Positions 1-64,000 of a stretch of DNA of 64,000 nucleotides are shown one piece after another (the first letter of the stretch is position 1; every line of letters begins with the position of its first letter). The notes under the pieces were generated by a model, which was not told the origin of the DNA, searched no databases, and saw only the letters and a list, made by a program, of their open reading frames with translations. This DNA comes from Halorubrum sp. 48-1-W (GTDB lineage: Archaea > Halobacteriota > Halobacteria > Halobacteriales > Haloferacaceae), in contig NZ_QMIM01000015.1 of assembly GCF_003287355.1 (NCBI RefSeq), positions 61,364 through 125,363 on the forward strand, written 5' to 3'. The position numbers and the translations under genes were made by a program.

Positions 1-450
1 CGAATCCGCGCGCTCGACGCGCTCTCGGCGCTCGTAGGTCCGAAGCAGGTCCCGGAGCTGGACGACGATCACCGTGGTCTCGACGGTGGCGTCCGGCGCG
101 GTCACCGCGACCGATATCCCGCCCCTGTCGTCGCGCGTCGCTATCGCGACCGCGTCCACAGCGTTGCGGTCGAAGGCCTCGCGCGCCGTGGAGGGGTCCT
201 CGTAGCGCGTCACCGACGCGCCGGGCACCTCCGCGGCAGCGTGCTCGAGCCCCCCGACCGCGTCGCCGGTGGCCGCCACCTCGACCTCCGCACCGTCGAG
301 CGCGCCGGGGTCGTACATCGAGACGAGCCCGACGACGAGGAACGAGGAGAACGCCGCGACGAACAGCTGGATCCCGATCGCGAGGAGGATCGTCTTCTCC
401 GCGCGGAGCCCGGCTATCTCCCGGCGGGCCACGACGAGCCGGCTACCCAT
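1..450 (-). CDS. ABC-2 type transporter permease, partial (cut by window edge)
   Basis: The first 150 residues of a membrane protein are visible; the gene runs off the left edge. It begins MGSRLVVARREIAGLR, followed by a hydrophobic helix at about residues 21-43, then an extracytoplasmic stretch with a V-x-A-T-G-D start. This is the usual N-terminal layout of haloarchaeal ABC-2 or NatB-like permeases. Its ATG overlaps the stop of the upstream permease/PrsW gene by 8 bp, so it is the third gene of an ATPase-permease-permease operon. The substrate is unknown. The family assignment rests on context plus the N-terminal pattern. Confidence 0.7.
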   Translation of the reverse strand, partial: MGSRLVVARREIAGLRAEKTILLAIGIQLFVAAFSSFLVVGLVSMYDPGALDGAEVEVAATGDAVGGLEHAAAEVPGASVTRYEDPSTAREAFDRNAVDAVAIATRDDRGGISVAVTAPDATVETTVIVVQLRDLLRTYERRERVERADS

Positions 451-2620
451 GGAGGCTCACCACCCCGACGTTGTACGCGGCGTGGAGGAGCGTCCCAGCC
501 ACGAGCGCCAGCGCGTAGTACGTCCGATCCCGCCGTGCGCCGACCGCCGACAGGGACGCGGTGGCCCCGTGGAGCGCGAGCGGTGCGAGGAAGAGCCCGA
601 CGAGGACGAGCGGCGGGAGCCCGGAGACGCCCGCGACGGAGCCGAACGCGGCTCGACCGACGTACAGCTCCGTGAGCCCGACCGCCTGGACGACTGCGGT
701 CGCCTTCTCCGCGAGAAAGAAGCCGAACCCGGAGGCGAGCCCGACCGCGACCGCGACCCGGTCGGTCCGGGCGAGGACGCCGCGTTCGAACCCGGCGTAG
801 AGGTGGACGCTCTTCGCGAGTTCCTCGACGAACGCGATGACGATGAGCAGGGCCGGAACGGAGACGGTGATCGGTAGCGCGAAGAGGACCGCGACCGTGA
901 GTAGCTCCGCGACGAAGACGAACGGGATCGTACACGCGGTGAGGAACGCGACCGCGACGAGCCCACGAACCCGCCCCGGGACCCGGGCCGTGATCCCCGT
1001 CTGCGGCGACTCGCGGACCCCCTCGCCGACCGTAGCGAGCCGGACCGCGAGCGCGTCGAGGAACTTCCGGGTCACGGGCTTCTGCGTGAACAGGTCCTCC
1101 TCGCGGTACACGCCGAGCCCGAGCCCGAAACAGAGGACCGCGGTGGCCGTCGTCGGTCCCGTCGCGAACAGGAACTCGCCGACCGACACCGGTTCGTTCT
1201 GGAGGTCGAAGACGACGAGCGTGAGCGGCGAGATCAACGCGACGGGCGTCACGTTCGTGAATATCGCCGGGACGAACGCGTAGCTGGTGAGGAGGACGCT
1301 CACCGCGACCGTGACGAAGGTGAGCTCCTTGAACGACCGTGCGAACACCGCGCCGACGAAGGTGGCACCGAGGAACGTCAAAGCGATCGGCAGTACCGCG
1401 AGCACGGAGACCGGCCCGCTGCCGACGACGACCGCGATCAGGGCGGTGACCGCGACCGCGACCGCGACGTACGGGAGCGTCTTGCCCGCGACGATCTCCG
1501 TCGGCGACAGCGGGGTGACGAGGAGCGGCTCGCCCCGCCGGTTGGTCCGCTCGTCGAGGACCGAGGAGCCGTAGGCCTGAGCGAGGAAGTTCATCGGCAC
1601 GAGGAACGCGAACGCCAACACGAGCGACGCGAACGGGAACGGCGGCGTGATAGAACCTGGCGACCCGGTCGAGTCCGCGCCGAACGCCCCGCCACCGAGC
1701 GAGGGAACGGCGAGGCTGACGGAGCCACCGTCGTTGCCGACTGCCCACGAGTCGCCGTCGCCACCGTCCCCGTCGCCGCCGTCGTCACTCGCTCCGTCGT
1801 CACTCGCTCCATCGCCGCCGTCGCCACCCGCCCCGTCGTCACCGTAGCCACCGTCCCCGTCGCCGCCGTCGTCGCCGTCACCGTCGCCAACACTGCCGTC
1901 GTTGCCGTCAACACTGCTGTCGTCGTCGCCGTCGGATCCGCTTTCTTCCACGGCACCGGAATCGGACGAACCGTCGTCGCTGGCAGTTCCGTCGGCGTCC
2001 TCGGTACCGGCACCGTCGGTTCCGCCGTCGCTCGGGTCCGACGTCCCGCCGACCGTCGCCCCGTCGTCGAGCGCCGAGCCGCGGCTCGCGTACCGGAGCG
2101 TGACGGCGACTGGGAAGGCCGCGGTCCCGTTCGACTCCGCCCTCATCAGCCGCTCGTTGTGGGCCTCTACCGCCTCCCGGAACGACGCGGCCGCCGCCTC
2201 CCCCTTGGGCGTGTCGACCGCGCGGACGACCACGCCGGCCGGGTCGCCGCCGTCATCGGCACGGACCCCCCGAACGATCAGGTCAGCCGTTGACCCGAGC
2301 GTCGCCCTTTCGACCGGCACGGCGGTCAGTGCGGGGTCGGCCTCGACCGCGTCCGCGTACGGCGAGCCCGGATCGACGCCGACCCGGTAGACGTCCCGCT
2401 CCACGTCGAGCCCGACGACATCGGTGGCCACCCCCGCGCTGAGAACGCCTCCTGCGACGACCAGGAGCGCGAGCGCGGTCAGAAGCGTTCGCCGGTCGAC
2501 CCCGCCCGCCGCCCGCGACGCCTCCCACCTCGCGACCCGGGCGACGAGCCGAGCGCGACGGGCGACGCGCCGAGATCGGCCGACGACTCGCCGGATCCGA
2601 CGGCTCGCGCGTCGGATCAC
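443..2620 (-). CDS. ABC-2 permease fused to a PrsW-family intramembrane protease
   Basis: This 725-residue protein has an Arg-rich N terminus, one membrane helix at about 47-68, an extracytoplasmic domain, a long Gly/Asp/Ser-rich linker (about 190-300), an ABC-2-like bundle of membrane helices (about 320-520) and a PrsW-like C-terminal bundle. The PrsW signature is complete: EELAK at 599-603, a Glu in the next helix (E638), H684, and H713 with N717. PrsW proteins are membrane proteases that cleave other membrane proteins, such as anti-sigma factors in Bacillus. The ATG overlaps the stop of the ATPase gene (ATGA type), so the two are translationally coupled. Fusing an exporter permease to a protease suggests processing of the exported or membrane substrate, which is inference. 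Confidence 0.85.
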   Translation of the reverse strand: MIRRASRRIRRVVGRSRRVARRARLVARVARWEASRAAGGVDRRTLLTALALLVVAGGVLSAGVATDVVGLDVERDVYRVGVDPGSPYADAVEADPALTAVPVERATLGSTADLIVRGVRADDGGDPAGVVVRAVDTPKGEAAAASFREAVEAHNERLMRAESNGTAAFPVAVTLRYASRGSALDDGATVGGTSDPSDGGTDGAGTEDADGTASDDGSSDSGAVEESGSDGDDDSSVDGNDGSVGDGDGDDGGDGDGGYGDDGAGGDGGDGASDDGASDDGGDGDGGDGDSWAVGNDGGSVSLAVPSLGGGAFGADSTGSPGSITPPFPFASLVLAFAFLVPMNFLAQAYGSSVLDERTNRRGEPLLVTPLSPTEIVAGKTLPYVAVAVAVTALIAVVVGSGPVSVLAVLPIALTFLGATFVGAVFARSFKELTFVTVAVSVLLTSYAFVPAIFTNVTPVALISPLTLVVFDLQNEPVSVGEFLFATGPTTATAVLCFGLGLGVYREEDLFTQKPVTRKFLDALAVRLATVGEGVRESPQTGITARVPGRVRGLVAVAFLTACTIPFVFVAELLTVAVLFALPITVSVPALLIVIAFVEELAKSVHLYAGFERGVLARTDRVAVAVGLASGFGFFLAEKATAVVQAVGLTELYVGRAAFGSVAGVSGLPPLVLVGLFLAPLALHGATASLSAVGARRDRTYYALALVAGTLLHAAYNVGVVSLHG

Positions 2621-3624
2621 TCGGCCCCCTCGCCCGTCTCCGTTCCCGGCCGGTCCCTGCGGTCGTCCTCCTCAGTCCCGGCCCCGCCCCGACGCCCCGG
2701 CATCGGTCGCCCCACGAGGTCGAGGAACACGTCCTCGAGGCTCGGCTCCCGGGTGCGGATGTCGACGACGGTTCCGCCGGCGTCCGTGACGGCCGTCCGC
2801 ACCCGATCGACCGCGTCCATCGACGGCACGACCGTACGATAGCGGTCGCCGACCGCCTCCGAGTCTCCGACGTCAGCCACCTCGACGTCGGCCGTGTCGC
2901 CGTCGCCTGCCTTCGCGTCGATCGCCGGTCGTACGTCGGTGTACACGTGGTAGGTCGTCTCCCCGTGTCGCCGGCGGATCTCGTCGACGGTGCCGCGGGC
3001 CACGATCCGGCCCTCGTTCATGATGACGACCCGGTCACAGACGGACTCGACGTGATACAGGTTGTGAGCGGAGAACACGACCGTCTTGCCCGCCCCCCGT
3101 AGCTCGCGAGTGAACTCCAGCACCGAGTTCGTCGTCACGGGATCGAGCCCCGAGGCGGGTTCGTCGTACACCAACACGTCGGGGTCGTTCACCAGCGACC
3201 GCGCGATGGCGACCTTCCGTTTCATCCCCTTCGAGACGTCGCCGAGCCGGCGGTCGCGGTGGTCGAGGTCCAGCCGGTCGAGCGCGCGCTCGATCCGCTC
3301 GTCGGCGACGGACCGGGGCACCTCGTAGAGGTCGGCGAAGAAGCGGAGGTACGAGTTCGCCGTCATCTCCTCGTACAGCGGCGACTCCTCCGGGAGGAAG
3401 CCCAGGTGGTGGCGCATCGCCGGGTCGGTGGAGTCGTAGCCCGCGACGCGCGCCGAGCCGGCGGTGGGCTCTAGCAGCCCGGCGAGCACCTTCAGCGTCG
3501 TCGTCTTGCCCGCCCCGTTCGGGCCGACGATCCCGAACACCTCGCCCTCCGCGACGGAGAACGTGCTGTCGACGACCGCCGAGAACCCACCATACGTCTT
3601 CTCGAGGCCCGCGACCGCGATCAT
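2617..3624 (-). CDS. ABC transporter ATP-binding protein
   Basis: A 335-residue nucleotide-binding subunit. Walker A is GPNGAGKT at 34-41, the signature region reads VSKGMKRKVAIA, Walker B is VLVYDEPASGLDP, and a switch His lies in SAHNL. The C-terminal extension has a small regulatory domain and ends in a charged tail. The start MIAVAGLEKTYGG was chosen because the typical ABC fold begins here; the frame stays open upstream but reads as low-complexity noise. It energises the two permeases downstream (4-bp overlap with the first). The family fits DrrA/NatA-like exporters. Confidence 0.92.
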   Translation of the reverse strand: MIAVAGLEKTYGGFSAVVDSTFSVAEGEVFGIVGPNGAGKTTTLKVLAGLLEPTAGSARVAGYDSTDPAMRHHLGFLPEESPLYEEMTANSYLRFFADLYEVPRSVADERIERALDRLDLDHRDRRLGDVSKGMKRKVAIARSLVNDPDVLVYDEPASGLDPVTTNSVLEFTRELRGAGKTVVFSAHNLYHVESVCDRVVIMNEGRIVARGTVDEIRRRHGETTYHVYTDVRPAIDAKAGDGDTADVEVADVGDSEAVGDRYRTVVPSMDAVDRVRTAVTDAGGTVVDIRTREPSLEDVFLDLVGRPMPGRRGGAGTEEDDRRDRPGTETGEGAE

Positions 3625-4001
3625 GGGCTCGGCTCTATCGGGGACTGAATTAAACCCACGCCCGCGGGTATCAACCGCGAGAACGTCCGGGGCCCTCGGA
3701 TCGCCCACCGTCTTCGCCCGGCCGCCTAGTCGCCGGCCCAAGCGTCGCCGTGTGCCCGGTAGCCGTCGAACTCGCCTAGAGCACCACGTTGGTGGCGAAC
3801 GTGCGAGCCAGCTGGGTGACGTCGGGGTCCTCGGGGTCGGCGCGGGCGTGGTAGATCGTCGTTCGGTTCCGGGTAGAGGTGTGGAAAGCGAGGCCGATGT
3901 CACACGGCGCGACGAACCCCCTGGCGCGACGAACCCCCTGGCGCGACGACCGACGGGTATCGGCGGTAGCCTTACGGTACCCCTTCGAGAACGGGATCCG
4001 T
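3625..4001. other. Intergenic region with a possible gene remnant and a 17-bp tandem repeat
   Basis: There is no convincing intact gene between the ABC ATPase and the divergent membrane protein. On the minus strand, about 3776-3907 reads as a plausible protein C terminus (see separate entry). At 3906-3950 a 17-bp unit (GGCGCGACGAACCCCCT) is repeated twice exactly and then a third time in part. Confidence 0.6.
3776..3907 (-). pseudogene. Possible C-terminal remnant of an unidentified gene
   Basis: Minus-strand reading gives DIGLAFHTSTRNRTTIYHAR followed by an acidic stretch and ARTFATNVVL before a stop. The composition (D/E, R, H, V) looks more protein-like than the surrounding shadow frames, and it stops exactly where the 17-bp tandem repeat begins. 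No start codon or upstream domain is present. It may be the tail of a decayed gene or chance reading in GC-rich DNA. Confidence 0.22.
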
Positions 4002-4925
4002 ATGTCCGAGGGGGGAGAGGGGGACGGAGGTGATCCCGTTGACGACCTCGATGCCGTCGTCGATGTCGACCCCGCGGTCGCCGCCACCGCCCGAGAGGAG
4101 CTCCGGACGACCTTCACCTACCAGGTCGAGCGGCTCCGCGAGATCGACACCAAGGCCATCGAGATCCTCAAGGCCAACCTCGTTCTCATCGGGATCGTCG
4201 TCACCGGCGGGTCGATCGTGGTCCAGACCGAGTTCGACCTCGGCGGGTTCCTCAACCCCTTCACGCTGGCGAGCGGGGTGCTCCTGCTCGTCTCCACCGG
4301 GTTGGCCGCGGTCACATACACGGCGTCGGACCTCCGTGGCGGGCTGACCATCGCGGACGTGGACGCGATTATCGCGGCCGAACGCGAGCGAGCGCGAGCC
4401 GACGGAACGGCCGGGGGTGACGGCGAGCCGGCCGGACGCGAGGACCTCCCCGGATCGACGCGGGCAGGGTTCGACGAGCGGTTGCTCCGTAGCTACGCCG
4501 AGTGGATCGACTACAACGCCCGGGTGACCGCGGTCAACGACCTGCTCGCGACGGTGACGGTGCTTCTCGTCTTTCTCGCGTTCGTCTACGTGGTCGCCGG
4601 CGTCGCGGTCGGCGCGGCTAACCTCTCGGCGATACAGTCGTGGCTCTCGTTCGCCATCCTGACCGTTTTCGGCGGCGTATTCACCTGGCTCGCTGCCCAC
4701 ATGGACCACCTCGGCCCGGAGACGAGACACCCGGCTGCGGCCTTCGACGGGGTCCAGCTCTCGAAGGGGGCCGGACGGACGGAGGCGTGGTCCTCGTTGC
4801 GTGCGATGGTCGGGCGGGAGCCGCCCACCGAATCGACGCCGAGGGAACCGTCCGAGCCGAACGACGGGGCGGGAGACGTGGAGAGCGGAGACGTGGAGAG
4901 CGGAGACGTCAAGAATGAGGGGTAA
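4002..4925 (+). CDS. Hypothetical membrane protein with four predicted helices
   Basis: A 307-residue protein. After an acidic N terminus comes an amphipathic segment (about 28-56), then hydrophobic helices at about 57-75, 86-108, 188-210 and 218-238. The two halves are separated by an acidic cytoplasmic-looking loop. The C terminus is polar and ends in a 15-bp in-frame repeat (GDVES twice). I recognise no enzyme motif. The start was chosen at ATG 4002 because the upstream extension is low-complexity. It converges with, and directly abuts, the small gene on the other strand: its stop ends at 4925 and the other stop begins at 4926. Confidence 0.78.
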   Translation: MSEGGEGDGGDPVDDLDAVVDVDPAVAATAREELRTTFTYQVERLREIDTKAIEILKANLVLIGIVVTGGSIVVQTEFDLGGFLNPFTLASGVLLLVSTGLAAVTYTASDLRGGLTIADVDAIIAAERERARADGTAGGDGEPAGREDLPGSTRAGFDERLLRSYAEWIDYNARVTAVNDLLATVTVLLVFLAFVYVVAGVAVGAANLSAIQSWLSFAILTVFGGVFTWLAAHMDHLGPETRHPAAAFDGVQLSKGAGRTEAWSSLRAMVGREPPTESTPREPSEPNDGAGDVESGDVESGDVKNEG

Positions 4926-5048
4926 CTACTCCTCTTCTTCCTCCTCGTCGACCGGTCCTCGTCCTCGCTCCCAGACCGCCCTCGCCGAGGTGTCGTTCGG
5001 AGCGGTGTGTGAGACGTCCTTCATCGTGTCGCGGTCGGCGTCGGTCAT
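4926..5048 (-). CDS. Small conserved haloarchaeal protein, 40 residues
   Basis: It reads MTDADRDTMKDVSHTAPNDT and ends in a run of Glu. The DRDTMKDVxHTxPND pattern is one I associate with tiny haloarchaeal proteins of unknown function. The frame is open further upstream, but that part overlaps a real gene and is noise. A TATA-like AT-rich stretch (TTATACAATATTAAG read on the minus strand) lies near 5105-5120, about 60 nt before the ATG. The poly-Glu end directly abuts the stop of the convergent membrane-protein gene. Confidence 0.7.
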   Translation of the reverse strand: MTDADRDTMKDVSHTAPNDTSARAVWERGRGPVDEEEEEE

Positions 5049-5134
5049 CGTTGAACCCGATAGCGCGAATTCACGTATTAACGCTTCGACGGGGTGGATA
5101 CCGATACTTAATATTGTATAAGGTACGGGACCGC

Positions 5135-5617
5135 TCAGTTTCCGTAGCCCCGTTCGAACGGGTCGATCTCCTCGGAGCCCGGCTCCTCCTCGTCGCGGGT
5201 GAACCCGGGTCCGCCGGTCGCGAGTTCGAAGACGAGTCCGTCGGGGTCGCTGAAGTAGATGCTCTTGAAGTAGGTCCGGTCCTTCACCTCGCTCACGTTG
5301 ACGTCCTGCTCGCGGAGGTACGACTGCCACTCGCGGAGCGTCTCCTCGTCCGCCACCCCGAACGCGAAGTGATGGCTCGCGCCCGGACCGGGGGTCCCCC
5401 GCGAGTCCGGGTACTCGAAGTAGGTGACGTTCGTGCCAGGTTCGCCCTCCGGCGTCGGTGAGAAGTAGTAGTGCGGCGTCCCGGGGTCGTCGTAGTTCTG
5501 GGTCCGCTTGACCGTGTGCCAGCCGAGGACGTCCTCGTAGAACGCGACGGTCTCCTCCATGTCGGTACAGATGTTCGTCACGTGGTGTAATCCGGTGGTC
5601 GGTGGCGCGTCTCCCAT
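5135..5617 (-). CDS. VOC-family (glyoxalase/dioxygenase fold) protein
   Basis: A 160-residue metalloprotein with paired beta-alpha-beta-beta-beta modules. It opens GLHHVTNICTDMEETVAFYE (metal-ligand His), has HHFAFGV at the second module and FSDPDGLVFELAT with the C-terminal Glu ligand. This matches ring-cleaving dioxygenase-like VOC proteins. The substrate is unknown. The start is at ATG 5617, because the upstream frame runs into an 18-bp tandem repeat. It is a single gene, separated from doxX by that repeat. Confidence 0.85.
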   Translation of the reverse strand: MGDAPPTTGLHHVTNICTDMEETVAFYEDVLGWHTVKRTQNYDDPGTPHYYFSPTPEGEPGTNVTYFEYPDSRGTPGPGASHHFAFGVADEETLREWQSYLREQDVNVSEVKDRTYFKSIYFSDPDGLVFELATGGPGFTRDEEEPGSEEIDPFERGYGN

Positions 5618-5687
5618 ACCCGCACGTGGACGTCCACGGTCAAAGGCGTTGGCAGGGAAGGGATCGAGTTCTCCCGTGAAGCGACGA

Positions 5688-5785
5688 GCGGCCGGTCGGT
5701 GCGAGGCGGCCGGTCGGTACGAGGCGGCCGGTCGGTACGAGGCGGCCAGTCGGTACGAGGTGGTCGGTCGGTGCGAGGCGGTCGG
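5688..5785. repeat. 18-bp minisatellite, about five copies
   Basis: The unit GAGGCGGCCGGTCGGTAC is repeated about five times with a few substitutions, between the VOC gene start and the doxX stop. The unit length is a multiple of three, so it also leaves an open frame reading SYRPAA, which explains a spurious N-terminal extension of the VOC gene. Confidence 0.85.
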
Positions 5786-5805
5786 ATCGGGTACCGCGAG
5801 CGCGC

Positions 5806-6255
5806 CTAGAACAGTCCGATCCCGAGCGCGTAGGGCCACACGGTCCCGCCGACGGCGAGCAGCGCGAGCGCCGCGCCGGCGCCGTAGAGGTTCTTGAGGA
5901 ATCCCGTCATCTCGTTCTGTCTGTCCTCGGGGTCCTTCACGCTCCAGAAGTCGTGCATCGTCACCGCGGAGACGAGGAGGAAGGCTGTGAGCGCGCCCGC
6001 CGAGAGGACGGGGAACGCGCCGACGGCGACGCCGACACCGCCGAGGACGAGCAACGCGCCCGAGGCGACGGTCGAGAAGCGCGGCGCGGGAAGCCCCTTG
6101 AACTCCGCGTAGCCGGCCATCGCGTCGACGTCCATGAAGTGGTTGAGTCCCATGAACGCGAGCACGCCGCCGAAGAGCAGGCGACCGAGTAGGAACAGTT
6201 CGCCGGCGAACGGCGCGTCGAGCTGGAGCGGTAGCGTCGTGATTTCAGCTAACAT
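5806..6255 (-). CDS. DoxX-family membrane protein
   Basis: A 149-residue protein with four membrane helices. The N terminus reads LLGRLLFGGVLAFMGLNHFM, followed by the G-x-P-A-P motif (GLPAPRF) typical of DoxX/DUF4260-like proteins, and MHDFW before helix 4. DoxX proteins are linked to thiosulfate:quinone oxidoreductase or to redox/detoxification membrane complexes; the exact role here is unknown. It is divergent from an HxlR regulator, which probably controls it. A TATATA box lies about 30 nt before the ATG, which suggests a leaderless transcript. Confidence 0.87.
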   Translation of the reverse strand: MLAEITTLPLQLDAPFAGELFLLGRLLFGGVLAFMGLNHFMDVDAMAGYAEFKGLPAPRFSTVASGALLVLGGVGVAVGAFPVLSAGALTAFLLVSAVTMHDFWSVKDPEDRQNEMTGFLKNLYGAGAALALLAVGGTVWPYALGIGLF

Positions 6256-6324
6256 CGTGTAACTACGTGTACGAACACAACCTATATATCGCTTCCCGGA
6301 CAAGTAGGTTAGTAGGTAACACCG
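6256..6324. promoter_or_regulatory. Divergent promoter region of doxX and the HxlR regulator
   Basis: This 69-bp gap holds a near-symmetric CCTATATATC (6281-6290) that can act as TATA box in both directions: about 30 nt before the doxX ATG and about 40 nt before the regulator ATG. GTGTacgaACAC (near 6268-6279) is a short inverted repeat next to it, a candidate operator for the winged-helix regulator. Confidence 0.5.
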
Positions 6325-6693
6325 ATGTCATCACAGGACCTCGCGGAAACCGATCCGGCGCCAGAGACCGCGGACGCGACCGCCGACACGCCCTGTCCGA
6401 TCGTCGATTCGATCGAGCAGATCGGCTCGCAGTGGCGGCTCGTCGTCCTCTACGAGCTACAGAACGGCGAGCGACGATTCAACGAACTCAAACGCGAGAC
6501 CGACGCGAACGCCCGCACCCTCTCGCGGGTGCTCGACGACCTCCAGGAGTCCGGGTTCGTCGACAGGCGAATGGAGGAGGACGCCCCCGTCGCGACCTAC
6601 TACAGCCTCACCGACAAGGGCGAGTCGCTCGCGCCCGTCTTCGCGGAGATCGACGAGTGGGCCCGCGAGTGGCTCGCCGAGTGTAACACCTGA
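6325..6693 (+). CDS. HxlR-family winged-helix transcriptional regulator
   Basis: A 122-residue DNA-binding protein. It shows the HxlR hallmarks: CPIVDSIEQIGSQWRLVVLY (sensor Cys followed by the first helix), RRFNELKRE, TLSRVLDDLQESGFVDR (recognition helix and wing) and a YSLTDKGESL wing-to-helix segment. HxlR proteins often sense electrophiles or redox state through the N-terminal Cys. The divergent doxX is the natural target. Confidence 0.92.
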   Translation: MSSQDLAETDPAPETADATADTPCPIVDSIEQIGSQWRLVVLYELQNGERRFNELKRETDANARTLSRVLDDLQESGFVDRRMEEDAPVATYYSLTDKGESLAPVFAEIDEWAREWLAECNT

Positions 6694-6907
6694 CCCGCTC
6701 GAGGGCGACTTCACGCTACCGTGTGAGGCTTTCGCCCGGGTCTTCCGTCCCGGATCCTCCCGTTCGCTCTCCGCTTATCCTTGAGACAAACTGTTGCCGT
6801 TCGATTTCCTGTAGAACCCACCCGTGCGGGAGGACCGGACGGGAATCTCTCTGTCGTGACCACGTCCTGTGACCGTGACACGTCACCGCTTCAGTCGTGG
6901 GAGGACG

Positions 6908-8263
6908 TCAGAGGTACCGGTCGAGACGACCCGACCGCTCGAGATACCCGTTCAGTGCGGCCGGCAGCTCGGCATGCACAGTTTCAGTTGTGCGGTGTTC
7001 CGGCTGGTACGCGTCGCTCGAGAGCTCGCGAACGCCGGCCGCGAGCTGAATCGCGAGGTCGCGCATGTCCCGTTGGTCGATTTTGTCGATGGTGTCGGCG
7101 TGTGTGTGGCCCCACTCCTGATGGCCATACCGAACCACCTGTCCGGACCCCTCGCTCGCAGATCGGCCAACGACGACCGGAACACCCTCACGCCCAAAGG
7201 GCCACGCGTCCGTAAATGGGGAGAGACCGGGCTCGGATTCGACTGGAACGTGGAGCTCGTCGCCGACGGAATGGAAGGCCTCGGCAATGGTCTCGTCGCC
7301 ACCGAGGCGGAGCGACCGGCTGAAGCCAATTCCGTCGAGATTGACGAGCGCTTTCACTGAAGATGGGTCATGGGTCTGTACCCAGTGATGAGACCCGTAC
7401 AGACCGGTTTCCTCTCCACCGAAGGCGATAATCCGAACGCTGGTTTCGAGATCGTCGACGTTCGAGAGCAGTCTTCCGACTTCCGCAGCGAGTACGGTTC
7501 CGGCTGCGTTGTCGCGTGCCCCATCGGCGATGTCGTGAGCATCGTGGTGCCCACTTACGATGATCTCGTGGTCGGTGTCCGGTCCAACGACCGCTTCGAC
7601 GTTCTTCGAGGTCCCACGGTCGACGGTCGCATCGATCGAAAGTGTTGCTGTCATCGAGTCACGCTCGAGCCAACGGAGGATTCGACGGCTCACTTCGCGC
7701 GTGATCCCTGCTGCCGGAATCGTCCCGGTCCCGTCGCGGGCGAATCCAATCGCCCCAGTCGGTGTGATGCATCCGGGGACGTCGTTGTAGTAGAGGAAGC
7801 CGACTGCATCGTGCTCCTCGGCCAAACAGTACTTTTCGATACGGTTCATCGCGCGTCCGTAGTCCGGCGGGTTCTGGCTGGAGACGAGTACGATCTTCCC
7901 CGCGACGTCGTGGTCGGCGAAGGATTCCGGAAGTCCCGGTCCGATGTCGACGACTGTTGCCTCGACGGTTTCCGGCGGTGACCCGGGTAACCCGAGTATC
8001 TCGTGACTCCCATCGAACGCTCGTGAGATATTCCCGTCGACCCGGAGCGACGCCGAGCCTCGCTCCCACGTCGGAGCCTCGTACTCTTCGATGTGTGCGT
8101 CTCGAAGGCCAGCGTTCTCGAAGCGTCGTCGGAGCAGCGCTGCACTCTTATGTTCGCCGTCGGAGCCTGTCAGCCGGTTCCCGATATCAGTCAGTCCCTC
8201 GTACAGGTCCCAGAGGTAGTCGTTGGTGAAGCCATCGCCGGCGATGTCGGCCAGGCTCGTCAT
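6908..8263 (-). CDS. M28-family zinc aminopeptidase
   Basis: A 451-residue peptidase with an inserted PA-like domain in the N-terminal half (about 90-200). Co-catalytic zinc motifs are present: SGHHDAHD (about 240), GARDNAAG, FGGEETG (about 283, catalytic Glu pair), a Leu-Asn-Leu-Asp segment, and GHTHADT near the C terminus. There is no signal peptide, so it is probably cytoplasmic. Its ATG overlaps the stop of a 42-codon reading frame by one base (TAATG), implying translational coupling. Its codon use is less GC-biased than its neighbours', so it may have been acquired. Confidence 0.88.
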   Translation of the reverse strand: MTSLADIAGDGFTNDYLWDLYEGLTDIGNRLTGSDGEHKSAALLRRRFENAGLRDAHIEEYEAPTWERGSASLRVDGNISRAFDGSHEILGLPGSPPETVEATVVDIGPGLPESFADHDVAGKIVLVSSQNPPDYGRAMNRIEKYCLAEEHDAVGFLYYNDVPGCITPTGAIGFARDGTGTIPAAGITREVSRRILRWLERDSMTATLSIDATVDRGTSKNVEAVVGPDTDHEIIVSGHHDAHDIADGARDNAAGTVLAAEVGRLLSNVDDLETSVRIIAFGGEETGLYGSHHWVQTHDPSSVKALVNLDGIGFSRSLRLGGDETIAEAFHSVGDELHVPVESEPGLSPFTDAWPFGREGVPVVVGRSASEGSGQVVRYGHQEWGHTHADTIDKIDQRDMRDLAIQLAAGVRELSSDAYQPEHRTTETVHAELPAALNGYLERSGRLDRYL

Positions 8264-8391
8264 TATGTCTCCTCCATCGCGCCGTCCGAAACTTCGAGGG
8301 CCGCATCCAGAACCGCCATCGCTTCATCGATATCTGCCACTTCTTTCTCAGCCATGTCACAATCTGACATGCGTGAGCGCATAGTTCCCAT
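8263..8391 (-). CDS. Small reading frame coupled to the M28 peptidase, 42 residues
   Basis: It begins MGTMRSRMSDCDMAEKEV and continues as an acidic, amphipathic, Ala/Met-rich helix (IDEAMAVLDAALEVSDGAME) before a TAA that overlaps the peptidase ATG. Internal Met codons at residues 8 and 13 are alternative starts. The TAATG junction and the protein-like acidic composition argue for a real gene. I do not recognise the family; a small peptidase partner or a leader peptide is possible. Confidence 0.5.
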   Translation of the reverse strand: MGTMRSRMSDCDMAEKEVADIDEAMAVLDAALEVSDGAMEET

Positions 8392-8760
8392 GTTGATTAA
8401 TCTTTGGCAGATCTGTGTCTATATTTGATATTTTTACAAATTGGCGAGAAAAGAGCCGAGTGTAGCCAGAATTGCGGTTTAGACAGAGTTACGAGGTTTC
8501 GGTGAGTTGGTCCCTGTATGGGTGTTGGTTCTCATACAGGGGAACCGTTGAATATAGGCTCTGCAGTTACCGATTCTTTCATTCGTCTGCTGACCGAGTT
8601 CCGCTGACCGACACAGAGGATACATTCAGCAGGGTCCGTTCCGAGTGATCAAGGCCTAAAACGTACTACCGAGGAACGCTTTCGGCATCGAAAAAGCGGT
8701 GATACTCGCGGGTGTCGCCACGTAATGACGAATCGGACGGAGCTAGCCTGAAAAGGAGAG
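8392..8760. other. Gene-free, AT-richer region with a decayed repeat
   Basis: No credible reading frame was found. AT-rich stretches next to 8391 (ATATTTGATATTTTT, near 8420) look like the promoter of the minus-strand peptidase operon. Near 8600-8630, CTGACCGACACAGAGGATAC resembles CTGACCGATACAGAACACGT at about 9804-9823, on the other side of uspA. Confidence 0.5.
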
Positions 8761-9651
8761 TCACCGCATCGGGACACAACAGATCGGGACAGATGCGTTA
8801 CGGACAACTGTCTCGGTGACGCTTCCGGTAAGATATCGTCGGAGGCCGGATCGGCCGTGCGTTCCCATCACGATGAGGTCAATATCGTGTTCTTCGCTGT
8901 AGGCGAGGATCGTGCGTGCTGCCGGCCCGCTTGCGATATTTCCTGTGACACTGATATCGGCTGCTCGGGCACGCTCCTGGACCGTCTCAAGTGCCTGCCG
9001 TCCGGTTTGTTCGAGTGCATCGTGAATTTCTGCCATTCCCTCAACGCCGCCGAATCGACTCGTTTCGACAGAATAGAGCGTGTGTACCGTCGCATCATAC
9101 ACTTCGGCTATAGTAGTCCCCCACTCGATCGCGAGTTCGGCTCCCTCGCTGCCGTCAGTCGGGAGGAGAACGTTTTCGTACAGCTGATCACCGATTTCGA
9201 CGATGTCCGCATCTGGGGCCACCATGACGATCGGGACATTTGCGGTCCGGAGAGTCCGTTCTGCAACGCTCCCGAGTAGAAGCCGTTCGAACCCTGTCCG
9301 CCCTCGTGACCCCATCACGATGAGATCAATGTCGTGAGTATCGGCGTAGTCGTTGATCGTCTGGAATGGAATCCCCGACTTGACAGCGGTAGTAATGCGG
9401 CCAGAAAGATGCGTGTGGGCGAGTCGCGCTATCGAATCCACCGCCCGTTCTGCCTCCTCTTCGAGTAGTTGCTCCCGTTCGGTCTGATCATTAGATATCA
9501 GATCCGGTTCGATTTCACGGCTGTCAATCACTGACAATACGTGAAGATCGGCCCCGATCGTGGTAGCGAGATCGATTCCTCGCCGTGCCCCTACCTGTGC
9601 CCCTTCACTGCCGTCGGTCGGAACGAGAACCGAGTTGATTGTCCGGGTCAT
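8761..9651 (-). CDS. Universal stress protein with two UspA domains
   Basis: A 296-residue tandem UspA protein. Each half starts with VLVPTDGSEGA (or VLLPTDGSEGA) and ends with the ATP-binding signature: LIVMGSRGRTGFERLLLGS in the first and LIVMGTHGRSGLRRYLTGS in the second. Both halves keep G-2x-G-9x-G(S/T), so both should bind ATP. The start was set at MTRTIN; 17 more in-frame codons lie upstream but do not match the fold. The gene stands alone between two AT-richer gene-free regions. Confidence 0.92.
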   Translation of the reverse strand: MTRTINSVLVPTDGSEGAQVGARRGIDLATTIGADLHVLSVIDSREIEPDLISNDQTEREQLLEEEAERAVDSIARLAHTHLSGRITTAVKSGIPFQTINDYADTHDIDLIVMGSRGRTGFERLLLGSVAERTLRTANVPIVMVAPDADIVEIGDQLYENVLLPTDGSEGAELAIEWGTTIAEVYDATVHTLYSVETSRFGGVEGMAEIHDALEQTGRQALETVQERARAADISVTGNIASGPAARTILAYSEEHDIDLIVMGTHGRSGLRRYLTGSVTETVVRNASVPICCVPMR

Positions 9652-9986
9652 GTGAACAATTTGGCACGCTATTGATTTAACGTTACTTTCGATTCTCACC
9701 ACGGTGTAGCATAGTGAATTTGCGGACCACGGGCTCTGTGCTGCATACGCGCTCTCTATTCAGCACGGTATCAACAAACTGCCCGACGGATGTCAATATC
9801 GGACTGACCGATACAGAACACGTATTCATCACAGAGCGGTGCGCGAAGACTGTCTCTGTAACCCAGGTTTCCCCGGTTTGTTGTTCATCGCCCTACCGTG
9901 TTGCCTGTGAGTAGCTACCAAACTCGTGAAAACCACAGAATTGAGGGAAGAAAGGCAATTGGTGTTGATATCGCTCCTCTCACTGA
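9652..9986. other. Gene-free region with inverted repeat, possible insertion-sequence remnant
   Basis: No real gene was found. TGCTGCATA (9739-9747) and TATTCAGCA (9757-9765) form an inverted repeat with one mismatch. Around 9804-9823 a segment matches one on the far side of uspA (near 8600-8630) in the same orientation. This looks like decayed mobile-element ends. Confidence 0.45.
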
Positions 9987-10280
9987 TCACTTGCCTGGCT
10001 CGATTCCGTAGTCGGCGGCGAGGTCCCCGAATTCCTCCGGTATCAATTCGGTGCGTTGCTCGAGGAGCTCCTCGAAGTGTGGTGGCGAGAACATGACGAG
10101 CAGCGTTGCAGGTTCCATACTATGATTTATATGTCCGTGGACGGTTCCCCGCGGAATGGTGTGATAACTCCCGGCTGACCATCGGAACACAGATCGGTTG
10201 GTGGAACGGTCACCACTCAATGCGTAGCTTTCATCTACTGCTGTTTCGGGTGAGAATCTGTCTGAAGAAGCGGATTCCAA
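9987..10280 (-). pseudogene. Truncated cupin-domain protein
   Basis: The last 60 or so residues (from about 10170 down) read as a cupin C-terminal half: HTIPRGTVHGHIN, EPATLLVMFSPPHFEELLEQ. The first cupin motif (G-x5-H-x-H-x-E) is missing, and the preceding 35 codons do not resemble a cupin. The gene is probably 5'-truncated or frame-shifted. The gene-free region on its downstream side may have caused the damage. Confidence 0.5.
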
Positions 10281-10370
10281 CAGAGCCTTATATTCCTATT
10301 AGCACCTCCCGAATCATCCGAGTGACTATACGAAGTCTTGAAGTAGGGTTTCCAGTTATAGGAGAGTAAG

Positions 10371-10625
10371 ATGTCTACATCGAACAAGTTCACCGTCGTT
10401 TCCGAACAGAACGATCACGATCACGCCGCAGTACGTGCGCACCCACGCAACGAGACGTACCACATCGTGGACTACGCCGACGGGACCGCCCGCGACCGCG
10501 TCGCGGACCTCCCGGCCGGCTCCGTCGTCCGGATGGAGCTCTCGCGTGCGGGCCGTCGGAGCAACGTCTGGCGCGCCGAGTCGGTTCACGTCGCGGAGAC
10601 CGACGGCGGCGTCGGCTTCGAGTAA
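10371..10625 (+). CDS. Small conserved haloarchaeal protein, 84 residues
   Basis: It starts MSTSNKFTVVSEQNDHDHAA and has a small beta-rich body (TYHIVDYADGTARDRVADL, GSVVRMELSRAGRRSNVWRA). It has the length and charge of single-domain haloarchaeal proteins of unknown function. No catalytic motif is visible. The GC-rich core composition resumes here after the AT-richer 8.4-10.3 kb stretch. Confidence 0.72.
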   Translation: MSTSNKFTVVSEQNDHDHAAVRAHPRNETYHIVDYADGTARDRVADLPAGSVVRMELSRAGRRSNVWRAESVHVAETDGGVGFE

Positions 10626-10740
10626 ATCGGGAACCTGCCGGGAGGCGACGACACCCCGACAATTGTGGTCCTCCCTCTTTTGCAGACTTCGTCGGAGACA
10701 TCCTCCGAACGCACCGCCGGTACGTTTGGGTGACGCGTCC

Positions 10741-12534
10741 CTACTCGTCCGGCGTGAGCCGCGGGTTCGTCACCGCACCGATCGACGCCGAGGAGAAGTC
10801 GCGGCCGTACTTCGCGAGCACGCCACCCTCGTAGGGCGGCTCCGGCGCCTCCCAGTCCGCCGCGCGTGCGTCGAGTTCCTCCTCGGAGAGGTCGACCGCG
10901 AGGTCGCGGTTCGGGATGTCGACCGTGACCCGGTCGCCGTCCTCGAGGAACCCGATCGGGCCGCCGACCGCCGCCTCGGGGGCGACGTGGCCGATCATCG
11001 GGCCGCGTGTCGCGCCCGAGAAGCGCCCGTCGGTGAGTAGCGCCACGTCCTCCTCGTGGCCCGCGCCGACGACGGCGGCGGTCACGCCGAGCATCTCGCG
11101 CATGCCGGGACCGCCCGTCGGGCCCTCGTTGCGGATCACGATCACGTCGCCGGACGCTATCTCGCCCGACTGGACGTACTCCATGGCGTCCTCCTCGTTC
11201 TCGAAGATACGCGCCGGCCCCTCGTGGTGGAACGCGTCGTCGCCGGTCACCTTCAGGACCGCGCCGTCGGGCGCGAGGTTCCCGTTCAGGATCTTGATCG
11301 CCCCCTCCTCCTCCTTGGGATCGTCGACGGCGTAGAGGAAGTCCGCCTCGATCGCGTCGTCGTCCGGGAGGTCACCGTTCGCCTCGAGTTCGGCGAGTTC
11401 CTCCTCGACCGTACGGCCGGTCACGGTCATCGCGTCGCCGTGGTACAGTCCGGCCTCGTGGAGGCGGCGGATCACGACCGGAACGCCGCCGACCTCGTGG
11501 AGGTCGTTCATCACGCGGGAGCCGCCGGGCTGGAGGTCCGCGATCTTCGGCGTCCGCCTCGAGATCTCGTCGAAGTCCTCGATCGAGAGGTCGACGTCGG
11601 CCTCCGCGGCGAGCGCGAGCAGGTGGAGGACCGCGTTCGTCGACCCGCCCATCGCGGTCTGGACCGCGATCGCGTTCTCGAAGGACTTTCGCGAGAGGAT
11701 ATCGGAGGGGCGGCGGTCGTTTTCGATGCAGTCCATGACGAGCTCGCCGGCCTCCGCGGCCACCTCGTAGCGCTCCTCGTCCTCCGCGGGAGGGGAGGCG
11801 GACCCGAGCGGCGCGAGCCCGAGCGCCTCCGAGATGGACGCCATCGTGTTGGCGGTGAACATCCCGCCGCACGAGCCCGCCCCGGGACAGGCGTGTCGCT
11901 CGAGCTCGTCGAGCTCCTCGCCGCTCATGTCGCCCTCGGCGTACGCGCCGACGCCCTCGAACACCTGGACGATCGTCACGTCGCGACCCTCGTGTTGCCC
12001 GGGCATGATCGAGCCGCCGTAGAGGAAGACGCTGGGGAGGTCCGTCCGGATCGACGCCATCATCATCCCCGGTAGGTTCTTGTCACAGCCCGCCACGGTG
12101 ACCAGGGCATCCATCCGCTCGCCGAAGGAGACGAGCTCGACGGAGTCGGCGATCACCTCCCGGGAGATCAGGCTCGCCTTCATCCCCTCCGTCCCCATCG
12201 AGATGGCGTCGGAGATGGTGACCGTCCCGAACTCGATGGGCATCCCGCCGGCAGTGTCGATCCCGTCGAGGGCGGCGTCGGCCACGTCGTCGAGGTGGAC
12301 GTTACACGGCGTGATGTCGGCCGCGGGGTTCGGCACCCCGACGATCGGCGAGGAGAGGTCCTCGTCGTCGAAGCCCATCGCGCGGAACATCGACCGGTGA
12401 GGTGCGCGGTCGGCCCCCTCGGTCACGTCCCGGCTCCGGAGGTTCTCGTCCTTCTCGCCAGCGAATCGGTCCGAATCGTCCGCGCGCCGTCGGGAGCGGT
12501 CCTCCCCGTCGGGCTGTGACTGCTGTTCGCTCAT
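10741..12534 (-). CDS. ilvD: Dihydroxy-acid dehydratase
   Basis: A 597-residue enzyme of branched-chain amino acid synthesis; it dehydrates 2,3-dihydroxy-isovalerate and its C6 homologue. The Fe-S ligands are visible as [17 protein letters not shown] and [32 protein letters not shown] near the C terminus is the IlvD/Edd signature. The N terminus carries an extra 40-residue polar, Arg/Asp-rich extension not seen in bacterial IlvD. The start is MSEQQSQ; 13 upstream codons are in frame but unlikely. No other ilv genes are adjacent. Confidence 0.96.
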
Positions 12535-12633
12535 ACTGTCACCCTGTCGCTCGGGGGTCTTAAACGAACCCACCCGAACAAGTCCGTCCGGGACTCCGCG
12601 ATCGGGCGGCGCCGGTGTTTCCGGGAGTCACGG

Positions 12634-13455
12634 TCACGGCTCGCTCCCGCCCGTCTCCGAACCACCGGTCTCCAGTCGGCCGCCCTCCCGTTTCCACTCG
12701 GTCAGGCTCCCCTCGTAGAACGCGATCTCCGGGTAGTCGAGCGCGCGGAGGACGGTGTAGGTGTGGCTGATCCGGCGCGCGGTGTTACAGTAGAGCACCA
12801 CGCGATCGTCGGGGTCGATCCCGCGCGCACCCAACAGCTCCCGCAACGCCGGTTCGGGCCGGACCGTCCGCGCGTCGGTGTCGACGAGCTCCCGCCAGTC
12901 CAGTCGGACCGCACCGGGTACGTGTCCCTCCTCGTACTCCCACTCCTCGCGGGTGTCGACGACGGTCGCGTGCGGGTCGTCGACCGCGGCCGTCATCGCC
13001 TCCAGGTCGATGAGGGGGCCGTCCTCGCGGAACTCTGACGGATACGTCGACCGCGTCACGTCCGGCTCGTCGGTCGTCGTCGGCTGTGAGCGGTTCCAGA
13101 CCGAGTAGTCGCCGTCGAGCAGGTGGAGCTTCGCCGGGTCGTGGCCGTACAGCTCCGCGGTGACGAGGAACCGCGCCGCGAAGACGCCGTGGGTGTCGTC
13201 GTAGGCGACGACGTCGTCGTCGGGGTCGATCCCGGCGGACTCGGCGATCCCGGCGAAGACGTCCGCGCCGGGCAACATTCCGGCCTCGGCAGCGCCGTGT
13301 TCGTCCGCCCGGAACGAGTCGAACGGGACGTTGACGGCGCCGGGGACGTGGCCGATCCCCCCGTACTCCCAGGCGTCGCGGGTGTCGACCACGGCGACGT
13401 TCGGGGTGTCGAGATGCTCGGCGAGCCAGTCGACGTCGACGATCCGGTCGTTCAT
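12634..13455 (-). CDS. Thiosulfate/3-mercaptopyruvate sulfurtransferase, two rhodanese domains
   Basis: A 273-residue protein with an inactive N-terminal rhodanese domain (VVDTRDAWEYGGIGHVPGAV, with DDTHGVFAARF in place of the catalytic loop) and an active C-terminal one (VDTREEWEYEEGHVPGAV, LYCNTARRIS with the catalytic Cys). It transfers sulfane sulfur from thiosulfate or mercaptopyruvate to cyanide or thiol acceptors. It faces a second two-domain rhodanese on the other strand across a 158-bp gap, the same arrangement as the TssA/TssB pairs annotated in haloarchaea. Confidence 0.93.
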   Translation of the reverse strand: MNDRIVDVDWLAEHLDTPNVAVVDTRDAWEYGGIGHVPGAVNVPFDSFRADEHGAAEAGMLPGADVFAGIAESAGIDPDDDVVAYDDTHGVFAARFLVTAELYGHDPAKLHLLDGDYSVWNRSQPTTTDEPDVTRSTYPSEFREDGPLIDLEAMTAAVDDPHATVVDTREEWEYEEGHVPGAVRLDWRELVDTDARTVRPEPALRELLGARGIDPDDRVVLYCNTARRISHTYTVLRALDYPEIAFYEGSLTEWKREGGRLETGGSETGGSEP

Positions 13456-13613
13456 GTCCCGAGGTTCGGAGCCGTCGGTTTAACCCCTCCCCTCCGGGCG
13501 AGCGCTTCCGGACTCGGATCCAACGGGTAGATGTTGCCGCGATCGGCGAGGAGCGGCCGAGCGTGCCGTGAGGGATGGGTAATATACGGGACCGACCCGT
13601 ACGATGAGTCGTA

Positions 13614-14483
13614 ATGAGCGATCACGATTACGCGAACGACGTGCTCGTCTCGGCCGACTGGGTCGAGGAGCGACTCGACGAGTTCGAGAGCGACGACCCC
13701 GACCTCCGACTGATCGAGGTCGACGTCGACACCGAGGCGTACGACGAGAGCCACGCCCCCGGGGCGATCGGCTTCAACTGGGAGACCGACCTCCAAGACC
13801 AGACCACCCGCGACATCCTCGATAAACCGGACTTCGAGGCGTTGCTCGGGGACCACGGCGTCACCGAGGAGTCGACGGTCGTGCTGTACGGCGACAACGC
13901 CAACTGGTTCGCAGCGTACACGTACTGGCAGTTCAAGTACTACGGCCACGACGACGTGAAACTGCTCGACGGCGGCCGCGAGTACTGGCTCGAGAACGAC
14001 TACCCGACGACCGACGGGGTCCCCGAGTACTCCGCGGTCGACTACGAGGCGTCCGGTCCACGCGAGTCCATCCGCGCGTACCGCGAGGACGTGGAGAACG
14101 CCATCGACCGCGGGCTCCCGCTCGTGGACGTTCGCTCGCCCGAGGAGTTCAGCGGCGAGGTCCTCGCCCCGCCGGGACTCAACGAGACCGCCCAGCGCGG
14201 CGGCCACATCCCCGGCGCGCAGAACGTCTCCTGGTCGGTCGTCACGAACGACGACGGGACGTTCAAGACAGCCGACGAGCTGAAGGAGATCTACGCGGAG
14301 TACGACATCGACGGTGACGAGACGACGGTCGCCTACTGCCGGATCGGCGAGCGCTCCTCGGTCGCGTGGTTCGCGCTCCACGAGCTACTCGGCTACGAGG
14401 ACACGATCAACTACGACGGATCGTGGACCGAGTGGGGTAATCTGGTCGGTGCACCGATAGAGAAGGGCGAAGTCGACGACTGA
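13614..14483 (+). CDS. Thiosulfate sulfurtransferase, two rhodanese domains
   Basis: A 289-residue tandem rhodanese. The N-terminal domain has ESHAPGAIGFNWETDLQ and an inactive loop (YGDNANWFAAY). The C-terminal domain has VDVRSPEEFSGE, GHIPGAQNVSW and the active loop YCRIGERSS, with Cys as persulfide carrier. The WTEWG end motif of rhodaneses is present. It is divergent from the other rhodanese gene; the pair likely arose by old duplication, and their active-site loops differ (CNTARR against CRIGER), suggesting different acceptors. Confidence 0.93.
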   Translation: MSDHDYANDVLVSADWVEERLDEFESDDPDLRLIEVDVDTEAYDESHAPGAIGFNWETDLQDQTTRDILDKPDFEALLGDHGVTEESTVVLYGDNANWFAAYTYWQFKYYGHDDVKLLDGGREYWLENDYPTTDGVPEYSAVDYEASGPRESIRAYREDVENAIDRGLPLVDVRSPEEFSGEVLAPPGLNETAQRGGHIPGAQNVSWSVVTNDDGTFKTADELKEIYAEYDIDGDETTVAYCRIGERSSVAWFALHELLGYEDTINYDGSWTEWGNLVGAPIEKGEVDD

Positions 14484-14550
14484 GCGTAGCGAAGGAGTTG
14501 ACGCGAGAGCGACGACTGAGCGTAGCGAAGCCTCACAGTCGACGACTGAA
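14474..14550. repeat. Direct repeats over the sulfurtransferase stop codon
   Basis: A 21-bp segment, CGACGACTGAGCGTAGCGAA plus G, occurs at 14474-14494 and exactly again at 14510-14530. A shorter third copy (CGACGACTGAA) follows at about 14540. The first copy contains the TGA stop of the upstream gene, so the end of the gene has been duplicated downstream. Confidence 0.85.
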
Positions 14551-14615
14551 CGACCCGAACGCGAACCCTTCTTCGGACGCCGACCGTCGCATACAACTAC
14601 TCGGAGACGGTACCG

Positions 14616-15248
14616 ATGCGCATGACTCCCGAGGAGTTCATCGAAGCCGTCCGTGACGACAACGAGACCGCCCTCTCGCGGCTCGGCTCGTCGAAGTCGC
14701 TTTTCGCGGACACGGAAGGGGAGATGGAGCCCGAAGTCGTCCTCGCCGCCGCGGCGACCGCCGAGCACCACGCCGCCGAGACGTACGAGTCGTGGGCGGA
14801 GACCGAGACGGGCGACGTCGCCGAGGCGTTCGCGGAGACGGCCCGCGAGGAGCGGGCCCACTACGACACGGTCGCCGGCGAGCTCGACGAGCACGAACCC
14901 GGGGAGGTCCCGGCGATCCAGTCGTACCTCCGCGGGCTCGACGAAACCGTCGAACGGCTCGGCGGCTTCGTCGGGCGGACGCTCGCCGCCGAGAAGTCGA
15001 AGACCCAAGTGACCGGCTTCTTCGTCGGCGACGCGGACCCGCAGACTGCGGGGCTGTTCCGGTCGATGGGCGACGACCTCGACGCGCAGCTGGAACGGGC
15101 GAGCGACCTGCTCGTAGCCGAGTGTGGCGACGACGAGGCTGTGTGGGAACGTGCCCGCGAGGCCGCGGGCGGCGCGATCGGGACGGCATACGAGGAGTAC
15201 ACCGACCGGCTCGAGTCGATGGGCGTCAACCCGAAGCCCGTCTGTTAG
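14616..15248 (+). CDS. Ferritin-like/rubrerythrin-type protein
   Basis: A 210-residue all-helical protein. E-x(2)-H pairs are visible: AEHHAAETYESW in helix 1 and AREERAHYDTV in helix 2, as expected for a di-iron four-helix bundle. GTAYEEYTDRLESMG closes the fold. There is no rubredoxin domain. Starts at MRMTPEEF (14616) or MTPEEF (14622) are both possible. Related haloarchaeal proteins are often called rubrerythrin family. A role in oxidative stress or iron handling is inference. Confidence 0.75.
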   Translation: MRMTPEEFIEAVRDDNETALSRLGSSKSLFADTEGEMEPEVVLAAAATAEHHAAETYESWAETETGDVAEAFAETAREERAHYDTVAGELDEHEPGEVPAIQSYLRGLDETVERLGGFVGRTLAAEKSKTQVTGFFVGDADPQTAGLFRSMGDDLDAQLERASDLLVAECGDDEAVWERAREAAGGAIGTAYEEYTDRLESMGVNPKPVC

Positions 15249-15333
15249 GTTCGGGACGGGGGAGGTGGTCCGGCGCGGACGGCGTCCGTCGCGGATCAGC
15301 ACGCCTTTTTCCCGCGGTCACCGAGGACGTCGC

Positions 15334-15936
15334 ATGGAGACCAGCAGTCGGGGCGACGCGGACCGCGACGACGCGGATCGGGACGGCTCGGCGAGGGACG
15401 GCTCGGGTCGGGCCGGCGTCGCGCTCTTCGTCGACGGCCCGAACGTGTTGCGCGCGGAGTTCGACGTCGACCTCGACGACGTTCGCGAGGCGGCGGAGGC
15501 AGCGGGACGGCTCGTGACGACCCGGCTCTACCTCGACGAACACGCCACGCCGGGGCTGATACAGGCGGCGGAGGCGCGCGGGTTCGAGGTGATCGTGACG
15601 AGCGGGGACGTGGACGTGAAGCTCGCGGTCGACGCCGTCCGGTTCGCAGTCGAGGAGCGAATGGCGACGCTCGCCATCGCCTCGCGCGACACCGACTTCA
15701 AGCCGGTGTTGGAGACGGCCAACGGGTACGGCATCCGGACGCTGGCGATCGCGCCCGGCGAGTTCGGCCGATCGGACGCCCTCCGCAACGCTGCCAGCGA
15801 CTCGGTAACGCTCGACGGCGACGTGGACGGCGGGGCCGGCGACCGCGGGAACGCCGAGTCGAACGACGCGAGCGGGGGCGACGAGGGAAACGGGAGCCGT
15901 GGTGGCGCTGACGACGGGGACGACCACCACGACTGA
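15334..15936 (+). CDS. NYN-domain protein (LabA/DUF88-like RNase fold)
   Basis: A 200-residue protein. After a 28-residue Asp/Arg repeat-like N terminus, the NYN fold starts VALFVDGPNVLRAEF (first catalytic Asp), continues with DVDVKLAVDAVRFA (second acidic pair) and ASRDTDFKPVLE (third), and ends with the AIAPGEF strand. These PIN-like acidic residues suggest a metal-dependent RNase. A low-complexity Gly/Asp/Asn tail follows. It is a single gene between the ferritin-like protein and signal peptidase. Confidence 0.88.
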   Translation: METSSRGDADRDDADRDGSARDGSGRAGVALFVDGPNVLRAEFDVDLDDVREAAEAAGRLVTTRLYLDEHATPGLIQAAEARGFEVIVTSGDVDVKLAVDAVRFAVEERMATLAIASRDTDFKPVLETANGYGIRTLAIAPGEFGRSDALRNAASDSVTLDGDVDGGAGDRGNAESNDASGGDEGNGSRGGADDGDDHHD

Positions 15937-15987
15937 TCCGCCCCGACGCTCCCTTCGTCCCCCGTTTCGAGTCACGGTCGTCCCCGG

Positions 15988-16674
15988 CTAGCGGTCGTCG
16001 CGGGACCGACGGTCGACCCGGCCCCGCCAGCCGTCACGCGCCCAGCCGACGAGGAACGCCCCGGTCCCGCTGACGAGCGAGACGACTGCGACGATCCCGA
16101 CGCCGGCCGGCACGACCCCGAACCGGCCGACCGCCGCGTCGACGGCGAGTTGCGGGAACCCGAGATAGGGGACCGAGAACAGGGCCTTGGCGTGGATGAG
16201 TTCTTCGTGGACGATCGGGGCGATCCCGGCGCTCTGGTCGTATTCGCCGTTGGCGTCGCCGTAGGTCACGTATCCGTCGTAGGGGGCTGGGCAGGCAGCG
16301 ATGTCCACGCAGTCGGCACCGTCGAGGCGGTCGGGATCGGCCCGATCGGTCCAGTCCTCCCCCGCGGTCACGCGGAACGCGACTCGATGGAGGATGGGTC
16401 GGCTCGGATCGATCGGCGACGTGAAGACGACGACGTCCCCCGTCCCGTCGAGTTTCGTCGGCGGGTCCACAGCGTCGCTTCCGACCGGCCCGTCCCACGG
16501 GAACCGGTCGACCGCCGTCACGACGACGAGGTCGCCCCGCTCGACCGACGGCTCCATGCTCCCGCTCTCGACGGCGACGAGCGGGGGCCAGGTGCCGGTG
16601 CCCACGAGTAGGAGGAGGGCGACGACGAGGACGACGGCTGCGGGTCCGAACCGCTCTCTCGGACGGCGGATCAC
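15988..16674 (-). CDS. Signal peptidase I (archaeal, S26B)
   Basis: A 228-residue membrane protease that removes Sec signal peptides. It has an N-terminal membrane helix (about 11-31), the catalytic Ser in VESGSMEPSVERGD, the catalytic His of archaeal Sec11-type enzymes in ILHRVAF, the YGDANGEYD box with the acidic residue, and a C-terminal helix (about 190-213). The length and the C-terminal anchor fit haloarchaeal Sec11. It is transcribed convergently with the NYN gene. Confidence 0.92.
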   Translation of the reverse strand: MIRRPRERFGPAAVVLVVALLLLVGTGTWPPLVAVESGSMEPSVERGDLVVVTAVDRFPWDGPVGSDAVDPPTKLDGTGDVVVFTSPIDPSRPILHRVAFRVTAGEDWTDRADPDRLDGADCVDIAACPAPYDGYVTYGDANGEYDQSAGIAPIVHEELIHAKALFSVPYLGFPQLAVDAAVGRFGVVPAGVGIVAVVSLVSGTGAFLVGWARDGWRGRVDRRSRDDR

Positions 16675-16764
16675 GTGTCGTCTCGGGGGATGATCGGACT
16701 TGAGAGTGTCGGCAGGGACCCCTCCGATGAGAAGACATTAGGTTCGTCCCGGAGTGGTGCCGGT

Positions 16765-17940
16765 ATGAGCGAACTGACTCCTCCGCTTCACGGCGTTCAC
16801 GAGGCGCGCGGCGCGACGTTCACCGACTTCGGCGGGTGGCAGATGCCCGTCGAGTTCGACTCGATCCGCGAGGAACACACGGCCGTTCGCGAGGCGGTCG
16901 GCGCGTTCGACGTCTCCCACATGGGCGAGATCGAGGTGTCGGGCCCGGACGCGACGACGCTGATGAACCGCCTGACGACGAACGACGTGGCAGCCCTCGA
17001 TCCGGGCGACTCCCAGTACGCCGCGATCACGGACGAGGAGGGGGTCATGCTCGACGACACGGTCGTCTACCGGCTCCCAGACGGCGTCGAGGCCGGGAGC
17101 GCGGCCGCGTCGCTGTCGGACCTCGACGGCGAAACCGACGGCGACCTGGACGCGACGAGCGGCGATCCCGCGTACCTCTTCGTCCCGAACGCCGGTCACG
17201 ACGGGGACGCGACGGAGCGCTGGGTCGACTACCGCGACGAGCACGACCTCGACGCTGTGGTAGCGAACGCGACCGCCGACTGGGCGATGGTCGCGGTCCA
17301 GGGGCCGGAAGCGGTCGACGCGATGGACGAGGCGTCTGCGTCCCCGGGGGCGGTCACGGGCCTGTCGAAGTTCCAGGCAACGCTTGCCACGGTCGGCGGC
17401 GTCGCGAGCTTGGTCGCGCGCACCGGCTACACGGGCGAGGACGGCTTCGAGGTGATGTGTCCCGCGGTCGACGCCGAGGCGGTGTGGTCGGCGTTCGACG
17501 TCCAACCGTGCGGGCTCGGCGCGCGCGACACGCTACGCACGGAGATGGGATACCTGCTGTCGGGTCAGGACTTCGACCCGGAGGGGGAGCCACGGACGCC
17601 CTACGAGGCGGGGATCGGGTTCGTCGTCGACCTCGATACGGAGTTCGTCGGCCGCGACGCGCTCGCAGTACAGCGGGACGACGGCGGGCCGACCGAGGAG
17701 TTCACCGGCGTCAAACTGCTCGATCGTGGGGTTCCGCGGGGCGGCTACGCCGTCACCGACGGCGACCTGGCCCGTATCGGTCACCTCACCTCGGGCACGA
17801 TGAGCCCCACCCTCGACGAGCCGATCGGTTTGGGGTACCTCCACGGGGAGTACACGGCGCCCGGGACCGAGGTGAGCGTCGTCGTGCGCGGCGACGAGAA
17901 GCGTGCGGAGGTCGTCACCCCGCCCTTCCTCGACCGGTAG
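16765..17940 (+). CDS. gcvT: Aminomethyltransferase, glycine cleavage T protein
   Basis: A 391-residue folate enzyme that takes the aminomethyl group from lipoylated GcvH. FTDFGGWQMPVEF and FDVSHMGEIEV at the N terminus, YTGEDGFEV in the middle and LTSGTMSPTLDEPIGLGYL at the C terminus are GcvT signatures. An acidic insertion (about 110-160) is longer than in bacterial enzymes. The start is MSELTPP; the longer frame has no fold support. No gcvH or gcvP lies in this window. The last 20 bases before the stop are duplicated downstream. Confidence 0.94.
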   Translation: MSELTPPLHGVHEARGATFTDFGGWQMPVEFDSIREEHTAVREAVGAFDVSHMGEIEVSGPDATTLMNRLTTNDVAALDPGDSQYAAITDEEGVMLDDTVVYRLPDGVEAGSAAASLSDLDGETDGDLDATSGDPAYLFVPNAGHDGDATERWVDYRDEHDLDAVVANATADWAMVAVQGPEAVDAMDEASASPGAVTGLSKFQATLATVGGVASLVARTGYTGEDGFEVMCPAVDAEAVWSAFDVQPCGLGARDTLRTEMGYLLSGQDFDPEGEPRTPYEAGIGFVVDLDTEFVGRDALAVQRDDGGPTEEFTGVKLLDRGVPRGGYAVTDGDLARIGHLTSGTMSPTLDEPIGLGYLHGEYTAPGTEVSVVVRGDEKRAEVVTPPFLDR

Positions 17941-17963
17941 GTTCCGCCCTTCCTCGACCGGTA
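17920..17963. repeat. Duplicated 3' end of gcvT
   Basis: CCGCCCTTCCTCGACCGGTA occurs at 17920-17939, where it forms the last coding bases and part of the stop, and exactly again at 17944-17963. The spacing is 24 bp. Confidence 0.85.
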
Positions 17964-18057
17964 CCGTCCCTCACCGACCGTTCGGTCGACTGTGGCGAGA
18001 CGACGACGTCGTCGTGCCCCGACACCCTTAACACCGGAACCCGTCGAATTGGAAGCA

Positions 18058-19782
18058 ATGAGTACCGACGCGCCGAGCGACGCCGGCTCCGAGTCCCGCT
18101 CCGAGGGTGCGGAGCCGGCGGCGTTCGCGGACGCCTGCGAGCGCCTCGTCGACCGTATCCTCGCGGGCGAGGTCGACCGCGAGAACCTGGAGTCCGCGAA
18201 ACTCGACGCCTGCTCGGAGTTCTCCTCGCCGAAGGTACCGAAGAACACCGAGATCCTGGAACACGCCCCCCCGGAGGCCCGCGACGACGTGATCGAGGTG
18301 GTTCGACGGAAGCCGGTCCGGACCGCCTCGGGGGTCTCGCCCGTGGCGATCATGACCTCGCCGAAGCTGTGTCCCCACGGGAAGTGTCTCTACTGTCCCG
18401 GCGGGCCGGCCTCCGAGTTCTCCTCCGCGCAGTCGTACACGGGCCACGAGCCCGCCGCCGCCCGCGGCGAACAGAACGACTACGATCCGTACGGACAGGT
18501 CACCCTGCGGCTCGAACAGCTCCGGAAGATCGGGCACCCGGTCGACAAGGTGGAGCTCATCCTCATGGGCGGGACGATGACCGCGCGCTCACACGACTAC
18601 CAGGAGTGGTTCGTCAAACGTGCGCTGGAGGCGATGAACGACTACGACCTCGAGACGGAGCCCGAACCGGCCGAGGGCGAGTCGTTCGCCCCCGACCCCG
18701 AAGAGACCGAGTTCCGATATCTGGAGGACGTGATAGCCGAGAACGAGACGAACGCGATCCGCAACATCGGGACGACCTTCGAGACGAAGCCCGACTGGTG
18801 TGACCCCGAGCAGATCGACCGCATGCTCGATCTCGGCGGGACGAAGGTGGAGGTGGGCGTCCAGACCACCTACGAGCGGATCAACCGCGAGATGCATCGC
18901 GGGCACGGTAACGAGGCGAGCCGAAACGCGAACCGTCGCCTGCGGGACGCCGCGTTCAAGGTCGGCTTCCACATGATGCCGGGCCAGCCGGGGATGACGA
19001 GGGAGATGTGTCTCGAGGACTTCCGCCAGCTGTTCGAGAACCCCGACTGGCGGCCCGACTACCTCAAGATCTACCCGACGCTCGTCGTGCGCGGGACCCG
19101 CGTGTACGACCGGTGGCACAACGACGAGTTCGAGCCGCTCTCGAACGAGGAGGCGGCCGACCTCGTCGCCGAGGTCATGGACGTCATCCCGAAGTACACG
19201 CGGCTCCAGCGCGTCCAGCGCGACATCCCCGCCGACTTCATCGACGGCGGCGTCTGGAAGTCGAACCTCCGCCAGCTCGCGGACCGGCGCGCCGAGGAGA
19301 AGGGGATCGTCCAGCGGGACATCCGCGCCCGCGAGGTGGGTCACAACGATGCCGACCCCGAACCTGACGACGTCGAACTCTCGGTGACGACCTACGAGGC
19401 CGGCGGCGGGACGGAACACTTCATCGCCTTCGAGGACCCCGTCCGCGACCTGCTCGTCGGCTTCTGTCGCCTGCGGTTCCCCTCGTTCGCGCCGGACCAG
19501 CCCGGCGCGCCCGGCACCGAGGCCGACGCGGTCCGCCGGGAGCTCGAGGACGCCGCCCTGGTGCGCGAACTCCACGTGTACGGGAGCGAGGTCGCGCTCG
19601 GCGGTGACGGCGACTGGCAGCATCGGGGGTACGGCAGGAAGCTCATCGAACGCGCCGAGGCACTCGCCCGCGACGCGGGCTACCGGAAGGTCGCCGTCAT
19701 CTCGGGGATCGGCGCGCGCGAGTACTACCGGAACAAGCTGGGATACCACCAGGACGGCCCCTACGTCTCGAAGCGGCTTTGA
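18058..19782 (+). CDS. elp3: Elongator-like tRNA uridine(34) acetyltransferase Elp3
   Basis: A 574-residue radical SAM enzyme that makes 5-carboxymethyl-uridine at tRNA wobble U34. The [4Fe-4S] motif is C105-x4-C110-x2-C113 (CPHGKCLYC). Conserved family segments follow: EVGVQTTYERINREMHRGH, FKVGFHMMPGQPGMT, RLQRVQRDIPADF and KGIVQRDIRAREVG. The C-terminal GNAT domain has QHRGYGRKLIERAE for acetyl-CoA. ATG 18058 is preceded by CACCCTTAACACC, an AT-richer promoter-like stretch. It is the sole Elongator subunit, as usual in archaea. Confidence 0.96.
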   Translation: MSTDAPSDAGSESRSEGAEPAAFADACERLVDRILAGEVDRENLESAKLDACSEFSSPKVPKNTEILEHAPPEARDDVIEVVRRKPVRTASGVSPVAIMTSPKLCPHGKCLYCPGGPASEFSSAQSYTGHEPAAARGEQNDYDPYGQVTLRLEQLRKIGHPVDKVELILMGGTMTARSHDYQEWFVKRALEAMNDYDLETEPEPAEGESFAPDPEETEFRYLEDVIAENETNAIRNIGTTFETKPDWCDPEQIDRMLDLGGTKVEVGVQTTYERINREMHRGHGNEASRNANRRLRDAAFKVGFHMMPGQPGMTREMCLEDFRQLFENPDWRPDYLKIYPTLVVRGTRVYDRWHNDEFEPLSNEEAADLVAEVMDVIPKYTRLQRVQRDIPADFIDGGVWKSNLRQLADRRAEEKGIVQRDIRAREVGHNDADPEPDDVELSVTTYEAGGGTEHFIAFEDPVRDLLVGFCRLRFPSFAPDQPGAPGTEADAVRRELEDAALVRELHVYGSEVALGGDGDWQHRGYGRKLIERAEALARDAGYRKVAVISGIGAREYYRNKLGYHQDGPYVSKRL

Positions 19783-19824
19783 GCCACCGAAACGGATAAC
19801 CCGGCGGTGGGCGATCGCTCCGGC

Positions 19825-20838
19825 ATGGCCCTCCACGCGGTCGATAACGTCCAACGAGCCCTCGGCGTCACTCGGGAGTTCCTGACCCCGGTCGACGCTC
19901 GGCGCCTGTCGAAACTCGCCGTCGTCGCGTTCTTCGTCGGGGGCGGCGTGAGCCTCCCGTCGGTACAGTTCAACGCCTCCGCCCCGTCCGAGGGGATACC
20001 CGTGAACGGGTTCCCGGACACGCTTCCCGGCTCCTTCCCGGCGGATCCCCTCGTGATCGTCGCTGTGCTCGTCGGCGCGGGGGTCCTCCTCGGGGCGCTG
20101 TTCGCGTTCGTCGGCGCGGTCATGGAGTTCGTCCTGATCGAGTCGCTCCGGACCGGCGAGGTGTCGATCCGCCGCTATTGGCGTCGTCGATGGCGACAGG
20201 GGTTCCGGCTGTTCGTCTTCCGGGTCGCTATCGGGCTCCCGATGCTCGTGGGAGTCCTCGGCTGGCTCGTGCTGGTCTTCGTCCCGCTCTTCACCGGACG
20301 CGACCCCGCGATCCCGTTCGTGGCGTTCCTCGTCGGCATCCCGGTACTGCTCGTCGTCGGCGTCGTCTACGGGCTGGTTTCGGGGTTCACGACCTCCTTC
20401 GTCGTCCCCCTCATGATCCGGTTCGATTCGGGGGTGATCGCGGCGTGGCGGCGGCTCTGGCGGTCGATCACGGCCGCGTGGAGACAGTACCTCGCCTACG
20501 CTGTCATCGCGTTCCTGCTGACGGTCGCCGTCGGACTCGTCGCGTCGATCGCGGTGGGGCTCGTCGCGGTCGTGCTCGCCGTCCCGTTCGTTCTCGTCGC
20601 CATGGTCACGCACGTCGCCGTCTCGCTCTCGTCGACGGTCGGTATCGTCGTCCTCGTCGGCCTGGGGCTCCTGTTCGGCGTGACGATGCTCGCGGTGTGG
20701 GCGCTCGCACAGGTCCCGGTGGTGACGTACCTCCGGTACTACGCGCTCCTCGTTCTCGGGGACGTCGACGAGTCGTTCGATCTCGTCTCGGACTGGCGGG
20801 ACGCCGTCGACGACCGACCGTCCGAAGGCGACGGTTGA
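19825..20838 (+). CDS. Polytopic membrane protein, haloarchaeal family of unknown function
   Basis: A 337-residue protein with about six hydrophobic segments: two in the N-terminal half, a pair around 130-190, and a long pair around 220-300. Basic loops (RRYWRRRWRQGFR; RRLWRSITAAWRQ) alternate with helices. The layout (N-terminal AVDNVQRALGVTREFLTPVD, then repeated membrane modules) is that of a widespread haloarchaeal DUF family. No catalytic residues are seen. The start is MALHAVDN. The end of the gene is part of a perfect 21-bp duplication. Confidence 0.8.
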   Translation: MALHAVDNVQRALGVTREFLTPVDARRLSKLAVVAFFVGGGVSLPSVQFNASAPSEGIPVNGFPDTLPGSFPADPLVIVAVLVGAGVLLGALFAFVGAVMEFVLIESLRTGEVSIRRYWRRRWRQGFRLFVFRVAIGLPMLVGVLGWLVLVFVPLFTGRDPAIPFVAFLVGIPVLLVVGVVYGLVSGFTTSFVVPLMIRFDSGVIAAWRRLWRSITAAWRQYLAYAVIAFLLTVAVGLVASIAVGLVAVVLAVPFVLVAMVTHVAVSLSSTVGIVVLVGLGLLFGVTMLAVWALAQVPVVTYLRYYALLVLGDVDESFDLVSDWRDAVDDRPSEGDG

Positions 20839-20870
20839 TCGTTCACGAGCGACGGTTGATCGTTCACGAG
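20829..20870. repeat. Perfect 21-bp tandem duplication over a stop codon
   Basis: The unit starts CGACGGTTGATCGTTCACGA and ends G. Copies at 20829-20849 and 20850-20870 are identical. The first copy contains the TGA of the membrane-protein gene. Confidence 0.9.
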
Positions 20871-20945
20871 CGATTGCCGACCGTCCGCCGTTCGTCCCCG
20901 CCCGTACAACGACACGCCTTTTCCCGGCCCGCGTGTGGAGTCCGT

Positions 20946-23132
20946 ATGGACCCGAAGCGGGAGCTATCGAGCATCGACCTGAGCGCGCTCGTCACCGAGC
21001 TCGGCCGGTACGAGGGCGCCAAGGTCGACAAGGCGTACCTCTACGACGACGACCTGCTCCGGCTGAAGCTGCGCGACTTCGACCACGGCCGCGTCGAGCT
21101 CATGATCGAGGTCGGCGACGTGAAGCGCGCGCACGTCGCGGACGCCGAACACGTCGCCGACGCGCCCGGGCGGCCGCCGAACTTCGCGAAGATGCTGCGG
21201 AACCGGCTGTCGGGTGCGGACTTCGCGGGCGTCACCCAGTACGAGTTCGACCGGATCCTCACCTTCGAGTTCGAGCGCGAGGACGAGAACACGACGCTCG
21301 TCGCGGAGCTGTTCGGACAGGGCAACGTCGCAGCGCTCGACGAGACCGGCGAGGTCGTCGGCTCGCTGTCGACCGTCCGACTCAAGTCCCGCACGGTCGC
21401 GCCCGGCGCGCAGTACGAGTACCCCGCTTCGCGGCTCAACCCCCTCGACGTGAGCCTCGACGCGTTCGTCCGCCACATGGACGAGTCCGACACCGACGTG
21501 GTCCGGACGCTCGCGACCCAGCTCAACCTCGGCGGCCTCTACGCCGAGGAAGTGTGCTCCCGCGCGGGCGTCGAGAAGGAGACGCCGATCGATGAGGCGG
21601 ACGAGGGGACCTACCGGGCACTCCACGGGGCGCTCGAGGACATCGCCGACCGGCTCCGGTCCGGCGACATCGACCCGCGCGTCTACGAGGAGCCGCTCGA
21701 CGGGGCCGAAGACGGGGCGCCCGACGACTCGGACGCGGGGTCGACTGACCGTCCAGTGGTCGACGTCACGCCCTTCCCGCTGTCGGAACGCGAGGGACTC
21801 CCGAGCGTCGGGTTCGACTCGTTCAACGCCGCGGTCGACGAGTACTTCTACCGGCTCGCGCGCGACGACGAGGGGGCCGGGGACGCCCCCGCCGACGCGG
21901 CCCCCTCCCGGCCGGACTTCGAGGAAGAGATCGCCAAACAGGAGCGGATCATCGAACAACAGCGCGGGGCGATCGAGGGGTTCGAAGCGCAGGCTGAGAC
22001 GGAGCGCGAGCGCGCGGAGCTCGTGTACGCCCACTACGACCTCGTCGACGAGGTGCTCTCGACGGTCCGGGAGGCCCGCGGGAACGACGTCTCCTGGGAG
22101 GAGATCGAGGAGACGCTCGAGGCGGGCGCGGAACGCGGGATCCCGGCGGCGGAGGCGGTCGTCGACGTCGACGGGAGCGCGGGGACCGTCACGGTCGAGC
22201 TCGGCGAGGACGGCCTCGCCGTCGAGCTGGAGGCCGACGACGGCGTCGAGGTGAACGCCGACCGGCTCTACCGGGAGGCGAAACGGATCGAGGAGAAGAA
22301 GGCGGGCGCCGAGGAGGCGATAGCGTCGACACGGGAGGAGCTCGAGGCGGTCAAAGAACGGAAGGCTGCGTGGGAGGAGGGGGACGCGGAGCCCGGAACG
22401 GGCGACGACGACGGGGACGAAGCGGGCGACGGGGAGTACGAGGTCGACTGGCTCTCGCGTAAATCGATCCCGATCCGGCGTCCGGACGACTGGTACGAGC
22501 GGTTCCGCTGGTTCCACACCTCGACGGGGTACCTCGTCATCGGCGGGCGCAACGCCGACCAGAACGAGGAGCTCGTCAAGAAGTACATGGGGAAACACGA
22601 CCGCTTCTTCCACACGCAGGCACACGGCGGGCCGGTGACGCTGTTGAAGGCGGCCGGTCCGTCGGAGTCGGCGGACCCCGTCGACTTCGCCGAGGAGACC
22701 CTGCGGGAGGCCGCGCAGTTCGCCGTCTCGTACTCCTCGGACTGGAAGGACGGCCGCGGCGCGGGCGACGCCTACATGGTCGAGCCGGATCAGGTGTCGA
22801 AGACGCCGGAGAGCGGCGAGTACATCGAGAAGGGGAGCTTCGTGATCCGGGGCGACCGAACCTACTTCGAGGACGTGCCCTGTCGGGTCGCCGTCGGCGT
22901 CCAGTGCGAGCCCGTCACACGCGCGATCGGCGGGCCACCGTCGGCGATCGAAGGGCGGGCGGCCGCCCACGTGACGCTGGAGCCGGGGATGTACGCACAG
23001 AACGACGCCGCGATGATGGCCTACCGGACCCTCAAGGAGCGTTTCGCCGATCAGTCGTTCGTGCGGAAGGTCGCGAGCGCGGACCGCCTTCAGGAGTTCC
23101 TCCCGCCAGGCGGCTCGGAGCTCGTGGAGTGA
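20946..23132 (+). CDS. RqcH/NEMF-type ribosome-associated quality control protein
   Basis: A 728-residue NFACT protein. The N-terminal NFACT-N domain contains ELSSIDLSALVTELG and PNFAKMLRNRLSGA. A helix-hairpin region follows (about 190-230), then a long coiled coil (about 315-365 and 440-480), then the NFACT-R domain: WYERFRWFHTSTGYLVIGGR, HGGPVTLLKA, and an end reading GPPSAIEGRAAAHVTLEPG. The family binds split large ribosomal subunits carrying peptidyl-tRNA; bacterial and archaeal RqcH adds C-terminal Ala tails. An acidic Glu/Asp insertion (about 255-330) is haloarchaeal. Confidence 0.92.
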   Translation: MDPKRELSSIDLSALVTELGRYEGAKVDKAYLYDDDLLRLKLRDFDHGRVELMIEVGDVKRAHVADAEHVADAPGRPPNFAKMLRNRLSGADFAGVTQYEFDRILTFEFEREDENTTLVAELFGQGNVAALDETGEVVGSLSTVRLKSRTVAPGAQYEYPASRLNPLDVSLDAFVRHMDESDTDVVRTLATQLNLGGLYAEEVCSRAGVEKETPIDEADEGTYRALHGALEDIADRLRSGDIDPRVYEEPLDGAEDGAPDDSDAGSTDRPVVDVTPFPLSEREGLPSVGFDSFNAAVDEYFYRLARDDEGAGDAPADAAPSRPDFEEEIAKQERIIEQQRGAIEGFEAQAETERERAELVYAHYDLVDEVLSTVREARGNDVSWEEIEETLEAGAERGIPAAEAVVDVDGSAGTVTVELGEDGLAVELEADDGVEVNADRLYREAKRIEEKKAGAEEAIASTREELEAVKERKAAWEEGDAEPGTGDDDGDEAGDGEYEVDWLSRKSIPIRRPDDWYERFRWFHTSTGYLVIGGRNADQNEELVKKYMGKHDRFFHTQAHGGPVTLLKAAGPSESADPVDFAEETLREAAQFAVSYSSDWKDGRGAGDAYMVEPDQVSKTPESGEYIEKGSFVIRGDRTYFEDVPCRVAVGVQCEPVTRAIGGPPSAIEGRAAAHVTLEPGMYAQNDAAMMAYRTLKERFADQSFVRKVASADRLQEFLPPGGSELVE

Positions 23133-23202
23133 CCGAGCGGGAACTCGGGACCGGCCCGTCCCGGAACGCGACCCTTTCAAGCCCCCGCGACCGAACGTGA
23201 CC

Positions 23203-23586
23203 ATGAGCTTCGAGGCGCTCCCCGACGGGTGGCGGGTGTGGAACGAGGAGCCGAGCGGGCGGGCCATCCTCGTCTACCGGCCGGACGTCTTCGACGGCGA
23301 GGACGTCCCGCCCGAGTGTCTGCCGACGATCTACCTGACGAACGGCGCGCGGAACGCCCGGCCGGGGTCGGGCCAGTACGCGACAGACGAGTGGCACGTC
23401 GTCCTCTTCTTAGAGCCCGAGATCGAGGCGGTAGCCGAGACGCACGGGAGCCGCGAGGCGGGTGCGGACGCCGCCGTCGACGTCGCCGAGCGGTTCGCTG
23501 CCGGCGAGATCGACTATCGGGCAGCCTATCAGGTCCCCCGAGAGGCGTACTTCGAGCGGTTGGACGAGCTCGTCGGCGGGGGGTGA
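23203..23586 (+). CDS. Conserved haloarchaeal protein, 127 residues
   Basis: It reads MSFEALPDGWRVWNEEPSGR, then ILVYRPDVFDGEDVPPECLP, WHVVLFLEPEIEA and an acidic helical end. It matches my memory of a haloarchaeal single-domain DUF (DUF5820-like), which I cannot verify here. CGACCCTTTCAAGCCC ahead of the ATG has the look of a promoter. It is transcribed in the same direction as purF. Confidence 0.75.
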   Translation: MSFEALPDGWRVWNEEPSGRAILVYRPDVFDGEDVPPECLPTIYLTNGARNARPGSGQYATDEWHVVLFLEPEIEAVAETHGSREAGADAAVDVAERFAAGEIDYRAAYQVPREAYFERLDELVGGG

Positions 23587-23656
23587 CCCGACCGCCGGCG
23601 GGCGGTCGCTCGGTCCCTCGTTTCACGGTTCTCGACCTCCCGTTTCACGGGTGGCG

Positions 23657-23672
23657 ATCCACACACGTGGAT
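23657..23672. promoter_or_regulatory. Inverted repeat upstream of purF, candidate operator
   Basis: ATCCAC, four bases, GTGGAT form a perfect 6-bp-arm inverted repeat about 80 bp before the purF start. CGTTTCACGG is also repeated twice nearby (about 23620-23650). A TATA-like TTTTTATCG lies at about 23717-23725. A purine-responsive repressor site is possible but unproven. Confidence 0.35.
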
Positions 23673-23748
23673 AAGACGCGTCCACTCTGCGGGGTCGAAC
23701 GCCACGAACACGAGGGTTTTTATCGATTCCGGCCCCAGGGTCGCGTAC

Positions 23749-25248
23749 ATGAACGCCGGTGGGGACCACACCGTCGACGAGCCGCGAGAGAAGTGCGGTG
23801 TCGTCGGCGTCTCGCTCGCGGAGAGGGGCGCCGCGCGGCCGTTGTACTACGCGCTGTACGCGCTCCAACACCGCGGCCAGGAGTCGGCCGGGATCGTCAC
23901 GCACGACGGGTTTCAACAACACAGCCACGTCGAGCGCGGGCTCGTCGGCGACGCCTTCCAGCCGGGCGACCTGGAATCGTTGGCCGGCTCGACGGGTATC
24001 GGCCACGTGCGCTACCCGACGGCGGGGAGCCTCGACAAGAGCTGTGCGCAACCCTTCTCGGTGTCGTTCAAGTCGGGGTCGCTGGGGCTCTCACACAACG
24101 GAAACCTCGTGAACGCCGACGAGGTTCGCGAGGAGTTGGCCACAGCCGGCCACGCGTTCACCTCCGACGGCGACACGGAGGTCATCGCCCACGACATCGC
24201 GCGGAACCTGCTGGAGGAGGACCTCGTCCGCGCGGTCAAACACACGATGAACCGGATCCACGGCTCCTACTCGCTGGCCATCACGCACGACGACACCGTG
24301 CTCGGCGTACGCGACCCGATGGGGAACCGGCCGCTGTGTCTCGGCAGGCTCGCCGATGGCTACGTGATCGCGAGCGAGTCCGCCGCCATCGACACCCTCG
24401 ACGGGGAGCTGATCCGGGACGTCCGCCCAGGCGAACTCGTCGTGCTCGAACCCGACGGCTCCGGCTACGACACCTACCAGCTCGTCGAGGCGGACTCGAC
24501 GGCCCACTGCTTCTTCGAACACGTCTACTTCGCGCGCCCCGACTCCGTGATCGACGGCGAACTGGTCTACGAGGTGCGCCGGGAGCTCGGCCGGAAGCTG
24601 TGGGAGGAGTCCGGCGTCGAGTCCGACGTGGTGATGCCCGTCCCCGACTCCGGACGGGCGTTCGCCTCCGGGTACGCCGACGCCGCCGCGGAAACCACCC
24701 CCGACGGCGACCCGCGACCCGATGACGAGGGCGGGATCGAGTTCGCGGAGGGACTGATGAAGAACCGGTACGTCGGCCGGACGTTCATCATGCCGACACA
24801 GGACGAGCGCGAGCGCGCGGTCAGGTTGAAGCTCAACCCGATCCGCTCGACCGTCGAGGGGAAGTCGGTCACCATTATCGACGACTCCATCGTCCGCGGG
24901 ACGACCTCGACACAGCTCGTCGAGTTGGTCCGCGAGGCGGGCGCGGAGGAGGTCCACCTCCGGATCGGCGCGCCGCCGATCGTCGCACCCTGTTACTTCG
25001 GGATCGACATGGCGACACGCGAGGAGCTCATCGCCTCCGATACGTCGACCGAGGAGATCCGCGAGCGGGTCGAGGCCGACTCGCTGTCGTACCTCTCGAT
25101 CGACGCGGTCGCGGCGGCGCTCGATGCGAGCCGCGCGGACCTCTGTCTGGGCTGTGTGACCGGCGAGTACCCCTTCGACGTCGAGGGTGAGGAGACGGAC
25201 CGGCCCGTCGACAGTCCCTCGCGGGGCGCGACCGCGGCCGACGACTGA
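23749..25248 (+). CDS. purF: Amidophosphoribosyltransferase
   Basis: A 499-residue enzyme that makes phosphoribosylamine from PRPP and glutamine, the first step of purine synthesis. The Ntn glutaminase nucleophile Cys is in EKCGVVGVSL (exposed after processing of about 15 residues). QHRGQESAGI, GHVRYPTAG and SHNGNLVN are glutaminase motifs. The PRPP loop is VTIIDDSIVRGTT. GDPRPDDEG marks an acidic insertion. CLGCVTGEYP near the end has the C-x2-C seen in many PurF proteins, which can hold an Fe-S cluster. Confidence 0.96.
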   Translation: MNAGGDHTVDEPREKCGVVGVSLAERGAARPLYYALYALQHRGQESAGIVTHDGFQQHSHVERGLVGDAFQPGDLESLAGSTGIGHVRYPTAGSLDKSCAQPFSVSFKSGSLGLSHNGNLVNADEVREELATAGHAFTSDGDTEVIAHDIARNLLEEDLVRAVKHTMNRIHGSYSLAITHDDTVLGVRDPMGNRPLCLGRLADGYVIASESAAIDTLDGELIRDVRPGELVVLEPDGSGYDTYQLVEADSTAHCFFEHVYFARPDSVIDGELVYEVRRELGRKLWEESGVESDVVMPVPDSGRAFASGYADAAAETTPDGDPRPDDEGGIEFAEGLMKNRYVGRTFIMPTQDERERAVRLKLNPIRSTVEGKSVTIIDDSIVRGTTSTQLVELVREAGAEEVHLRIGAPPIVAPCYFGIDMATREELIASDTSTEEIRERVEADSLSYLSIDAVAAALDASRADLCLGCVTGEYPFDVEGEETDRPVDSPSRGATAADD

Positions 25249-25336
25249 ACCGACCCTCGGCGATCCGAACCCGCCGCGTTCCCGAACGCGCGGAACGTAT
25301 CGGGAGCTTAAATACGCCGACGTTCGACATGCGCGT

Positions 25337-26035
25337 ATGACAGCGAACGCCGACGAGCCGTCGATGAGTCGTCGCGGCTTCCTCCGTTCGGGGAGCGCGA
25401 CCGTCGTCGCGGCGGCGGGGCTCGCCGCGGGGACCGGAACCGGCGCCGCCCAGTACGACGGGTGGCTGGACGACGTCGACAACTACGACGGCACCCACGA
25501 CTACCGTGGCGAGGACGAGGTCACGGTCGAGGTCGGCGCGGGCGACAACGGCCTGCTGTTCGCCCCGCCAGCGATCCTGATCGATCCCGGAACGAGCGTC
25601 GTGTGGGAGTGGACCGGGGCGGGGGGCGCACACAACGTCGTCGCCGACGACGAGACGTTCGACAGCGGCGAGGCGGTCGAAGAGGAGGGAACCACCTTCG
25701 AGTACACCTTCGAGGACGCGAGCGAGGGCGACGTCTTCAACTACCTCTGTGTACCCCACGAGACGGTCGGAATGAAGGGATCGGTCGCGATCGGTGACGT
25801 CGACGACGACATCGTGAGCCCGGACGGCGGAGATGGCGACGGCGACGACGGCGGGGAGGGCGACGGCGACGACGGTGGGGACGGCGACGGCGACGACGAC
25901 GGGGAAGGCGACGGGGGCGGTCGCACCCTCTCCGCGAGCGACCTCGGTGCGCTCGCACTCGGTCTCGGCGTCGCCGGCTCCCTGCTCGTACCGTTGTTCT
26001 ACGCAGCCCACCGCAAAGCGGAGAAGAACCGGTAG
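25337..26035 (+). CDS. Halocyanin-like cupredoxin, Tat-exported and membrane-anchored
   Basis: A 232-residue copper protein. A twin-arginine signal (SRRGFLRSGSAT) is followed by a hydrophobic stretch ending at about residue 42. The cupredoxin domain has type-1 copper ligands in GAHNVVADD (His) and CVPHETVGM (Cys, His, Met). A long Asp/Gly linker and a C-terminal membrane helix (about 205-225) follow. It probably carries electrons on the outer face of the membrane. It has no lipobox Cys, so the anchor is the C-terminal helix. Confidence 0.93.
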   Translation: MTANADEPSMSRRGFLRSGSATVVAAAGLAAGTGTGAAQYDGWLDDVDNYDGTHDYRGEDEVTVEVGAGDNGLLFAPPAILIDPGTSVVWEWTGAGGAHNVVADDETFDSGEAVEEEGTTFEYTFEDASEGDVFNYLCVPHETVGMKGSVAIGDVDDDIVSPDGGDGDGDDGGEGDGDDGGDGDGDDDGEGDGGGRTLSASDLGALALGLGVAGSLLVPLFYAAHRKAEKNR

Positions 26036-26082
26036 TCCCGAGCCCGCGCCGTCGCCGCGTCGACCTCCACGGTTCTCGCCCG

Positions 26083-26643
26083 TCAGAACAGGTGATACAA
26101 GAGGAGGTAGACGCCGATCCCCATGGCGAAGGAGACGAGCCAGAGGACCGCGCCGACGAACCCGACCTGCGCGTGGCGGGTACGGTACAGCTCCTCGTAC
26201 GGTCGGGTGGCCGCGAGGATCAGCGCGTAGAAGACGAACGGGATACAGACGATCGCGAACAGGATGTGGATCCCGAGGAACGGGAGGTAGAGGTAGGTGT
26301 AGACGGCTTCCGGCCCGGGGAACTCGGCGGTGCCGACGAGGATCAGCCGGTAGAGGTAGCCGGCGAGGAAGGCAGTGAACAGCGCGAACGACGCCAACAT
26401 GAACGCTCGGTGTCGTTCGACGTTCCCGCGGGCGATCCCCCGCCAGCCGAGGAGGATCGTGGCGATCGCGGTCGCGGAGATCACAGCGTTCAGGTGCGGG
26501 ATCGCGGCGATCGTCGCGTCGCTCGCGCGCGGCAGGAGGCTACTCGGGATGACGCCGCCGACGGCCCCGAAGACGAGCGCGAGCGACACGACGGAGGCGA
26601 CGGCGGTCAGAAACGGGACGTTCTCTCGGGCCCACTCTCGCAT
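26083..26643 (-). CDS. DUF420-family membrane protein
   Basis: A 186-residue protein with five hydrophobic helices. PHLNAVISATAIATILLG, RHRAFMLASFALFTAFLAGYL and HILFAIVCIPFVFYAL contain the three conserved His positions of DUF420, a family related to haem-copper oxidase accessory proteins (CtaM-like). Its location next to a halocyanin fits a respiratory role, by inference. The start is MREWAREN at 26643, because the upstream frame overlaps the tRNA region. Confidence 0.88.
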   Translation of the reverse strand: MREWARENVPFLTAVASVVSLALVFGAVGGVIPSSLLPRASDATIAAIPHLNAVISATAIATILLGWRGIARGNVERHRAFMLASFALFTAFLAGYLYRLILVGTAEFPGPEAVYTYLYLPFLGIHILFAIVCIPFVFYALILAATRPYEELYRTRHAQVGFVGAVLWLVSFAMGIGVYLLLYHLF

Positions 26644-26782
26644 GTCACTGGGGTTGGTTCGAAGCGCCAAACCGGTGCCGATCCCGGCGCGTCTCGCGAT
26701 GCCATCGGCCGGCACGCCGGTGTCGAATGGAAGGGCTTTTAATCTGGGACGGGGTACGTCGAAACGCGAGAAAACGACGCGA

Positions 26783-26867
26783 GCGTGGGTAGCCAAGCCA
26801 GGCCAACGGCGCAGCGTTGAGGGCGCTGTCCTGTAGAGGTCCGCCGGTTCAAATCCGGTCCCACGCA
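26783..26867 (+). tRNA. tRNA-Leu (anticodon GAG)
   Basis: An 85-nt class II tRNA. The acceptor stem is GCGTGGG with CCCACGC and discriminator A. The anticodon arm CAGCG-TTGAGGG-CGCTG gives anticodon GAG. A long variable arm (CCTGTAGAGG) and T-arm GGTTCAAATCC follow. CCA is not encoded. It lies on the opposite strand to the DUF420 gene. Confidence 0.96.
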
Positions 26868-27032
26868 TCGTACACGGCGGCACACCCGCCACACCGATGC
26901 ACGGTGTTGTCTCTACGACAGCACCCACGCACAACTCCTACGGACGTCGCACTCGGAGCGACTGCGTCGCCGGCGGGGCGTTCCGCGGCGAACTGCCACC
27001 CTTTTAGTCCCGCCACGCCGGAGTGGGCCCTA

Positions 27033-28901
27033 ATGAGCGAGTACGACCACGAGGCGTTGGGCCTCGTCGCCGGACTGGAGATCCACCAGCAGCTCGACAC
27101 GGCGACGAAGCTGTTCTGTGACTCCCCGACCGTCGAGCGCGACCCGGCCGAGGCCGACCGCGATATCACCCGACGGCTCCATCCCACGAAGAGCGAACTG
27201 GGCGAGCTCGACCAGGCCGCCCTGGAGGAGAGCCGCGTCGATCGGGAGTTCACCTACCTCGCGTACGACACGACCTGCCTGGTCGAGGAGGACGACGAGC
27301 CGCCACGCCGCGTCGACGAGGAGGCGCTGTCGGTGGCGCTCCAGATAGCGGAGTTACTCGACGTGAGCGTCGTCGACCAGGCGCACGTGATGCGGAAGCT
27401 CGTGATCGACGGGTCGAACACCTCCGGCTTCCAGCGGTCGATCCTGCTCGGACAGGACGGCGCGATCGAGACGAGCGACGGGGTCGTCTCCATCGAGGAC
27501 CTCATGCTCGAAGAGGAGTCAGCCAAGCGCGTCGAGGAGACCGACGACGGCGTCGTCTACTCGCTCGACCGCCTCGGCGTCCCCCTCGTCGAGATCGGGA
27601 CCGGACCGGACATCCGGAGCCCCGAGGGGGCGAAGGAGGCGGCCGAACGCATCGGCATGTTGCTCCGGTCGACCGGCGCGGTGAAACGGGGGCTCGGCAC
27701 GATCCGCCAGGACGTGAACGTCTCGATCGCCGAGGGTGCCCGCGTCGAGGTGAAGGGCGTCCAGGACCTAGCGGGGATCGAGGACATCGTCCGCGGTGAG
27801 GTCGGCAGACAGGCCGAACTGCTCGCGATCCGCGACGACCTCCGCGAGCGCGACGCGAGCGTGGGCGAGGTTCGGGAGGTGAGCGACGTCTTCGAGGACA
27901 CCGACTCCGGCGTGATCCGAGGGGCGCTCGACGCCGGTGGGAAGGTCACCGCGGTTCCGCTCTTCGACTTCGACGGGCTCGTCGGCCGGGAGATACAGCC
28001 GGACCGCCGGCTCGGTACGGAGCTGTCCGACCACGCCAAACGCCACGGCGCGGGCGGGATCTTCCACACCGACGAGCTGCCGGCCTACGGCGTGACGGCG
28101 GCCGAGGTCGACGAACTTCGCGAGGCGGTGGACGCGGGCGGGACGGACGCGGTGGCGATCGTCGCTGCCGATCCCGAAACCGCGGACCTGGCGATCGAGG
28201 CCGTCGCCGCGCGCGCGGAGGCCGCGATCGAGGGCGTTCCCGAGGAGACCCGCGGGGCGAACGACGACGGGACGACCCAGTACCTCCGCCCGCTACCGGG
28301 TGCGGCGCGGATGTACCCGGAGACCGACGTGCCGCCGGTCGAGCCCGACCCGTCGGACGTCGACCGGCCGGAACTGCTCGACGAGAAGACCGACCGGTAC
28401 GTGGAGTCGTTCGGGCTCGACCGCGGGCTCGCGGAACAGGTGGCGTTCGGTCGGCGGTTCCCGACGTTCGAGACCGCGGTCGAACGCGGCGTCGACCCGA
28501 CCTTCGCCGCCTCGACGCTGGAGTCGACGACGACGGAGATCAGGCGGGACGGTGCGCCGGTCGAGAACCTCACCGACGACCACTTTCTCGCGGTCTTCGA
28601 GCTCGTCGAGTCTGGCGACCTCGCGAAGGAGGGCGTCCCGGAGGTGCTCTCGACGCTCGCGGAGGAGCCCGACCTGACGGCCGGGGAGGCGGTCGAGGCG
28701 GCGGGCCTCTCGGGCGTGAGCGACGACGAGGTCCGCGAGGCCGTCCGCGAGGTCGTCGAGCGAAACGCCGACCAGGTCGAAGCCGAGGGGATGGGCGCGT
28801 TCTCCGGGCTGATGGGCGAGGCGATGGGCGCACTCCGCGGAAAGGCGGACGGCGAGGCCGTCTCCGACGCCCTCCGCGAGGAGATCGCGAAACGTTCGTA
28901 G
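27033..28901 (+). CDS. gatE: Glu-tRNA(Gln) amidotransferase subunit E
   Basis: A 622-residue archaeal subunit that, with GatD, converts Glu-tRNA(Gln) to Gln-tRNA(Gln). The GatB-like N-terminal kinase core is clear: LVAGLEIHQQLDT, CDSPT, RKLVIDGSNTSGFQRS and LGTIRQDVNVSI. A GAD-type insertion (about 300-410) distinguishes GatE from bacterial GatB. The tail domain ends GLMGEAMGALRGKADGE. It follows tRNA-Leu by 165 bp. GatD is not in this window. Confidence 0.96.
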   Translation: MSEYDHEALGLVAGLEIHQQLDTATKLFCDSPTVERDPAEADRDITRRLHPTKSELGELDQAALEESRVDREFTYLAYDTTCLVEEDDEPPRRVDEEALSVALQIAELLDVSVVDQAHVMRKLVIDGSNTSGFQRSILLGQDGAIETSDGVVSIEDLMLEEESAKRVEETDDGVVYSLDRLGVPLVEIGTGPDIRSPEGAKEAAERIGMLLRSTGAVKRGLGTIRQDVNVSIAEGARVEVKGVQDLAGIEDIVRGEVGRQAELLAIRDDLRERDASVGEVREVSDVFEDTDSGVIRGALDAGGKVTAVPLFDFDGLVGREIQPDRRLGTELSDHAKRHGAGGIFHTDELPAYGVTAAEVDELREAVDAGGTDAVAIVAADPETADLAIEAVAARAEAAIEGVPEETRGANDDGTTQYLRPLPGAARMYPETDVPPVEPDPSDVDRPELLDEKTDRYVESFGLDRGLAEQVAFGRRFPTFETAVERGVDPTFAASTLESTTTEIRRDGAPVENLTDDHFLAVFELVESGDLAKEGVPEVLSTLAEEPDLTAGEAVEAAGLSGVSDDEVREAVREVVERNADQVEAEGMGAFSGLMGEAMGALRGKADGEAVSDALREEIAKRS

Positions 28902-28928
28902 GACTCCCGCGGTTCGGCTTCGATCGGC

Positions 28929-29624
28929 TCATCCGTCGAGATACGCGTCGACGAGCGTCGCCTCCGCCTTCCGGAGGTGTGCGCTCGCCGTCGAGGACGA
29001 GCAGTCGAGCGCGTCGGCGACCTCGGCGACCGATCCGGTACGCGGCACGTCGTAGTACCCGACCCGTCGCGCTGTACGGAGTGCTTCGGCCTGCCGGTCG
29101 GTCATCCGGACGCCGGCGAGCCGACCCCCACCCTCGTACGACCCGATCCGGTCGACGTCGGCGTCGATCGCGTCCGGGAGCGCCGAGAGCGTCCCGCGCA
29201 GTTGGTCCGGCGGGCCGACGACCCCGAGTGAGAGCCGCCCCTCGGAGCGGTACACGACGGGCGGGATCGAGAGGAACTCCGTCTCGAGGAACGCGCCGAG
29301 GAACGCGTCGAGGGGTCCATCGAGCGTCTCGTGTGCTCGAAGGTAGAACGTCCCGCCGCCCCCCCCGCGACCACCGTCGGGGTCGTCGGCCGCGGGGCCG
29401 TCCGCCGGGCCGACCTCGAACCGTTCGATCGAGTCGAGCGCCCGTAGCCGCTCGAGGTACGGCTCCCGCGGCGCGGTGACGCGGAACAGCGTCGCGAGCG
29501 TTCCGTCGTCGAGCCGCCGCCAAGTCAGAAGCTCCGAGCGCCAGCCGTCGCCGCGGTCGAGGAAGTCGTGCATCGGGTGTCGGATCGACGGTGGGAACCG
29601 GAACTCGACGTGAACGTACCGCAT
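28929..29624 (-). CDS. Bat-type HTH transcriptional regulator
   Basis: A 231-residue regulator. The N-terminal part is a bacterioopsin-activator-like sensor domain. The C terminus is the HTH-10 domain: MTDRQAEALRTARRVGYYDVPRTGSVAEVADALDCSSSTASAHLRKAE. A Gly-rich loop (about 88-97) interrupts the sensor. It converges with gatE and is divergent from a P450 gene, which may be its target, although the start-to-start gap of about 115 bp is the only link. Confidence 0.9.
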   Translation of the reverse strand: MRYVHVEFRFPPSIRHPMHDFLDRGDGWRSELLTWRRLDDGTLATLFRVTAPREPYLERLRALDSIERFEVGPADGPAADDPDGGRGGGGGTFYLRAHETLDGPLDAFLGAFLETEFLSIPPVVYRSEGRLSLGVVGPPDQLRGTLSALPDAIDADVDRIGSYEGGGRLAGVRMTDRQAEALRTARRVGYYDVPRTGSVAEVADALDCSSSTASAHLRKAEATLVDAYLDG

Positions 29625-29679
29625 GCGGGAGGCGTCGGTCGCCGGCGACTTGAAGATGTGAGGGAGCCGTCGAATCGGG

Positions 29680-29687
29680 TATAAAAT
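29680..29687 (+). promoter_or_regulatory. TATA box upstream of the P450 gene
   Basis: TATAAAAT in an otherwise GC-rich stretch, about 55 nt before the P450 start codon and about 55 bp from the divergent regulator start. Confidence 0.55.
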
Positions 29688-29740
29688 ACACGGACGTGTC
29701 CGCCGGAAGCTCCAGCACGCCGGCGCGCCGATCCGTCGAC

Positions 29741-31186
29741 ATGAGCGATTCGGCTGGACGACACGATGGGGACGGCGAGAGCGAGGACGCTGTGCGACCG
29801 CCGGAGCCGGACGGGCTTCCGGTCCTCGGCAACGTCCACTCGCTCACAGCGGACGCCCTCGACTTCTACGAGCGCCGGGCCGACGAACGCGGGGGCGTCG
29901 CCCGATACGACGTGTTGGGCACGGAGAGCTACCTCCTTACCGATCCGCACGCGATCCGGCGGGTCCTCGTCGAGGACCACGCGAACTACGTGAAAGGCGA
30001 GATGCCTCGCGAACAGCTCGGGAGCCTCCTCGGCGACGGGCTCTTCCTCGCGGAGGCTGAGACGTGGCGCGAACAGCGGACCGCGATGCGGTCGGCGTTC
30101 TTCCGCGAGCGCGTCGACGCCTACGGCGACGTCATGGTCGGCCACGCCCGGACGCTGGCCGCCGACTGGGACGACGGCGACGTGGTCGACCTCGACGAGG
30201 CGGCCACGCAGTACGCGTTCTCGGTCCTCGCCGAGGGGCTCCTCGGTGACGACGTCGAGCGCGAACGGGAGACGGTACGGGCGGCCGCGAAGAGCATCAC
30301 GGAACGGTTCGACATGCGGCGGCTGACTTCCTTTCTGCCCGAGTGGGTCCCGACGCCGACGAACCGGCGGTACCGTCGACGGCTCGACGCGCTCCGTGAC
30401 ACATTGCGAGAGCTCGTCGCCGAGCGGCGTCAGGCCGGCCCGCCAACGGATCCGGGGTCGGCCGACGACCTGCTGGGGACGCTCGTCGTAGCCGCGGAAC
30501 TGGGCGCGATCGACGACGAGGAACTACTTGACAACGCCGTGACGTTCCTGTTCGCCGGCCACGAGACGAGCGCGCTCGGGCTGACCTACACCCTCCACGC
30601 GCTCGCGACGCGCCCCGGCTTCCAAGAGCGGGTCCGTCGGGAGGTCACTGCGTTCGACGACGACCCCACGCCGGCACAGGTCCGAGACAGTCCGGCGCTC
30701 ACCGCCGCGGTCGACGAGGCCCTCAGACTCTATCCACCGGTTCACTCCTTCTTCCGGGAGCCGACCGAGCCGGTGACGCTCGGCGGGTATCGGCTCCCCG
30801 CCGGCGTCGTGGTGACGCTCTCGCCGTGGGTCGTCCACCGCGACGGTCGGTGGTGGGAGGACCCGGAGACGTACCGGCCCGAGCGGTGGCTCCGAACGTC
30901 GCCGTCGGGGGAGGTGTCGGTCGGCGACGACACGCCCGGCCCGGCCGTCGGGGGGCGCCCGGAGTACGCGTACTTCCCCTTCGGCGGCGGCCCGCGCCAC
31001 TGTATCGGCATGCGGTTCGCGCGCCTGGAGTTGCGGCTCGCGACCGCGACGCTCCTCCGGCGGGTCCGGCTGGATCCGGTGGACGAAGGCCTGACGCTCC
31101 GTGCCAGCGCGAACACGCGACCCGCGGGACCGGTTCGCGTCAGGGTCCACGAACCGGACGGGAGGACAGTCTCCGTCGACGATTAA
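29741..31186 (+). CDS. Cytochrome P450
   Basis: A 481-residue monooxygenase with all hallmarks: I-helix FLFAGHETSA, ExxR in VDEALRLYPP, PERW after the meander, and the haem loop FPFGGGPRHCIGMRFA with ligand C421. There is no membrane anchor. It resembles the CYP174-like P450s of haloarchaea; the substrate is unknown. ATG 29741 follows an AT-rich promoter; the 15-codon upstream extension is unlikely. Its TAA stop overlaps that of the convergent ZIP gene on a shared TTAA. Confidence 0.95.
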   Translation: MSDSAGRHDGDGESEDAVRPPEPDGLPVLGNVHSLTADALDFYERRADERGGVARYDVLGTESYLLTDPHAIRRVLVEDHANYVKGEMPREQLGSLLGDGLFLAEAETWREQRTAMRSAFFRERVDAYGDVMVGHARTLAADWDDGDVVDLDEAATQYAFSVLAEGLLGDDVERERETVRAAAKSITERFDMRRLTSFLPEWVPTPTNRRYRRRLDALRDTLRELVAERRQAGPPTDPGSADDLLGTLVVAAELGAIDDEELLDNAVTFLFAGHETSALGLTYTLHALATRPGFQERVRREVTAFDDDPTPAQVRDSPALTAAVDEALRLYPPVHSFFREPTEPVTLGGYRLPAGVVVTLSPWVVHRDGRWWEDPETYRPERWLRTSPSGEVSVGDDTPGPAVGGRPEYAYFPFGGGPRHCIGMRFARLELRLATATLLRRVRLDPVDEGLTLRASANTRPAGPVRVRVHEPDGRTVSVDD

Positions 31187-31980
31187 ATATACGCCAACGG
31201 AACCATCACCGCTGCCCCCAGGAGCACCCCGGCGACGAGTTCACGTTTGCCCCCGTAGGGGAGACGCTCCCCCGCGTCGAGCGCCTCCGGAAGGAACTCC
31301 GTGACCACGAGGTAGATCATCGCGCCGGCCGCGAACCCGAACCCGTACGGGAGGAACTCTCGAGCGATCCGGACGAACGCGAAGGCGATCACCGCGCCGA
31401 TCGGTTGCGGGAGACTCGAGAACACCGCCCACCACACCATCTTCCACTCCGGGACGTCCATCGCCCGTAGGGGGATCGAAATGGCCGTTCCCTCGGGGAC
31501 GTTGTGGATCGAGATCGCGACCGTCATGAAGACCGCGAGCGCGGGCACGGTGAACCCGAGGAACGAGACCCCGCCCGCCAACCCGAGGTCCGCGAACGAG
31601 ACGCCGACGGCGACGCCCTCGGGGAAGCTGTGGACGGTCAGAACGCCGAGGATCAACACCAGTTTTCGGAAGTCGGCCTCCTCGTACTCGTGCGGGTCGA
31701 CGTCGGCGTCGTCGAGGACGCGATGGGCGGCGATCACGAGCGCGACGCCGGCGGCCATCCCGACCGCGACCTCCCCGATCGTCCCCGCTGCCAGCCCCTC
31801 GTCGATCAGTCCGAACAGCGACGCCGTGACCATGATTCCGGAGGAAAGCCCCCAGAGGACCACGTTTCCGCGGTCGCTGATAGCTTCGAAAAAGAAGAAC
31901 GGGAGCGCGCCGAGCCCGGTCGCGAGCGCGGTGACGAGCCCGGCGAGGAAGACGAACGTGAGGTTCTCGAGGAGCGCCAT
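31183..31980 (-). CDS. ZIP-family divalent metal transporter
   Basis: A 265-residue transporter with eight predicted helices. Metal-site motifs in helices 4 and 5 are HSFPEGVAVG and HNVPEGTAISIP. A cytoplasmic loop (DADVDPHEYEEADFRK) is short and acidic, not the His-rich loop of eukaryotic ZIPs. It probably imports Zn, Fe or Mn. The start is MALLENLT; ten further codons upstream are less likely. Confidence 0.92.
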   Translation of the reverse strand: MALLENLTFVFLAGLVTALATGLGALPFFFFEAISDRGNVVLWGLSSGIMVTASLFGLIDEGLAAGTIGEVAVGMAAGVALVIAAHRVLDDADVDPHEYEEADFRKLVLILGVLTVHSFPEGVAVGVSFADLGLAGGVSFLGFTVPALAVFMTVAISIHNVPEGTAISIPLRAMDVPEWKMVWWAVFSSLPQPIGAVIAFAFVRIAREFLPYGFGFAAGAMIYLVVTEFLPEALDAGERLPYGGKRELVAGVLLGAAVMVPLAYI

Positions 31981-32068
31981 CCGTGCCGGCACTCCGCGCT
32001 CCGACGGCAAATCGATGACGGACGGGGCGGCGCGATCCGGATCGTCACATTCGACGTGCCCCCAGTCG

Positions 32069-32160
32069 TTCCGTTCGGCTCAGCCGAGTCATTCCGTTCG
32101 GCTCAGCCGAGTCATTCCGTTCGGCTCAGCCGGGTCGCTCCGTTCGGCTCGTTCGGTTCG
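32069..32160. repeat. 23-bp tandem repeat, about 3.5 copies
   Basis: The unit TTCCGTTCGGCTCAGCCGAG plus TCA is exact in copies one and two, with three changes in copy three and a broken fourth. Each unit contains CGGCT-C-AGCCG, which can form a small hairpin. It lies between the ZIP start and the stop of the next minus-strand gene. Confidence 0.85.
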
Positions 32161-32175
32161 GACGGCTGTGTGGCG

Positions 32176-32931
32176 CTACCCGCCAGCGTCGGGCGCGCGC
32201 TCGGCCAACACCGGTATCTCGGCCAACCGCTCCGGATCGAGGGTGTCCCAGTCGACGCCCGCGGGTCGAGCCGCGGTGTGGCCCGTTCGGACCGTGCGCT
32301 CGGGGGTGACGATCGGATCGAGCGGCACGTCGTGGCGGTCGGGCTCGGGGAGCGCCGCCGCGTCTTCGACCGGCGACGGCGTCTCGTCGACGACCTGGAG
32401 TTCGTGGACCGTCGTCGCCACCGTCGTGTCGTCGTCGACCGCGTCGAGCTCCCGGAGGACCGCCCACTCCAGGTCGCTGTACCCCTCCCCCTTCCCGATC
32501 CGGGCCCCGTCCGTCGTGACCGCGACCGATCCGGAGACGACCAGGTCGACGTGGGGCAGGTCCTCTGGCGCGGTCGGGACGCCGTACTCCGTGATCCCCG
32601 AGACGGTCGTCGCCGCGTCGACGTCGTCGATCTCGGCGGGGTCGAGCCGGAGGAACGGGTCCGGGTCCCGGAGCCGGGGCTGGGCCACGTAGACGGTCTT
32701 GCCCGCGCGGAGCCCGGCCCGGCGGACGGGGAGCTGGGGGGCGTCGGGGTTGGCCTTCACCGTCCCGGCCGACTCCCACTCCGGGGTCCCCGTCAGCCGG
32801 TCGCGGGCCTCCTCCGCGCCCGCGAAGTTGGGGATCCGGTCGTGCGGCGGGAACGGGAACCGGGCGATCCCCCGATCCTCGAGGGCGTCCCACACCGCTT
32901 GTCGGACCGCCGCTTTGTCCATGTTCGTCAT
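32176..32931 (-). CDS. 5-formyltetrahydrofolate cyclo-ligase family protein
   Basis: A 251-residue protein. It has the family's ATP/folate segment DGARIGKGEGYSDLEWAVL and an N-terminal basic patch. The spacing fits MTHFSD-like members of this superfamily rather than bacterial YgfA, so the exact reaction is less certain. Starts MTNMDKAAV (32931) and MDKAAV (32922) are both plausible. Confidence 0.83.
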   Translation of the reverse strand: MTNMDKAAVRQAVWDALEDRGIARFPFPPHDRIPNFAGAEEARDRLTGTPEWESAGTVKANPDAPQLPVRRAGLRAGKTVYVAQPRLRDPDPFLRLDPAEIDDVDAATTVSGITEYGVPTAPEDLPHVDLVVSGSVAVTTDGARIGKGEGYSDLEWAVLRELDAVDDDTTVATTVHELQVVDETPSPVEDAAALPEPDRHDVPLDPIVTPERTVRTGHTAARPAGVDWDTLDPERLAEIPVLAERAPDAGG

Positions 32932-33023
32932 GTATGCGTCGTGTGGAGGCGGGCGATTAAGCGGTTCGGGGGAGTCCCGCCGGTCGACGGGATTTTATAT
33001 ACCTCCTGTGGGATCGTTCGGCC

Positions 33024-33752
33024 ATGCTCGAGGACGGACTCTCGTATCCGCTTCGCGGTGACTGGATCGGACGCGTACTCATCGGCGGCGTGTTAGGGTT
33101 CCTCTCGTTCCTTCTGCTCCCCGCGATCGTCGTCCTCGGATACCTCGTTCGGGTGCTCGAGACGACCGTCGAGGGCGCGGAGGACCCGCCGGAGTTCGAA
33201 GACTGGGGCGACCTCCTCGTGAAGGGGATCGTCGGGACCGTCATCACCGTCGCGTACACGTTCGTTCCGGTGCTCGCGTACCTGATCGTGGTCTTCGTCG
33301 TGATCGGTGCCGGCGGGGCGGTCGGCGGCGACGCGGGCGCGCTCGTGGGCGCCCTCGGGGTGCTCTTAGCGCTCGCGTTCCTGCCGGTGTTGTTCCTGGT
33401 CTACTACGCGGTGCCCGCGGCGCTGACCGCGTACGCCGTCCGCGACGAGATCGGCGCGGCCTTCGACGTCGACCTCCTGAAACCGACCCTGTTGAGCACG
33501 GAGTACCTCGTCGCGATAATCATGCCGCTCGTGGTCACGTTCGTCCTCTGGATCGCCACGGGGGTCCTCGCGATCACGGTCGTCGGCCTGCTCCTCGTTC
33601 CCTTCCTCCAGTTCTACGGGCAGGTCGCGGTGTTCCGGATGTTCGGCTCCGCGTTCGCGAGCGAGAGCGACGACCTCGACGCCGGCTCGGCCGGATCCGG
33701 CGGGTCCACCGATGTCGACCCCGCGGATCCGACCGGGCCGTCCCCGAACTGA
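33024..33752 (+). CDS. DUF4013-family membrane protein
   Basis: A 242-residue protein. MLEDGLSYPLRGDWIGRVLIGG is the typical DUF4013 opening, followed by a pair of helices (about 22-43 and 72-100), a middle hydrophobic region (about 105-135) and a pair at 155-200. A Ser/Gly/Asp tail follows. Promoter-like TTTTATATACC lies about 25 nt before the ATG, suggesting a leaderless transcript. Confidence 0.88.
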   Translation: MLEDGLSYPLRGDWIGRVLIGGVLGFLSFLLLPAIVVLGYLVRVLETTVEGAEDPPEFEDWGDLLVKGIVGTVITVAYTFVPVLAYLIVVFVVIGAGGAVGGDAGALVGALGVLLALAFLPVLFLVYYAVPAALTAYAVRDEIGAAFDVDLLKPTLLSTEYLVAIIMPLVVTFVLWIATGVLAITVVGLLLVPFLQFYGQVAVFRMFGSAFASESDDLDAGSAGSGGSTDVDPADPTGPSPN

Positions 33753-33763
33753 ACGAGATCCGT

Positions 33764-33825
33764 GTCGGCGGTGGGTCGGCGTCGCCGTCGGCGGTGGGTC
33801 GGCGTCGCCGTCGGCGGTGGGTCGG
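33764..33825. repeat. 23-bp tandem repeat, 2.7 copies
   Basis: The unit GTCGGCGGTGGGTCGGCGTC plus GCC is repeated exactly at 33764-33786 and 33787-33809, with a partial third copy. It lies downstream of the DUF4013 stop. Confidence 0.88.
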
Positions 33826-33889
33826 TGTCTCGCGCAGGTGCCCGAACCCGCGACGCGCCATTTAACCGGCTCGCCGGCGGAGTGAGCGT

Positions 33890-34510
33890 ATGTTCGAAGA
33901 CCGGCCGGACCGCGACGCGGAGGTCGTCCTCGTGGGGCGCTCCAACGTCGGCAAGTCGACGGTGATGCGCGAGTTGACGGGCCACGACGTCTCCGTCGGC
34001 GGGAAACCCGGCGTCACCCGCGAGCCGAACCACTTCGACTGGGTCAGCGAGTCGTTCATGTTCACGGACCTCCCCGGCTTCGGCTTCATGTCCGGCGTCG
34101 AGGAGGACCGTCGCGAGCAGATCAAAACCGACGTGGTGCGGTACGTCGAGGCGAACGCCGAGCATATCCTCGCGGGCGTCGTCGTCGTCGACGGGAAGAG
34201 CGCCGTCGACATCATCGACCGCCACCGGGAACGCGGGAACGTCCCGCACGACGTGGAGATGTTCGCGTTCCTCGAGGACGTCGGCGTCGACCCCATCGTG
34301 GCCGTGAACAAGACGGACAAGATCGACGACCTCGACGAGCGGCTCGACGAGATCTGCGACCGGCTCGGCCTCTATCCGCCGTGGCAGCAGTGGTCCGACA
34401 CGGTCGCGCCGATCTGTGCGAAACGCGGCGACATCGACGCGCTGGAGGCGTGTCTCCGCGACCGCTTCCACGAGTACAACCGCGACGACCTGCTGAAGTT
34501 CGTCTCCTAG
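33890..34510 (+). CDS. engB: EngB/YihA-family GTPase
   Basis: A 206-residue small GTPase. G1 is [10 protein letters not shown]3 is DLPGFG, G4 is NKTDK and G5 is SAK-like (APICAKRGD). EngB proteins help assemble the large ribosomal subunit in bacteria; archaeal homologues are presumed similar. The family length fits. It is followed at 34564 by the right end of an IS200/IS605 element. Confidence 0.93.
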
Positions 34511-34563
34511 ATCGAAAACGGGCCGGCATCAACGCCCCAGCCTATCGGAAATACGAAGCGGGA

Positions 34564-34650
34564 TTGACCTCCTCCCGCGCCTGAAGACGCGGGAATCCCA
34601 CCACGGGATTTCAGGCCTGTCGTGGCCCTACGGTTTCAAGACGCATCCGT
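34564..34650 (-). ncRNA. Putative omega RNA (reRNA) scaffold of TnpB
   Basis: TnpB nucleases use an RNA from the 3' end of tnpB and the right end of the element, with the flanking DNA as guide. Here the tnpB stop at 34636 is followed by two stable hairpins ending in GGAGGTCAA. The expected guide would start at the element border and read ATCCCGCTTCGTATTTCCGA on the minus strand. The 5' limit is not visible. Confidence 0.45.
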
Positions 34651-35871
34651 CCCAAGCGTCTCTTGTCTGGTAGCATCGGCTTGGGTGTCTTGTGGGGCGG
34701 TCAAACGCCCCCCATCCTCAGCCGAGTCATCGCCATCCGTGTGTTCTCTTGAATGGCTCTCTCCGCTGAGGTAGCGGTCCGCTATGTTAATCGCGCCGTT
34801 CACGTCCCCTTGGTACTTGTCCATCCAGCAAGCGTCGTTCGGACACTTGAACGTCGCCTGTCGCGGGCGGTATCCTACCTCACCGCAAGCGTGGCACTCC
34901 TTCGACGTGTTACGTGGGTTCACCGTCTCGACGGGGATCCCCTTCTCGACGGCCTTGTAGCGTATCTGCGCGTGGAGTTTTGCGAACCCCCATCCGTGGA
35001 GACGCCGGTTCATGAACTCGCCGTAGTCCATCGACTCTCGGATATACGTCAGGTCTTCCAGAACGAGAACGGGGTTCTCGACGGATTCGGCGTACTCCAC
35101 GACTTCGCGGGTGACGCGGTGGAACACGTCGTCTATCTGGTTCCACACGTCGTTGCCAAAGAACTCCACGATACGCTCGCTTCCGCGCGTCTGGAGTCGG
35201 CGCTTGGCGGTGAAATAGGTCTTGCGGAGTCGACGGACAGTCTTGCCCTCGTCGGCCCACAGTTCGGGCGCGGTCGGAGAACCGTGGTCGTCGCGGTGAC
35301 ACATCGTGACGAGTGACGCTTCTCCGATGTCTACTCCGATGGGCGTCCGTTCTTCGGCGGATGTCTCGGAGCGTTCCTCTACGTTGCGGGTGGCGGTAAC
35401 GTGGAGATACCACGTCCCGTCTCGCTCGAACAGCCGACTCTCACCCATCCTGGCATCTCCCGCGTTCAACGCCTCCAGCCAGTCTCGCTGATCGGGATTC
35501 GGTTGGGCTGGTATCCAAAGGTGGTAGTCCTCGTGGTGCGGGATTTTGACGTACCACTCGATCTCGTTCTCGGGCTTGTGGTCGAGTCGTAACCCCTCGT
35601 TGGTGAAGCGCACAGGGTGGTTGTCGTGGAGTTCGTCCGCGTTGTAGGTCGTCGTGAGTTGCGGGACGTACTTTTTGAGTGCGTTCTTCGCGTACCCACT
35701 CAGGTCGTAAGTGACCACCACGTCGTTCGCTTCGGTCTGTGTGGTACAGTTCTGGTCGAAAGCGTCTTGGAGGGCGTGCTGGTACGCTTCTCTCGTCTCT
35801 CGGAATTTCCGCCGCTTGTGGGCGTTCGGGTCCACGAGTTTGAGTTCGAGTGTCTTCGTGAGTTCGGTCAC
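34636..35871 (-). CDS. tnpB: TnpB, IS605 OrfB-family RNA-guided endonuclease
   Basis: A 411-residue TnpB. The RuvC acidic triad is intact: D181 (GVDIGEA), E272 (LVLEDLT) and D356 (YQGDVNGA). The zinc finger CHACG...CPNDAC sits between E272 and D356. The GTG start (35869-35871) overlaps the tnpA stop by two bases, and MTELTKTLELKL is the usual N terminus; the longer frame runs into tnpA. It has an unusual charged, Gln/Thr-rich C-terminal tail of about 50 residues. Confidence 0.94.
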   Translation of the reverse strand: MTELTKTLELKLVDPNAHKRRKFRETREAYQHALQDAFDQNCTTQTEANDVVVTYDLSGYAKNALKKYVPQLTTTYNADELHDNHPVRFTNEGLRLDHKPENEIEWYVKIPHHEDYHLWIPAQPNPDQRDWLEALNAGDARMGESRLFERDGTWYLHVTATRNVEERSETSAEERTPIGVDIGEASLVTMCHRDDHGSPTAPELWADEGKTVRRLRKTYFTAKRRLQTRGSERIVEFFGNDVWNQIDDVFHRVTREVVEYAESVENPVLVLEDLTYIRESMDYGEFMNRRLHGWGFAKLHAQIRYKAVEKGIPVETVNPRNTSKECHACGEVGYRPRQATFKCPNDACWMDKYQGDVNGAINIADRYLSGESHSREHTDGDDSAEDGGRLTAPQDTQADATRQETLGTDAS

Positions 35872-36257
35872 GAATCGCCCTCCTTGTGTTGCTGGATGTA
35901 GTTCTCGACAGTCTCGCTGGAAACGTGTCCAGCGGTTCCTGCGTAATACCCTCGCGCCCATCCGATTTTCTCGCCGTCTTGGTCGGCGTATCGGTGGTTG
36001 TACTTGCGCGAGGAGATACCCTTGAACCAGTTGGCGAGTAGCGCCGGTTCGTTTTTCGGTGGACTACTGACGAACAGGTGAACGTGATCGGGCTGGACGG
36101 TGAGGTCGAGAATTTCGACGCCTTTGCTCTCGGCTATTTCGTGGAGGATGGTCCGCACACGGTCAGCGACCTCGTTGACGAGTACCGATTGACGGTACTT
36201 CGGCAACCACACTATGTGGTAGTTGAGGTTATAGCTCGCGTGCCGTGTGGTCTTCAT
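35868..36257 (-). CDS. tnpA: TnpA, IS200-type Y1 HUH transposase
   Basis: A 129-residue Y1 transposase that excises and inserts the element as single-stranded DNA. The HUH motif is HVH at 58-60 and the catalytic Tyr is Y120 in the C-terminal helix (ENYIQQH). The length is standard and no frameshift is seen, so the element may be active. Confidence 0.95.
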   Translation of the reverse strand: MKTTRHASYNLNYHIVWLPKYRQSVLVNEVADRVRTILHEIAESKGVEILDLTVQPDHVHLFVSSPPKNEPALLANWFKGISSRKYNHRYADQDGEKIGWARGYYAGTAGHVSSETVENYIQQHKEGDS

Positions 36258-36357
36258 CCGCGTCGTACACTATAGTACGTCGTCATGTTAATACTGCCGA
36301 TGAACCGTGGGAAATCCAGACGTGGCGTCGTCGGTGGGTGTGTAGGCTATTGTCCGC

Positions 36358-36383
36358 TTGACCCCCCGCCCAAAGACGGGGGT
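36358..36383 (-). repeat. Orphan IS605-type right-end hairpin
   Basis: On the minus strand ACCCCCGTC-TTTGGGCGGGGGGTCAA reads as hairpin plus GGTCAA, the same design as the true right end at 34564. No tnp gene belongs to it, so it is either a remnant of a second element or part of the left end of the present one. Confidence 0.5.
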
Positions 36384-36430
36384 ATGCGCTCGCATCTTTA
36401 TCACGATCGTGGAGAACACCTCCAAAGCCC

Positions 36431-36534
36431 CAGTCGCGAGGAGGCCGTACGCTCGCTGTGCTCCTCACTCGGTCGCTCGTTTCACTCGCTTCCTCGTTGC
36501 GGTGCTTGCGTCGCCTACGGCCTCCTCGCGACTG
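36431..36534. repeat. Inverted repeat, 19-bp perfect arms, 66-bp loop
   Basis: CAGTCGCGAGGAGGCCGTA at 36431-36449 and TACGGCCTCCTCGCGACTG at 36516-36534 are perfect complements. The loop is CT-rich. AAAG (36424-36427) and CTTT (36538-36541) can extend the stem past a C-rich internal loop. No gene is within it. Confidence 0.9.
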
Positions 36535-36695
36535 CCCCTTTGAGTCCCACCCCGCACCGCTCCACCCCGCACAGCACCGCAACCGCTCCTCACGCCTCCC
36601 CAACCTCGCGATTCGCGCTCTCCGAGCGCTCCTCGCGTCCCTCGCGGGCTCCTCGCGCCTTTCGGGCGCTCGGAGGCGCGCCACCGTACGGTAGC

Positions 36696-37742
36696 CTAGA
36701 ACTCGAACCCGACGGCGTCGTCGCTTGGCGTGAGCGGGCTCCTCGGATACGGTGGGGACGCGTCGGGGTCGTTGAACGCGCCGGGAGCGACGTCGTTGGG
36801 GCCGTCCGGGTAGAACAGCGCCGCGAGCGTCTGGATCGCGGTCCGCCCGCTCGCCAGTTCGAACTGGCCGCCGCCGTACATCCCGATCCCGGCCTCCCGA
36901 CAGTACGCGATCGTCTCGAAGAGCGATTCGAGGGTTCCGAACCGGGACGGCTTGACGTTACACCAGCCCGGATCGACGGGCAGCGACTCGATCGCCTCGA
37001 TCCCGTCGATCGGGTAATCGAAGGAGAGTCGGTCGGCCTGCGGTTCGAGGAGCGGCCGCGTCTCGGGCGTGAACGCCGGGTCCTCGACCACGCCGGTCGG
37101 GAACGCGGCGAGGGTGTCCCGATACAGTTCGGGGTCGGCGGGCACGTCCACGTCGGTCCCCTCGTACCACCCCTTCAGATCGAGCACGCGGACCGCGCCG
37201 GTCTCGCGCAGGCGCTCGAACACCGAGTCGGGCCAGTCGGGGGTCGGGTCGAGTTTGAACTCCAGGTCGTCGTCGATCGCGAGCAGTTCGGTCACCCTGT
37301 CGGTCGTCGGCGGGTCGCCGAGCCGTGTGGAGACGACGAAGTCGACGGGGTCGGGCTCGATCCCGAGGAACTCCCCGAGGCTCGCGTCCGCCTGCCGCAA
37401 TCCCAGGTCGAGCGCCGCGCTCTCGACGGCCCACCGACGGTAGTTTCGGGAGGTCTCCCGCCCGGGCGGCTTCACGGCGAACAGGTCGACGTCGTCGAGG
37501 GCGGCCGACAGCTCGGCGATCGTCCACTCGCCCTCGAGGTCGATCGGGTCGGTGCCGGCGAGCGCGTCGTGGTCGGCAGCGTCGTAGGTGACGTCCTCGC
37601 CGCGGCCGACGAGCCCGTCGCCCGCGAGCCGGAACTCGGTGGTCGTCCGCTCGAACCCGCTCGTCGTGACGGCGGTGTAGCGTCGCCTCCCTACCGACTC
37701 GATCGTGACGGTGAGGTCCGCGATCCGCTCGTAGGCACTCAT
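36696..37742 (-). CDS. Enolase-superfamily (mandelate racemase/muconate cycloisomerase-like) enzyme
   Basis: A 348-residue protein with the C-terminal barrel features of the superfamily: FKLDPTPDW and VLDLKGWYEG, VEDPAFTP, an acidic FDYPIDG strand, NVKPSRFGTLE with a late Lys, and YGGGQFELASGR near the end. The canonical KxK and metal ligands are only partly matched, so the reaction (OSBS-like, racemase or other) is not assigned. The start is MSAYERIAD. It stands alone, divergent from the iron-box operon. Confidence 0.78.
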   Translation of the reverse strand: MSAYERIADLTVTIESVGRRRYTAVTTSGFERTTTEFRLAGDGLVGRGEDVTYDAADHDALAGTDPIDLEGEWTIAELSAALDDVDLFAVKPPGRETSRNYRRWAVESAALDLGLRQADASLGEFLGIEPDPVDFVVSTRLGDPPTTDRVTELLAIDDDLEFKLDPTPDWPDSVFERLRETGAVRVLDLKGWYEGTDVDVPADPELYRDTLAAFPTGVVEDPAFTPETRPLLEPQADRLSFDYPIDGIEAIESLPVDPGWCNVKPSRFGTLESLFETIAYCREAGIGMYGGGQFELASGRTAIQTLAALFYPDGPNDVAPGAFNDPDASPPYPRSPLTPSDDAVGFEF

Positions 37743-37888
37743 GGGGCGTCCGACGCCGTCCGGGAACTTAAACGGGTGTCGTCTCCGGAGGCCTCACGGG
37801 CGGATCCGCGACTTCCGGCCGACCGCAGTTGGTATACAGCTCGTCACCGTTCGGTTGCGCTCCCGAAGATTCGAAACCGATTTAATGC

Positions 37889-37904
37889 TTTAGGCTGGCC
37901 TAAA
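37889..37904. promoter_or_regulatory. Iron-box-like operator (DtxR family type)
   Basis: TTTAGGCTGGCCTAAA is a palindrome with 7-bp arms, ending 4 bp before the ATG at 37909. It matches the TTAGG...CCTAA pattern bound by DtxR/IdeR/SirR-type iron repressors. TTTAATGC (37881-37888) is the likely TATA element, so a bound repressor would block initiation. Confidence 0.65.
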
Positions 37905-37908
37905 ACAT

Positions 37909-38178
37909 ATGGCGAGAGATATCGGAGAGGCAGCGACGACCCGTCGGGACGCCGTCGGACACGGCGCCGTCGTCGGTGCGGGAGTCTCCGCGGCCCGACC
38001 CGTCGGCGGGACCGGCGCAGGGCCGGGACCGGCGACAACGGACGTCTCCCCCGGCGGATTCGACGAGACGGAGCCGTCCGACCGTGGGACGCTCGCGGAC
38101 GCGCTCGACCGTGGGACGCTCGCGGACGCGCTCGACTATGGGACGCTCGCAGACGTCGCGACCGGGGGTGCTGTGTGA
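37909..38178 (+). CDS. Short Tat-like protein, probable remnant of an iron-siderophore binding protein
   Basis: An 89-residue frame. TTRRDAVGHGAVVGAGVSAA resembles a twin-arginine signal as on haloarchaeal FecB-type substrate-binding proteins, but the binding domain is missing. Instead there is a polar stretch and a ninefold-codon repeat DRGTLADAL (27-bp unit, 2.8 copies). The iron box in front and the oxidoreductase that overlaps its stop (GTGA) match the standard operon in which a full substrate-binding protein comes first. It is best read as an internally deleted gene whose promoter still drives the operon. Confidence 0.55.
   Translation: MARDIGEAATTRRDAVGHGAVVGAGVSAARPVGGTGAGPGPATTDVSPGGFDETEPSDRGTLADALDRGTLADALDYGTLADVATGGAV
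38080..38155. repeat. 27-bp in-frame tandem repeat
   Basis: The unit GACCGTGGGACGCTCGCGGA plus CGCGCTC is exact at 38080-38106 and 38107-38133, with a diverged partial third copy. It encodes DRGTLADAL. It lies in the truncated substrate-binding-protein gene. Confidence 0.88.
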
Positions 38179-38960
38179 GCGACGCCGTCGACCGCGACGT
38201 GGTCGTCGTCGGGGGCGGGGTCGCCGGACTCTCGGCGGCCGTCTTCACGGCACGCCACGGTCTCGACACGCTCGTCGTCGACCCGGGCAGCTCGATCCTC
38301 CGTCGGAACGCCCACCTGGAGAACTTTCCCGGGTTCCCCGTCGGCGTCAACGCGCGTCACCTGCTCGACCTCCTCGGCGAGCAGGCCGAGAACGCCGGCG
38401 CGAAGCGGGCAACCGCTCGTGTCATCCGCGTCGCGGTCCTCGACGACGACTCTGGGGGGCCGGCCGATTCGGACGACATCACCCCGGACGGGGCCCGATT
38501 CGCGATCACGACCGACGACGACGACCGGATCCGGACGCGATACGTCGTCGCAGCGACGAAGAACGAGACCGGGTACCTCGAAGACGTCGACGGCGTCGGC
38601 CTTCTCGACCGCGGAAAGACGTTCGTCGACACGGACGAACGCGGGCGGACCGGCGTGGACGGGCTGTACGCGGCGGGCCGACTCGCGGAGAAGCCGCACC
38701 AGGCCGTCGTGTGTGCCGGCCACGGCGCCGAAGTGGCGGTCACGCTGTTGGAGGACGACGACCGGCCGTTCTACCACGACTGGGTCGCTCCGGAGGGGTA
38801 CTTCTCCGATCGCGGCCGGGCGATCCCGCCGGGGTGTGAAGAGGTCGACGACCGGGAGCGTCGGCGGCGCGAAGCCCGATCGCTCGAGACCACGCGCCAG
38901 CGGTTCGCGGAACCGCACCCGGACGACCAGGAGACGCACCCGAGTCTCCGGGGGGACTGA
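38175..38960 (+). CDS. FAD-dependent NAD(P)-linked oxidoreductase, thioredoxin-reductase-like
   Basis: A 261-residue flavoprotein from a GTG start that overlaps the previous stop. The FAD Rossmann motif is VVVVGGGVAGLSAAVFTARHG, with VVDPG at the end of the second strand; a late GLYAAGRLAE corresponds to the second FAD contact. A C-x2-C redox pair is absent, so it is not a thioredoxin reductase proper. It belongs to the iron-box operon; a role in reducing ferric siderophore is inference. Confidence 0.85.
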   Translation: MSDAVDRDVVVVGGGVAGLSAAVFTARHGLDTLVVDPGSSILRRNAHLENFPGFPVGVNARHLLDLLGEQAENAGAKRATARVIRVAVLDDDSGGPADSDDITPDGARFAITTDDDDRIRTRYVVAATKNETGYLEDVDGVGLLDRGKTFVDTDERGRTGVDGLYAAGRLAEKPHQAVVCAGHGAEVAVTLLEDDDRPFYHDWVAPEGYFSDRGRAIPPGCEEVDDRERRRREARSLETTRQRFAEPHPDDQETHPSLRGD

Positions 38961-38999
38961 TCGGATGCGTGAGGCTCCGATCCCTTCGACGGAGGACGA

Positions 39000-40037
39000 G
39001 TGATCGGCACCACGCTCGAGGAGGTCCGCGACCACATCGAACGGCTCGCCACCGCCGAGGGCGACTACTACCTCGTCTGTGCGCGCTACGGCGACCGTCC
39101 GGTTCCCGCGGCGGGGCTCCGGTTCGAGGACCGATCCACGGGACGGGCCGCTGTACGGGCGACCGAGCAGTATCGGGCCGCGCTCCGTCGGTACGACCCT
39201 GCCGTCCCGCGGTACGACGTCATCGTCTGCCAGCTATGTGACCGTCCGGGACGGTCCGTCGATCCGACACCACGTCCGGAGGGATCGCGAACCCGCCGAA
39301 CCGACGGGCACGTCGTCGACGAGGAACGGTGGACCCTCTCCGAGCCGGTGATCAACGGTCGGGGTCGGCGGAACGAACGACGACGGTTGGTCGAGTTCTG
39401 TCACCGCATCGCGGCAGCGGTCTTCGAGGCGCTCTCCGAGGCCGGCTGGCGCGACGTCGAGACGGCGGTACTGGACCGGTACTTCGAGCTCGCCGAGAGC
39501 GTGCCGGACCCCGACGATCTCTGTCTCTGCCTGCTCGAGGGAATGGCGGCGGAGCTCGCCGACCGACTCGCAGCCGGAGACCAACTCGATGTCCTCTCCC
39601 GGGCCGCGGACCGTCTCGGGGATCCGTCGATCGACGCGTTCGACGACACCGACGGCGGGGCCGCGCGTCTCGACGACGCTCCCGGGGCCGACGATGGCGA
39701 CACGGCCACCCGGTTCTCCGGGACGCTCGGCGACCTTCACAAACACGGGCTTCTCGAGGGGTTCACTCACGATTCGGCAGTCTCCGAGGATGCCGTTCTC
39801 GGTGCCGGGATCGACTCGTTCGTGGAGAGTGCCCGGATCACCGGCTACGCGCTCTCACCGCGGAACGGAGCTCTCCCGGTGTTGCCGATCGTCGTCGAGT
39901 TCCTCCGACGATCTCCGGAGCGCCGGTCGATCGGAGTTCGGGTCGAGTCGACCGACGGCGGTTGGACTGTTCGGGTGGCGTTCGACGGGGACCCCCGAGG
40001 TTTGGCGGTCTCGCCCATCGATTCGTCCGGGACGTGA
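39000..40037 (+). CDS. Hypothetical protein of the iron operon
   Basis: A 345-residue acidic protein, soluble by sequence. GTG 39000 overlaps the stop of a 12-codon frame (38965-39003), giving tight coupling within the operon. The first 80 residues (TLEEVRDHIERLATAEGDYYL) form a small domain, and the last 130 (FTHDSAVSEDAVLGAGIDSF to GWTVRVAFDGDP) another. The two-part layout matches haloarchaeal DUF proteins I associate with siderophore operons. No catalytic motif is seen. Confidence 0.72.
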   Translation: MIGTTLEEVRDHIERLATAEGDYYLVCARYGDRPVPAAGLRFEDRSTGRAAVRATEQYRAALRRYDPAVPRYDVIVCQLCDRPGRSVDPTPRPEGSRTRRTDGHVVDEERWTLSEPVINGRGRRNERRRLVEFCHRIAAAVFEALSEAGWRDVETAVLDRYFELAESVPDPDDLCLCLLEGMAAELADRLAAGDQLDVLSRAADRLGDPSIDAFDDTDGGAARLDDAPGADDGDTATRFSGTLGDLHKHGLLEGFTHDSAVSEDAVLGAGIDSFVESARITGYALSPRNGALPVLPIVVEFLRRSPERRSIGVRVESTDGGWTVRVAFDGDPRGLAVSPIDSSGT

Positions 40038-40058
40038 CCGTCCCGAGTCGGCCGGGAG

Positions 40059-41231
40059 CTAGCCGTCGAACCCCTGTGCGTCGAGGGCGTCCTCGACGGC
40101 CGCCAGCAGAAACTCGACGTTCTGGGTGCGCGCCGAGTAGCCCATACAGCCGATCCGCCAGATGTCGCCGGCGAGGTCGCCGAGCCCGGAGGCGATCTCG
40201 AGGTCGTACTCCGAGAGGAGGTGGTCGATGACGGCGGCGTCGTCGACGCCGTCGGGTACTCGGACCGCGTTGAGGCTGGGGAGCCAGTACTCGTCGGGCG
40301 CGTTCATCTCCAGACCGAGTTCCTGTAGTCCGGCCTTGAGGTCGCCGGCGATCGCACGGTGACGCTCCCACCGCTCTTCGATGCCCTCCTCGGCGACGAG
40401 CCGGAGCGCCTCGCGGATCGCGTAGACGTTGGTGATCGGCGCGGTGTGGTGGTATGCCCGGTCGTCGCCCCAGTACCCCTCCAGAAGCGAGAGGTCGAGG
40501 TACCACGACCGGGGCTGTTCGTCGCGATCGAGAACCTTGTCCATCGCCCGGTCGTTGAGGGTCAGCGGGCTCGCGCCCGGTGGACACGACAGACACTTCT
40601 GGGGGCCGGAGTACGCCACGTCGACGTCCCACTCGTCGACGCGCATCTCGACGCCCCCGAGCGACGTGACGCAGTCGGCGATCACGTACGCGTCGTGGGC
40701 GTGTGCGATGTCGGTCAGCTCCGGCACGCCGGGCTGAAGTACCCCGGTCGAGGTCTCCGCGTGGACGAACCCGAACACGTCCGGCTGGTGGGCGTCGAAG
40801 GCGGCCTCGACGTCGGCGGGGTCGAGCGGCTCGCCCCACGGCGCGTCGACTTCCACGACGTCGCCGCCGGCGCGTTCGGCCATCGAGGCCATCCGCCCGC
40901 CGAAGTACCCGTTCGTCGGGACGAGCATCGTGTCGCCCGGCTCGACGAGGTTACCGATCGCCGCCTCCATCGACGCCGACCCGGTCCCCGAGACGGGGAT
41001 CGTCCACCGGTTGTCGGTCCGGAACGTGTACCGCAACAGCTCCTGGACCTCGTTCATGATCTCGATGAACGAGGGGTCGAGGTGCCCCACGAGCGGCGTG
41101 CTCATCCCGCGCAGGACCCGCGGATGGACCTCGCTCGGTCCCGGCCCCATCAGGGTCCGGTCCGGCGGCGAGAGTTCCCCGACTTCGGGCGCTTCGTCGT
41201 CCACCACGGTCTCCAACGATCGATCGGACAT
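40059..41231 (-). CDS. Alanine-glyoxylate/serine-pyruvate aminotransferase family enzyme
   Basis: A 390-residue PLP enzyme of class V fold. LMGPGPSEVHPRVL opens the family fold; SGTGSASMEAAIGN binds PLP phosphate; ADCVTSLGG and the PLP Lys in YSGPQKCLSCPPG follow. It probably makes glycine from glyoxylate or deaminates Ser. The start is MSDRSLETVV. A 23-bp tandem repeat lies just upstream. Confidence 0.93.
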   Translation of the reverse strand: MSDRSLETVVDDEAPEVGELSPPDRTLMGPGPSEVHPRVLRGMSTPLVGHLDPSFIEIMNEVQELLRYTFRTDNRWTIPVSGTGSASMEAAIGNLVEPGDTMLVPTNGYFGGRMASMAERAGGDVVEVDAPWGEPLDPADVEAAFDAHQPDVFGFVHAETSTGVLQPGVPELTDIAHAHDAYVIADCVTSLGGVEMRVDEWDVDVAYSGPQKCLSCPPGASPLTLNDRAMDKVLDRDEQPRSWYLDLSLLEGYWGDDRAYHHTAPITNVYAIREALRLVAEEGIEERWERHRAIAGDLKAGLQELGLEMNAPDEYWLPSLNAVRVPDGVDDAAVIDHLLSEYDLEIASGLGDLAGDIWRIGCMGYSARTQNVEFLLAAVEDALDAQGFDG

Positions 41232-41305
41232 ACCGGACCCTCTCGTGCCGGACGTGAAAAACGCGACGGAAACACGGCCGTTCCGCACGGTGACACGGTC
41301 ACCAC

Positions 41306-41367
41306 ACCTCGGGGTGAACGATCTCTCCACCTCGGGGTGAACGATCTCTCCACCTCGGGACGAACGG
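41306..41367. repeat. 23-bp tandem repeat, 2.7 copies
   Basis: The unit ACCTCGGGGTGAACGATCTC plus TCC is exact at 41306-41328 and 41329-41351, with a partial third copy. It lies between the aminotransferase start and the thrS stop, in the region that may hold the aminotransferase promoter. Confidence 0.88.
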
Positions 41368-41460
41368 CCTACCGTCATCTCGACGGGAGTCACGGGACCG
41401 ACCCCGGATAGTGGAGTAGTCGGGCGTCGAGTTCGTCGACGGCTGACCGGCGGAACCCGA

Positions 41461-43416
41461 CTACGTTCCCGTCTCCGCGATGAAGTCGGGTTCGACGCGT
41501 TTCTCCTCGTACTCCTCGAGTACGTGGTCGACGAACTCGTCGAGGTCGACGTCACCGCGCTGGTTCTCGAAGCGGTCGCGCACGGAGACGGTGCCCGCCT
41601 CCGCCTCGTCGTCGCCGACGATAACCATGTACGGGAGCCGGTCGTCGTGTCCCTGCCGGATCTTGCGGCCGACCGTCCAGTCGCGGTCCTCCACCTCGGC
41701 ACGGATCCCCGCGTCCGCGAGCGCGTTCTTCACGCGGTGGGCGTACCCCAGCGTCCCGTCGGAGACGGGGAGGATCCGAACCTGCTCGGGCGCGAGCCAC
41801 AGCGGGAAGTCGCCGTCGAAGTGTTCGATGAGGACCATGAAGAAGCGCTCGTAGCTCCCGTAGAGCGCCCGGTGGATCATCACCGGGCGGTGTTCCTCGT
41901 TGTCTTCCCCGGTGTAAGTCAGCCCGAACCGCTCGGGCATGTTGAAATCGAGCTGGACCGTCGGGCCGTCCCAGACGCGGCCCAGAGCGTCCTCGAAGCC
42001 GAAGTCGATCTTCGGGCCGTAGAAGGCCCCGTCGCCGGGCTCGACGTCGTAGTCGTAGCCGCCCGACTCGAGCACGTCGCGCAACTGCTCCTCGGCTGAC
42101 TCCCAGATCTCGTCGCCGCCGACGGACTTCTCCGGGCGGGTCGCGAGCGCGACCTCGACCTCGAGATCGAGGGTCTCGACGACCTCGAAGATCATCCCGA
42201 TGACGGACTCGATCTCCGCGCGGATCTGGTCGGGGCGGACGAACAGGTGGCCGTCGTCGATGGTGAACGACCAGACACGGGAGAGCCCCGACAGCTCGCC
42301 GCGCTGTTCCTTCCGGTACACCTTCCCGTTCTCGAAGTAGCGCTTCGGCAGGTCGCGGTACGACCACGACTGCTGATCGAAGATCGTCGCGTGGCCCGGA
42401 CAGTTCATGGGTTTGAGCCCGTACTCCTCGTCGTTGACGTCGAGGAGGAACATGTCCTCCTTGTAGTTCTCGTAGTGCCCCGACTTCTTCCACAGCTCCG
42501 TCCGGAACACGTGCGGGGTCTCGACCTCCTCGTAGCCGTTTTCCCGGTTGAGCCCGTTGGCGAACGCCGAGAGCTCGTTCAACACGGTCTTGCCCGGCGG
42601 GTGATACAGCGGGAGCCCGGGACCCGTCACCGTCGGGATCGAAAAGAGGTTCATCTCCCCGCCGATCTTCCGGTGGTCCCGCTCTTTCGCCTGCTCGCGC
42701 ATCTCGAGGTGTTCCTCGAGGTCTGACTCGGAGGCGAACGCCGTCCCGTACACGCGGGTGAGCGTGTCGTTCTCCTCGTCGCCGCGCCAGTAGGCCGCCG
42801 AGACCTCGAGCAACGCCGCCGCGCCGACCTCGCCCGTCGACTCCACGTGCGGGCCCCGACAGAGGTCCTGCCAGCCGTCCTGGACGTAGAACGTGACCTC
42901 GTCCTCGTCGGCTTCTTCCTCGAGGATCTGGCGTTTGTACTCGTTGTCGGCGTAGATCTCCATGGCGTCCTCGTGGGACCGGACGACGCGCTCGACGTCG
43001 TAGTCGGCAGTGATGATCTCCTCCATCTCCGCCTCGATGGCCGCGAGGTCGTCCTCGTCGAGGTCGACGTCGGCCACGTCGTAGTAGAACCCCTCGTCGG
43101 TCGGCGGACCGATCGTCAGCGTCGCCTCGGGGTGGAGCCGCTGGAGCGCCTGCGCGAAGACGTGTGCGGCGGTGTGGCGCAGCACCGTCAGGTACTCGTC
43201 GGATCCCTCGGTGACGATCTCGATCCGGTCGCCGTCGTCCACCTCGGCGTACTTCTCGACGAGTTCGCCGTCGATCTTTCCGGCGATCGTGTCGCGTCCG
43301 AGCCCGGGACCGATCTCGTAGGCGACGTCCTCCACCGTCGATCCGGTCGGTACGGAGAGTTCCGACCCGTCCGGGAGGACGACCGTTACGTCGGCCTGCG
43401 CGTCCGTCTCGCTCAT
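41461..43416 (-). CDS. thrS: Threonyl-tRNA synthetase
   Basis: A 651-residue class II synthetase of bacterial type: TGS domain (about 8-70), the N2 editing domain with [11 protein letters not shown], catalytic core with motif 1 around [14 protein letters not shown], motif 2 [17 protein letters not shown], zinc Cys in [13 protein letters not shown], motif 3 [14 protein letters not shown], and the anticodon-binding domain ([12 protein letters not shown]). The editing domain present is the bacterial N2 kind, not the archaeal D-Tyr deacylase kind, as is usual in haloarchaea. The start is MSETDAQ. Confidence 0.96.
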
Positions 43417-43586
43417 ACCCTCGGAAAACCGGACGAGCGGCATAAGTGTTGTTCGATCGGTGCGGAACGTGCCGTTAGGACCGCCGGATCGAAGTGAAGC
43501 GGTACCGCGTGGGGACATACCGTTCGAGCCCGTTGACGAACCCGGCGATGGAAACACACAAACCGACCGGCAACCCTTGCCTGGAC

Positions 43587-44567
43587 GTGACTACCCATCA
43601 CGAGCCCCTCCCCTCGGTGTTGGAGACGATCGGCGAGACGCCGCTCGTCCGGGTCCACGGCTCGCCCGACTCGGTGCCGGTGTACGCGAAACTCGAGTCG
43701 TTCAATCCCGGCGCGAGCATCAAGGACCGCATCGGGAAGTACATGCTCCAACGGATGCTCGAACGGGGGGACCTCGAGCCGGGCGGGACCGTCATCGAAC
43801 CGACCGCCGGCAACACCGGGATCGGGATCGCGGTGGCCGCAGGACGCCTCGACGTGAACGCCGTCTTCGTCGTTCCCGAGCGCTTCTCCGTCGAGAAACA
43901 GCAACTGATGCGGGCGCTCGGCGCCGACGTGATCAACACGCCGACCGACGAGGGGATGGGGTTCGCCATCGAGCGTGCCCACGAGATCGCGGCGGAGCTG
44001 GACGGCGCGGTCGTCCCCCAGCAGTTCTCCAACCCGCTCAACGCGGAAGCACATTACGAGACGACCGCGCCGGAGATCGACGACGCCCTCGACGGCGAGG
44101 TTGGGGCAGTCGTCGCCGGTTGCGGCACCGCCGGAACGCTGATCGGCATGGCCCGCTACTTTCGCGATCGAACCCCCGACACGCACGTCGTCGCCGTCGA
44201 ACCCGCCGGCTCCGCCTACCGCGAGTTCTTCGGTCAGGACGTCGACCACGAGGAGTACAAGACCGAGGGCATCGGAACACACGACATCGAGACGAACGAG
44301 CTGTTCGACCCCGACCTCGTCGACGAGATCCATGCGATCGCCGACCGCGAGGTCCACGAGGAGATGGGCCGGCTCGCAGCCGAGGAGGGACACCTCGTCG
44401 CCTCCTCGGCGGCCGCGAACGCGATCGCCGCGAAACGGGTCGCCCGCGAAATCCGTGACGGCGCGATCGACGCTCCCCACGACAGCGTCGCCACCGTCTT
44501 CCCCGACTCCTCGGAGCGCTACCTCTCGAAGGGCGTGTATCGTGACTTCGCGGAGTGGGAGGGCTGA
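43587..44567 (+). CDS. Cysteine synthase family PLP enzyme
   Basis: A 326-residue fold-type II PLP protein. The PLP Lys is in [16 protein letters not shown]; the substrate loop is [11 protein letters not shown]; the phosphate loop is [10 protein letters not shown]. It makes Cys or cystathionine from O-acetyl/phosphoserine-type substrates. GTG 43587 gives the usual N terminus [25 protein letters not shown] 43548 ([10 protein letters not shown]) would add 13 less conserved residues. The two cannot be separated without homologues. Confidence 0.9.
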
Positions 44568-44621
44568 GGTCCGGACGTTCGACGACGCTCACGAAACGGA
44601 CGTCCCGCGTCGGGTCCGACC

Positions 44622-45044
44622 TCACCCGAGCAGGCGGCCGTGTTCGACCTTCATACACCGGTCCTGGACCACGTCGATACCGTCCGCTTCCGCGGCAGTG
44701 GCGGCCTCGTCGTGACTGATCCCGAGCTGGAGCCACGCGATCCCCGCGTCCCCCCGCTCGGCGTGTCGCTCGCGCACCGCCTCGAGGACCTCCGGCACCT
44801 CCTCGCTCGGCCGGAACACGTTTACCACGTCTATCTCCTCCTCAACATCTGCGAGCTCGTCGTAGGCGGGCTCGCCGAGCACCTGGTCGGCGAACGGGTT
44901 CACCGGGATCACCCGATAACCGTGTCGTTGGAGGTACGCCGGCACGTCGTGAGCGGCCTTTCCGGCCGTCGTCGAGCAGCCGATCACGGCGATCGTTTCG
45001 GCCGAGAGCACACGCTCGAGTCCCGCATCGTCAGTGATGGGCAT
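44622..45044 (-). CDS. CoA-binding domain protein (YccU family)
   Basis: A 140-residue Rossmann protein. IAVIGCSTTAGKAAHDVPAY, VIPVNPFADQVLGEPAYDEL and VNVFRPSEEVPEVL are the CoA_binding_2 signature; WLQLGISHDEA and QDRCMKVEH close it. The exact role is unknown. It converges with the cysteine-synthase gene. Confidence 0.93.
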   Translation of the reverse strand: MPITDDAGLERVLSAETIAVIGCSTTAGKAAHDVPAYLQRHGYRVIPVNPFADQVLGEPAYDELADVEEEIDVVNVFRPSEEVPEVLEAVRERHAERGDAGIAWLQLGISHDEAATAAEADGIDVVQDRCMKVEHGRLLG

Positions 45045-45084
45045 ACCCGTGATCGGTCGGGGAAGGTGGTAAACCTTGGCAGGG

Positions 45085-45684
45085 TCAGGCGAGTCGGATC
45101 TCGACGTCACCGTCGTCCGAGACCATCACGATCCCGTCGAACAGCTGTTTGAGAGTGTTCAGGCTCTGCTCGTCGTGAGCGGTCGAGTCGATACTGAACA
45201 GCCCGAGACCGTTGACGCTCTGGACACGACCGGTGAACACGTGGAGGAACCGGAAGACCGTCTGAAGGTCCGAGTACATGAGAAGCGTCGACAGCGAGTG
45301 GACCACGACTCGGTTGCGGTCGATCCCGCGGTCGCCGAACGCCTGGAGGAACTCCGAGAGTTTGATCCCGATCCCCGTCATGTCGACCGGGGAGGAGGCG
45401 TACTTGATCCGGTCGGAGTCGCGCACGTCGGAGCCCTGCTGGCGGGTGACACAGTCGACGACGGCCACGGGTTTCCCCTCGTAGGGAGTCCGCTTCTCGT
45501 AGTCTTTCAACACCCGCTCGGCACCGTCCTTCGTCGTGACGACGATCGCGCCGTCACCCTGGTCGGTTCCGTCGGCGAGGACGTCCATCGCGAGCGATCG
45601 CTTCCCGGTGAGCGGTGGTCCGGTGAGAAGTAGGTTCGTTCCCGGTTCCACCTCCGCGTCGAGATGAGGTGTCAAATCATACAT
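45085..45684 (-). CDS. RecA/KaiC-like ATPase domain protein
   Basis: A 199-residue P-loop protein. Walker A is LLTGPPLTGKRSL; the KaiC-type core follows (AIVVTTKDGAERVL, VAVVDCVT, NRVVVHSLSTLLMY). Haloarchaeal RAD55-like ATPases of this size are thought to be signalling or HTH-linked accessory proteins. The start is MYDLTPHL; an AT-rich stretch precedes it. Confidence 0.82.
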   Translation of the reverse strand: MYDLTPHLDAEVEPGTNLLLTGPPLTGKRSLAMDVLADGTDQGDGAIVVTTKDGAERVLKDYEKRTPYEGKPVAVVDCVTRQQGSDVRDSDRIKYASSPVDMTGIGIKLSEFLQAFGDRGIDRNRVVVHSLSTLLMYSDLQTVFRFLHVFTGRVQSVNGLGLFSIDSTAHDEQSLNTLKQLFDGIVMVSDDGDVEIRLA

Positions 45685-45941
45685 GAGTGTACCTCGATCG
45701 CGAGGGGAGCGACGCGGACCACTCGTTCGACGACCGTCTCCGACCGGGATACATCGACTACGGCAAACATCTCTAGTCCGGATAATATTCTTTTTGATCG
45801 GCGCCGCCTGGACGACGACCTGAACCGAGTCGCCCGAGACGACGGCGAATCCGTCACAGTCGGGAGACCCTCCGCAACCGAAGGCCATCGATGAGACCGG
45901 ATCGCGGGACTTAAAACCGTTTGCGAGGTACCGATCGGTAC

Positions 45942-46016
45942 GGGCGCTTAGCTCAGTCTGGATAGAGTGCTTGGCTTCGGACCAAGTTGTCGCGGGTTCA
46001 AATCCTGCAGCGCCCA
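45942..46016 (+). tRNA. tRNA-Arg (anticodon TCG)
   Basis: A 75-nt tRNA. The acceptor stem is GGGCGCT with AGCGCCC and discriminator A. The anticodon arm CTTGG-CTTCGGA-CCAAG gives anticodon TCG. The T-arm is GGGTTCAAATCCTGC. CCA is not encoded. The lower-GC accessory island starts at its 3' end, the usual position of an integrase attachment site. Confidence 0.96.
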
Positions 46017-46370
46017 TCATTCTGCGTGACGGGCAACATTTGGCAGACGGCAGTACGACGCTTATAAAGGAACCCCTCTTCGACCGATCTGATTTCATCA
46101 CGCTGCGGAACGGGGGTCGCCGGTGTCATGCGATTCGCTTACATTTGAATGACACTGTGAGGACATAATACTTGGGTAGAGAGTGTAATTGGTGGCGCGC
46201 GCGAGAGACTTTGGTCGTCTTCCCGCCACTCAACTCAGCAATTCAGTGGGCCTGTCTGAACTGAAGCAAGCCAGAATCCCCTCCGGAATTAACTATCTGA
46301 TCCTTCAACGGGTATAGCAGAGCCCACGTTGCGCTCCGGCCTCGGGTCAACGCAGTCTCTACGAACAAGT
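46017..46370. other. Gene-free boundary region between tRNA-Arg and the island genes
   Basis: No gene was found. The base composition is clearly less GC-rich than before the tRNA. AT-rich promoter-like stretches (AGGACATAATACTTGGG near 46160; GGAATTAACTATCTG near 46286) lie ahead of the HEAT-repeat gene. No second copy of the tRNA 3' end and no integrase is visible in this window, so integration at the tRNA is suspected only. Confidence 0.5.
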
Positions 46371-47633
46371 ATGACCGGCAACGATGAACCGTCGAGTGAC
46401 GGAATGGAAGAGAACTCTGACCGCGCGTTCGAAAGCGGCCACGAGGAGCGAGAAGCCCACTATCCGGACGCTGGCTACAATCTCGTTGAGATTAATCTGA
46501 TGCGGCCACCGGGTGAGGCACTCGCGGCGGTCAGTCACCACCTAGCACTCTCCAGCATCACGATACCTCCAGCAACCGAATTCGAAGAGTACGTAGTGTA
46601 CGACCAGTACGGTCACGCCTACGACCACGACGACCTTCAGAATCCTTTGGAAGCCGTGGACACGACCGATGTTGACGCGATGATTGACACTATCCAAACG
46701 GGCGAGAGTAAAGCGCAGCGACTGGCCTTATTCAGGCTCGCACGACTCGCTGAAGCAGATCCCAGTGCCGGTCTTACGGCTGTTCCCGTACTAACGACTG
46801 AATTACAGGGATCAGACCCGGCTATCCAGGCTGACGCTGTAACAATACTCTCGTCTGTCGCTCAAGAGCATCCTGAAGAGGTAACCCCCGCTGCTGCGGA
46901 CATCATCGAATTTCTCGCTTCGGAAGCAGATCCTGACGTTCTTGCTGACGCGATTACCATCGTCGCGGAGATTGCCGATTCGAATCCCGGTGCTGTCGTC
47001 GATGCGGTACCGAAACTCGCGGCGCTCCTCCAAGATGGCTCGCCCGCTGACGCGACAGCAATCACAGCAATTCAACGCATCGCAGAAGCATACCCTGACG
47101 CTGTTGTTCCGATCACTCCGCAGCTCACCGCGTACCTCGGCGAGAGTGATGAGTCACACCGGATCGGTGCGCTCGCCATCCTCGGAACATTCTCGAAGGA
47201 CTACCCCAACGTCGCTGAAGACACGATCCCAACGGCAATCGAATTACTTGACGCGGATCACTACAAACTTCGCGCGAATGCAGCCGGTCTGTTGGCAGAC
47301 CTGGCTGACGCATACCCTGATCAGGTCGAGCCGGTGGTCCCACGGGCAATCGAGCTGTTGGACGACTCTGATGAGAAGGCACGGTACAACGCGACATCGA
47401 TCCTCGCACGAATCGCTAAAGCAGATCCGGATGCCGTCGAACCCGCAATCGAACCGTTGATCGACGCATTAGACGAGGACTTCGCGTACGCCCGGTCCAA
47501 TGCCTGCTGGGCACTCGGCTACCTCGCAGCCGAAGACGCACTGGAGCGGTTACGAGACATCGAGGAAACAGATCCAAACGAGGAGGTACGACACGCTGCG
47601 TCGGTCGCAATCGACGAAATTGAGGAGCGGTAG
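46371..47633 (+). CDS. HEAT-repeat protein
   Basis: A 420-residue all-helical protein. After an acidic N terminus (about 1-90), at least seven HEAT-like helix pairs of about 38-40 residues run to the end: AVPVLTTELQGSDPAIQADA, AADIIEFLASEADPDVLADA, AVPKLAALLQDG, IPTAIELLDADHYKLRANAA and so on. HEAT solenoids bind proteins or nucleic acids. It is the first gene after the tRNA, with codons less GC-biased than core genes. Its function is unknown; it converges with the Mrr-like nuclease gene (21-bp gap). Confidence 0.85.
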   Translation: MTGNDEPSSDGMEENSDRAFESGHEEREAHYPDAGYNLVEINLMRPPGEALAAVSHHLALSSITIPPATEFEEYVVYDQYGHAYDHDDLQNPLEAVDTTDVDAMIDTIQTGESKAQRLALFRLARLAEADPSAGLTAVPVLTTELQGSDPAIQADAVTILSSVAQEHPEEVTPAAADIIEFLASEADPDVLADAITIVAEIADSNPGAVVDAVPKLAALLQDGSPADATAITAIQRIAEAYPDAVVPITPQLTAYLGESDESHRIGALAILGTFSKDYPNVAEDTIPTAIELLDADHYKLRANAAGLLADLADAYPDQVEPVVPRAIELLDDSDEKARYNATSILARIAKADPDAVEPAIEPLIDALDEDFAYARSNACWALGYLAAEDALERLRDIEETDPNEEVRHAASVAIDEIEER

Positions 47634-47654
47634 CGAACCGGCCACGAGGACCTG

Positions 47655-49019
47655 TTAGAGGCCACCGATGCTGACGAGTATCCCGAGCAAGACGAGTACG
47701 ACGATAACGACTGTGCCGACGGTGAGCGGCGTGTTTTCCATCGCTTTCTCGTAGAATGGCATGGCTTCGTACTGTTCGCGGAACGCGTCTCGGTTCGCCT
47801 CGTCGTAGAAGTACTTCGTTTTGAACGCGAAGCGCTCGGTCACCGCGCACCCGGTACAGACCGGTGTGTCCTCTAATCGCTCGGTTTTGATGTGCGAGTC
47901 ACAGTTGATACTTCCGCAGTTCGCACAGTACGTGTAGGCGTTGTCGGTGCCTGTTGTGTCGCAGTGGACGCACTGGTGGATTCCGTCTTCGCTCGCTACG
48001 CGTGATGGTCCTGCTGCGAAATACTCGTACGGATACGAGTACTCCTGTAGGTCAGTCGTGTGCCGAACCTGCGGCAGGTACACCGGTTCGATTGACTGTA
48101 CTGAGATGTCGGATCGATTCGGTTCACACGTTTTCGTGTACGTGACGTTGTTGTCTCCGGTGTAGGAGACGGTCGTCGTGTGATGGTCTTTGAGACGGTC
48201 AACGGCCCAGTCTTTGTATTCGGTCTGGGTTTGCCCGAACCGCCGATCTTCAACTGCATCGAACGAACTCTCGAACCGGTCCGCGTCGAGATCAACAGTC
48301 GCGTGGAGGTTCTCCAACACGAGGGTCGAAACATCATCTGACGCAGCTTGGGGGCGTCCGCGTTCGGCGTGGACGACGAACTGGGACCGTTCGTTGATCC
48401 GGTGAATCACGCCAACCGACGTTTCAAAGACTGCGTTCGTATCCGCAGTCACGGCGACGACTGGTCGGAACGTGACGGTGGAATACGGCGCGGGAAGATT
48501 CGATGACTGGATGTTTTCGATGTCTTGGAATGCTTCTTTGACAGGCGCAGTCACCGACGTCGCTGGGTCATGCGGTCGGAGCGTTTCGTCGCACAGGATC
48601 TCGATTCGACCGTTGTAGAGGTCAAGTCCGATTTCGTCAGCGATCTCACGGAGGTCTTCACCGTCAACGAGTTCAATCGGATACGGGTCATCATTCCGCT
48701 GGAGTCGCTGAGCATACTCGAGAGCCGGATTAGTGAATCGACCAGTCGTGACCACCATCCCACGCTTCGGTCCGTCGAACTCGAAGGTCGCAATCGCCGA
48801 GTGAAGTTTCTGCACCACCGGTCGCCCGACAGTTCCTGTGTGCTTACACTCGACAACGATGGCTCGGCGAGTCCCGTCCACGACCTCTTCCATGAGGATG
48901 TCGCGTCCTTCGTCAGCCGTCCGTTCTGCTTGTCGAACGTTCTCGTAGCCGAGATTCCGGAACACATCCTCGATAACGTCCTCGAACTCGAATCCGGAGA
49001 GATCGTCCAGAACAGCCAT
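47655..49019 (-). CDS. Mrr-like PD-(D/E)XK endonuclease with zinc ribbons and membrane anchor
   Basis: A 454-residue protein. The N-terminal restriction-endonuclease domain has E12, D40 (DEGRDILME) and E57-C-K59 (IVVECKH), the complete Mrr/PD-(D/E)XK set. A central region of about 200 residues is unassigned. Zinc-ribbon Cys pairs (CVHCD, CANCG, CTGCA) lie at about 375-425, and a hydrophobic C-terminal helix (about 433-452) looks like a membrane anchor. The ATG 49019 is followed directly by the nuclease fold; the longer frame is noise. A membrane-tied nuclease suggests action on incoming DNA. Confidence 0.87.
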   Translation of the reverse strand: MAVLDDLSGFEFEDVIEDVFRNLGYENVRQAERTADEGRDILMEEVVDGTRRAIVVECKHTGTVGRPVVQKLHSAIATFEFDGPKRGMVVTTGRFTNPALEYAQRLQRNDDPYPIELVDGEDLREIADEIGLDLYNGRIEILCDETLRPHDPATSVTAPVKEAFQDIENIQSSNLPAPYSTVTFRPVVAVTADTNAVFETSVGVIHRINERSQFVVHAERGRPQAASDDVSTLVLENLHATVDLDADRFESSFDAVEDRRFGQTQTEYKDWAVDRLKDHHTTTVSYTGDNNVTYTKTCEPNRSDISVQSIEPVYLPQVRHTTDLQEYSYPYEYFAAGPSRVASEDGIHQCVHCDTTGTDNAYTYCANCGSINCDSHIKTERLEDTPVCTGCAVTERFAFKTKYFYDEANRDAFREQYEAMPFYEKAMENTPLTVGTVVIVVLVLLGILVSIGGL

Positions 49020-49084
49020 TTTTGATGTTTTTATTTGTTGGTTGTTCGTCGTATATACGTTCCCTTGGATTAGTAGCGAAGCAT

Positions 49085-50476
49085 TCAGGACGGCGTGAGT
49101 AGGTCGTCGATGTCCGCTACGCTGAACAGGGACCACGAGTCGTCGAGTTGTGCTTCGAGTCCGTCGACGAACCCGTTTTTCGAGAACAGGGCGAACTGCT
49201 CGTCTCGATCCGACGGTCCCCATCGGACGTTCTCCGCCTTTGCTCGCAGGCTCTCGACGAGGTCTTCCCCGACCGGATCCGTCGTCCACTTACATTCGGC
49301 GAGGAGGACTCGGTCGTCATTCGGTGCCAGCCCGACGATATCGATCTCCTCTTCTCCGTACCACCAGCGACCGACTTCGGAGTACGGTTCGAATGCACCG
49401 CGTCGAATCCCTTCCCAGACGGCTTCTTGGCATACGTCCTCGAACGTGGTTGCGACGTGCGTTGGGAGGTCCGGTTCAATCGTCCCCTCGTACACGATTT
49501 CCGGTGCTTCCTCGATACTGGATCGATGCGGCTCGACATACCGAAACCAGAACCGAAGGAACTCGTCCGCAACTCGGTACCGTGACCGCTTCGATTTCTT
49601 CCCCGAGGCCGTGACTGGGACATCTCGTTCGATGAGGCGGAGGCGGCGAAGTGTCTGTAGGTACTTCGAGAGCGGTCCCGGATCGATCCCTGTTGTGCCG
49701 GAGATCTCGTTCGGTGTCGTATGGCCCAGTGCGACTGCTTCGAGGATGCTCATATACCGGGCTGGGTTTCGGAGCTCGGTGCGCAGGAGGAACTCGGGTT
49801 CATTATACAGTACCGCAGATGGTGATAGGACGTGTGATCGAATGTTCGCCGCGAGCGACTGGTCGTAGTCGAACAGCGTGAGGTACATCGGGGTGCCACC
49901 TGTGACGGCATACGAGCGAATCGCGTCCGTGATGTCGTATGAGATGACCTCTCGTGCCTGTTGAAAGGAGAACGGCGTTACGTCGAGTTGGGCCGTTCGT
50001 CGCCCGTACAGTGGGCTCTCGTGCCCCAGGATCTCTGACTCCATCGTGCTCACGCTCGACCCACAGAGCACCAGCATCGAGTCCGTTCCGTCGAGCGCCT
50101 GGTCAACGAATGCTTGCATGTACGATGGGAGCGAGTCGTTCTCTTCGACGAGATACGGGAACTCGTCGATGACGACGACAAGGTCCTCCCGCTGGAAGTT
50201 CTCCCCGAGGTATTCGAACGCTTCGTCCCAACTGTCGATTCTGGGGACGCGCTCGTCGAAGTAGTCCGCAACTTGGTCGAGGAACTTCTCGCGCTGTCGA
50301 TGCTCGGCTTCCTGCGCGGCAAGGAAGTACATGTGGGGACGATCAGCACAGAATTCTTTGAGGAGTTCCGTTTTCCCGACCCGACGCCGGCCATAGACGA
50401 CAACGAAGTCCGAACCGGGGGACTCCACCGCACCCGTGAGTGTATCGAGTTCTTCCTCCCGGTCGTAGAAGGTCAT
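49085..50476 (-). CDS. STAND-type ATPase with DUF234-like nuclease C terminus
   Basis: A 463-residue archaeal ATPase (MNS clade). Walker A is GRRRVGKT (29-36), Walker B VVVIDEFPYLVEE, sensor VLCGSSVS. A winged helix follows (TTPNEISGTTGIDPGPLSKYL). The C-terminal DUF234-like part has EEEIDIVGLAPNDDRVLLAECKW, a PD-(D/E)XK-like set (D...ECK). Such proteins are common in archaeal mobile regions and their role is unsettled. It lies downstream of the Argonaute operon on the same strand, 154 bp away, with its own AT-rich leader, so it is probably separate. Confidence 0.87.
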   Translation of the reverse strand: MTFYDREEELDTLTGAVESPGSDFVVVYGRRRVGKTELLKEFCADRPHMYFLAAQEAEHRQREKFLDQVADYFDERVPRIDSWDEAFEYLGENFQREDLVVVIDEFPYLVEENDSLPSYMQAFVDQALDGTDSMLVLCGSSVSTMESEILGHESPLYGRRTAQLDVTPFSFQQAREVISYDITDAIRSYAVTGGTPMYLTLFDYDQSLAANIRSHVLSPSAVLYNEPEFLLRTELRNPARYMSILEAVALGHTTPNEISGTTGIDPGPLSKYLQTLRRLRLIERDVPVTASGKKSKRSRYRVADEFLRFWFRYVEPHRSSIEEAPEIVYEGTIEPDLPTHVATTFEDVCQEAVWEGIRRGAFEPYSEVGRWWYGEEEIDIVGLAPNDDRVLLAECKWTTDPVGEDLVESLRAKAENVRWGPSDRDEQFALFSKNGFVDGLEAQLDDSWSLFSVADIDDLLTPS

Positions 50477-50630
50477 ACTTAGGATAATGATTACTGCGAT
50501 AATGACTTAAGAATTCGGGTAGCCACTGGAGTGATTCTCACACTGCAACCAAGACACCGAACCTGACGAGGGATACAGGCGAGATGGGAACTGGATCTAC
50601 GGGAAATTGTTTTCGCGTGGTGTCGACGAT

Positions 50631-53600
50631 TCACTCCTCGAACCCGGGACCGACGGTAAACGAGGCCGGCGCGCAGGGAAGTTGGTTGTGCTGACACCAC
50701 CGGCAGTGCTCACCCGCAGTGTACCGACTGAACGAGAACTCGGCAATATCGTTCATCGACGACGTCACGTCATCTCTGACTGCTTCCAGGTCACTATCGC
50801 TGAACGTTCGGGATTCGACTTTCGGCCCGATGTCACCAACATAAGCGTATCCCGCACGTGCGACAGGCTCATCGTACAGGTCACGGCACGCTAACAGGTA
50901 GATCGGGAGTTGCTTGTCGTCCTCCAAGTCGCGGTGACGTTCGGTCGCCTTGTAGTCGATGACGACCAGTTCGTCGTCAGGCGTCCGGTAGACGGCGTCG
51001 ATGTAGCCGACGAGTTCGTGCCCATCGATAGTGAGTTCGAACTCTCGCTCCGCGTCGATGATCTCGTAACTGGGGAGATCTAACTCGAAGTACCGGTCGA
51101 TGCACTGTTTTGCCGCCGGGAGCGCGTCCTCAGCGCGGCGCTGACTGGCGAGTCGCTCGCAGATCTCGTACCACTCCTCACGACGTTCCACCCCTTGATT
51201 CGCGGCTTGCTCAGCGGTGTCGTGGAACAGCAATCCGATCTCACGTTGCGATACACCTTCCTTCACATCGCCCGTGGCCGCAGTCTCCTGATAGTCAGGG
51301 AACGCGTTGACCACGTAGTCCAGATAGTGACTCCGCGGGCATTCCTCATAGGCCGCCAGCGACGTGTAGCTGTGAGAGAGCGATGGCGACGGTGTCGACG
51401 GGCCAGTCAGCGACCCAACCTGGAGGATTTCCCGCTCGGCTCTCGGTGAAAGACTCCCATCCAGAGTGGCCGTTGCCAGGTTTAGCACACGGTCGCGCGC
51501 AACCCCAACCGCGAGCTCTTCCCCATCGTGCCTGACAGTACCGCCGATATTTCCGACGGTCTCGCTGGCCAGCGTGTTCGTCCAGTCTACTGCGTCGTCC
51601 GGGAGACACTCTTGAACGTCGGTCCAGAGTGGGAGCTGTCCACGCTCCGGCTGCCATGGGATTCGAGATGGGAGGATTTCGTCAACCAGCTCTGAAACAG
51701 CGTTCTCGTCCGCAGCATCGTCGTCTTCCTCGCTGCCACCCTGCAGGACGAGGATGTCCTCGGCTCGCGTGATCCCGACGTGGAACACACGGCGGGTTTC
51801 ACGAGCATCACGCTCGACGAAGTCCTGCGCGAACGCCGCCTCTGCGCCATCCGAGAGCCCCGTTTCGAGTGCGTCGTAGGTACGTGAGCTCGGTGCCCAC
51901 TCGTCGGCTGTAACTTGCGGGGTGAGGACGACCGGGAAGTCTAGGCCTTTGCTCTTGTGGATGGTCATCACGTTGACCGCGTCGTCGGCGACGTCCGGCT
52001 GACTCGTCGGTGTCGAGCCGCTCTCGTCGAACAGGGAGTCGTAGTGTTCGAGCGAGTTGATGAACTCTGGGGTGAGCGGTGGTTGGACAGCACTGTCACC
52101 GTATTGTTCGATGACATCCTCCAGCTGGGCGAGATCCCGGCGCTCCTGTTCGCTGAGGTACCACTCGATGTTCGTGATGTCCGTGAGTTCGCGGTACAGG
52201 TGACTGAGCGACGCCGAGTCACGGATGGCGAGGAGCTCTGTGACGTGTTCGCGGGCTTCTGCGACGCGGTCGGGTTCCTCGAACTCGTCGAGCGGTGTCT
52301 CGCGCAGCGTGTCCACGAGCGAGTCGTCGCCCGCGTTGAGCGTACGGAGATCCGCATCACAGAGCCGGTACCGCATCAGGAGGACGCGATTCCAACTCAC
52401 CTCGTCTTCGGGCCGCGCGAGCGCCTTCAGGTAGGCAGTCACGGTGCCGACACCGACTGATTCCGTCGCCAGATCACCAGCAACCTGGTACGGGATGCCG
52501 GCATCCTCGAACTCCTCGATGACCGGCGTCGCGTGGTCGTTCTTCCGGACAAGCAGGGCTATGTCGCCCGGGTCGTACGCCTCGTCGAGGTTGTCTGCTA
52601 CGCCGCTCAGAAGATTCTGGACGACGGTGCGAAGCTGGGTCGCGCCGTCCGCATCGTCCTCATCCGGCAGTTCGACGGTTGCGACGGTGTCGCCGTCGTA
52701 CGCAGGTTCGTCGACGCGTTTCAGTGTCTTGTGTCGTTCGCGGTGATCGAGCTTCTGAATTGCTTCGTTCGCCAGGTTGAGGATCGGCTGTCGGGACCGG
52801 AAGTTCTCTTCTAACGGTTCATCTTCGAGTGCGGCGAATGCGCGGTCGAGTTCGTCAGTGATGTTGGCGACGTTCGCGCCACGCCACTCGTAGATCGCCT
52901 GATCGTCGTCACCAACGACGAACAGGTTGTCGTCGGTGACGAGGGACGTGACGAGATCGAACTGCAGCCGGTCGGTGTCCTGGAACTCGTCACAGAATAC
53001 GTAGTCCCACCGGTCGGATATCTCTTCGCCGACCGGCGAGTCCATCAGTGCGGCCGTTTCCACGACGAGGCCGTCGAAGTCTATCAGGTTCCGCTCGTCA
53101 AGTTCACGCTCATACGCCGCATAGCCCGCCGTCAGGTCACGGGCCGTGAGACAGTCCGAGAGGAACGAGTCGAGATGGTCCGTGAGTTCGAGGTCGAGAT
53201 CGTCCGGAATCCCCTTCGGCGCACCGTTCGCGTACCCTCCGAGTAGGTACTTCGGAAGCTTGTACGCGTTGTCCGGCAACGCTTGGTCGCCCGCCTCGTG
53301 GGCTTCGAACGCGGATTCGAGCGCGTCACAAAGCTCGATGATGCGGTCGAGGAAGTCGCGTGCGCTGGCTTCGATACCATGGGTACCGAGTGCGTCGCGC
53401 TCAGCGACAAGGTCAGCACGCGCGTCTGGGAGCGAGTCTAGTACGCTCGATACGGACTGGCCACCCAGATGGTCGCTGGCGATGTTCTCGACGCGCTCGC
53501 CGAGGTCGGCGAGTTCGTAGACGCGGTCAGCCGGTCCGAGGAAGGTATCGATCTCGTCGGGCGTGATGCCGCTGCGTTTCATCGACCCGATGAAGTTGAG

Positions 53601-54089
53601 CAGCGTCGACGCGGCCCCTGACACGTACCCGTCGCTCCCGTACACATTGGGTTTCACAGACCGGTATTCGATGTCGTCCAGGACGTCCAGAACGATGGCG
53701 TACTTTTCGGCGTCCGTGGCGACCTCGAAATCCGGATCGATTCCCGCCTCGTACGCGTAGTCGGTGAGGATCTCGTTACAGATGGAGTGGTACGTGTACG
53801 CGTCGATGTCGTACCCGGCCGCGCCGAGTTTCGCGTTGAGTTTCTCACGCATTGAGTCCGCGGCGTTGTTCGTGAACGTCAACGCGAGAATCCGGTCGGG
53901 GGACACGTCTTCCTCGTCGATGAGGTGCTCGATTTTGCGCACCATTGTGAACGTCTTCCCCGTCCCTGCCCCGGCGAGCACGCGCATCGGGTACGCGTCG
54001 GAGTTGATGATCTCTCGTTGCTGGGGCTCCGGCGACACATCTTCCTCCGGAACTGGGAACCACGACGGGTGCTCCGTCTCGTCGCTCAT
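50631..54089 (-). CDS. UvrD/AddA-like helicase with C-terminal Cas4-like nuclease
   Basis: A 1152-residue SF1A helicase-nuclease. Walker A is AGAGTGKT (39-46); motif Ia ALTFTNNAA; motif II FCDEFQDTD; motif III VGDDDQAIYEWRGA; motif V VMTIHKSKGLDFPVV; motif VI HVGITRAED. The C terminus has a PD-(D/E)XK nuclease (YIDAVY ... VIDYK, Lys at 1047) with four Fe-S Cys: C917 (EECPR) and C1129, C1132, C1139. This matches AddA but with an Fe-S nuclease like AddB. It is the last gene of the Argonaute operon; its ATG overlaps the previous stop by 4 bp. Confidence 0.92.
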   Translation of the reverse strand: MSDETEHPSWFPVPEEDVSPEPQQREIINSDAYPMRVLAGAGTGKTFTMVRKIEHLIDEEDVSPDRILALTFTNNAADSMREKLNAKLGAAGYDIDAYTYHSICNEILTDYAYEAGIDPDFEVATDAEKYAIVLDVLDDIEYRSVKPNVYGSDGYVSGAASTLLNFIGSMKRSGITPDEIDTFLGPADRVYELADLGERVENIASDHLGGQSVSSVLDSLPDARADLVAERDALGTHGIEASARDFLDRIIELCDALESAFEAHEAGDQALPDNAYKLPKYLLGGYANGAPKGIPDDLDLELTDHLDSFLSDCLTARDLTAGYAAYERELDERNLIDFDGLVVETAALMDSPVGEEISDRWDYVFCDEFQDTDRLQFDLVTSLVTDDNLFVVGDDDQAIYEWRGANVANITDELDRAFAALEDEPLEENFRSRQPILNLANEAIQKLDHRERHKTLKRVDEPAYDGDTVATVELPDEDDADGATQLRTVVQNLLSGVADNLDEAYDPGDIALLVRKNDHATPVIEEFEDAGIPYQVAGDLATESVGVGTVTAYLKALARPEDEVSWNRVLLMRYRLCDADLRTLNAGDDSLVDTLRETPLDEFEEPDRVAEAREHVTELLAIRDSASLSHLYRELTDITNIEWYLSEQERRDLAQLEDVIEQYGDSAVQPPLTPEFINSLEHYDSLFDESGSTPTSQPDVADDAVNVMTIHKSKGLDFPVVLTPQVTADEWAPSSRTYDALETGLSDGAEAAFAQDFVERDARETRRVFHVGITRAEDILVLQGGSEEDDDAADENAVSELVDEILPSRIPWQPERGQLPLWTDVQECLPDDAVDWTNTLASETVGNIGGTVRHDGEELAVGVARDRVLNLATATLDGSLSPRAEREILQVGSLTGPSTPSPSLSHSYTSLAAYEECPRSHYLDYVVNAFPDYQETAATGDVKEGVSQREIGLLFHDTAEQAANQGVERREEWYEICERLASQRRAEDALPAAKQCIDRYFELDLPSYEIIDAEREFELTIDGHELVGYIDAVYRTPDDELVVIDYKATERHRDLEDDKQLPIYLLACRDLYDEPVARAGYAYVGDIGPKVESRTFSDSDLEAVRDDVTSSMNDIAEFSFSRYTAGEHCRWCQHNQLPCAPASFTVGPGFEE

Positions 54090-54991
54090 CGTCGCACCTC
54101 CGTCGACAAGCGGTCAGCACACATCTCTCGATAGTCACAGTCCGGGCACGCCTCCTCAGTAATAAGGTCGAACGGCTCCGGCTCGTAGGCCTCACCTGTG
54201 ATGCCGTCGTGCGCGGCACGGATGAGCTCCCAGATCGTGTCGTGGTGCTCCGCGTAGATCTCCGTGGTTTCTCGTGGATATCCACGAGCAGACACCTCGT
54301 ACCCGGTTGGAGTGCTCTCGAACGACGTGCTGTTGAGCAAGCCGTAGAAACTGAACCGAACCGTCATCCCGTCCTCGTAGAACGGTTCGTTCTTCACACC
54401 CTCGATGTACGTCGCCGTCTGGAACGCGTTCCGCACACGCTTTGGCTCGTGCGCCTCTCCGTCGCGGTGCTCGCCGAGATACTCGGCTGTCCCGGACGAA
54501 AGGACACCGCTCGTGTTCCGCTTGTAATCGAATACGTGGAGCCCCTCGTCCGTCCGAACGACGTTGTCAGCTTTCCCGTGGAGGCCGCGGCCATCGCGTT
54601 CGCATTCCACCCAGCACTCCGTGGCGACCGAGTGACGCGCGTGCTCGATCCCGTCACCACCATCCGGGTCAAAGAACGCCTCGACGGCAGCCCGGTTCTC
54701 ACGGCGCTGGTACTCCTGATGCGCGTCGGATTCGTAGTCGTCGGAGTTGCTGTGTTCCGCCCACTTCGCCGCAAAAACATCCATCGCGCGGTCGTGAATC
54801 GTCTCTGCATCAGCATCACGGTCAGTCGCATCACACACGTCCTCGATAGTCTCGTGGTAGATCGTCCCTTGGTTGAGATACAGCTCCGTACGATCCGGTG
54901 TGTTCACATCCTGTACGTACCGGTAATCGTACAACCGCGGACACGTCGCGTAGTTCGCCAACCGCGACGGGGAGAGCGATTCCGAGCTCAT
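54086..54991 (-). CDS. Cas4/AddB-type Fe-S PD-(D/E)XK nuclease
   Basis: A 301-residue nuclease. Catalytic residues are H46 (GTIYHETIE), D142 (HGKADNVV), D155 and K157 (FDYKRN). The Fe-S ligands are C17 (YATCPRL) and C282, C285, C291 (ACPDCDYREMC). This is the complete Cas4/AddB-nuclease pattern, and the size fits Cas4-like nucleases that act as 5'-3' exonucleases. No cas1/cas2 or CRISPR is present. It sits between the AddB-like and AddA-like genes with 4-bp overlaps on both sides, so it probably is the split-off nuclease of AddB. Confidence 0.93.
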   Translation of the reverse strand: MSSESLSPSRLANYATCPRLYDYRYVQDVNTPDRTELYLNQGTIYHETIEDVCDATDRDADAETIHDRAMDVFAAKWAEHSNSDDYESDAHQEYQRRENRAAVEAFFDPDGGDGIEHARHSVATECWVECERDGRGLHGKADNVVRTDEGLHVFDYKRNTSGVLSSGTAEYLGEHRDGEAHEPKRVRNAFQTATYIEGVKNEPFYEDGMTVRFSFYGLLNSTSFESTPTGYEVSARGYPRETTEIYAEHHDTIWELIRAAHDGITGEAYEPEPFDLITEEACPDCDYREMCADRLSTEVRR

Positions 54992-57045
54992 CGCCGCACC
55001 TCCCCGGTAGCGAACTCGACACGCGCACGCAACGCCTTGCGGAGCTCCTCTCCACGCGCCCCGCTCTTATCGAGCACGTCCTGAATCTCCCCGAGTTCCG
55101 CTTCGACCTCATCGAGCGACACCGTCACGTCCTGACTGTTCGCGCGCCGCACCTCCGCAAGCGCGTCGTCGACCCGCGACAGCAGGTACTGCTCCGCCGC
55201 TTGCTCGCTCGTAACCTGTGGCTCATCGGCCTCGGTCACCCACGGAAGATCCGCATACGCCGCTGTGAGAAACCGCGACGCCTGCGCGCGCTCTTCGAGC
55301 GCCGTGTCTTCGTACTCGTAGAGACAACAGTAGAGCCGCTCCGCCGCCGCACCCGCACCGACAGCCAACCGTCGCCGCGCGTGCTCCGCGTGGTACTGCG
55401 CGAACGGTCGTCCTGACGCCGTCGACGTCGTCGGGAACGTCGCATCCACATCTGCTCCATCCAGTTCCGTAACACCAGGGTAGTCCAGCATCGACGCGAC
55501 TCGCTCGCTCGGGAACAACCGTGTCAGGAACGGGTCGCCCGGGTACTCGCTGTCGACGAGATTCACGAGGAACACCGCGCGGAACGACTCGTTCTTAATC
55601 GCTTGCAAGTGATCGACGCGGACCCCTCCGTCGAGGTCCGTCGCACTCGTCTGATTCTGCTGTGGTGCGTACTCGTGAGCGCGTTCGAGCATCTGCTTGA
55701 ACGACTCCCACGTCGCATCCACGAACTCGGTCTCTTCGAGGAACTCGGCCATCCGGAACGCCCGTCGGACGTTCCCGAACTGCGCCCGTGCATCCAACGG
55801 GGCCGCCCGTTCCGCGATCCGCTCTTTCAACCCAGCGTCCGTCGCCCACCAGTGAATCGCGTCTCCGAGGCCGTCCGTCTCGCTGACTCGGTCCAAGCGG
55901 TCCGTATCGAGTTCCGGACCGTGGTCGGGTCCATCATCTTCATCGTCAGCGAGATACCGAACAGCCGAGAGGAGTTCCCGAATCGCAGGATCGTCACCGA
56001 ACCCGGTGACGGTTGTCGATTCCGTCGGAATCCCGGTGCCTTCGAACGCTTCGATAGCGTCCGTCACAGCACTCCCGCTTTGCTTCGTGGCGACAGCAAT
56101 GTCGTCGTACCTCCAGTTCGGCTGCGCGACGAGGTCTTCGATCTCGTTCGCAATCTCAGCGAGCTGTTCGTCACCGGAGTCTGTAGCAAGGACGGACACC
56201 GACCCAGCTCCCGGATCTTCCGGGACCGTTTCGTCGGCGAAATAGGCTGCCGTCGCGGCTGGTCGCGTCGACGGCGTCCCCGATGCCCCACGTCGAGACT
56301 CGCTGAACGAGACGTAGTCCGTAACAGGTCCGGTCTCGACCCAGGTGCGGCGCACACTCGCATTCTCCTCGGCAACACAGACGAGCTCGCAGTCTCCCGC
56401 GAGCGCGTCGAGATACGCGCGATCAAGCGGGAAGAACTCCTCGAACTCGACTGCGAGCACCGCGTCGAAATCAACGACATCGTCGCGGGCATCCCCAGTG
56501 AGGACATCGAGCGCTTCCGAGATGAGTTGCCCGCGCTCCATGTGCCCGTGCTCGGCGAGCCACTCGTGGAACGCGTCAAGCGCAGCCGTGATGTCACGGA
56601 GTTCCGGAGTATCGTCAGGCGTGACCATCTGCCAGGAGATCGTGCCCATCACGGCATCCACGTCCTCAATGAACGACGGTTGCGCAGACGCCCGTTGGAG
56701 GTACTCCGTGTCCCACTCGTAGTCTTCGAGGAACCGGTACAGGAGTTCCCGCCGTAGGGCGTCGGAGAGAATGACGCGGTCATCGGTCTGGTTGAGGACA
56801 TCGGTCGCGTGCACCACCGACGATGTCACGTATGGGGTCGCCGCACCCGGCAGTTCCTCACCTAACGCTTCACGGAACGTATCTGCGCTCGTCGGCGCAC
56901 CGGTGATGACGAGCACATCCTCAGAATCGTGCTCGTCGAGAAGCATTCGGTATTCGTTTCGCGCTGTCCGTTCGACGTTTTCGCCCCCGAACGGTACCCT
57001 GACTAATGTCCCGTTGAACTGCCGGTGAGATGAGTGATCAGACAT
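54988..57045 (-). CDS. AddB-like helicase homologue without Walker A
   Basis: A 685-residue protein. Its C-terminal half has SF1-like features of AddB/RecC: VRVDHLQAIKNESFRAVFLV near 465-495, followed by NLVDSEYPGDPFLTR, and RRRLAVGAGAAAERLYCCLYE. The N terminus lacks a P loop (RVPFGGENVERTARNEYR stands where GxxxxGKT would be), so it probably does not hydrolyse ATP. The nuclease domain that AddB usually carries is in the next gene. It would act as the scaffold or recognition arm (RecC/AddB role). It starts 5 bp after the stop of the PLD-ATPase gene. Confidence 0.78.
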   Translation of the reverse strand: MSDHSSHRQFNGTLVRVPFGGENVERTARNEYRMLLDEHDSEDVLVITGAPTSADTFREALGEELPGAATPYVTSSVVHATDVLNQTDDRVILSDALRRELLYRFLEDYEWDTEYLQRASAQPSFIEDVDAVMGTISWQMVTPDDTPELRDITAALDAFHEWLAEHGHMERGQLISEALDVLTGDARDDVVDFDAVLAVEFEEFFPLDRAYLDALAGDCELVCVAEENASVRRTWVETGPVTDYVSFSESRRGASGTPSTRPAATAAYFADETVPEDPGAGSVSVLATDSGDEQLAEIANEIEDLVAQPNWRYDDIAVATKQSGSAVTDAIEAFEGTGIPTESTTVTGFGDDPAIRELLSAVRYLADDEDDGPDHGPELDTDRLDRVSETDGLGDAIHWWATDAGLKERIAERAAPLDARAQFGNVRRAFRMAEFLEETEFVDATWESFKQMLERAHEYAPQQNQTSATDLDGGVRVDHLQAIKNESFRAVFLVNLVDSEYPGDPFLTRLFPSERVASMLDYPGVTELDGADVDATFPTTSTASGRPFAQYHAEHARRRLAVGAGAAAERLYCCLYEYEDTALEERAQASRFLTAAYADLPWVTEADEPQVTSEQAAEQYLLSRVDDALAEVRRANSQDVTVSLDEVEAELGEIQDVLDKSGARGEELRKALRARVEFATGEVRR

Positions 57046-57050
57046 ATCTA

Positions 57051-59171
57051 TTACCCTCGGACGAGCCGCGTGACCCGAGACAGCACACCGGTGTTGTCAG
57101 CGGCTGTCTCGGTATCGCGTCGTGCATCTTCAATCACACTGGGCTCATCAATCCAATTCTGGAACCTGTTCGCGCTTTCAAACTGAACCGCCGGCCCGTA
57201 AATACCCGCCCGGATATGGGCTGGCGTGGCCTTCTGGAACTCCCAGCATTGCTGCTGGTCCAGATGTGCCGAGAAATCAGCGACAATCCGCCCGTCATCC
57301 TTGAAGTCGAGTTCACACAGCCCGTCGGACAGCGCACTGATCCACTTCCGACGCCCCGGATCGTGCTTCTGCTCGGCGGGTGTCTCTAGCGGCACGTACT
57401 CCGGCGGTTCCTTCTCGGCATACGCGTACAGCTCCGCGAACACGTCCCGAGCATCCGCGAGCCGATCCGACTGGTCCGGAAGCGAGATATCCCGCTGCAA
57501 GAACAGGTGAGCGAACCACGGGAACAGGTTACAACTGTCTGCCTGCCCCGCGATTTGCGCGGCGGCTTCGCGTTCGTCCTTCTTCAGTTCGGAGAAGTTA
57601 ACGTTGAAATCCAGTGTCTTCATCCGAGTGCGGAGTTCGGATTTCGGCTTCGTGGAATCGTTCGAGGAAAAAATGAACGTCGGCATCTGGATAGACCCAT
57701 CCCACTTCCCCTCCCAGTACGACTTGATGATGTCCCGGTCGATTTTCGACTTTGCCACGTCGTCAACGATGTACGGGAAAACGGTGTCCGACGCACGAGC
57801 TCGCTCGATGTTGTTTTTGACGAAGTCGTCCCCGGTCGTGACTTCCTGCACGTACCCGTTCGAGATGAGACGCGTCCCGAACCGCAGGAACATGCCTTTC
57901 CCGCTGTCATTGTCACCGTGGAGGAACAGGAACGGTAGATCCTTGTCCAGCTCTGCGGACTCGTATTCCGCGTAGTGATGGGCACAGTAGTTAGCGAACG
58001 GAGCCCAGCAGAAGTAGATAATTCCCTCGTAGAAATGTGCCCGCGTCTCCTTTGGCGTTCGCGTTTCACCGAACTCGCCGACAGTCTCGATGTACTGCTC
58101 GATCAGGTCGAGTGCGTCAGCGACTTCCTGCGGATCGTCCAGCAGTGATGCTGTTAGTTCAAGGACGGAGTCGTCAACCCGCAACCCGACCGTCTTCTCC
58201 TCCCTGTCGACGTTGAGGTCTGGATACCCTGTGAAGGTCTCTTTGTACCGCGCGATGCCGGCGGGTGTCGCTACGATTTCGCCGTCATTGATCCGGATGT
58301 TATTGGCAGACAGCGTGTCGTCCAGATTCGAGATTGCGTCTTCGAGGCCCTGTGGGGAGAGGCGGACACGCTTGTCCGGACTGATTTCGGTTGGATCGGT
58401 GTCTGTATCTTCAGCGGCGAACACCGCTTTCTCTGCTTCTTCGGCGTCGGTGACGACGTTGTACGTATTGACCTGGTCGTCGTCAACTGCTTCGTCGAGC
58501 CGGGCGTTCAGCTCGGCGACCGGGTCGTCACTGAACTCGTCGCCACCCAGCCAGATATCGTAGATCTTCGCCTCTTCCTCTGCCGTTTCGGCGTCCTCAA
58601 TCTCCTCGGTAAGATCCTCCATGAACGGCGTCGCGTAGTCCTTGTGGAACGCGTACAGCCGTTCGAACCACTCGTCGACAGGCGTGTCCCCATCGGTACG
58701 CCAGGCGATGTTGACGTTGGTTTGCTTGCTCCCCTGCCAGGCCTGCTTGGAGAGGTTTGCCGACCCACAGATGAGTGTACGAGACCCGTCCTGGTTCTCG
58801 ACGATGTAGAGTTTCGTGTGAAGCAAGACGCGCGCGGAATCGACAGTGTGGATGAGCAGATCACCGTCTTGGCGCAGCGATTCCAGTTGCGCGGCGATTT
58901 TCTTTGCGTTGCTCGTGTTCTTCAGCGAGCGCCGGTAGTCGTCGTGCTGGTTGTCCCCGACGATGACCTCCAGTGAGTCCACTGCGAGATCCTGATTCTG
59001 AAACATCTTGTAGATGAACGCCGGGGACTGACTGTACGTGACGCAGTAGACGTGCTGGGCGTCACCGAAGTAGTTCAGGAAACTATCCCATGATTTGTCG
59101 GCAGCCATCTCCAGATCGGCGGTGCTGCCGTCATCGAACTCGACCGTTGCTTCGAACTCAGTCTTAGTCAT
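57051..59171 (-). CDS. PLD-family HKD nuclease fused to a P-loop ATPase/helicase-like domain
   Basis: A 706-residue two-part protein. The N-terminal part has one HKD motif: H118-x-K120 (LLHTKLYIVE) and GSANLS (136-141), so active PLD nuclease would need a dimer. After an acidic linker (about 185-260) comes a P-loop domain: Walker A HGDNDSGKGMF (K425), Walker B VFPYIVDDV (about 464-472), sensor FIFSSND (about 499-505) and a possible Arg finger in ELRTRMK. This resembles SF3/D5-type or primase-helicase ATPases. I do not know this fusion as a named family. It lies second in the Argonaute operon, 63 bp after the Argonaute stop. Confidence 0.85.
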   Translation of the reverse strand: MTKTEFEATVEFDDGSTADLEMAADKSWDSFLNYFGDAQHVYCVTYSQSPAFIYKMFQNQDLAVDSLEVIVGDNQHDDYRRSLKNTSNAKKIAAQLESLRQDGDLLIHTVDSARVLLHTKLYIVENQDGSRTLICGSANLSKQAWQGSKQTNVNIAWRTDGDTPVDEWFERLYAFHKDYATPFMEDLTEEIEDAETAEEEAKIYDIWLGGDEFSDDPVAELNARLDEAVDDDQVNTYNVVTDAEEAEKAVFAAEDTDTDPTEISPDKRVRLSPQGLEDAISNLDDTLSANNIRINDGEIVATPAGIARYKETFTGYPDLNVDREEKTVGLRVDDSVLELTASLLDDPQEVADALDLIEQYIETVGEFGETRTPKETRAHFYEGIIYFCWAPFANYCAHHYAEYESAELDKDLPFLFLHGDNDSGKGMFLRFGTRLISNGYVQEVTTGDDFVKNNIERARASDTVFPYIVDDVAKSKIDRDIIKSYWEGKWDGSIQMPTFIFSSNDSTKPKSELRTRMKTLDFNVNFSELKKDEREAAAQIAGQADSCNLFPWFAHLFLQRDISLPDQSDRLADARDVFAELYAYAEKEPPEYVPLETPAEQKHDPGRRKWISALSDGLCELDFKDDGRIVADFSAHLDQQQCWEFQKATPAHIRAGIYGPAVQFESANRFQNWIDEPSVIEDARRDTETAADNTGVLSRVTRLVRG

Positions 59172-59234
59172 GCGAGGGTCACCGGTGTGTTGACGGGTAC
59201 GTGAGTGGTTGCGTGGGGCTGTGCTGGCGCATGG

Positions 59235-61922
59235 TCAGATGTACGGGACGCCGCGGATGACGCTGCCTTTGGTGAGGTAGCCCTTCATGGCGAAATCGGC
59301 GCACTTGTCGGCGTAGTACGTGGTGATGGGGAGCCGGGTGGACCGGCTCAGCGACCCGACGTGTGCTTCCGACAGCCAGTAGGTTTGCTCCGCGAGCGTG
59401 TCGAGATCCGTTGACCCGTGGCGTTTCACGATCTGCAGCGGTCGCGGCGTGCCAGGGCTGCCCTCCTTCCCGCCGGTCGTGGTCAGGTAGGAGTGCTCGC
59501 CGTTGTGGACGTGGAAGGCGACGCCTTTGTCCGCGATATCGAATCGTGATTTCGATTCGTCGTACGCGGCGATGCGGGGGTTCCCGGATTTCCGGATCTC
59601 GACGAGGTCGAACCGCTGGATGAGATCCCGGGCTTTGTCGAGACGGTTGATGAGGTTCTCGACGTCAAGGTAGAACTTCCCGTCACGATGAATCACGATG
59701 TGCCGCGGTGGCCGGCCTTCCTCTTCGGCGAAGATTTCGAGGACATGTTTGATGACGTTCGCCACGTCGTCCTCGTCGAACGTCTCACCAGCCTGCTTCG
59801 TGACGGCTTCGGACGCGAGGATGGTTCCGTCGGCCATGATGACGTTCGCAGCCGCACCGAGGTGTTGCTTGGTCGCGTGGTCGTAGGTCACGTCGAGCCC
59901 GACGAACGCGTCAACGCCCCCGGGAACGTCGTCGATCCGCCACGGCACCCCGCCCGCTTTCCCGATAAGGGACGAGCAGATATTCCCGCCGTAGTTGTCG
60001 TTACCGAGGTTGTCGACGGCGATCATCTGACTCGGCACGCCGAGTTGTCCGAGCCGACGCTTAAACTCGGGATACGGATCGTCGTAGTCCGCTTCTGCAG
60101 CCTCGTCTTCGTCCGGCACGACGATCAGTGCCGCATCGTAGTCACTCGCTTTCTGCGCGGGCTGGGAGTAGTGGAACTCCGAGCCGAGTTCGTAGGTGTC
60201 GCGGTCGAACGCTGTCGGGCTCGCATCGTAGTCTGCGAGCTTGTTGAGCAGCGATAGCACGTATGGCCGTGCGTCATCCTCGTCGTCTTCGGGATACAGC
60301 GCGATGATGTCGAACGACTCTGGTGACTTGTACACGCCGTAGCCGTTCCGTTCCAGCCCGCCAGCCCCGTAGTACCCTGTCTGTCCGTCACCGAACCGCA
60401 GGTTCGGGATATTCCGCGTCTTGTGTTCTCGGTACCCGGCGTTCGTGGGTTGGGGGGTTGGGTCGAAGTTGAAGTACGGTGTCGGACCGAGCAGGTCGAC
60501 GAACGACGTGACGACGTTGAACCGTTCCTCGGGTTTCATCCGGCTCTCATTGTGGATGACGTCCAGGAACGCGTCATCGACGCGACCCAACTGCTCGAAC
60601 GTCGGGATAACCTTACAGTATTTCAAGAGCTGCGGGAAGATCGAATCCTCGCCGCTCCCGTACTGTAGATCAGCGATGATCGGATCGCCGGCTCGCATCG
60701 AGTCGATGACGTCCTGATCGACGTGTTTCTCGTGATACTCTGACATCGGGACGCCCGGCCCGTCCAGCACATCATCGTAGTCCATGTCGATGATCTCCTG
60801 AACCGTCGCCGTGCGCGCACTGTCGTACAGATCCGTATCGTGTTCAACGGTCACATCGGCGATGTCCTGTCCGCGTTGTACCCACTCGGCGGCGGAGAAC
60901 GTCGATTCCAGATGATACGCGACGTTCACACCGCAAATCACGGTCCCGTCAGCATCGACGCGAACCCGGCACTTGTACTTCCGATAGGCTTCGAACAACC
61001 CGCTGTTCGCGGTTCGCTGCGGGGTGGGCTCGATGATCGAATCAATCCCCGACACCTCGAAGCGACCGGCAACGGCTCGTTTCACGTCCTGCTTGACGAA
61101 CTCTTGGAGCGGCCCGTCATCCGTGTACGAACGCGCTTCCAGTGTTGTTTCGCCCTGATGTACTGGCTTGACCGTATACCCGTGAATTGAGATCGGATCG
61201 TTGAGTTTCTCGGTCGCGTAGATACGCCGCCGCGACGCATCAGCCGTCGTCACGGGGCTCCTGATGCGTGACTGGTAGTAGTTCGCCGCCTTCGCCGAGA
61301 ACCCCTCAATCCCGTTCGTGAAATCGTCAGGGTCGATCCCGCCACTCCCAGTTGCCTGGAGTTCGTACTCGTGGACTGTGAGCTTCGGTAATTTTCCGAG
61401 TTCGAACTGCAGCAGGTAGTTCCCGTCTGAGAGCGGCTGTTGATGCAGGAGCTCGCCGCCTCCATCAGCCGTCGGCCGCGAATTACCATCCACCTCGCTT
61501 CCGCGAACGAACTCTCCAGTATCGGACGCATCCGATGTTGCCGCGGCAGTCCCACTCGACTCTTTCCCCTCTGACTGCTTGACTGGTTCTTCCGCGGGGT
61601 CACTTTCGGCTAACTCGTCGTTCTCGGCAGCGGCTGGAGCGTCGTCTAACAGCGTGACAGTGAGGTCATACCCCGGGTTGAGTTGCATCTCCCCCTGGAA
61701 CTCGTTCCCGACGACGTTCTCTAGGAAATACCACTCCCCGATCTGCCAGTCGAACTCCGCGACATCGTTGTTGTGGAATACTGTCAGATCTACCGCTGCG
61801 CCGTCGACATCCTCCAATTGGATTTTCCGAGCGATGGCATCGTGCTCCCACTCGTCAATCCCCGTGACGCGCAGCGCGATGTCGATCTCTTTCCCATCCT
61901 CGATATCAGCCTTGACTGCCAT
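59235..61922 (-). CDS. Prokaryotic Argonaute, long, catalytically intact
   Basis: An 895-residue pAgo, like NgAgo of Natronobacterium (887 residues) in layout. Residues 1-95 form an OB-like domain (DIALRVTGI, FHNNDVAEFDWQIGEWYFLE), followed by an acidic Ser/Asp linker (about 95-155), N/PAZ region, MID (SQMIAVDNLG, then LIGKAGGVPW) and PIWI. The catalytic tetrad is D677 (FVGLDVT), E713 (QAGETFDE), D747 (VIHRDGK) and D872 (TTYYADK). It should cut a guide-complementary strand. First gene of the operon, with TATA at about -28 suggesting a leaderless transcript. Confidence 0.94.
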   Translation of the reverse strand: MAVKADIEDGKEIDIALRVTGIDEWEHDAIARKIQLEDVDGAAVDLTVFHNNDVAEFDWQIGEWYFLENVVGNEFQGEMQLNPGYDLTVTLLDDAPAAAENDELAESDPAEEPVKQSEGKESSGTAAATSDASDTGEFVRGSEVDGNSRPTADGGGELLHQQPLSDGNYLLQFELGKLPKLTVHEYELQATGSGGIDPDDFTNGIEGFSAKAANYYQSRIRSPVTTADASRRRIYATEKLNDPISIHGYTVKPVHQGETTLEARSYTDDGPLQEFVKQDVKRAVAGRFEVSGIDSIIEPTPQRTANSGLFEAYRKYKCRVRVDADGTVICGVNVAYHLESTFSAAEWVQRGQDIADVTVEHDTDLYDSARTATVQEIIDMDYDDVLDGPGVPMSEYHEKHVDQDVIDSMRAGDPIIADLQYGSGEDSIFPQLLKYCKVIPTFEQLGRVDDAFLDVIHNESRMKPEERFNVVTSFVDLLGPTPYFNFDPTPQPTNAGYREHKTRNIPNLRFGDGQTGYYGAGGLERNGYGVYKSPESFDIIALYPEDDEDDARPYVLSLLNKLADYDASPTAFDRDTYELGSEFHYSQPAQKASDYDAALIVVPDEDEAAEADYDDPYPEFKRRLGQLGVPSQMIAVDNLGNDNYGGNICSSLIGKAGGVPWRIDDVPGGVDAFVGLDVTYDHATKQHLGAAANVIMADGTILASEAVTKQAGETFDEDDVANVIKHVLEIFAEEEGRPPRHIVIHRDGKFYLDVENLINRLDKARDLIQRFDLVEIRKSGNPRIAAYDESKSRFDIADKGVAFHVHNGEHSYLTTTGGKEGSPGTPRPLQIVKRHGSTDLDTLAEQTYWLSEAHVGSLSRSTRLPITTYYADKCADFAMKGYLTKGSVIRGVPYI

Positions 61923-61945
61923 CTACGCCGACCAACGGACGCCCA

Positions 61946-61954
61946 GAATAAATA
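61946..61954 (-). promoter_or_regulatory. TATA box of the Argonaute operon
   Basis: ACCTATTTATTCTG on the minus strand, centred about 28 nt before the Argonaute ATG, fits a leaderless haloarchaeal promoter. The remaining 220 bp up to the divergent ATPase gene hold no gene. Confidence 0.55.
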
Positions 61955-62147
61955 GGTTTCCACTAGACGAATCTCAAACACGGTAACTCAATTTTAGAGG
62001 TAACACACTCCAAGAAAACACGCCTGGCGCGCCAATAAGGCACTTCTGAGATAGCATCGAACGACGCCGAGGGCTGGAAATCTGCCACACTGGGCTTGAT
62101 TGACAGCAGGATTACAGTAGAATCTGAATAGCGACATCGAGATGCGT

Positions 62148-62155
62148 GAATATTT
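62148..62155 (+). promoter_or_regulatory. TATA box of the divergent AAA ATPase gene
   Basis: GAATATTT, centred about 29 nt before ATG 62181. A second AT-rich patch (CCTATAATAATC, 62163-62174) is too close to the ATG to be the TATA box of a leaderless transcript. Confidence 0.45.
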
Positions 62156-62180
62156 GTACTAGCCTATAATAATCGATTGT

Positions 62181-63857
62181 ATGCTTGGGACAGGGAGCGC
62201 AGAAGAGTTCATTGACGACGCTGAACACCACAACCAGTGGTGGAGTGACGGCACGTCTCCAGAACTTTCGCAAGCCACAGACCTTACTCCTCGATCTGAT
62301 TTCCACCGTGTTCTCAAAACGACGAATACCCACTACACTGACGATGTCGAGAGTCTCGTCTACGCAATTCACGGCCAGACCGGCATCGGTAAAACCACCC
62401 TTCTCCACCAACTCGTCGCAGCGCTCCTCAACACGACCGACTTCCCACACCAAAACACAGACCTCGAACTCACTTCTGCAATCGAACCGCGGCAAATCCT
62501 CTACATCCCCTTAGAAGACTCCCTATATCAACTCGAACGCGCAGGCGATGATATCAAACGCCTCAACCAGGTCATCGACTACTTCCAGACCCACGTCGCA
62601 CCCCGGCAAGGACAAAAGTTCATCCTCCTTGACGATGTCCAAGCCCTTGACCTCGACGAGGATCAGAAAGCGGAGCTACTTGATCTCGTTGACGAGAACA
62701 CGTACGTATTCCTGACCGGAATCGTCGAATCTCAAGTCGATCTCTCCACTACCGAATCCTCCGACACCGTCGAGGGATTCGAACTGTGGCCGCTCCTCCC
62801 GATGAAATTCATCGACACCGCTCAAATCGGCGCAGGTCTCGGCGTCGATCTCGATGACGAATTCCGAACCCGACTCGAACAATACCAATCATCAGACTTA
62901 GACGGGCCATCGCCGATTAAGACGATTCGAGCCGGGCTGTCCAGAAGAGATTCCGAAACCAGTCTCGACACTGCTGTTGAAACACTCTCAGAACTCTGCT
63001 TCGATACCTTCGAAGCGGACGACCGAGACAATCTTCACGACGCCGCGCGCGCATACCTGCGCACAGGTGGTACTCTCCATCAGACAGACGACCCATCGAT
63101 CCGGAACGAACTCTCCAAATCCCACTTCCTCCTTTTTCTCTACAAGGAACTCGCCAAGTACCGATCAATCCAACAACCCGAAAACCTCCACCGCCTCAGT
63201 TCCATCGCCGCCACCAACGCCGGTGAAGAACTCCAGTACACTGATCTCAGCGATCAAGTCGGCGTCGACAGGCGAACCGTCGACAACTACCTCGACGTAC
63301 TCGATGAAGGTATCGCTGTCACCGAATCACAAGACTACTCCCTGCGACGCTATCGCCGCACCCGATTGTACCTCCGTAACCCACGTCACCTTGTCCTCCT
63401 CTCACAACGACAGGAACACCACGGCTTCGAAGGCTACGAACAGCAAGACACCCTCAACCACGAATTCGAGTACAAACTCGCCCGTACCGTCGCTTTCGAC
63501 CACGCCAAACGCCTCGCATACACCGTCGGAGCATACGACGTCGAATACACCGAAACCGAATCCGGCCTCGTTGACTACATCCTCCACCGCAACGGGGATG
63601 TCCTTCCATTCATCTTCTCCTACCATCCACACACTGGCAACGCCGAAACAATTGCCAAAGACTTCGACCCCAACTCCGGCCAACACACCGAATCCGACAG
63701 TGAAGACCTCCAAGACTTGGATTACCAGGCACCGTACCGGTTCGTCATCACCGACAGCCTTCCGAAGAAAGTTAGAGAAAGTGGGTCATTAGTTATTGAG
63801 TACGATGATGTCCGTATTTGTTATCTCCCTTTCTGGCTATTTTTACTTATCTGCTGA
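62181..63857 (+). CDS. AAA-family ATPase with DUF4143-like C terminus
   Basis: A 558-residue protein. Walker A is GQTGIGKT (65-72), Walker B FILLDDVQAL (about 148-157), sensor VFLTGIV. A winged helix at about 350-385 (LQYTDLSDQVGVDRRTVDNYL) is followed by a C-terminal domain (FEYKLARTVAFDHAKRL, DVEYTETESGLVDYIL) that resembles the DUF4143/PD-(D/E)XK-like tail of AAA_14 proteins. Its codon use is the least GC-biased of the window (many AAC/CAC, Asn and Thr rich). It is divergent from the Argonaute; shared regulation is possible. Confidence 0.83.
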   Translation: MLGTGSAEEFIDDAEHHNQWWSDGTSPELSQATDLTPRSDFHRVLKTTNTHYTDDVESLVYAIHGQTGIGKTTLLHQLVAALLNTTDFPHQNTDLELTSAIEPRQILYIPLEDSLYQLERAGDDIKRLNQVIDYFQTHVAPRQGQKFILLDDVQALDLDEDQKAELLDLVDENTYVFLTGIVESQVDLSTTESSDTVEGFELWPLLPMKFIDTAQIGAGLGVDLDDEFRTRLEQYQSSDLDGPSPIKTIRAGLSRRDSETSLDTAVETLSELCFDTFEADDRDNLHDAARAYLRTGGTLHQTDDPSIRNELSKSHFLLFLYKELAKYRSIQQPENLHRLSSIAATNAGEELQYTDLSDQVGVDRRTVDNYLDVLDEGIAVTESQDYSLRRYRRTRLYLRNPRHLVLLSQRQEHHGFEGYEQQDTLNHEFEYKLARTVAFDHAKRLAYTVGAYDVEYTETESGLVDYILHRNGDVLPFIFSYHPHTGNAETIAKDFDPNSGQHTESDSEDLQDLDYQAPYRFVITDSLPKKVRESGSLVIEYDDVRICYLPFWLFLLIC

Positions 63858-64000
63858 CATTTGTAGGATTTAGTACGCCCTCAGAATTACGCACACCGAG
63901 TATTATGTTGGCAGCTGATGGAGGGCAAAGTACTTATTCCGAATGGGCTCTGGTGAATCGCCAGAAGGCGTTTGATTTCACTGGTTTACGGCTCGCTTGA
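63858..64000. other. Window end, AT-rich, no supported gene
   Basis: AT-rich sequence after the ATPase stop. A 60-codon plus-strand frame overlaps the end of the ATPase gene and is not supported. Too little is visible to say what follows. Confidence 0.5.

Follow-up and report, generated by a model that had tools for sequence, protein, structure and literature searches.

When an Argonaute (Ago) is encoded in one block with a helicase-nuclease of the AddAB type, does that machine supply the guides with which the Ago finds its targets? In the cases reported, as far as the available portions of the literature go, the in vivo source of the DNA guides of prokaryotic Agos is tied to the RecBCD or AddAB enzyme of the host. 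According to available passages of PMC10269773, RecBCD shapes the guide pattern of CbAgo, SeAgo and LrAgo, and AddAB co-precipitated with TtAgo, but RecBCD is reported not to be required for guide biogenesis; these findings in part support and in part limit the help from RecBCD or AddAB in guide production that the original prediction for this locus had invoked. These systems (PMC10269773 and PMC9040764, both in part) resemble the locus described here in that an Ago is tied to RecBCD/AddAB-type end processing, but they rely on an end processor that belongs to the host, whereas at this locus the Ago block itself encodes one. In the case of Synechococcus elongatus, available passages of PMC10653904 report that losing ago, a cas4-like gene, uvrD or recJ eases plasmid transfer or maintenance; SeAgo, the Cas4-like nuclease and UvrD each limit foreign plasmids and are gene types also present here, but those passages do not present the genes as a single operon and name no AddB-like or PLD partner. 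Cas4, PLD and UvrD-type genes are also listed among the neighbours of prokaryotic Agos (Makarova 2009; Ryazansky 2018; both in part).

The window, that is, the whole 64,000-nucleotide stretch of Halorubrum DNA that was analysed, covering positions 61364-125363 of contig C69, contains five genes in one block, all on the minus strand, and translation of its open reading frames bore out both this layout and the predicted junctions of 63, 5, -4 and -4 bp between the Ago, PLD, AddB-like, 'Cas4-like' and AddA-like genes. The Ago (59235..61922, minus strand) is a long protein of 895 residues matching Pfam Piwi, with its PIWI domain at residues 612-878 (59289..60089, minus strand, converted from residue numbers; Piwi E 7.9e-21). 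Its catalytic tetrad is complete (D677/E713/D747/D872), and this DEDD set is kept in all 14 close Agos and in 47 of 50 Ago rows. Clostridial Agos are its nearest solved sequences, and residues 7-84 at the N terminus give a weak OB/replication-factor-A-like match (PRK07217, E 8.8e-4). The next gene (57051..59171, minus strand) encodes a 706-residue PLD-family nuclease (PLDc_2, E 2.6e-7) with a C-terminal P-loop ATPase, carrying H118-K120, G136-S137-N139, a Walker motif at 419-425 ending in GK425, and DD470-471. Its structure model (79.8) matches two PLD endonucleases, SauUSI and the R protein of NgoAVII, as well as phosphatidylserine synthase, Nuc and Zucchini of the mouse; since the SauUSI match has an rmsd of 23.5, the structure comparison supports the PLD domain only, and the ATPase part matched no solved fold at E <= 0.001.

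The Ago-PLD part of the block is a known APAP-type pair and not new. APAP, as described in available sections of Cheng et al. 2024 (PMC11442185), combines a haloarchaeal long-A Argonaute with the PLD protein AgaP; ago was found in 63 of 656 haloarchaeal species and AgaP in 28. The same sections report that AgaP alone is toxic to the host and is held in check by the Ago, that AgaP is needed for plasmid restriction and the Ago for immunity to a ssDNA virus, and that the pair functions in a host given those two genes only; helicases appear there solely in the statement that some pairs lie near 'a helicase-encoding gene'. The window and the Natrinema pellirubrum system share a long Ago with a complete tetrad beside a full-length PLD-ATPase homologue (Ago 34% and AgaP 32% identical to the window proteins, the latter over 719 columns), both pairs have an AAA_14 ATPase nearby (64% identity), and the 63-bp Ago-PLD gap falls inside the published range of 31-64 bp (PMC11442185, in part). 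They differ in that no AddAB-type trio occurs in the 34.5 kb around the N. pellirubrum pair, and in that the window PLD reads HxK(x)15GSxN where N. pellirubrum AgaP reads HxK(x)49GSxN; the split motif, in which HxK and GSxN stand about 50 residues apart, is absent from the window protein, which has 15 residues there. The view that no system with this exact gene set had been described agrees with our search of the open-licence literature (subscription papers and preprints lying outside its scope), which found no paper on the set. The existence of described Ago-PLD pairs is one of two points beyond that prediction, the other being a divergent ATPase gene.

That gene (62181..63857, plus strand; 558 residues) encodes an AAA_14/DUF4143 ATPase and starts 258 bp from the Ago in the opposite direction. 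Among the 381 genomes surveyed, 34 have an AAA_14 match, and in 28 of these the ATPase lies near an Ago and/or the trio; it belongs to the Ago-PLD-trio unit as its sixth gene. The surroundings differ in composition from the rest of the window, with a G+C fraction of 0.53-0.63 from about 46 kb to the end versus mostly 0.65-0.72 before. A tRNA-Arg gene (45942-46016) sits at the edge of the low-G+C stretch (46001-64000), a possible island border, and a second low-G+C patch (8001-10000, 0.547) lies inside the high-G+C stretch. Downstream of the operon, on the same strand, lie genes for an Mrr-type restriction nuclease and an ATPase_2/DUF234 protein (47655-50476), which are found again downstream of other trios, whether or not an Ago accompanies them.

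The last three genes look like a split AddAB, a reading drawn from sequence comparison and, to our knowledge of the surveyed literature, new here. The AddA-like protein (50631..54089, minus strand; 1152 residues) joins a UvrD helicase (2.8e-61) to a C-terminal PD-(D/E)XK nuclease (PDDEXK_1, 3e-25; residues 907-1135, converting to 50685..51371, minus strand). Its nearest solved sequences are PcrA/UvrD, followed by AdnB-type proteins, AddA, GajB and RecB, and its catalytic residues K45, D367/E368 and D1031/D1045/K1047 are present in 14 of 14 sequences. The AddB-like protein (54988..57045, minus strand; 685 residues), a degenerate SF1-helicase-like chain, matches nothing in Pfam and AddB only weakly (TIGR02773, E 0.0017); its alignment to AddA is good (96.5), that to intact AddB weak (60.2), and its structure model (mean pLDDT 46.3) was left out of fold claims. 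The third protein (54086..54991, minus strand; 301 residues), a PD-(D/E)XK nuclease (PDDEXK_1, E 8.8e-23), had been called Cas4-like; it reaches 34.6 bits against a Cas4 equivalog cut-off of 65. The part of an intact haloarchaeal AddB to which it aligns is residues 728-1072 (probability 97.8), and it also aligns to the AddA nuclease (96.8). Its conserved cysteines are C17, C282, C285 and C291, and both it and the AddA-like protein carry four cysteines in an AddB-like C...CxxC(x5-6)C arrangement, which we take to be the iron-sulphur pattern of AddB. The protein thus appears to be the split-off nuclease half of AddB, and it is on this reading that the three genes would make up a split AddAB. Of the predicted families, Ago, PLD and AddA-like were retained, AddB-like keeps a weak match, and Cas4-like gives way to AddB nuclease.

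The trio resembles bacterial AddAB and mycobacterial AdnAB in its UvrD-type helicase with C-terminal PD-(D/E)XK domain, its helicase-like second subunit and its four-cysteine nuclease. It differs in that the AddB function would be spread over two genes rather than one chain, in that both nucleases have four cysteines, and in equivalog scores far below the cut-offs (16.1 versus 903.7 bits for AddB; 127.6 versus 707.65 bits for AddA). Elsewhere in the window genome, neither AddA (E <= 1e-20) nor AddB (E <= 1e-10) has a further homologue, which counts in favour of the coupled defence proposed below. A role for the small nuclease in CRISPR adaptation was rejected, the Cas4 cut-off being missed and the AddB nuclease fitting better; the Cas4-neighbouring long Agos (Makarova et al. 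2009, in part) are alike in setting an active long Ago by a Cas4-related PD-(D/E)XK nuclease, but the window protein differs from that nuclease on the same grounds. Gabija was likewise rejected: the AddA-like protein matches GajB models (E 2e-66) in the helicase only, and no GajA appeared among the best 25 PADLOC matches per protein for the ten window proteins scanned. In a second trio clade (L028, L029, L034, L035, L108, L110, L112-L115), a gene of about 375 residues with only a weak DNA_pol_B_exo1 match lies on the opposite strand between AddA and the PLD/Ago genes.

The reading we favour, at a confidence just short of even, is that the six-gene unit is an anti-plasmid or antiviral cassette in which the split AddAB degrades the DNA ends of the invader and hands guides to the Ago. 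The Ago and/or the PLD protein would cut or nick the invader, as the homologous APAP pair suggests; the AddAB-like complex would load on the resulting ends, unwind and degrade them, as its enzyme family leads one to expect; single-stranded fragments of guide size may, by precedent, be loaded by the Ago; and the guided Ago would cut further copies, so that cutting and end-degradation would feed each other. The Ago would keep the PLD protein in check, as it reportedly does with AgaP, and in Ago-less relatives some other protein of the unit would do so. Guide production for the Ago is plausible, with general end-degradation of invader DNA as an almost equal rival.

The distribution of the genes bears on both. 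Surveying 381 genomes drawn from the class, with E-value cut-offs of 1e-20 for Ago, 1e-10 for AddB and PLD and 1e-40 for AAA_14, and calling genes in the surveyed loci with our own codon-usage script, we obtained matches to Ago in 51, AddB in 136 and PLD in 90. An Ago of at least 85% identity occurs in 15 genomes of six families (including G317, with a truncated Ago, and G289, with Ago fragments), and all 15 also have PLD and AddB, one set being counted across a contig break; the gene set recurs, and coupled defence gains support because the close Ago is always accompanied in this way. The AddB at 76% identity or more occurs in 35 genomes, of which 15 have this Ago, 4 have a PLD remnant abutting AddB and 16 have neither. 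In a scan of named genomes, whose loci overlap in species with the class survey and are not independent of it, the trio genes are all present at least in part at 34 of 34 AddB loci, with an Ago upstream in 9, an Ago of 49-52% identity downstream in 2 (Halosimplex), and, at L023, an Ago match of 36% identity some 7.5 kb upstream. In a phylum-wide draw of 148 genomes, the 7 AddB matches all fall within the window's own order. The genes form a recurrent cassette, which would have spread horizontally in haloarchaea. A virus-borne cassette was rejected as far as searched, neither an Ago (12 pattern stretches) nor an AddB relative (78) being confirmed in viral_contigs.

More distant trios extend this picture to loci that have the PLD gene and no Ago. 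Among 11 survey loci with 57-64% AddB, a PLD gene follows the trio in 6 (L108, L110, L112-L115); these are plasmid loci carrying the AAA_14 ATPase, the trio and a PLD with a split AgaP-type motif (44-48 residues), and in 5 of the 6 genomes the class survey gave no Ago match anywhere. Of 16 AddB records in the plasmid collection, 7 have a same-strand PLD within about 10 kb, and at least 1 of these 7 has an adjacent Ago, among the best 20 of 45 Ago records. Given the toxicity of AgaP on its own to the published host, loci without the Ago may depend on some other protein of the unit to hold the PLD protein back. At G289 (L074), an intact 706-residue PLD gene and the trio stand beside a degenerate Ago, although toxicity is reported for AgaP alone.

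Several observations speak against the favoured reading: 20 of the 35 close-trio genomes are without this Ago, the published Ago-AgaP pair worked with those two genes only (PMC11442185, in part), RecBCD is reported to be dispensable for guide biogenesis (PMC10269773, in part), the cassette genes recombine separately, and 11 of 51 Ago loci have no end-processing module within 10 kb. The trio may instead be a general haloarchaeal RecBCD-like mop-up module that degrades linear or cut invader DNA on behalf of any nuclease system in its island, Ago-PLD in this case and BREX-5 or restriction systems in others, passing no guides to the Ago, with the operon serving co-expression; we regard this as a serious alternative, at clearly less than even probability. 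Besides the 20 genomes without this Ago and the occurrence of trios beside McrB-like, PDDEXK_4, methylase or sacsin-like genes, it draws on the AddB tree (63 loci), on which the presence of Ago needs 10 changes. Against it stand the 5-bp junction and the overlaps, which are kept across families, and the choice of machines beside other Agos.

Haloarchaeal Agos generally adjoin DNA-end-processing genes, of several partner types, which is the second observation that is new here. The neighbours include Mre11-like, Rad50-like, NurA, HerA, SF1 helicase and intact AddAB genes, and a DEAD/MZB helicase with an RNase H-like exonuclease (TIGR03817 match), presumably MrfAB. Counting a module as near when its own profile exceeds 80 bits within 10 kb, we found one in 40 of 51 Ago genomes, and none at the remaining 11 loci, versus 1 of 40 same-contig control windows, hand-chosen at round-number positions on Ago contigs (Fisher p 1.6e-14, treating loci as independent although they are related). 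The 40 include G179, resting on a 247-residue fragment, and the partial cases G123, G126 and G237, and omit a true case, G261, whose trio lies beyond a contig break; the positive control, L213, has MrfAB, and L177 has a Rad50-like match of 52 bits, below the line. On a 50-row Ago tree with partner labels set by hand (G289 dropped as too short), partner type changes at least 12 times, and 14 times with three rows added and one, G316, removed. The Rad50 linked to the Agos of one clade is unlike the usual haloarchaeal Rad50 (152 of 1000 bits). In a distant Ago clade (L152, L153, L155-L166; cluster c4, 14 members), a DUF2797 gene lies directly upstream of the Ago. That other haloarchaeal Agos have paired repeatedly with end-processing machines of other types lends support to coupled defence.

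A comparison with BREX-5 separates the AddAB-type machines from the rest. The BREX-5 set comprised 5 of 19 PglZ genomes, picked among those with neither the close trio nor the Ago, a choice that biases the set against trio matches, together with the 12 top-ranked of 22 plasmid records, not counting one that already figured among the five genomes. By the rule used for the Agos, 10 of the 17 loci have an AddAB-type gene within 10 kb, versus 21 of 51 Ago loci (p 0.26); for all machines together the counts are 40 of 51 and 10 of 17 (p 0.13, not significant), and for machines other than AddAB 22 of 51 and 1 of 17 (p 0.006), all Fisher values treating related loci as independent. AddAB-type pairs or split trios were seen at L214, L217, L219-L221, L224, L225 and L227-L229; two of these ten carry trios, one with the AAA_14 ATPase, and an AddAB-type pair or trio is a possible partner of BREX-5. 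From these counts AddAB-type machines emerge as general defence neighbours, and, as they are at least as common near BREX-5 as near Ago, proximity is no proof of a guide-making role. This favours the mop-up alternative, whereas Mre11-Rad50, HerA-NurA and MrfAB speak against it, the preference for them being Ago's in this sample. The prediction that the AddAB machine is dedicated to the Ago has to be abandoned on the BREX-5 loci and the trios without this Ago, and the proposed module joining guide production to target cutting survives in its recurrent gene set and complete Ago tetrad, without the exclusive link.

Conservation within the cassette weighs on a further, improbable alternative, in which the Ago-PLD-ATPase genes and the trio have no functional link and are separate island passengers, joined once and copied as a block. 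Both parts reside in defence islands, and the 14 trio-linked Agos of the tree form one clade, as this alternative would have it. Synonymous divergence is also unequal between the genes of one pair (dS between the window and G024 is 0.24 for the Ago and 0.82 for the nuclease); by this comparison the cassette genes recombine separately, and the operon is therefore a mosaic kept in one layout. Yet the junctions are exactly 63, 5, -4 and -4 bp in 9 of the 12 operons measured, at dS up to about 1, the exceptions being G378 (called start), G337 (broken PLD) and G039 (54 bp). Further points against the absence of a link are a second Ago-trio pairing in another gene order, the Agos of the two Halosimplex genomes lying outside the window's Ago clade, the PLD gene beside 6 of the 11 more distant trios with no Ago nearby, and the partner changes among Agos, most of which are still partnered. 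All six genes are under purifying selection, with dN/dS of 0.035-0.19 between the window and 11 operons (dS 0.18-1.23), and nuclease and helicase residues are invariant in the 13 to 15 sequences per protein; together with the recurring junctions, these invariant catalytic residues set the block apart from a chance arrangement. It is very unlikely that the unit works in replication or repair, for instance in resolving stalled forks, in termination or in recombination, and not in defence: its partner genes are repair-type enzymes, and available passages of PMC10269773 tie TtAgo, SeAgo and LrAgo to termination and decatenation, but the Ago is patchily present (51 of 381 genomes), the unit lies in a low-GC island with defence neighbours, and the homologous Ago-AgaP pair has published anti-plasmid and antiviral activity (PMC11442185, in part).

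Beyond the coupled-defence reading lies a broader and rather doubtful proposal, that haloarchaeal Agos carry their own guide factory and have repeatedly swapped unrelated end-processing machines: split AddAB, intact AddAB, Mre11-Rad50 with HerA-NurA, an SF1 helicase with Mre11-Rad50, and MrfAB. The window would be the most compact form, its PLD protein trimming guides in the manner of Zucchini in piRNA biogenesis. For haloarchaeal defence at large, the AddAB-type genes beside BREX-5 point to end-degrading helicase-nucleases as a common layer. For the Agos themselves, having an AddAB-type machine in the same block means that guide biogenesis can be separated genetically, and the unrelated end-processing machines beside most haloarchaeal Agos are natural replicates for the question of how guides are made.
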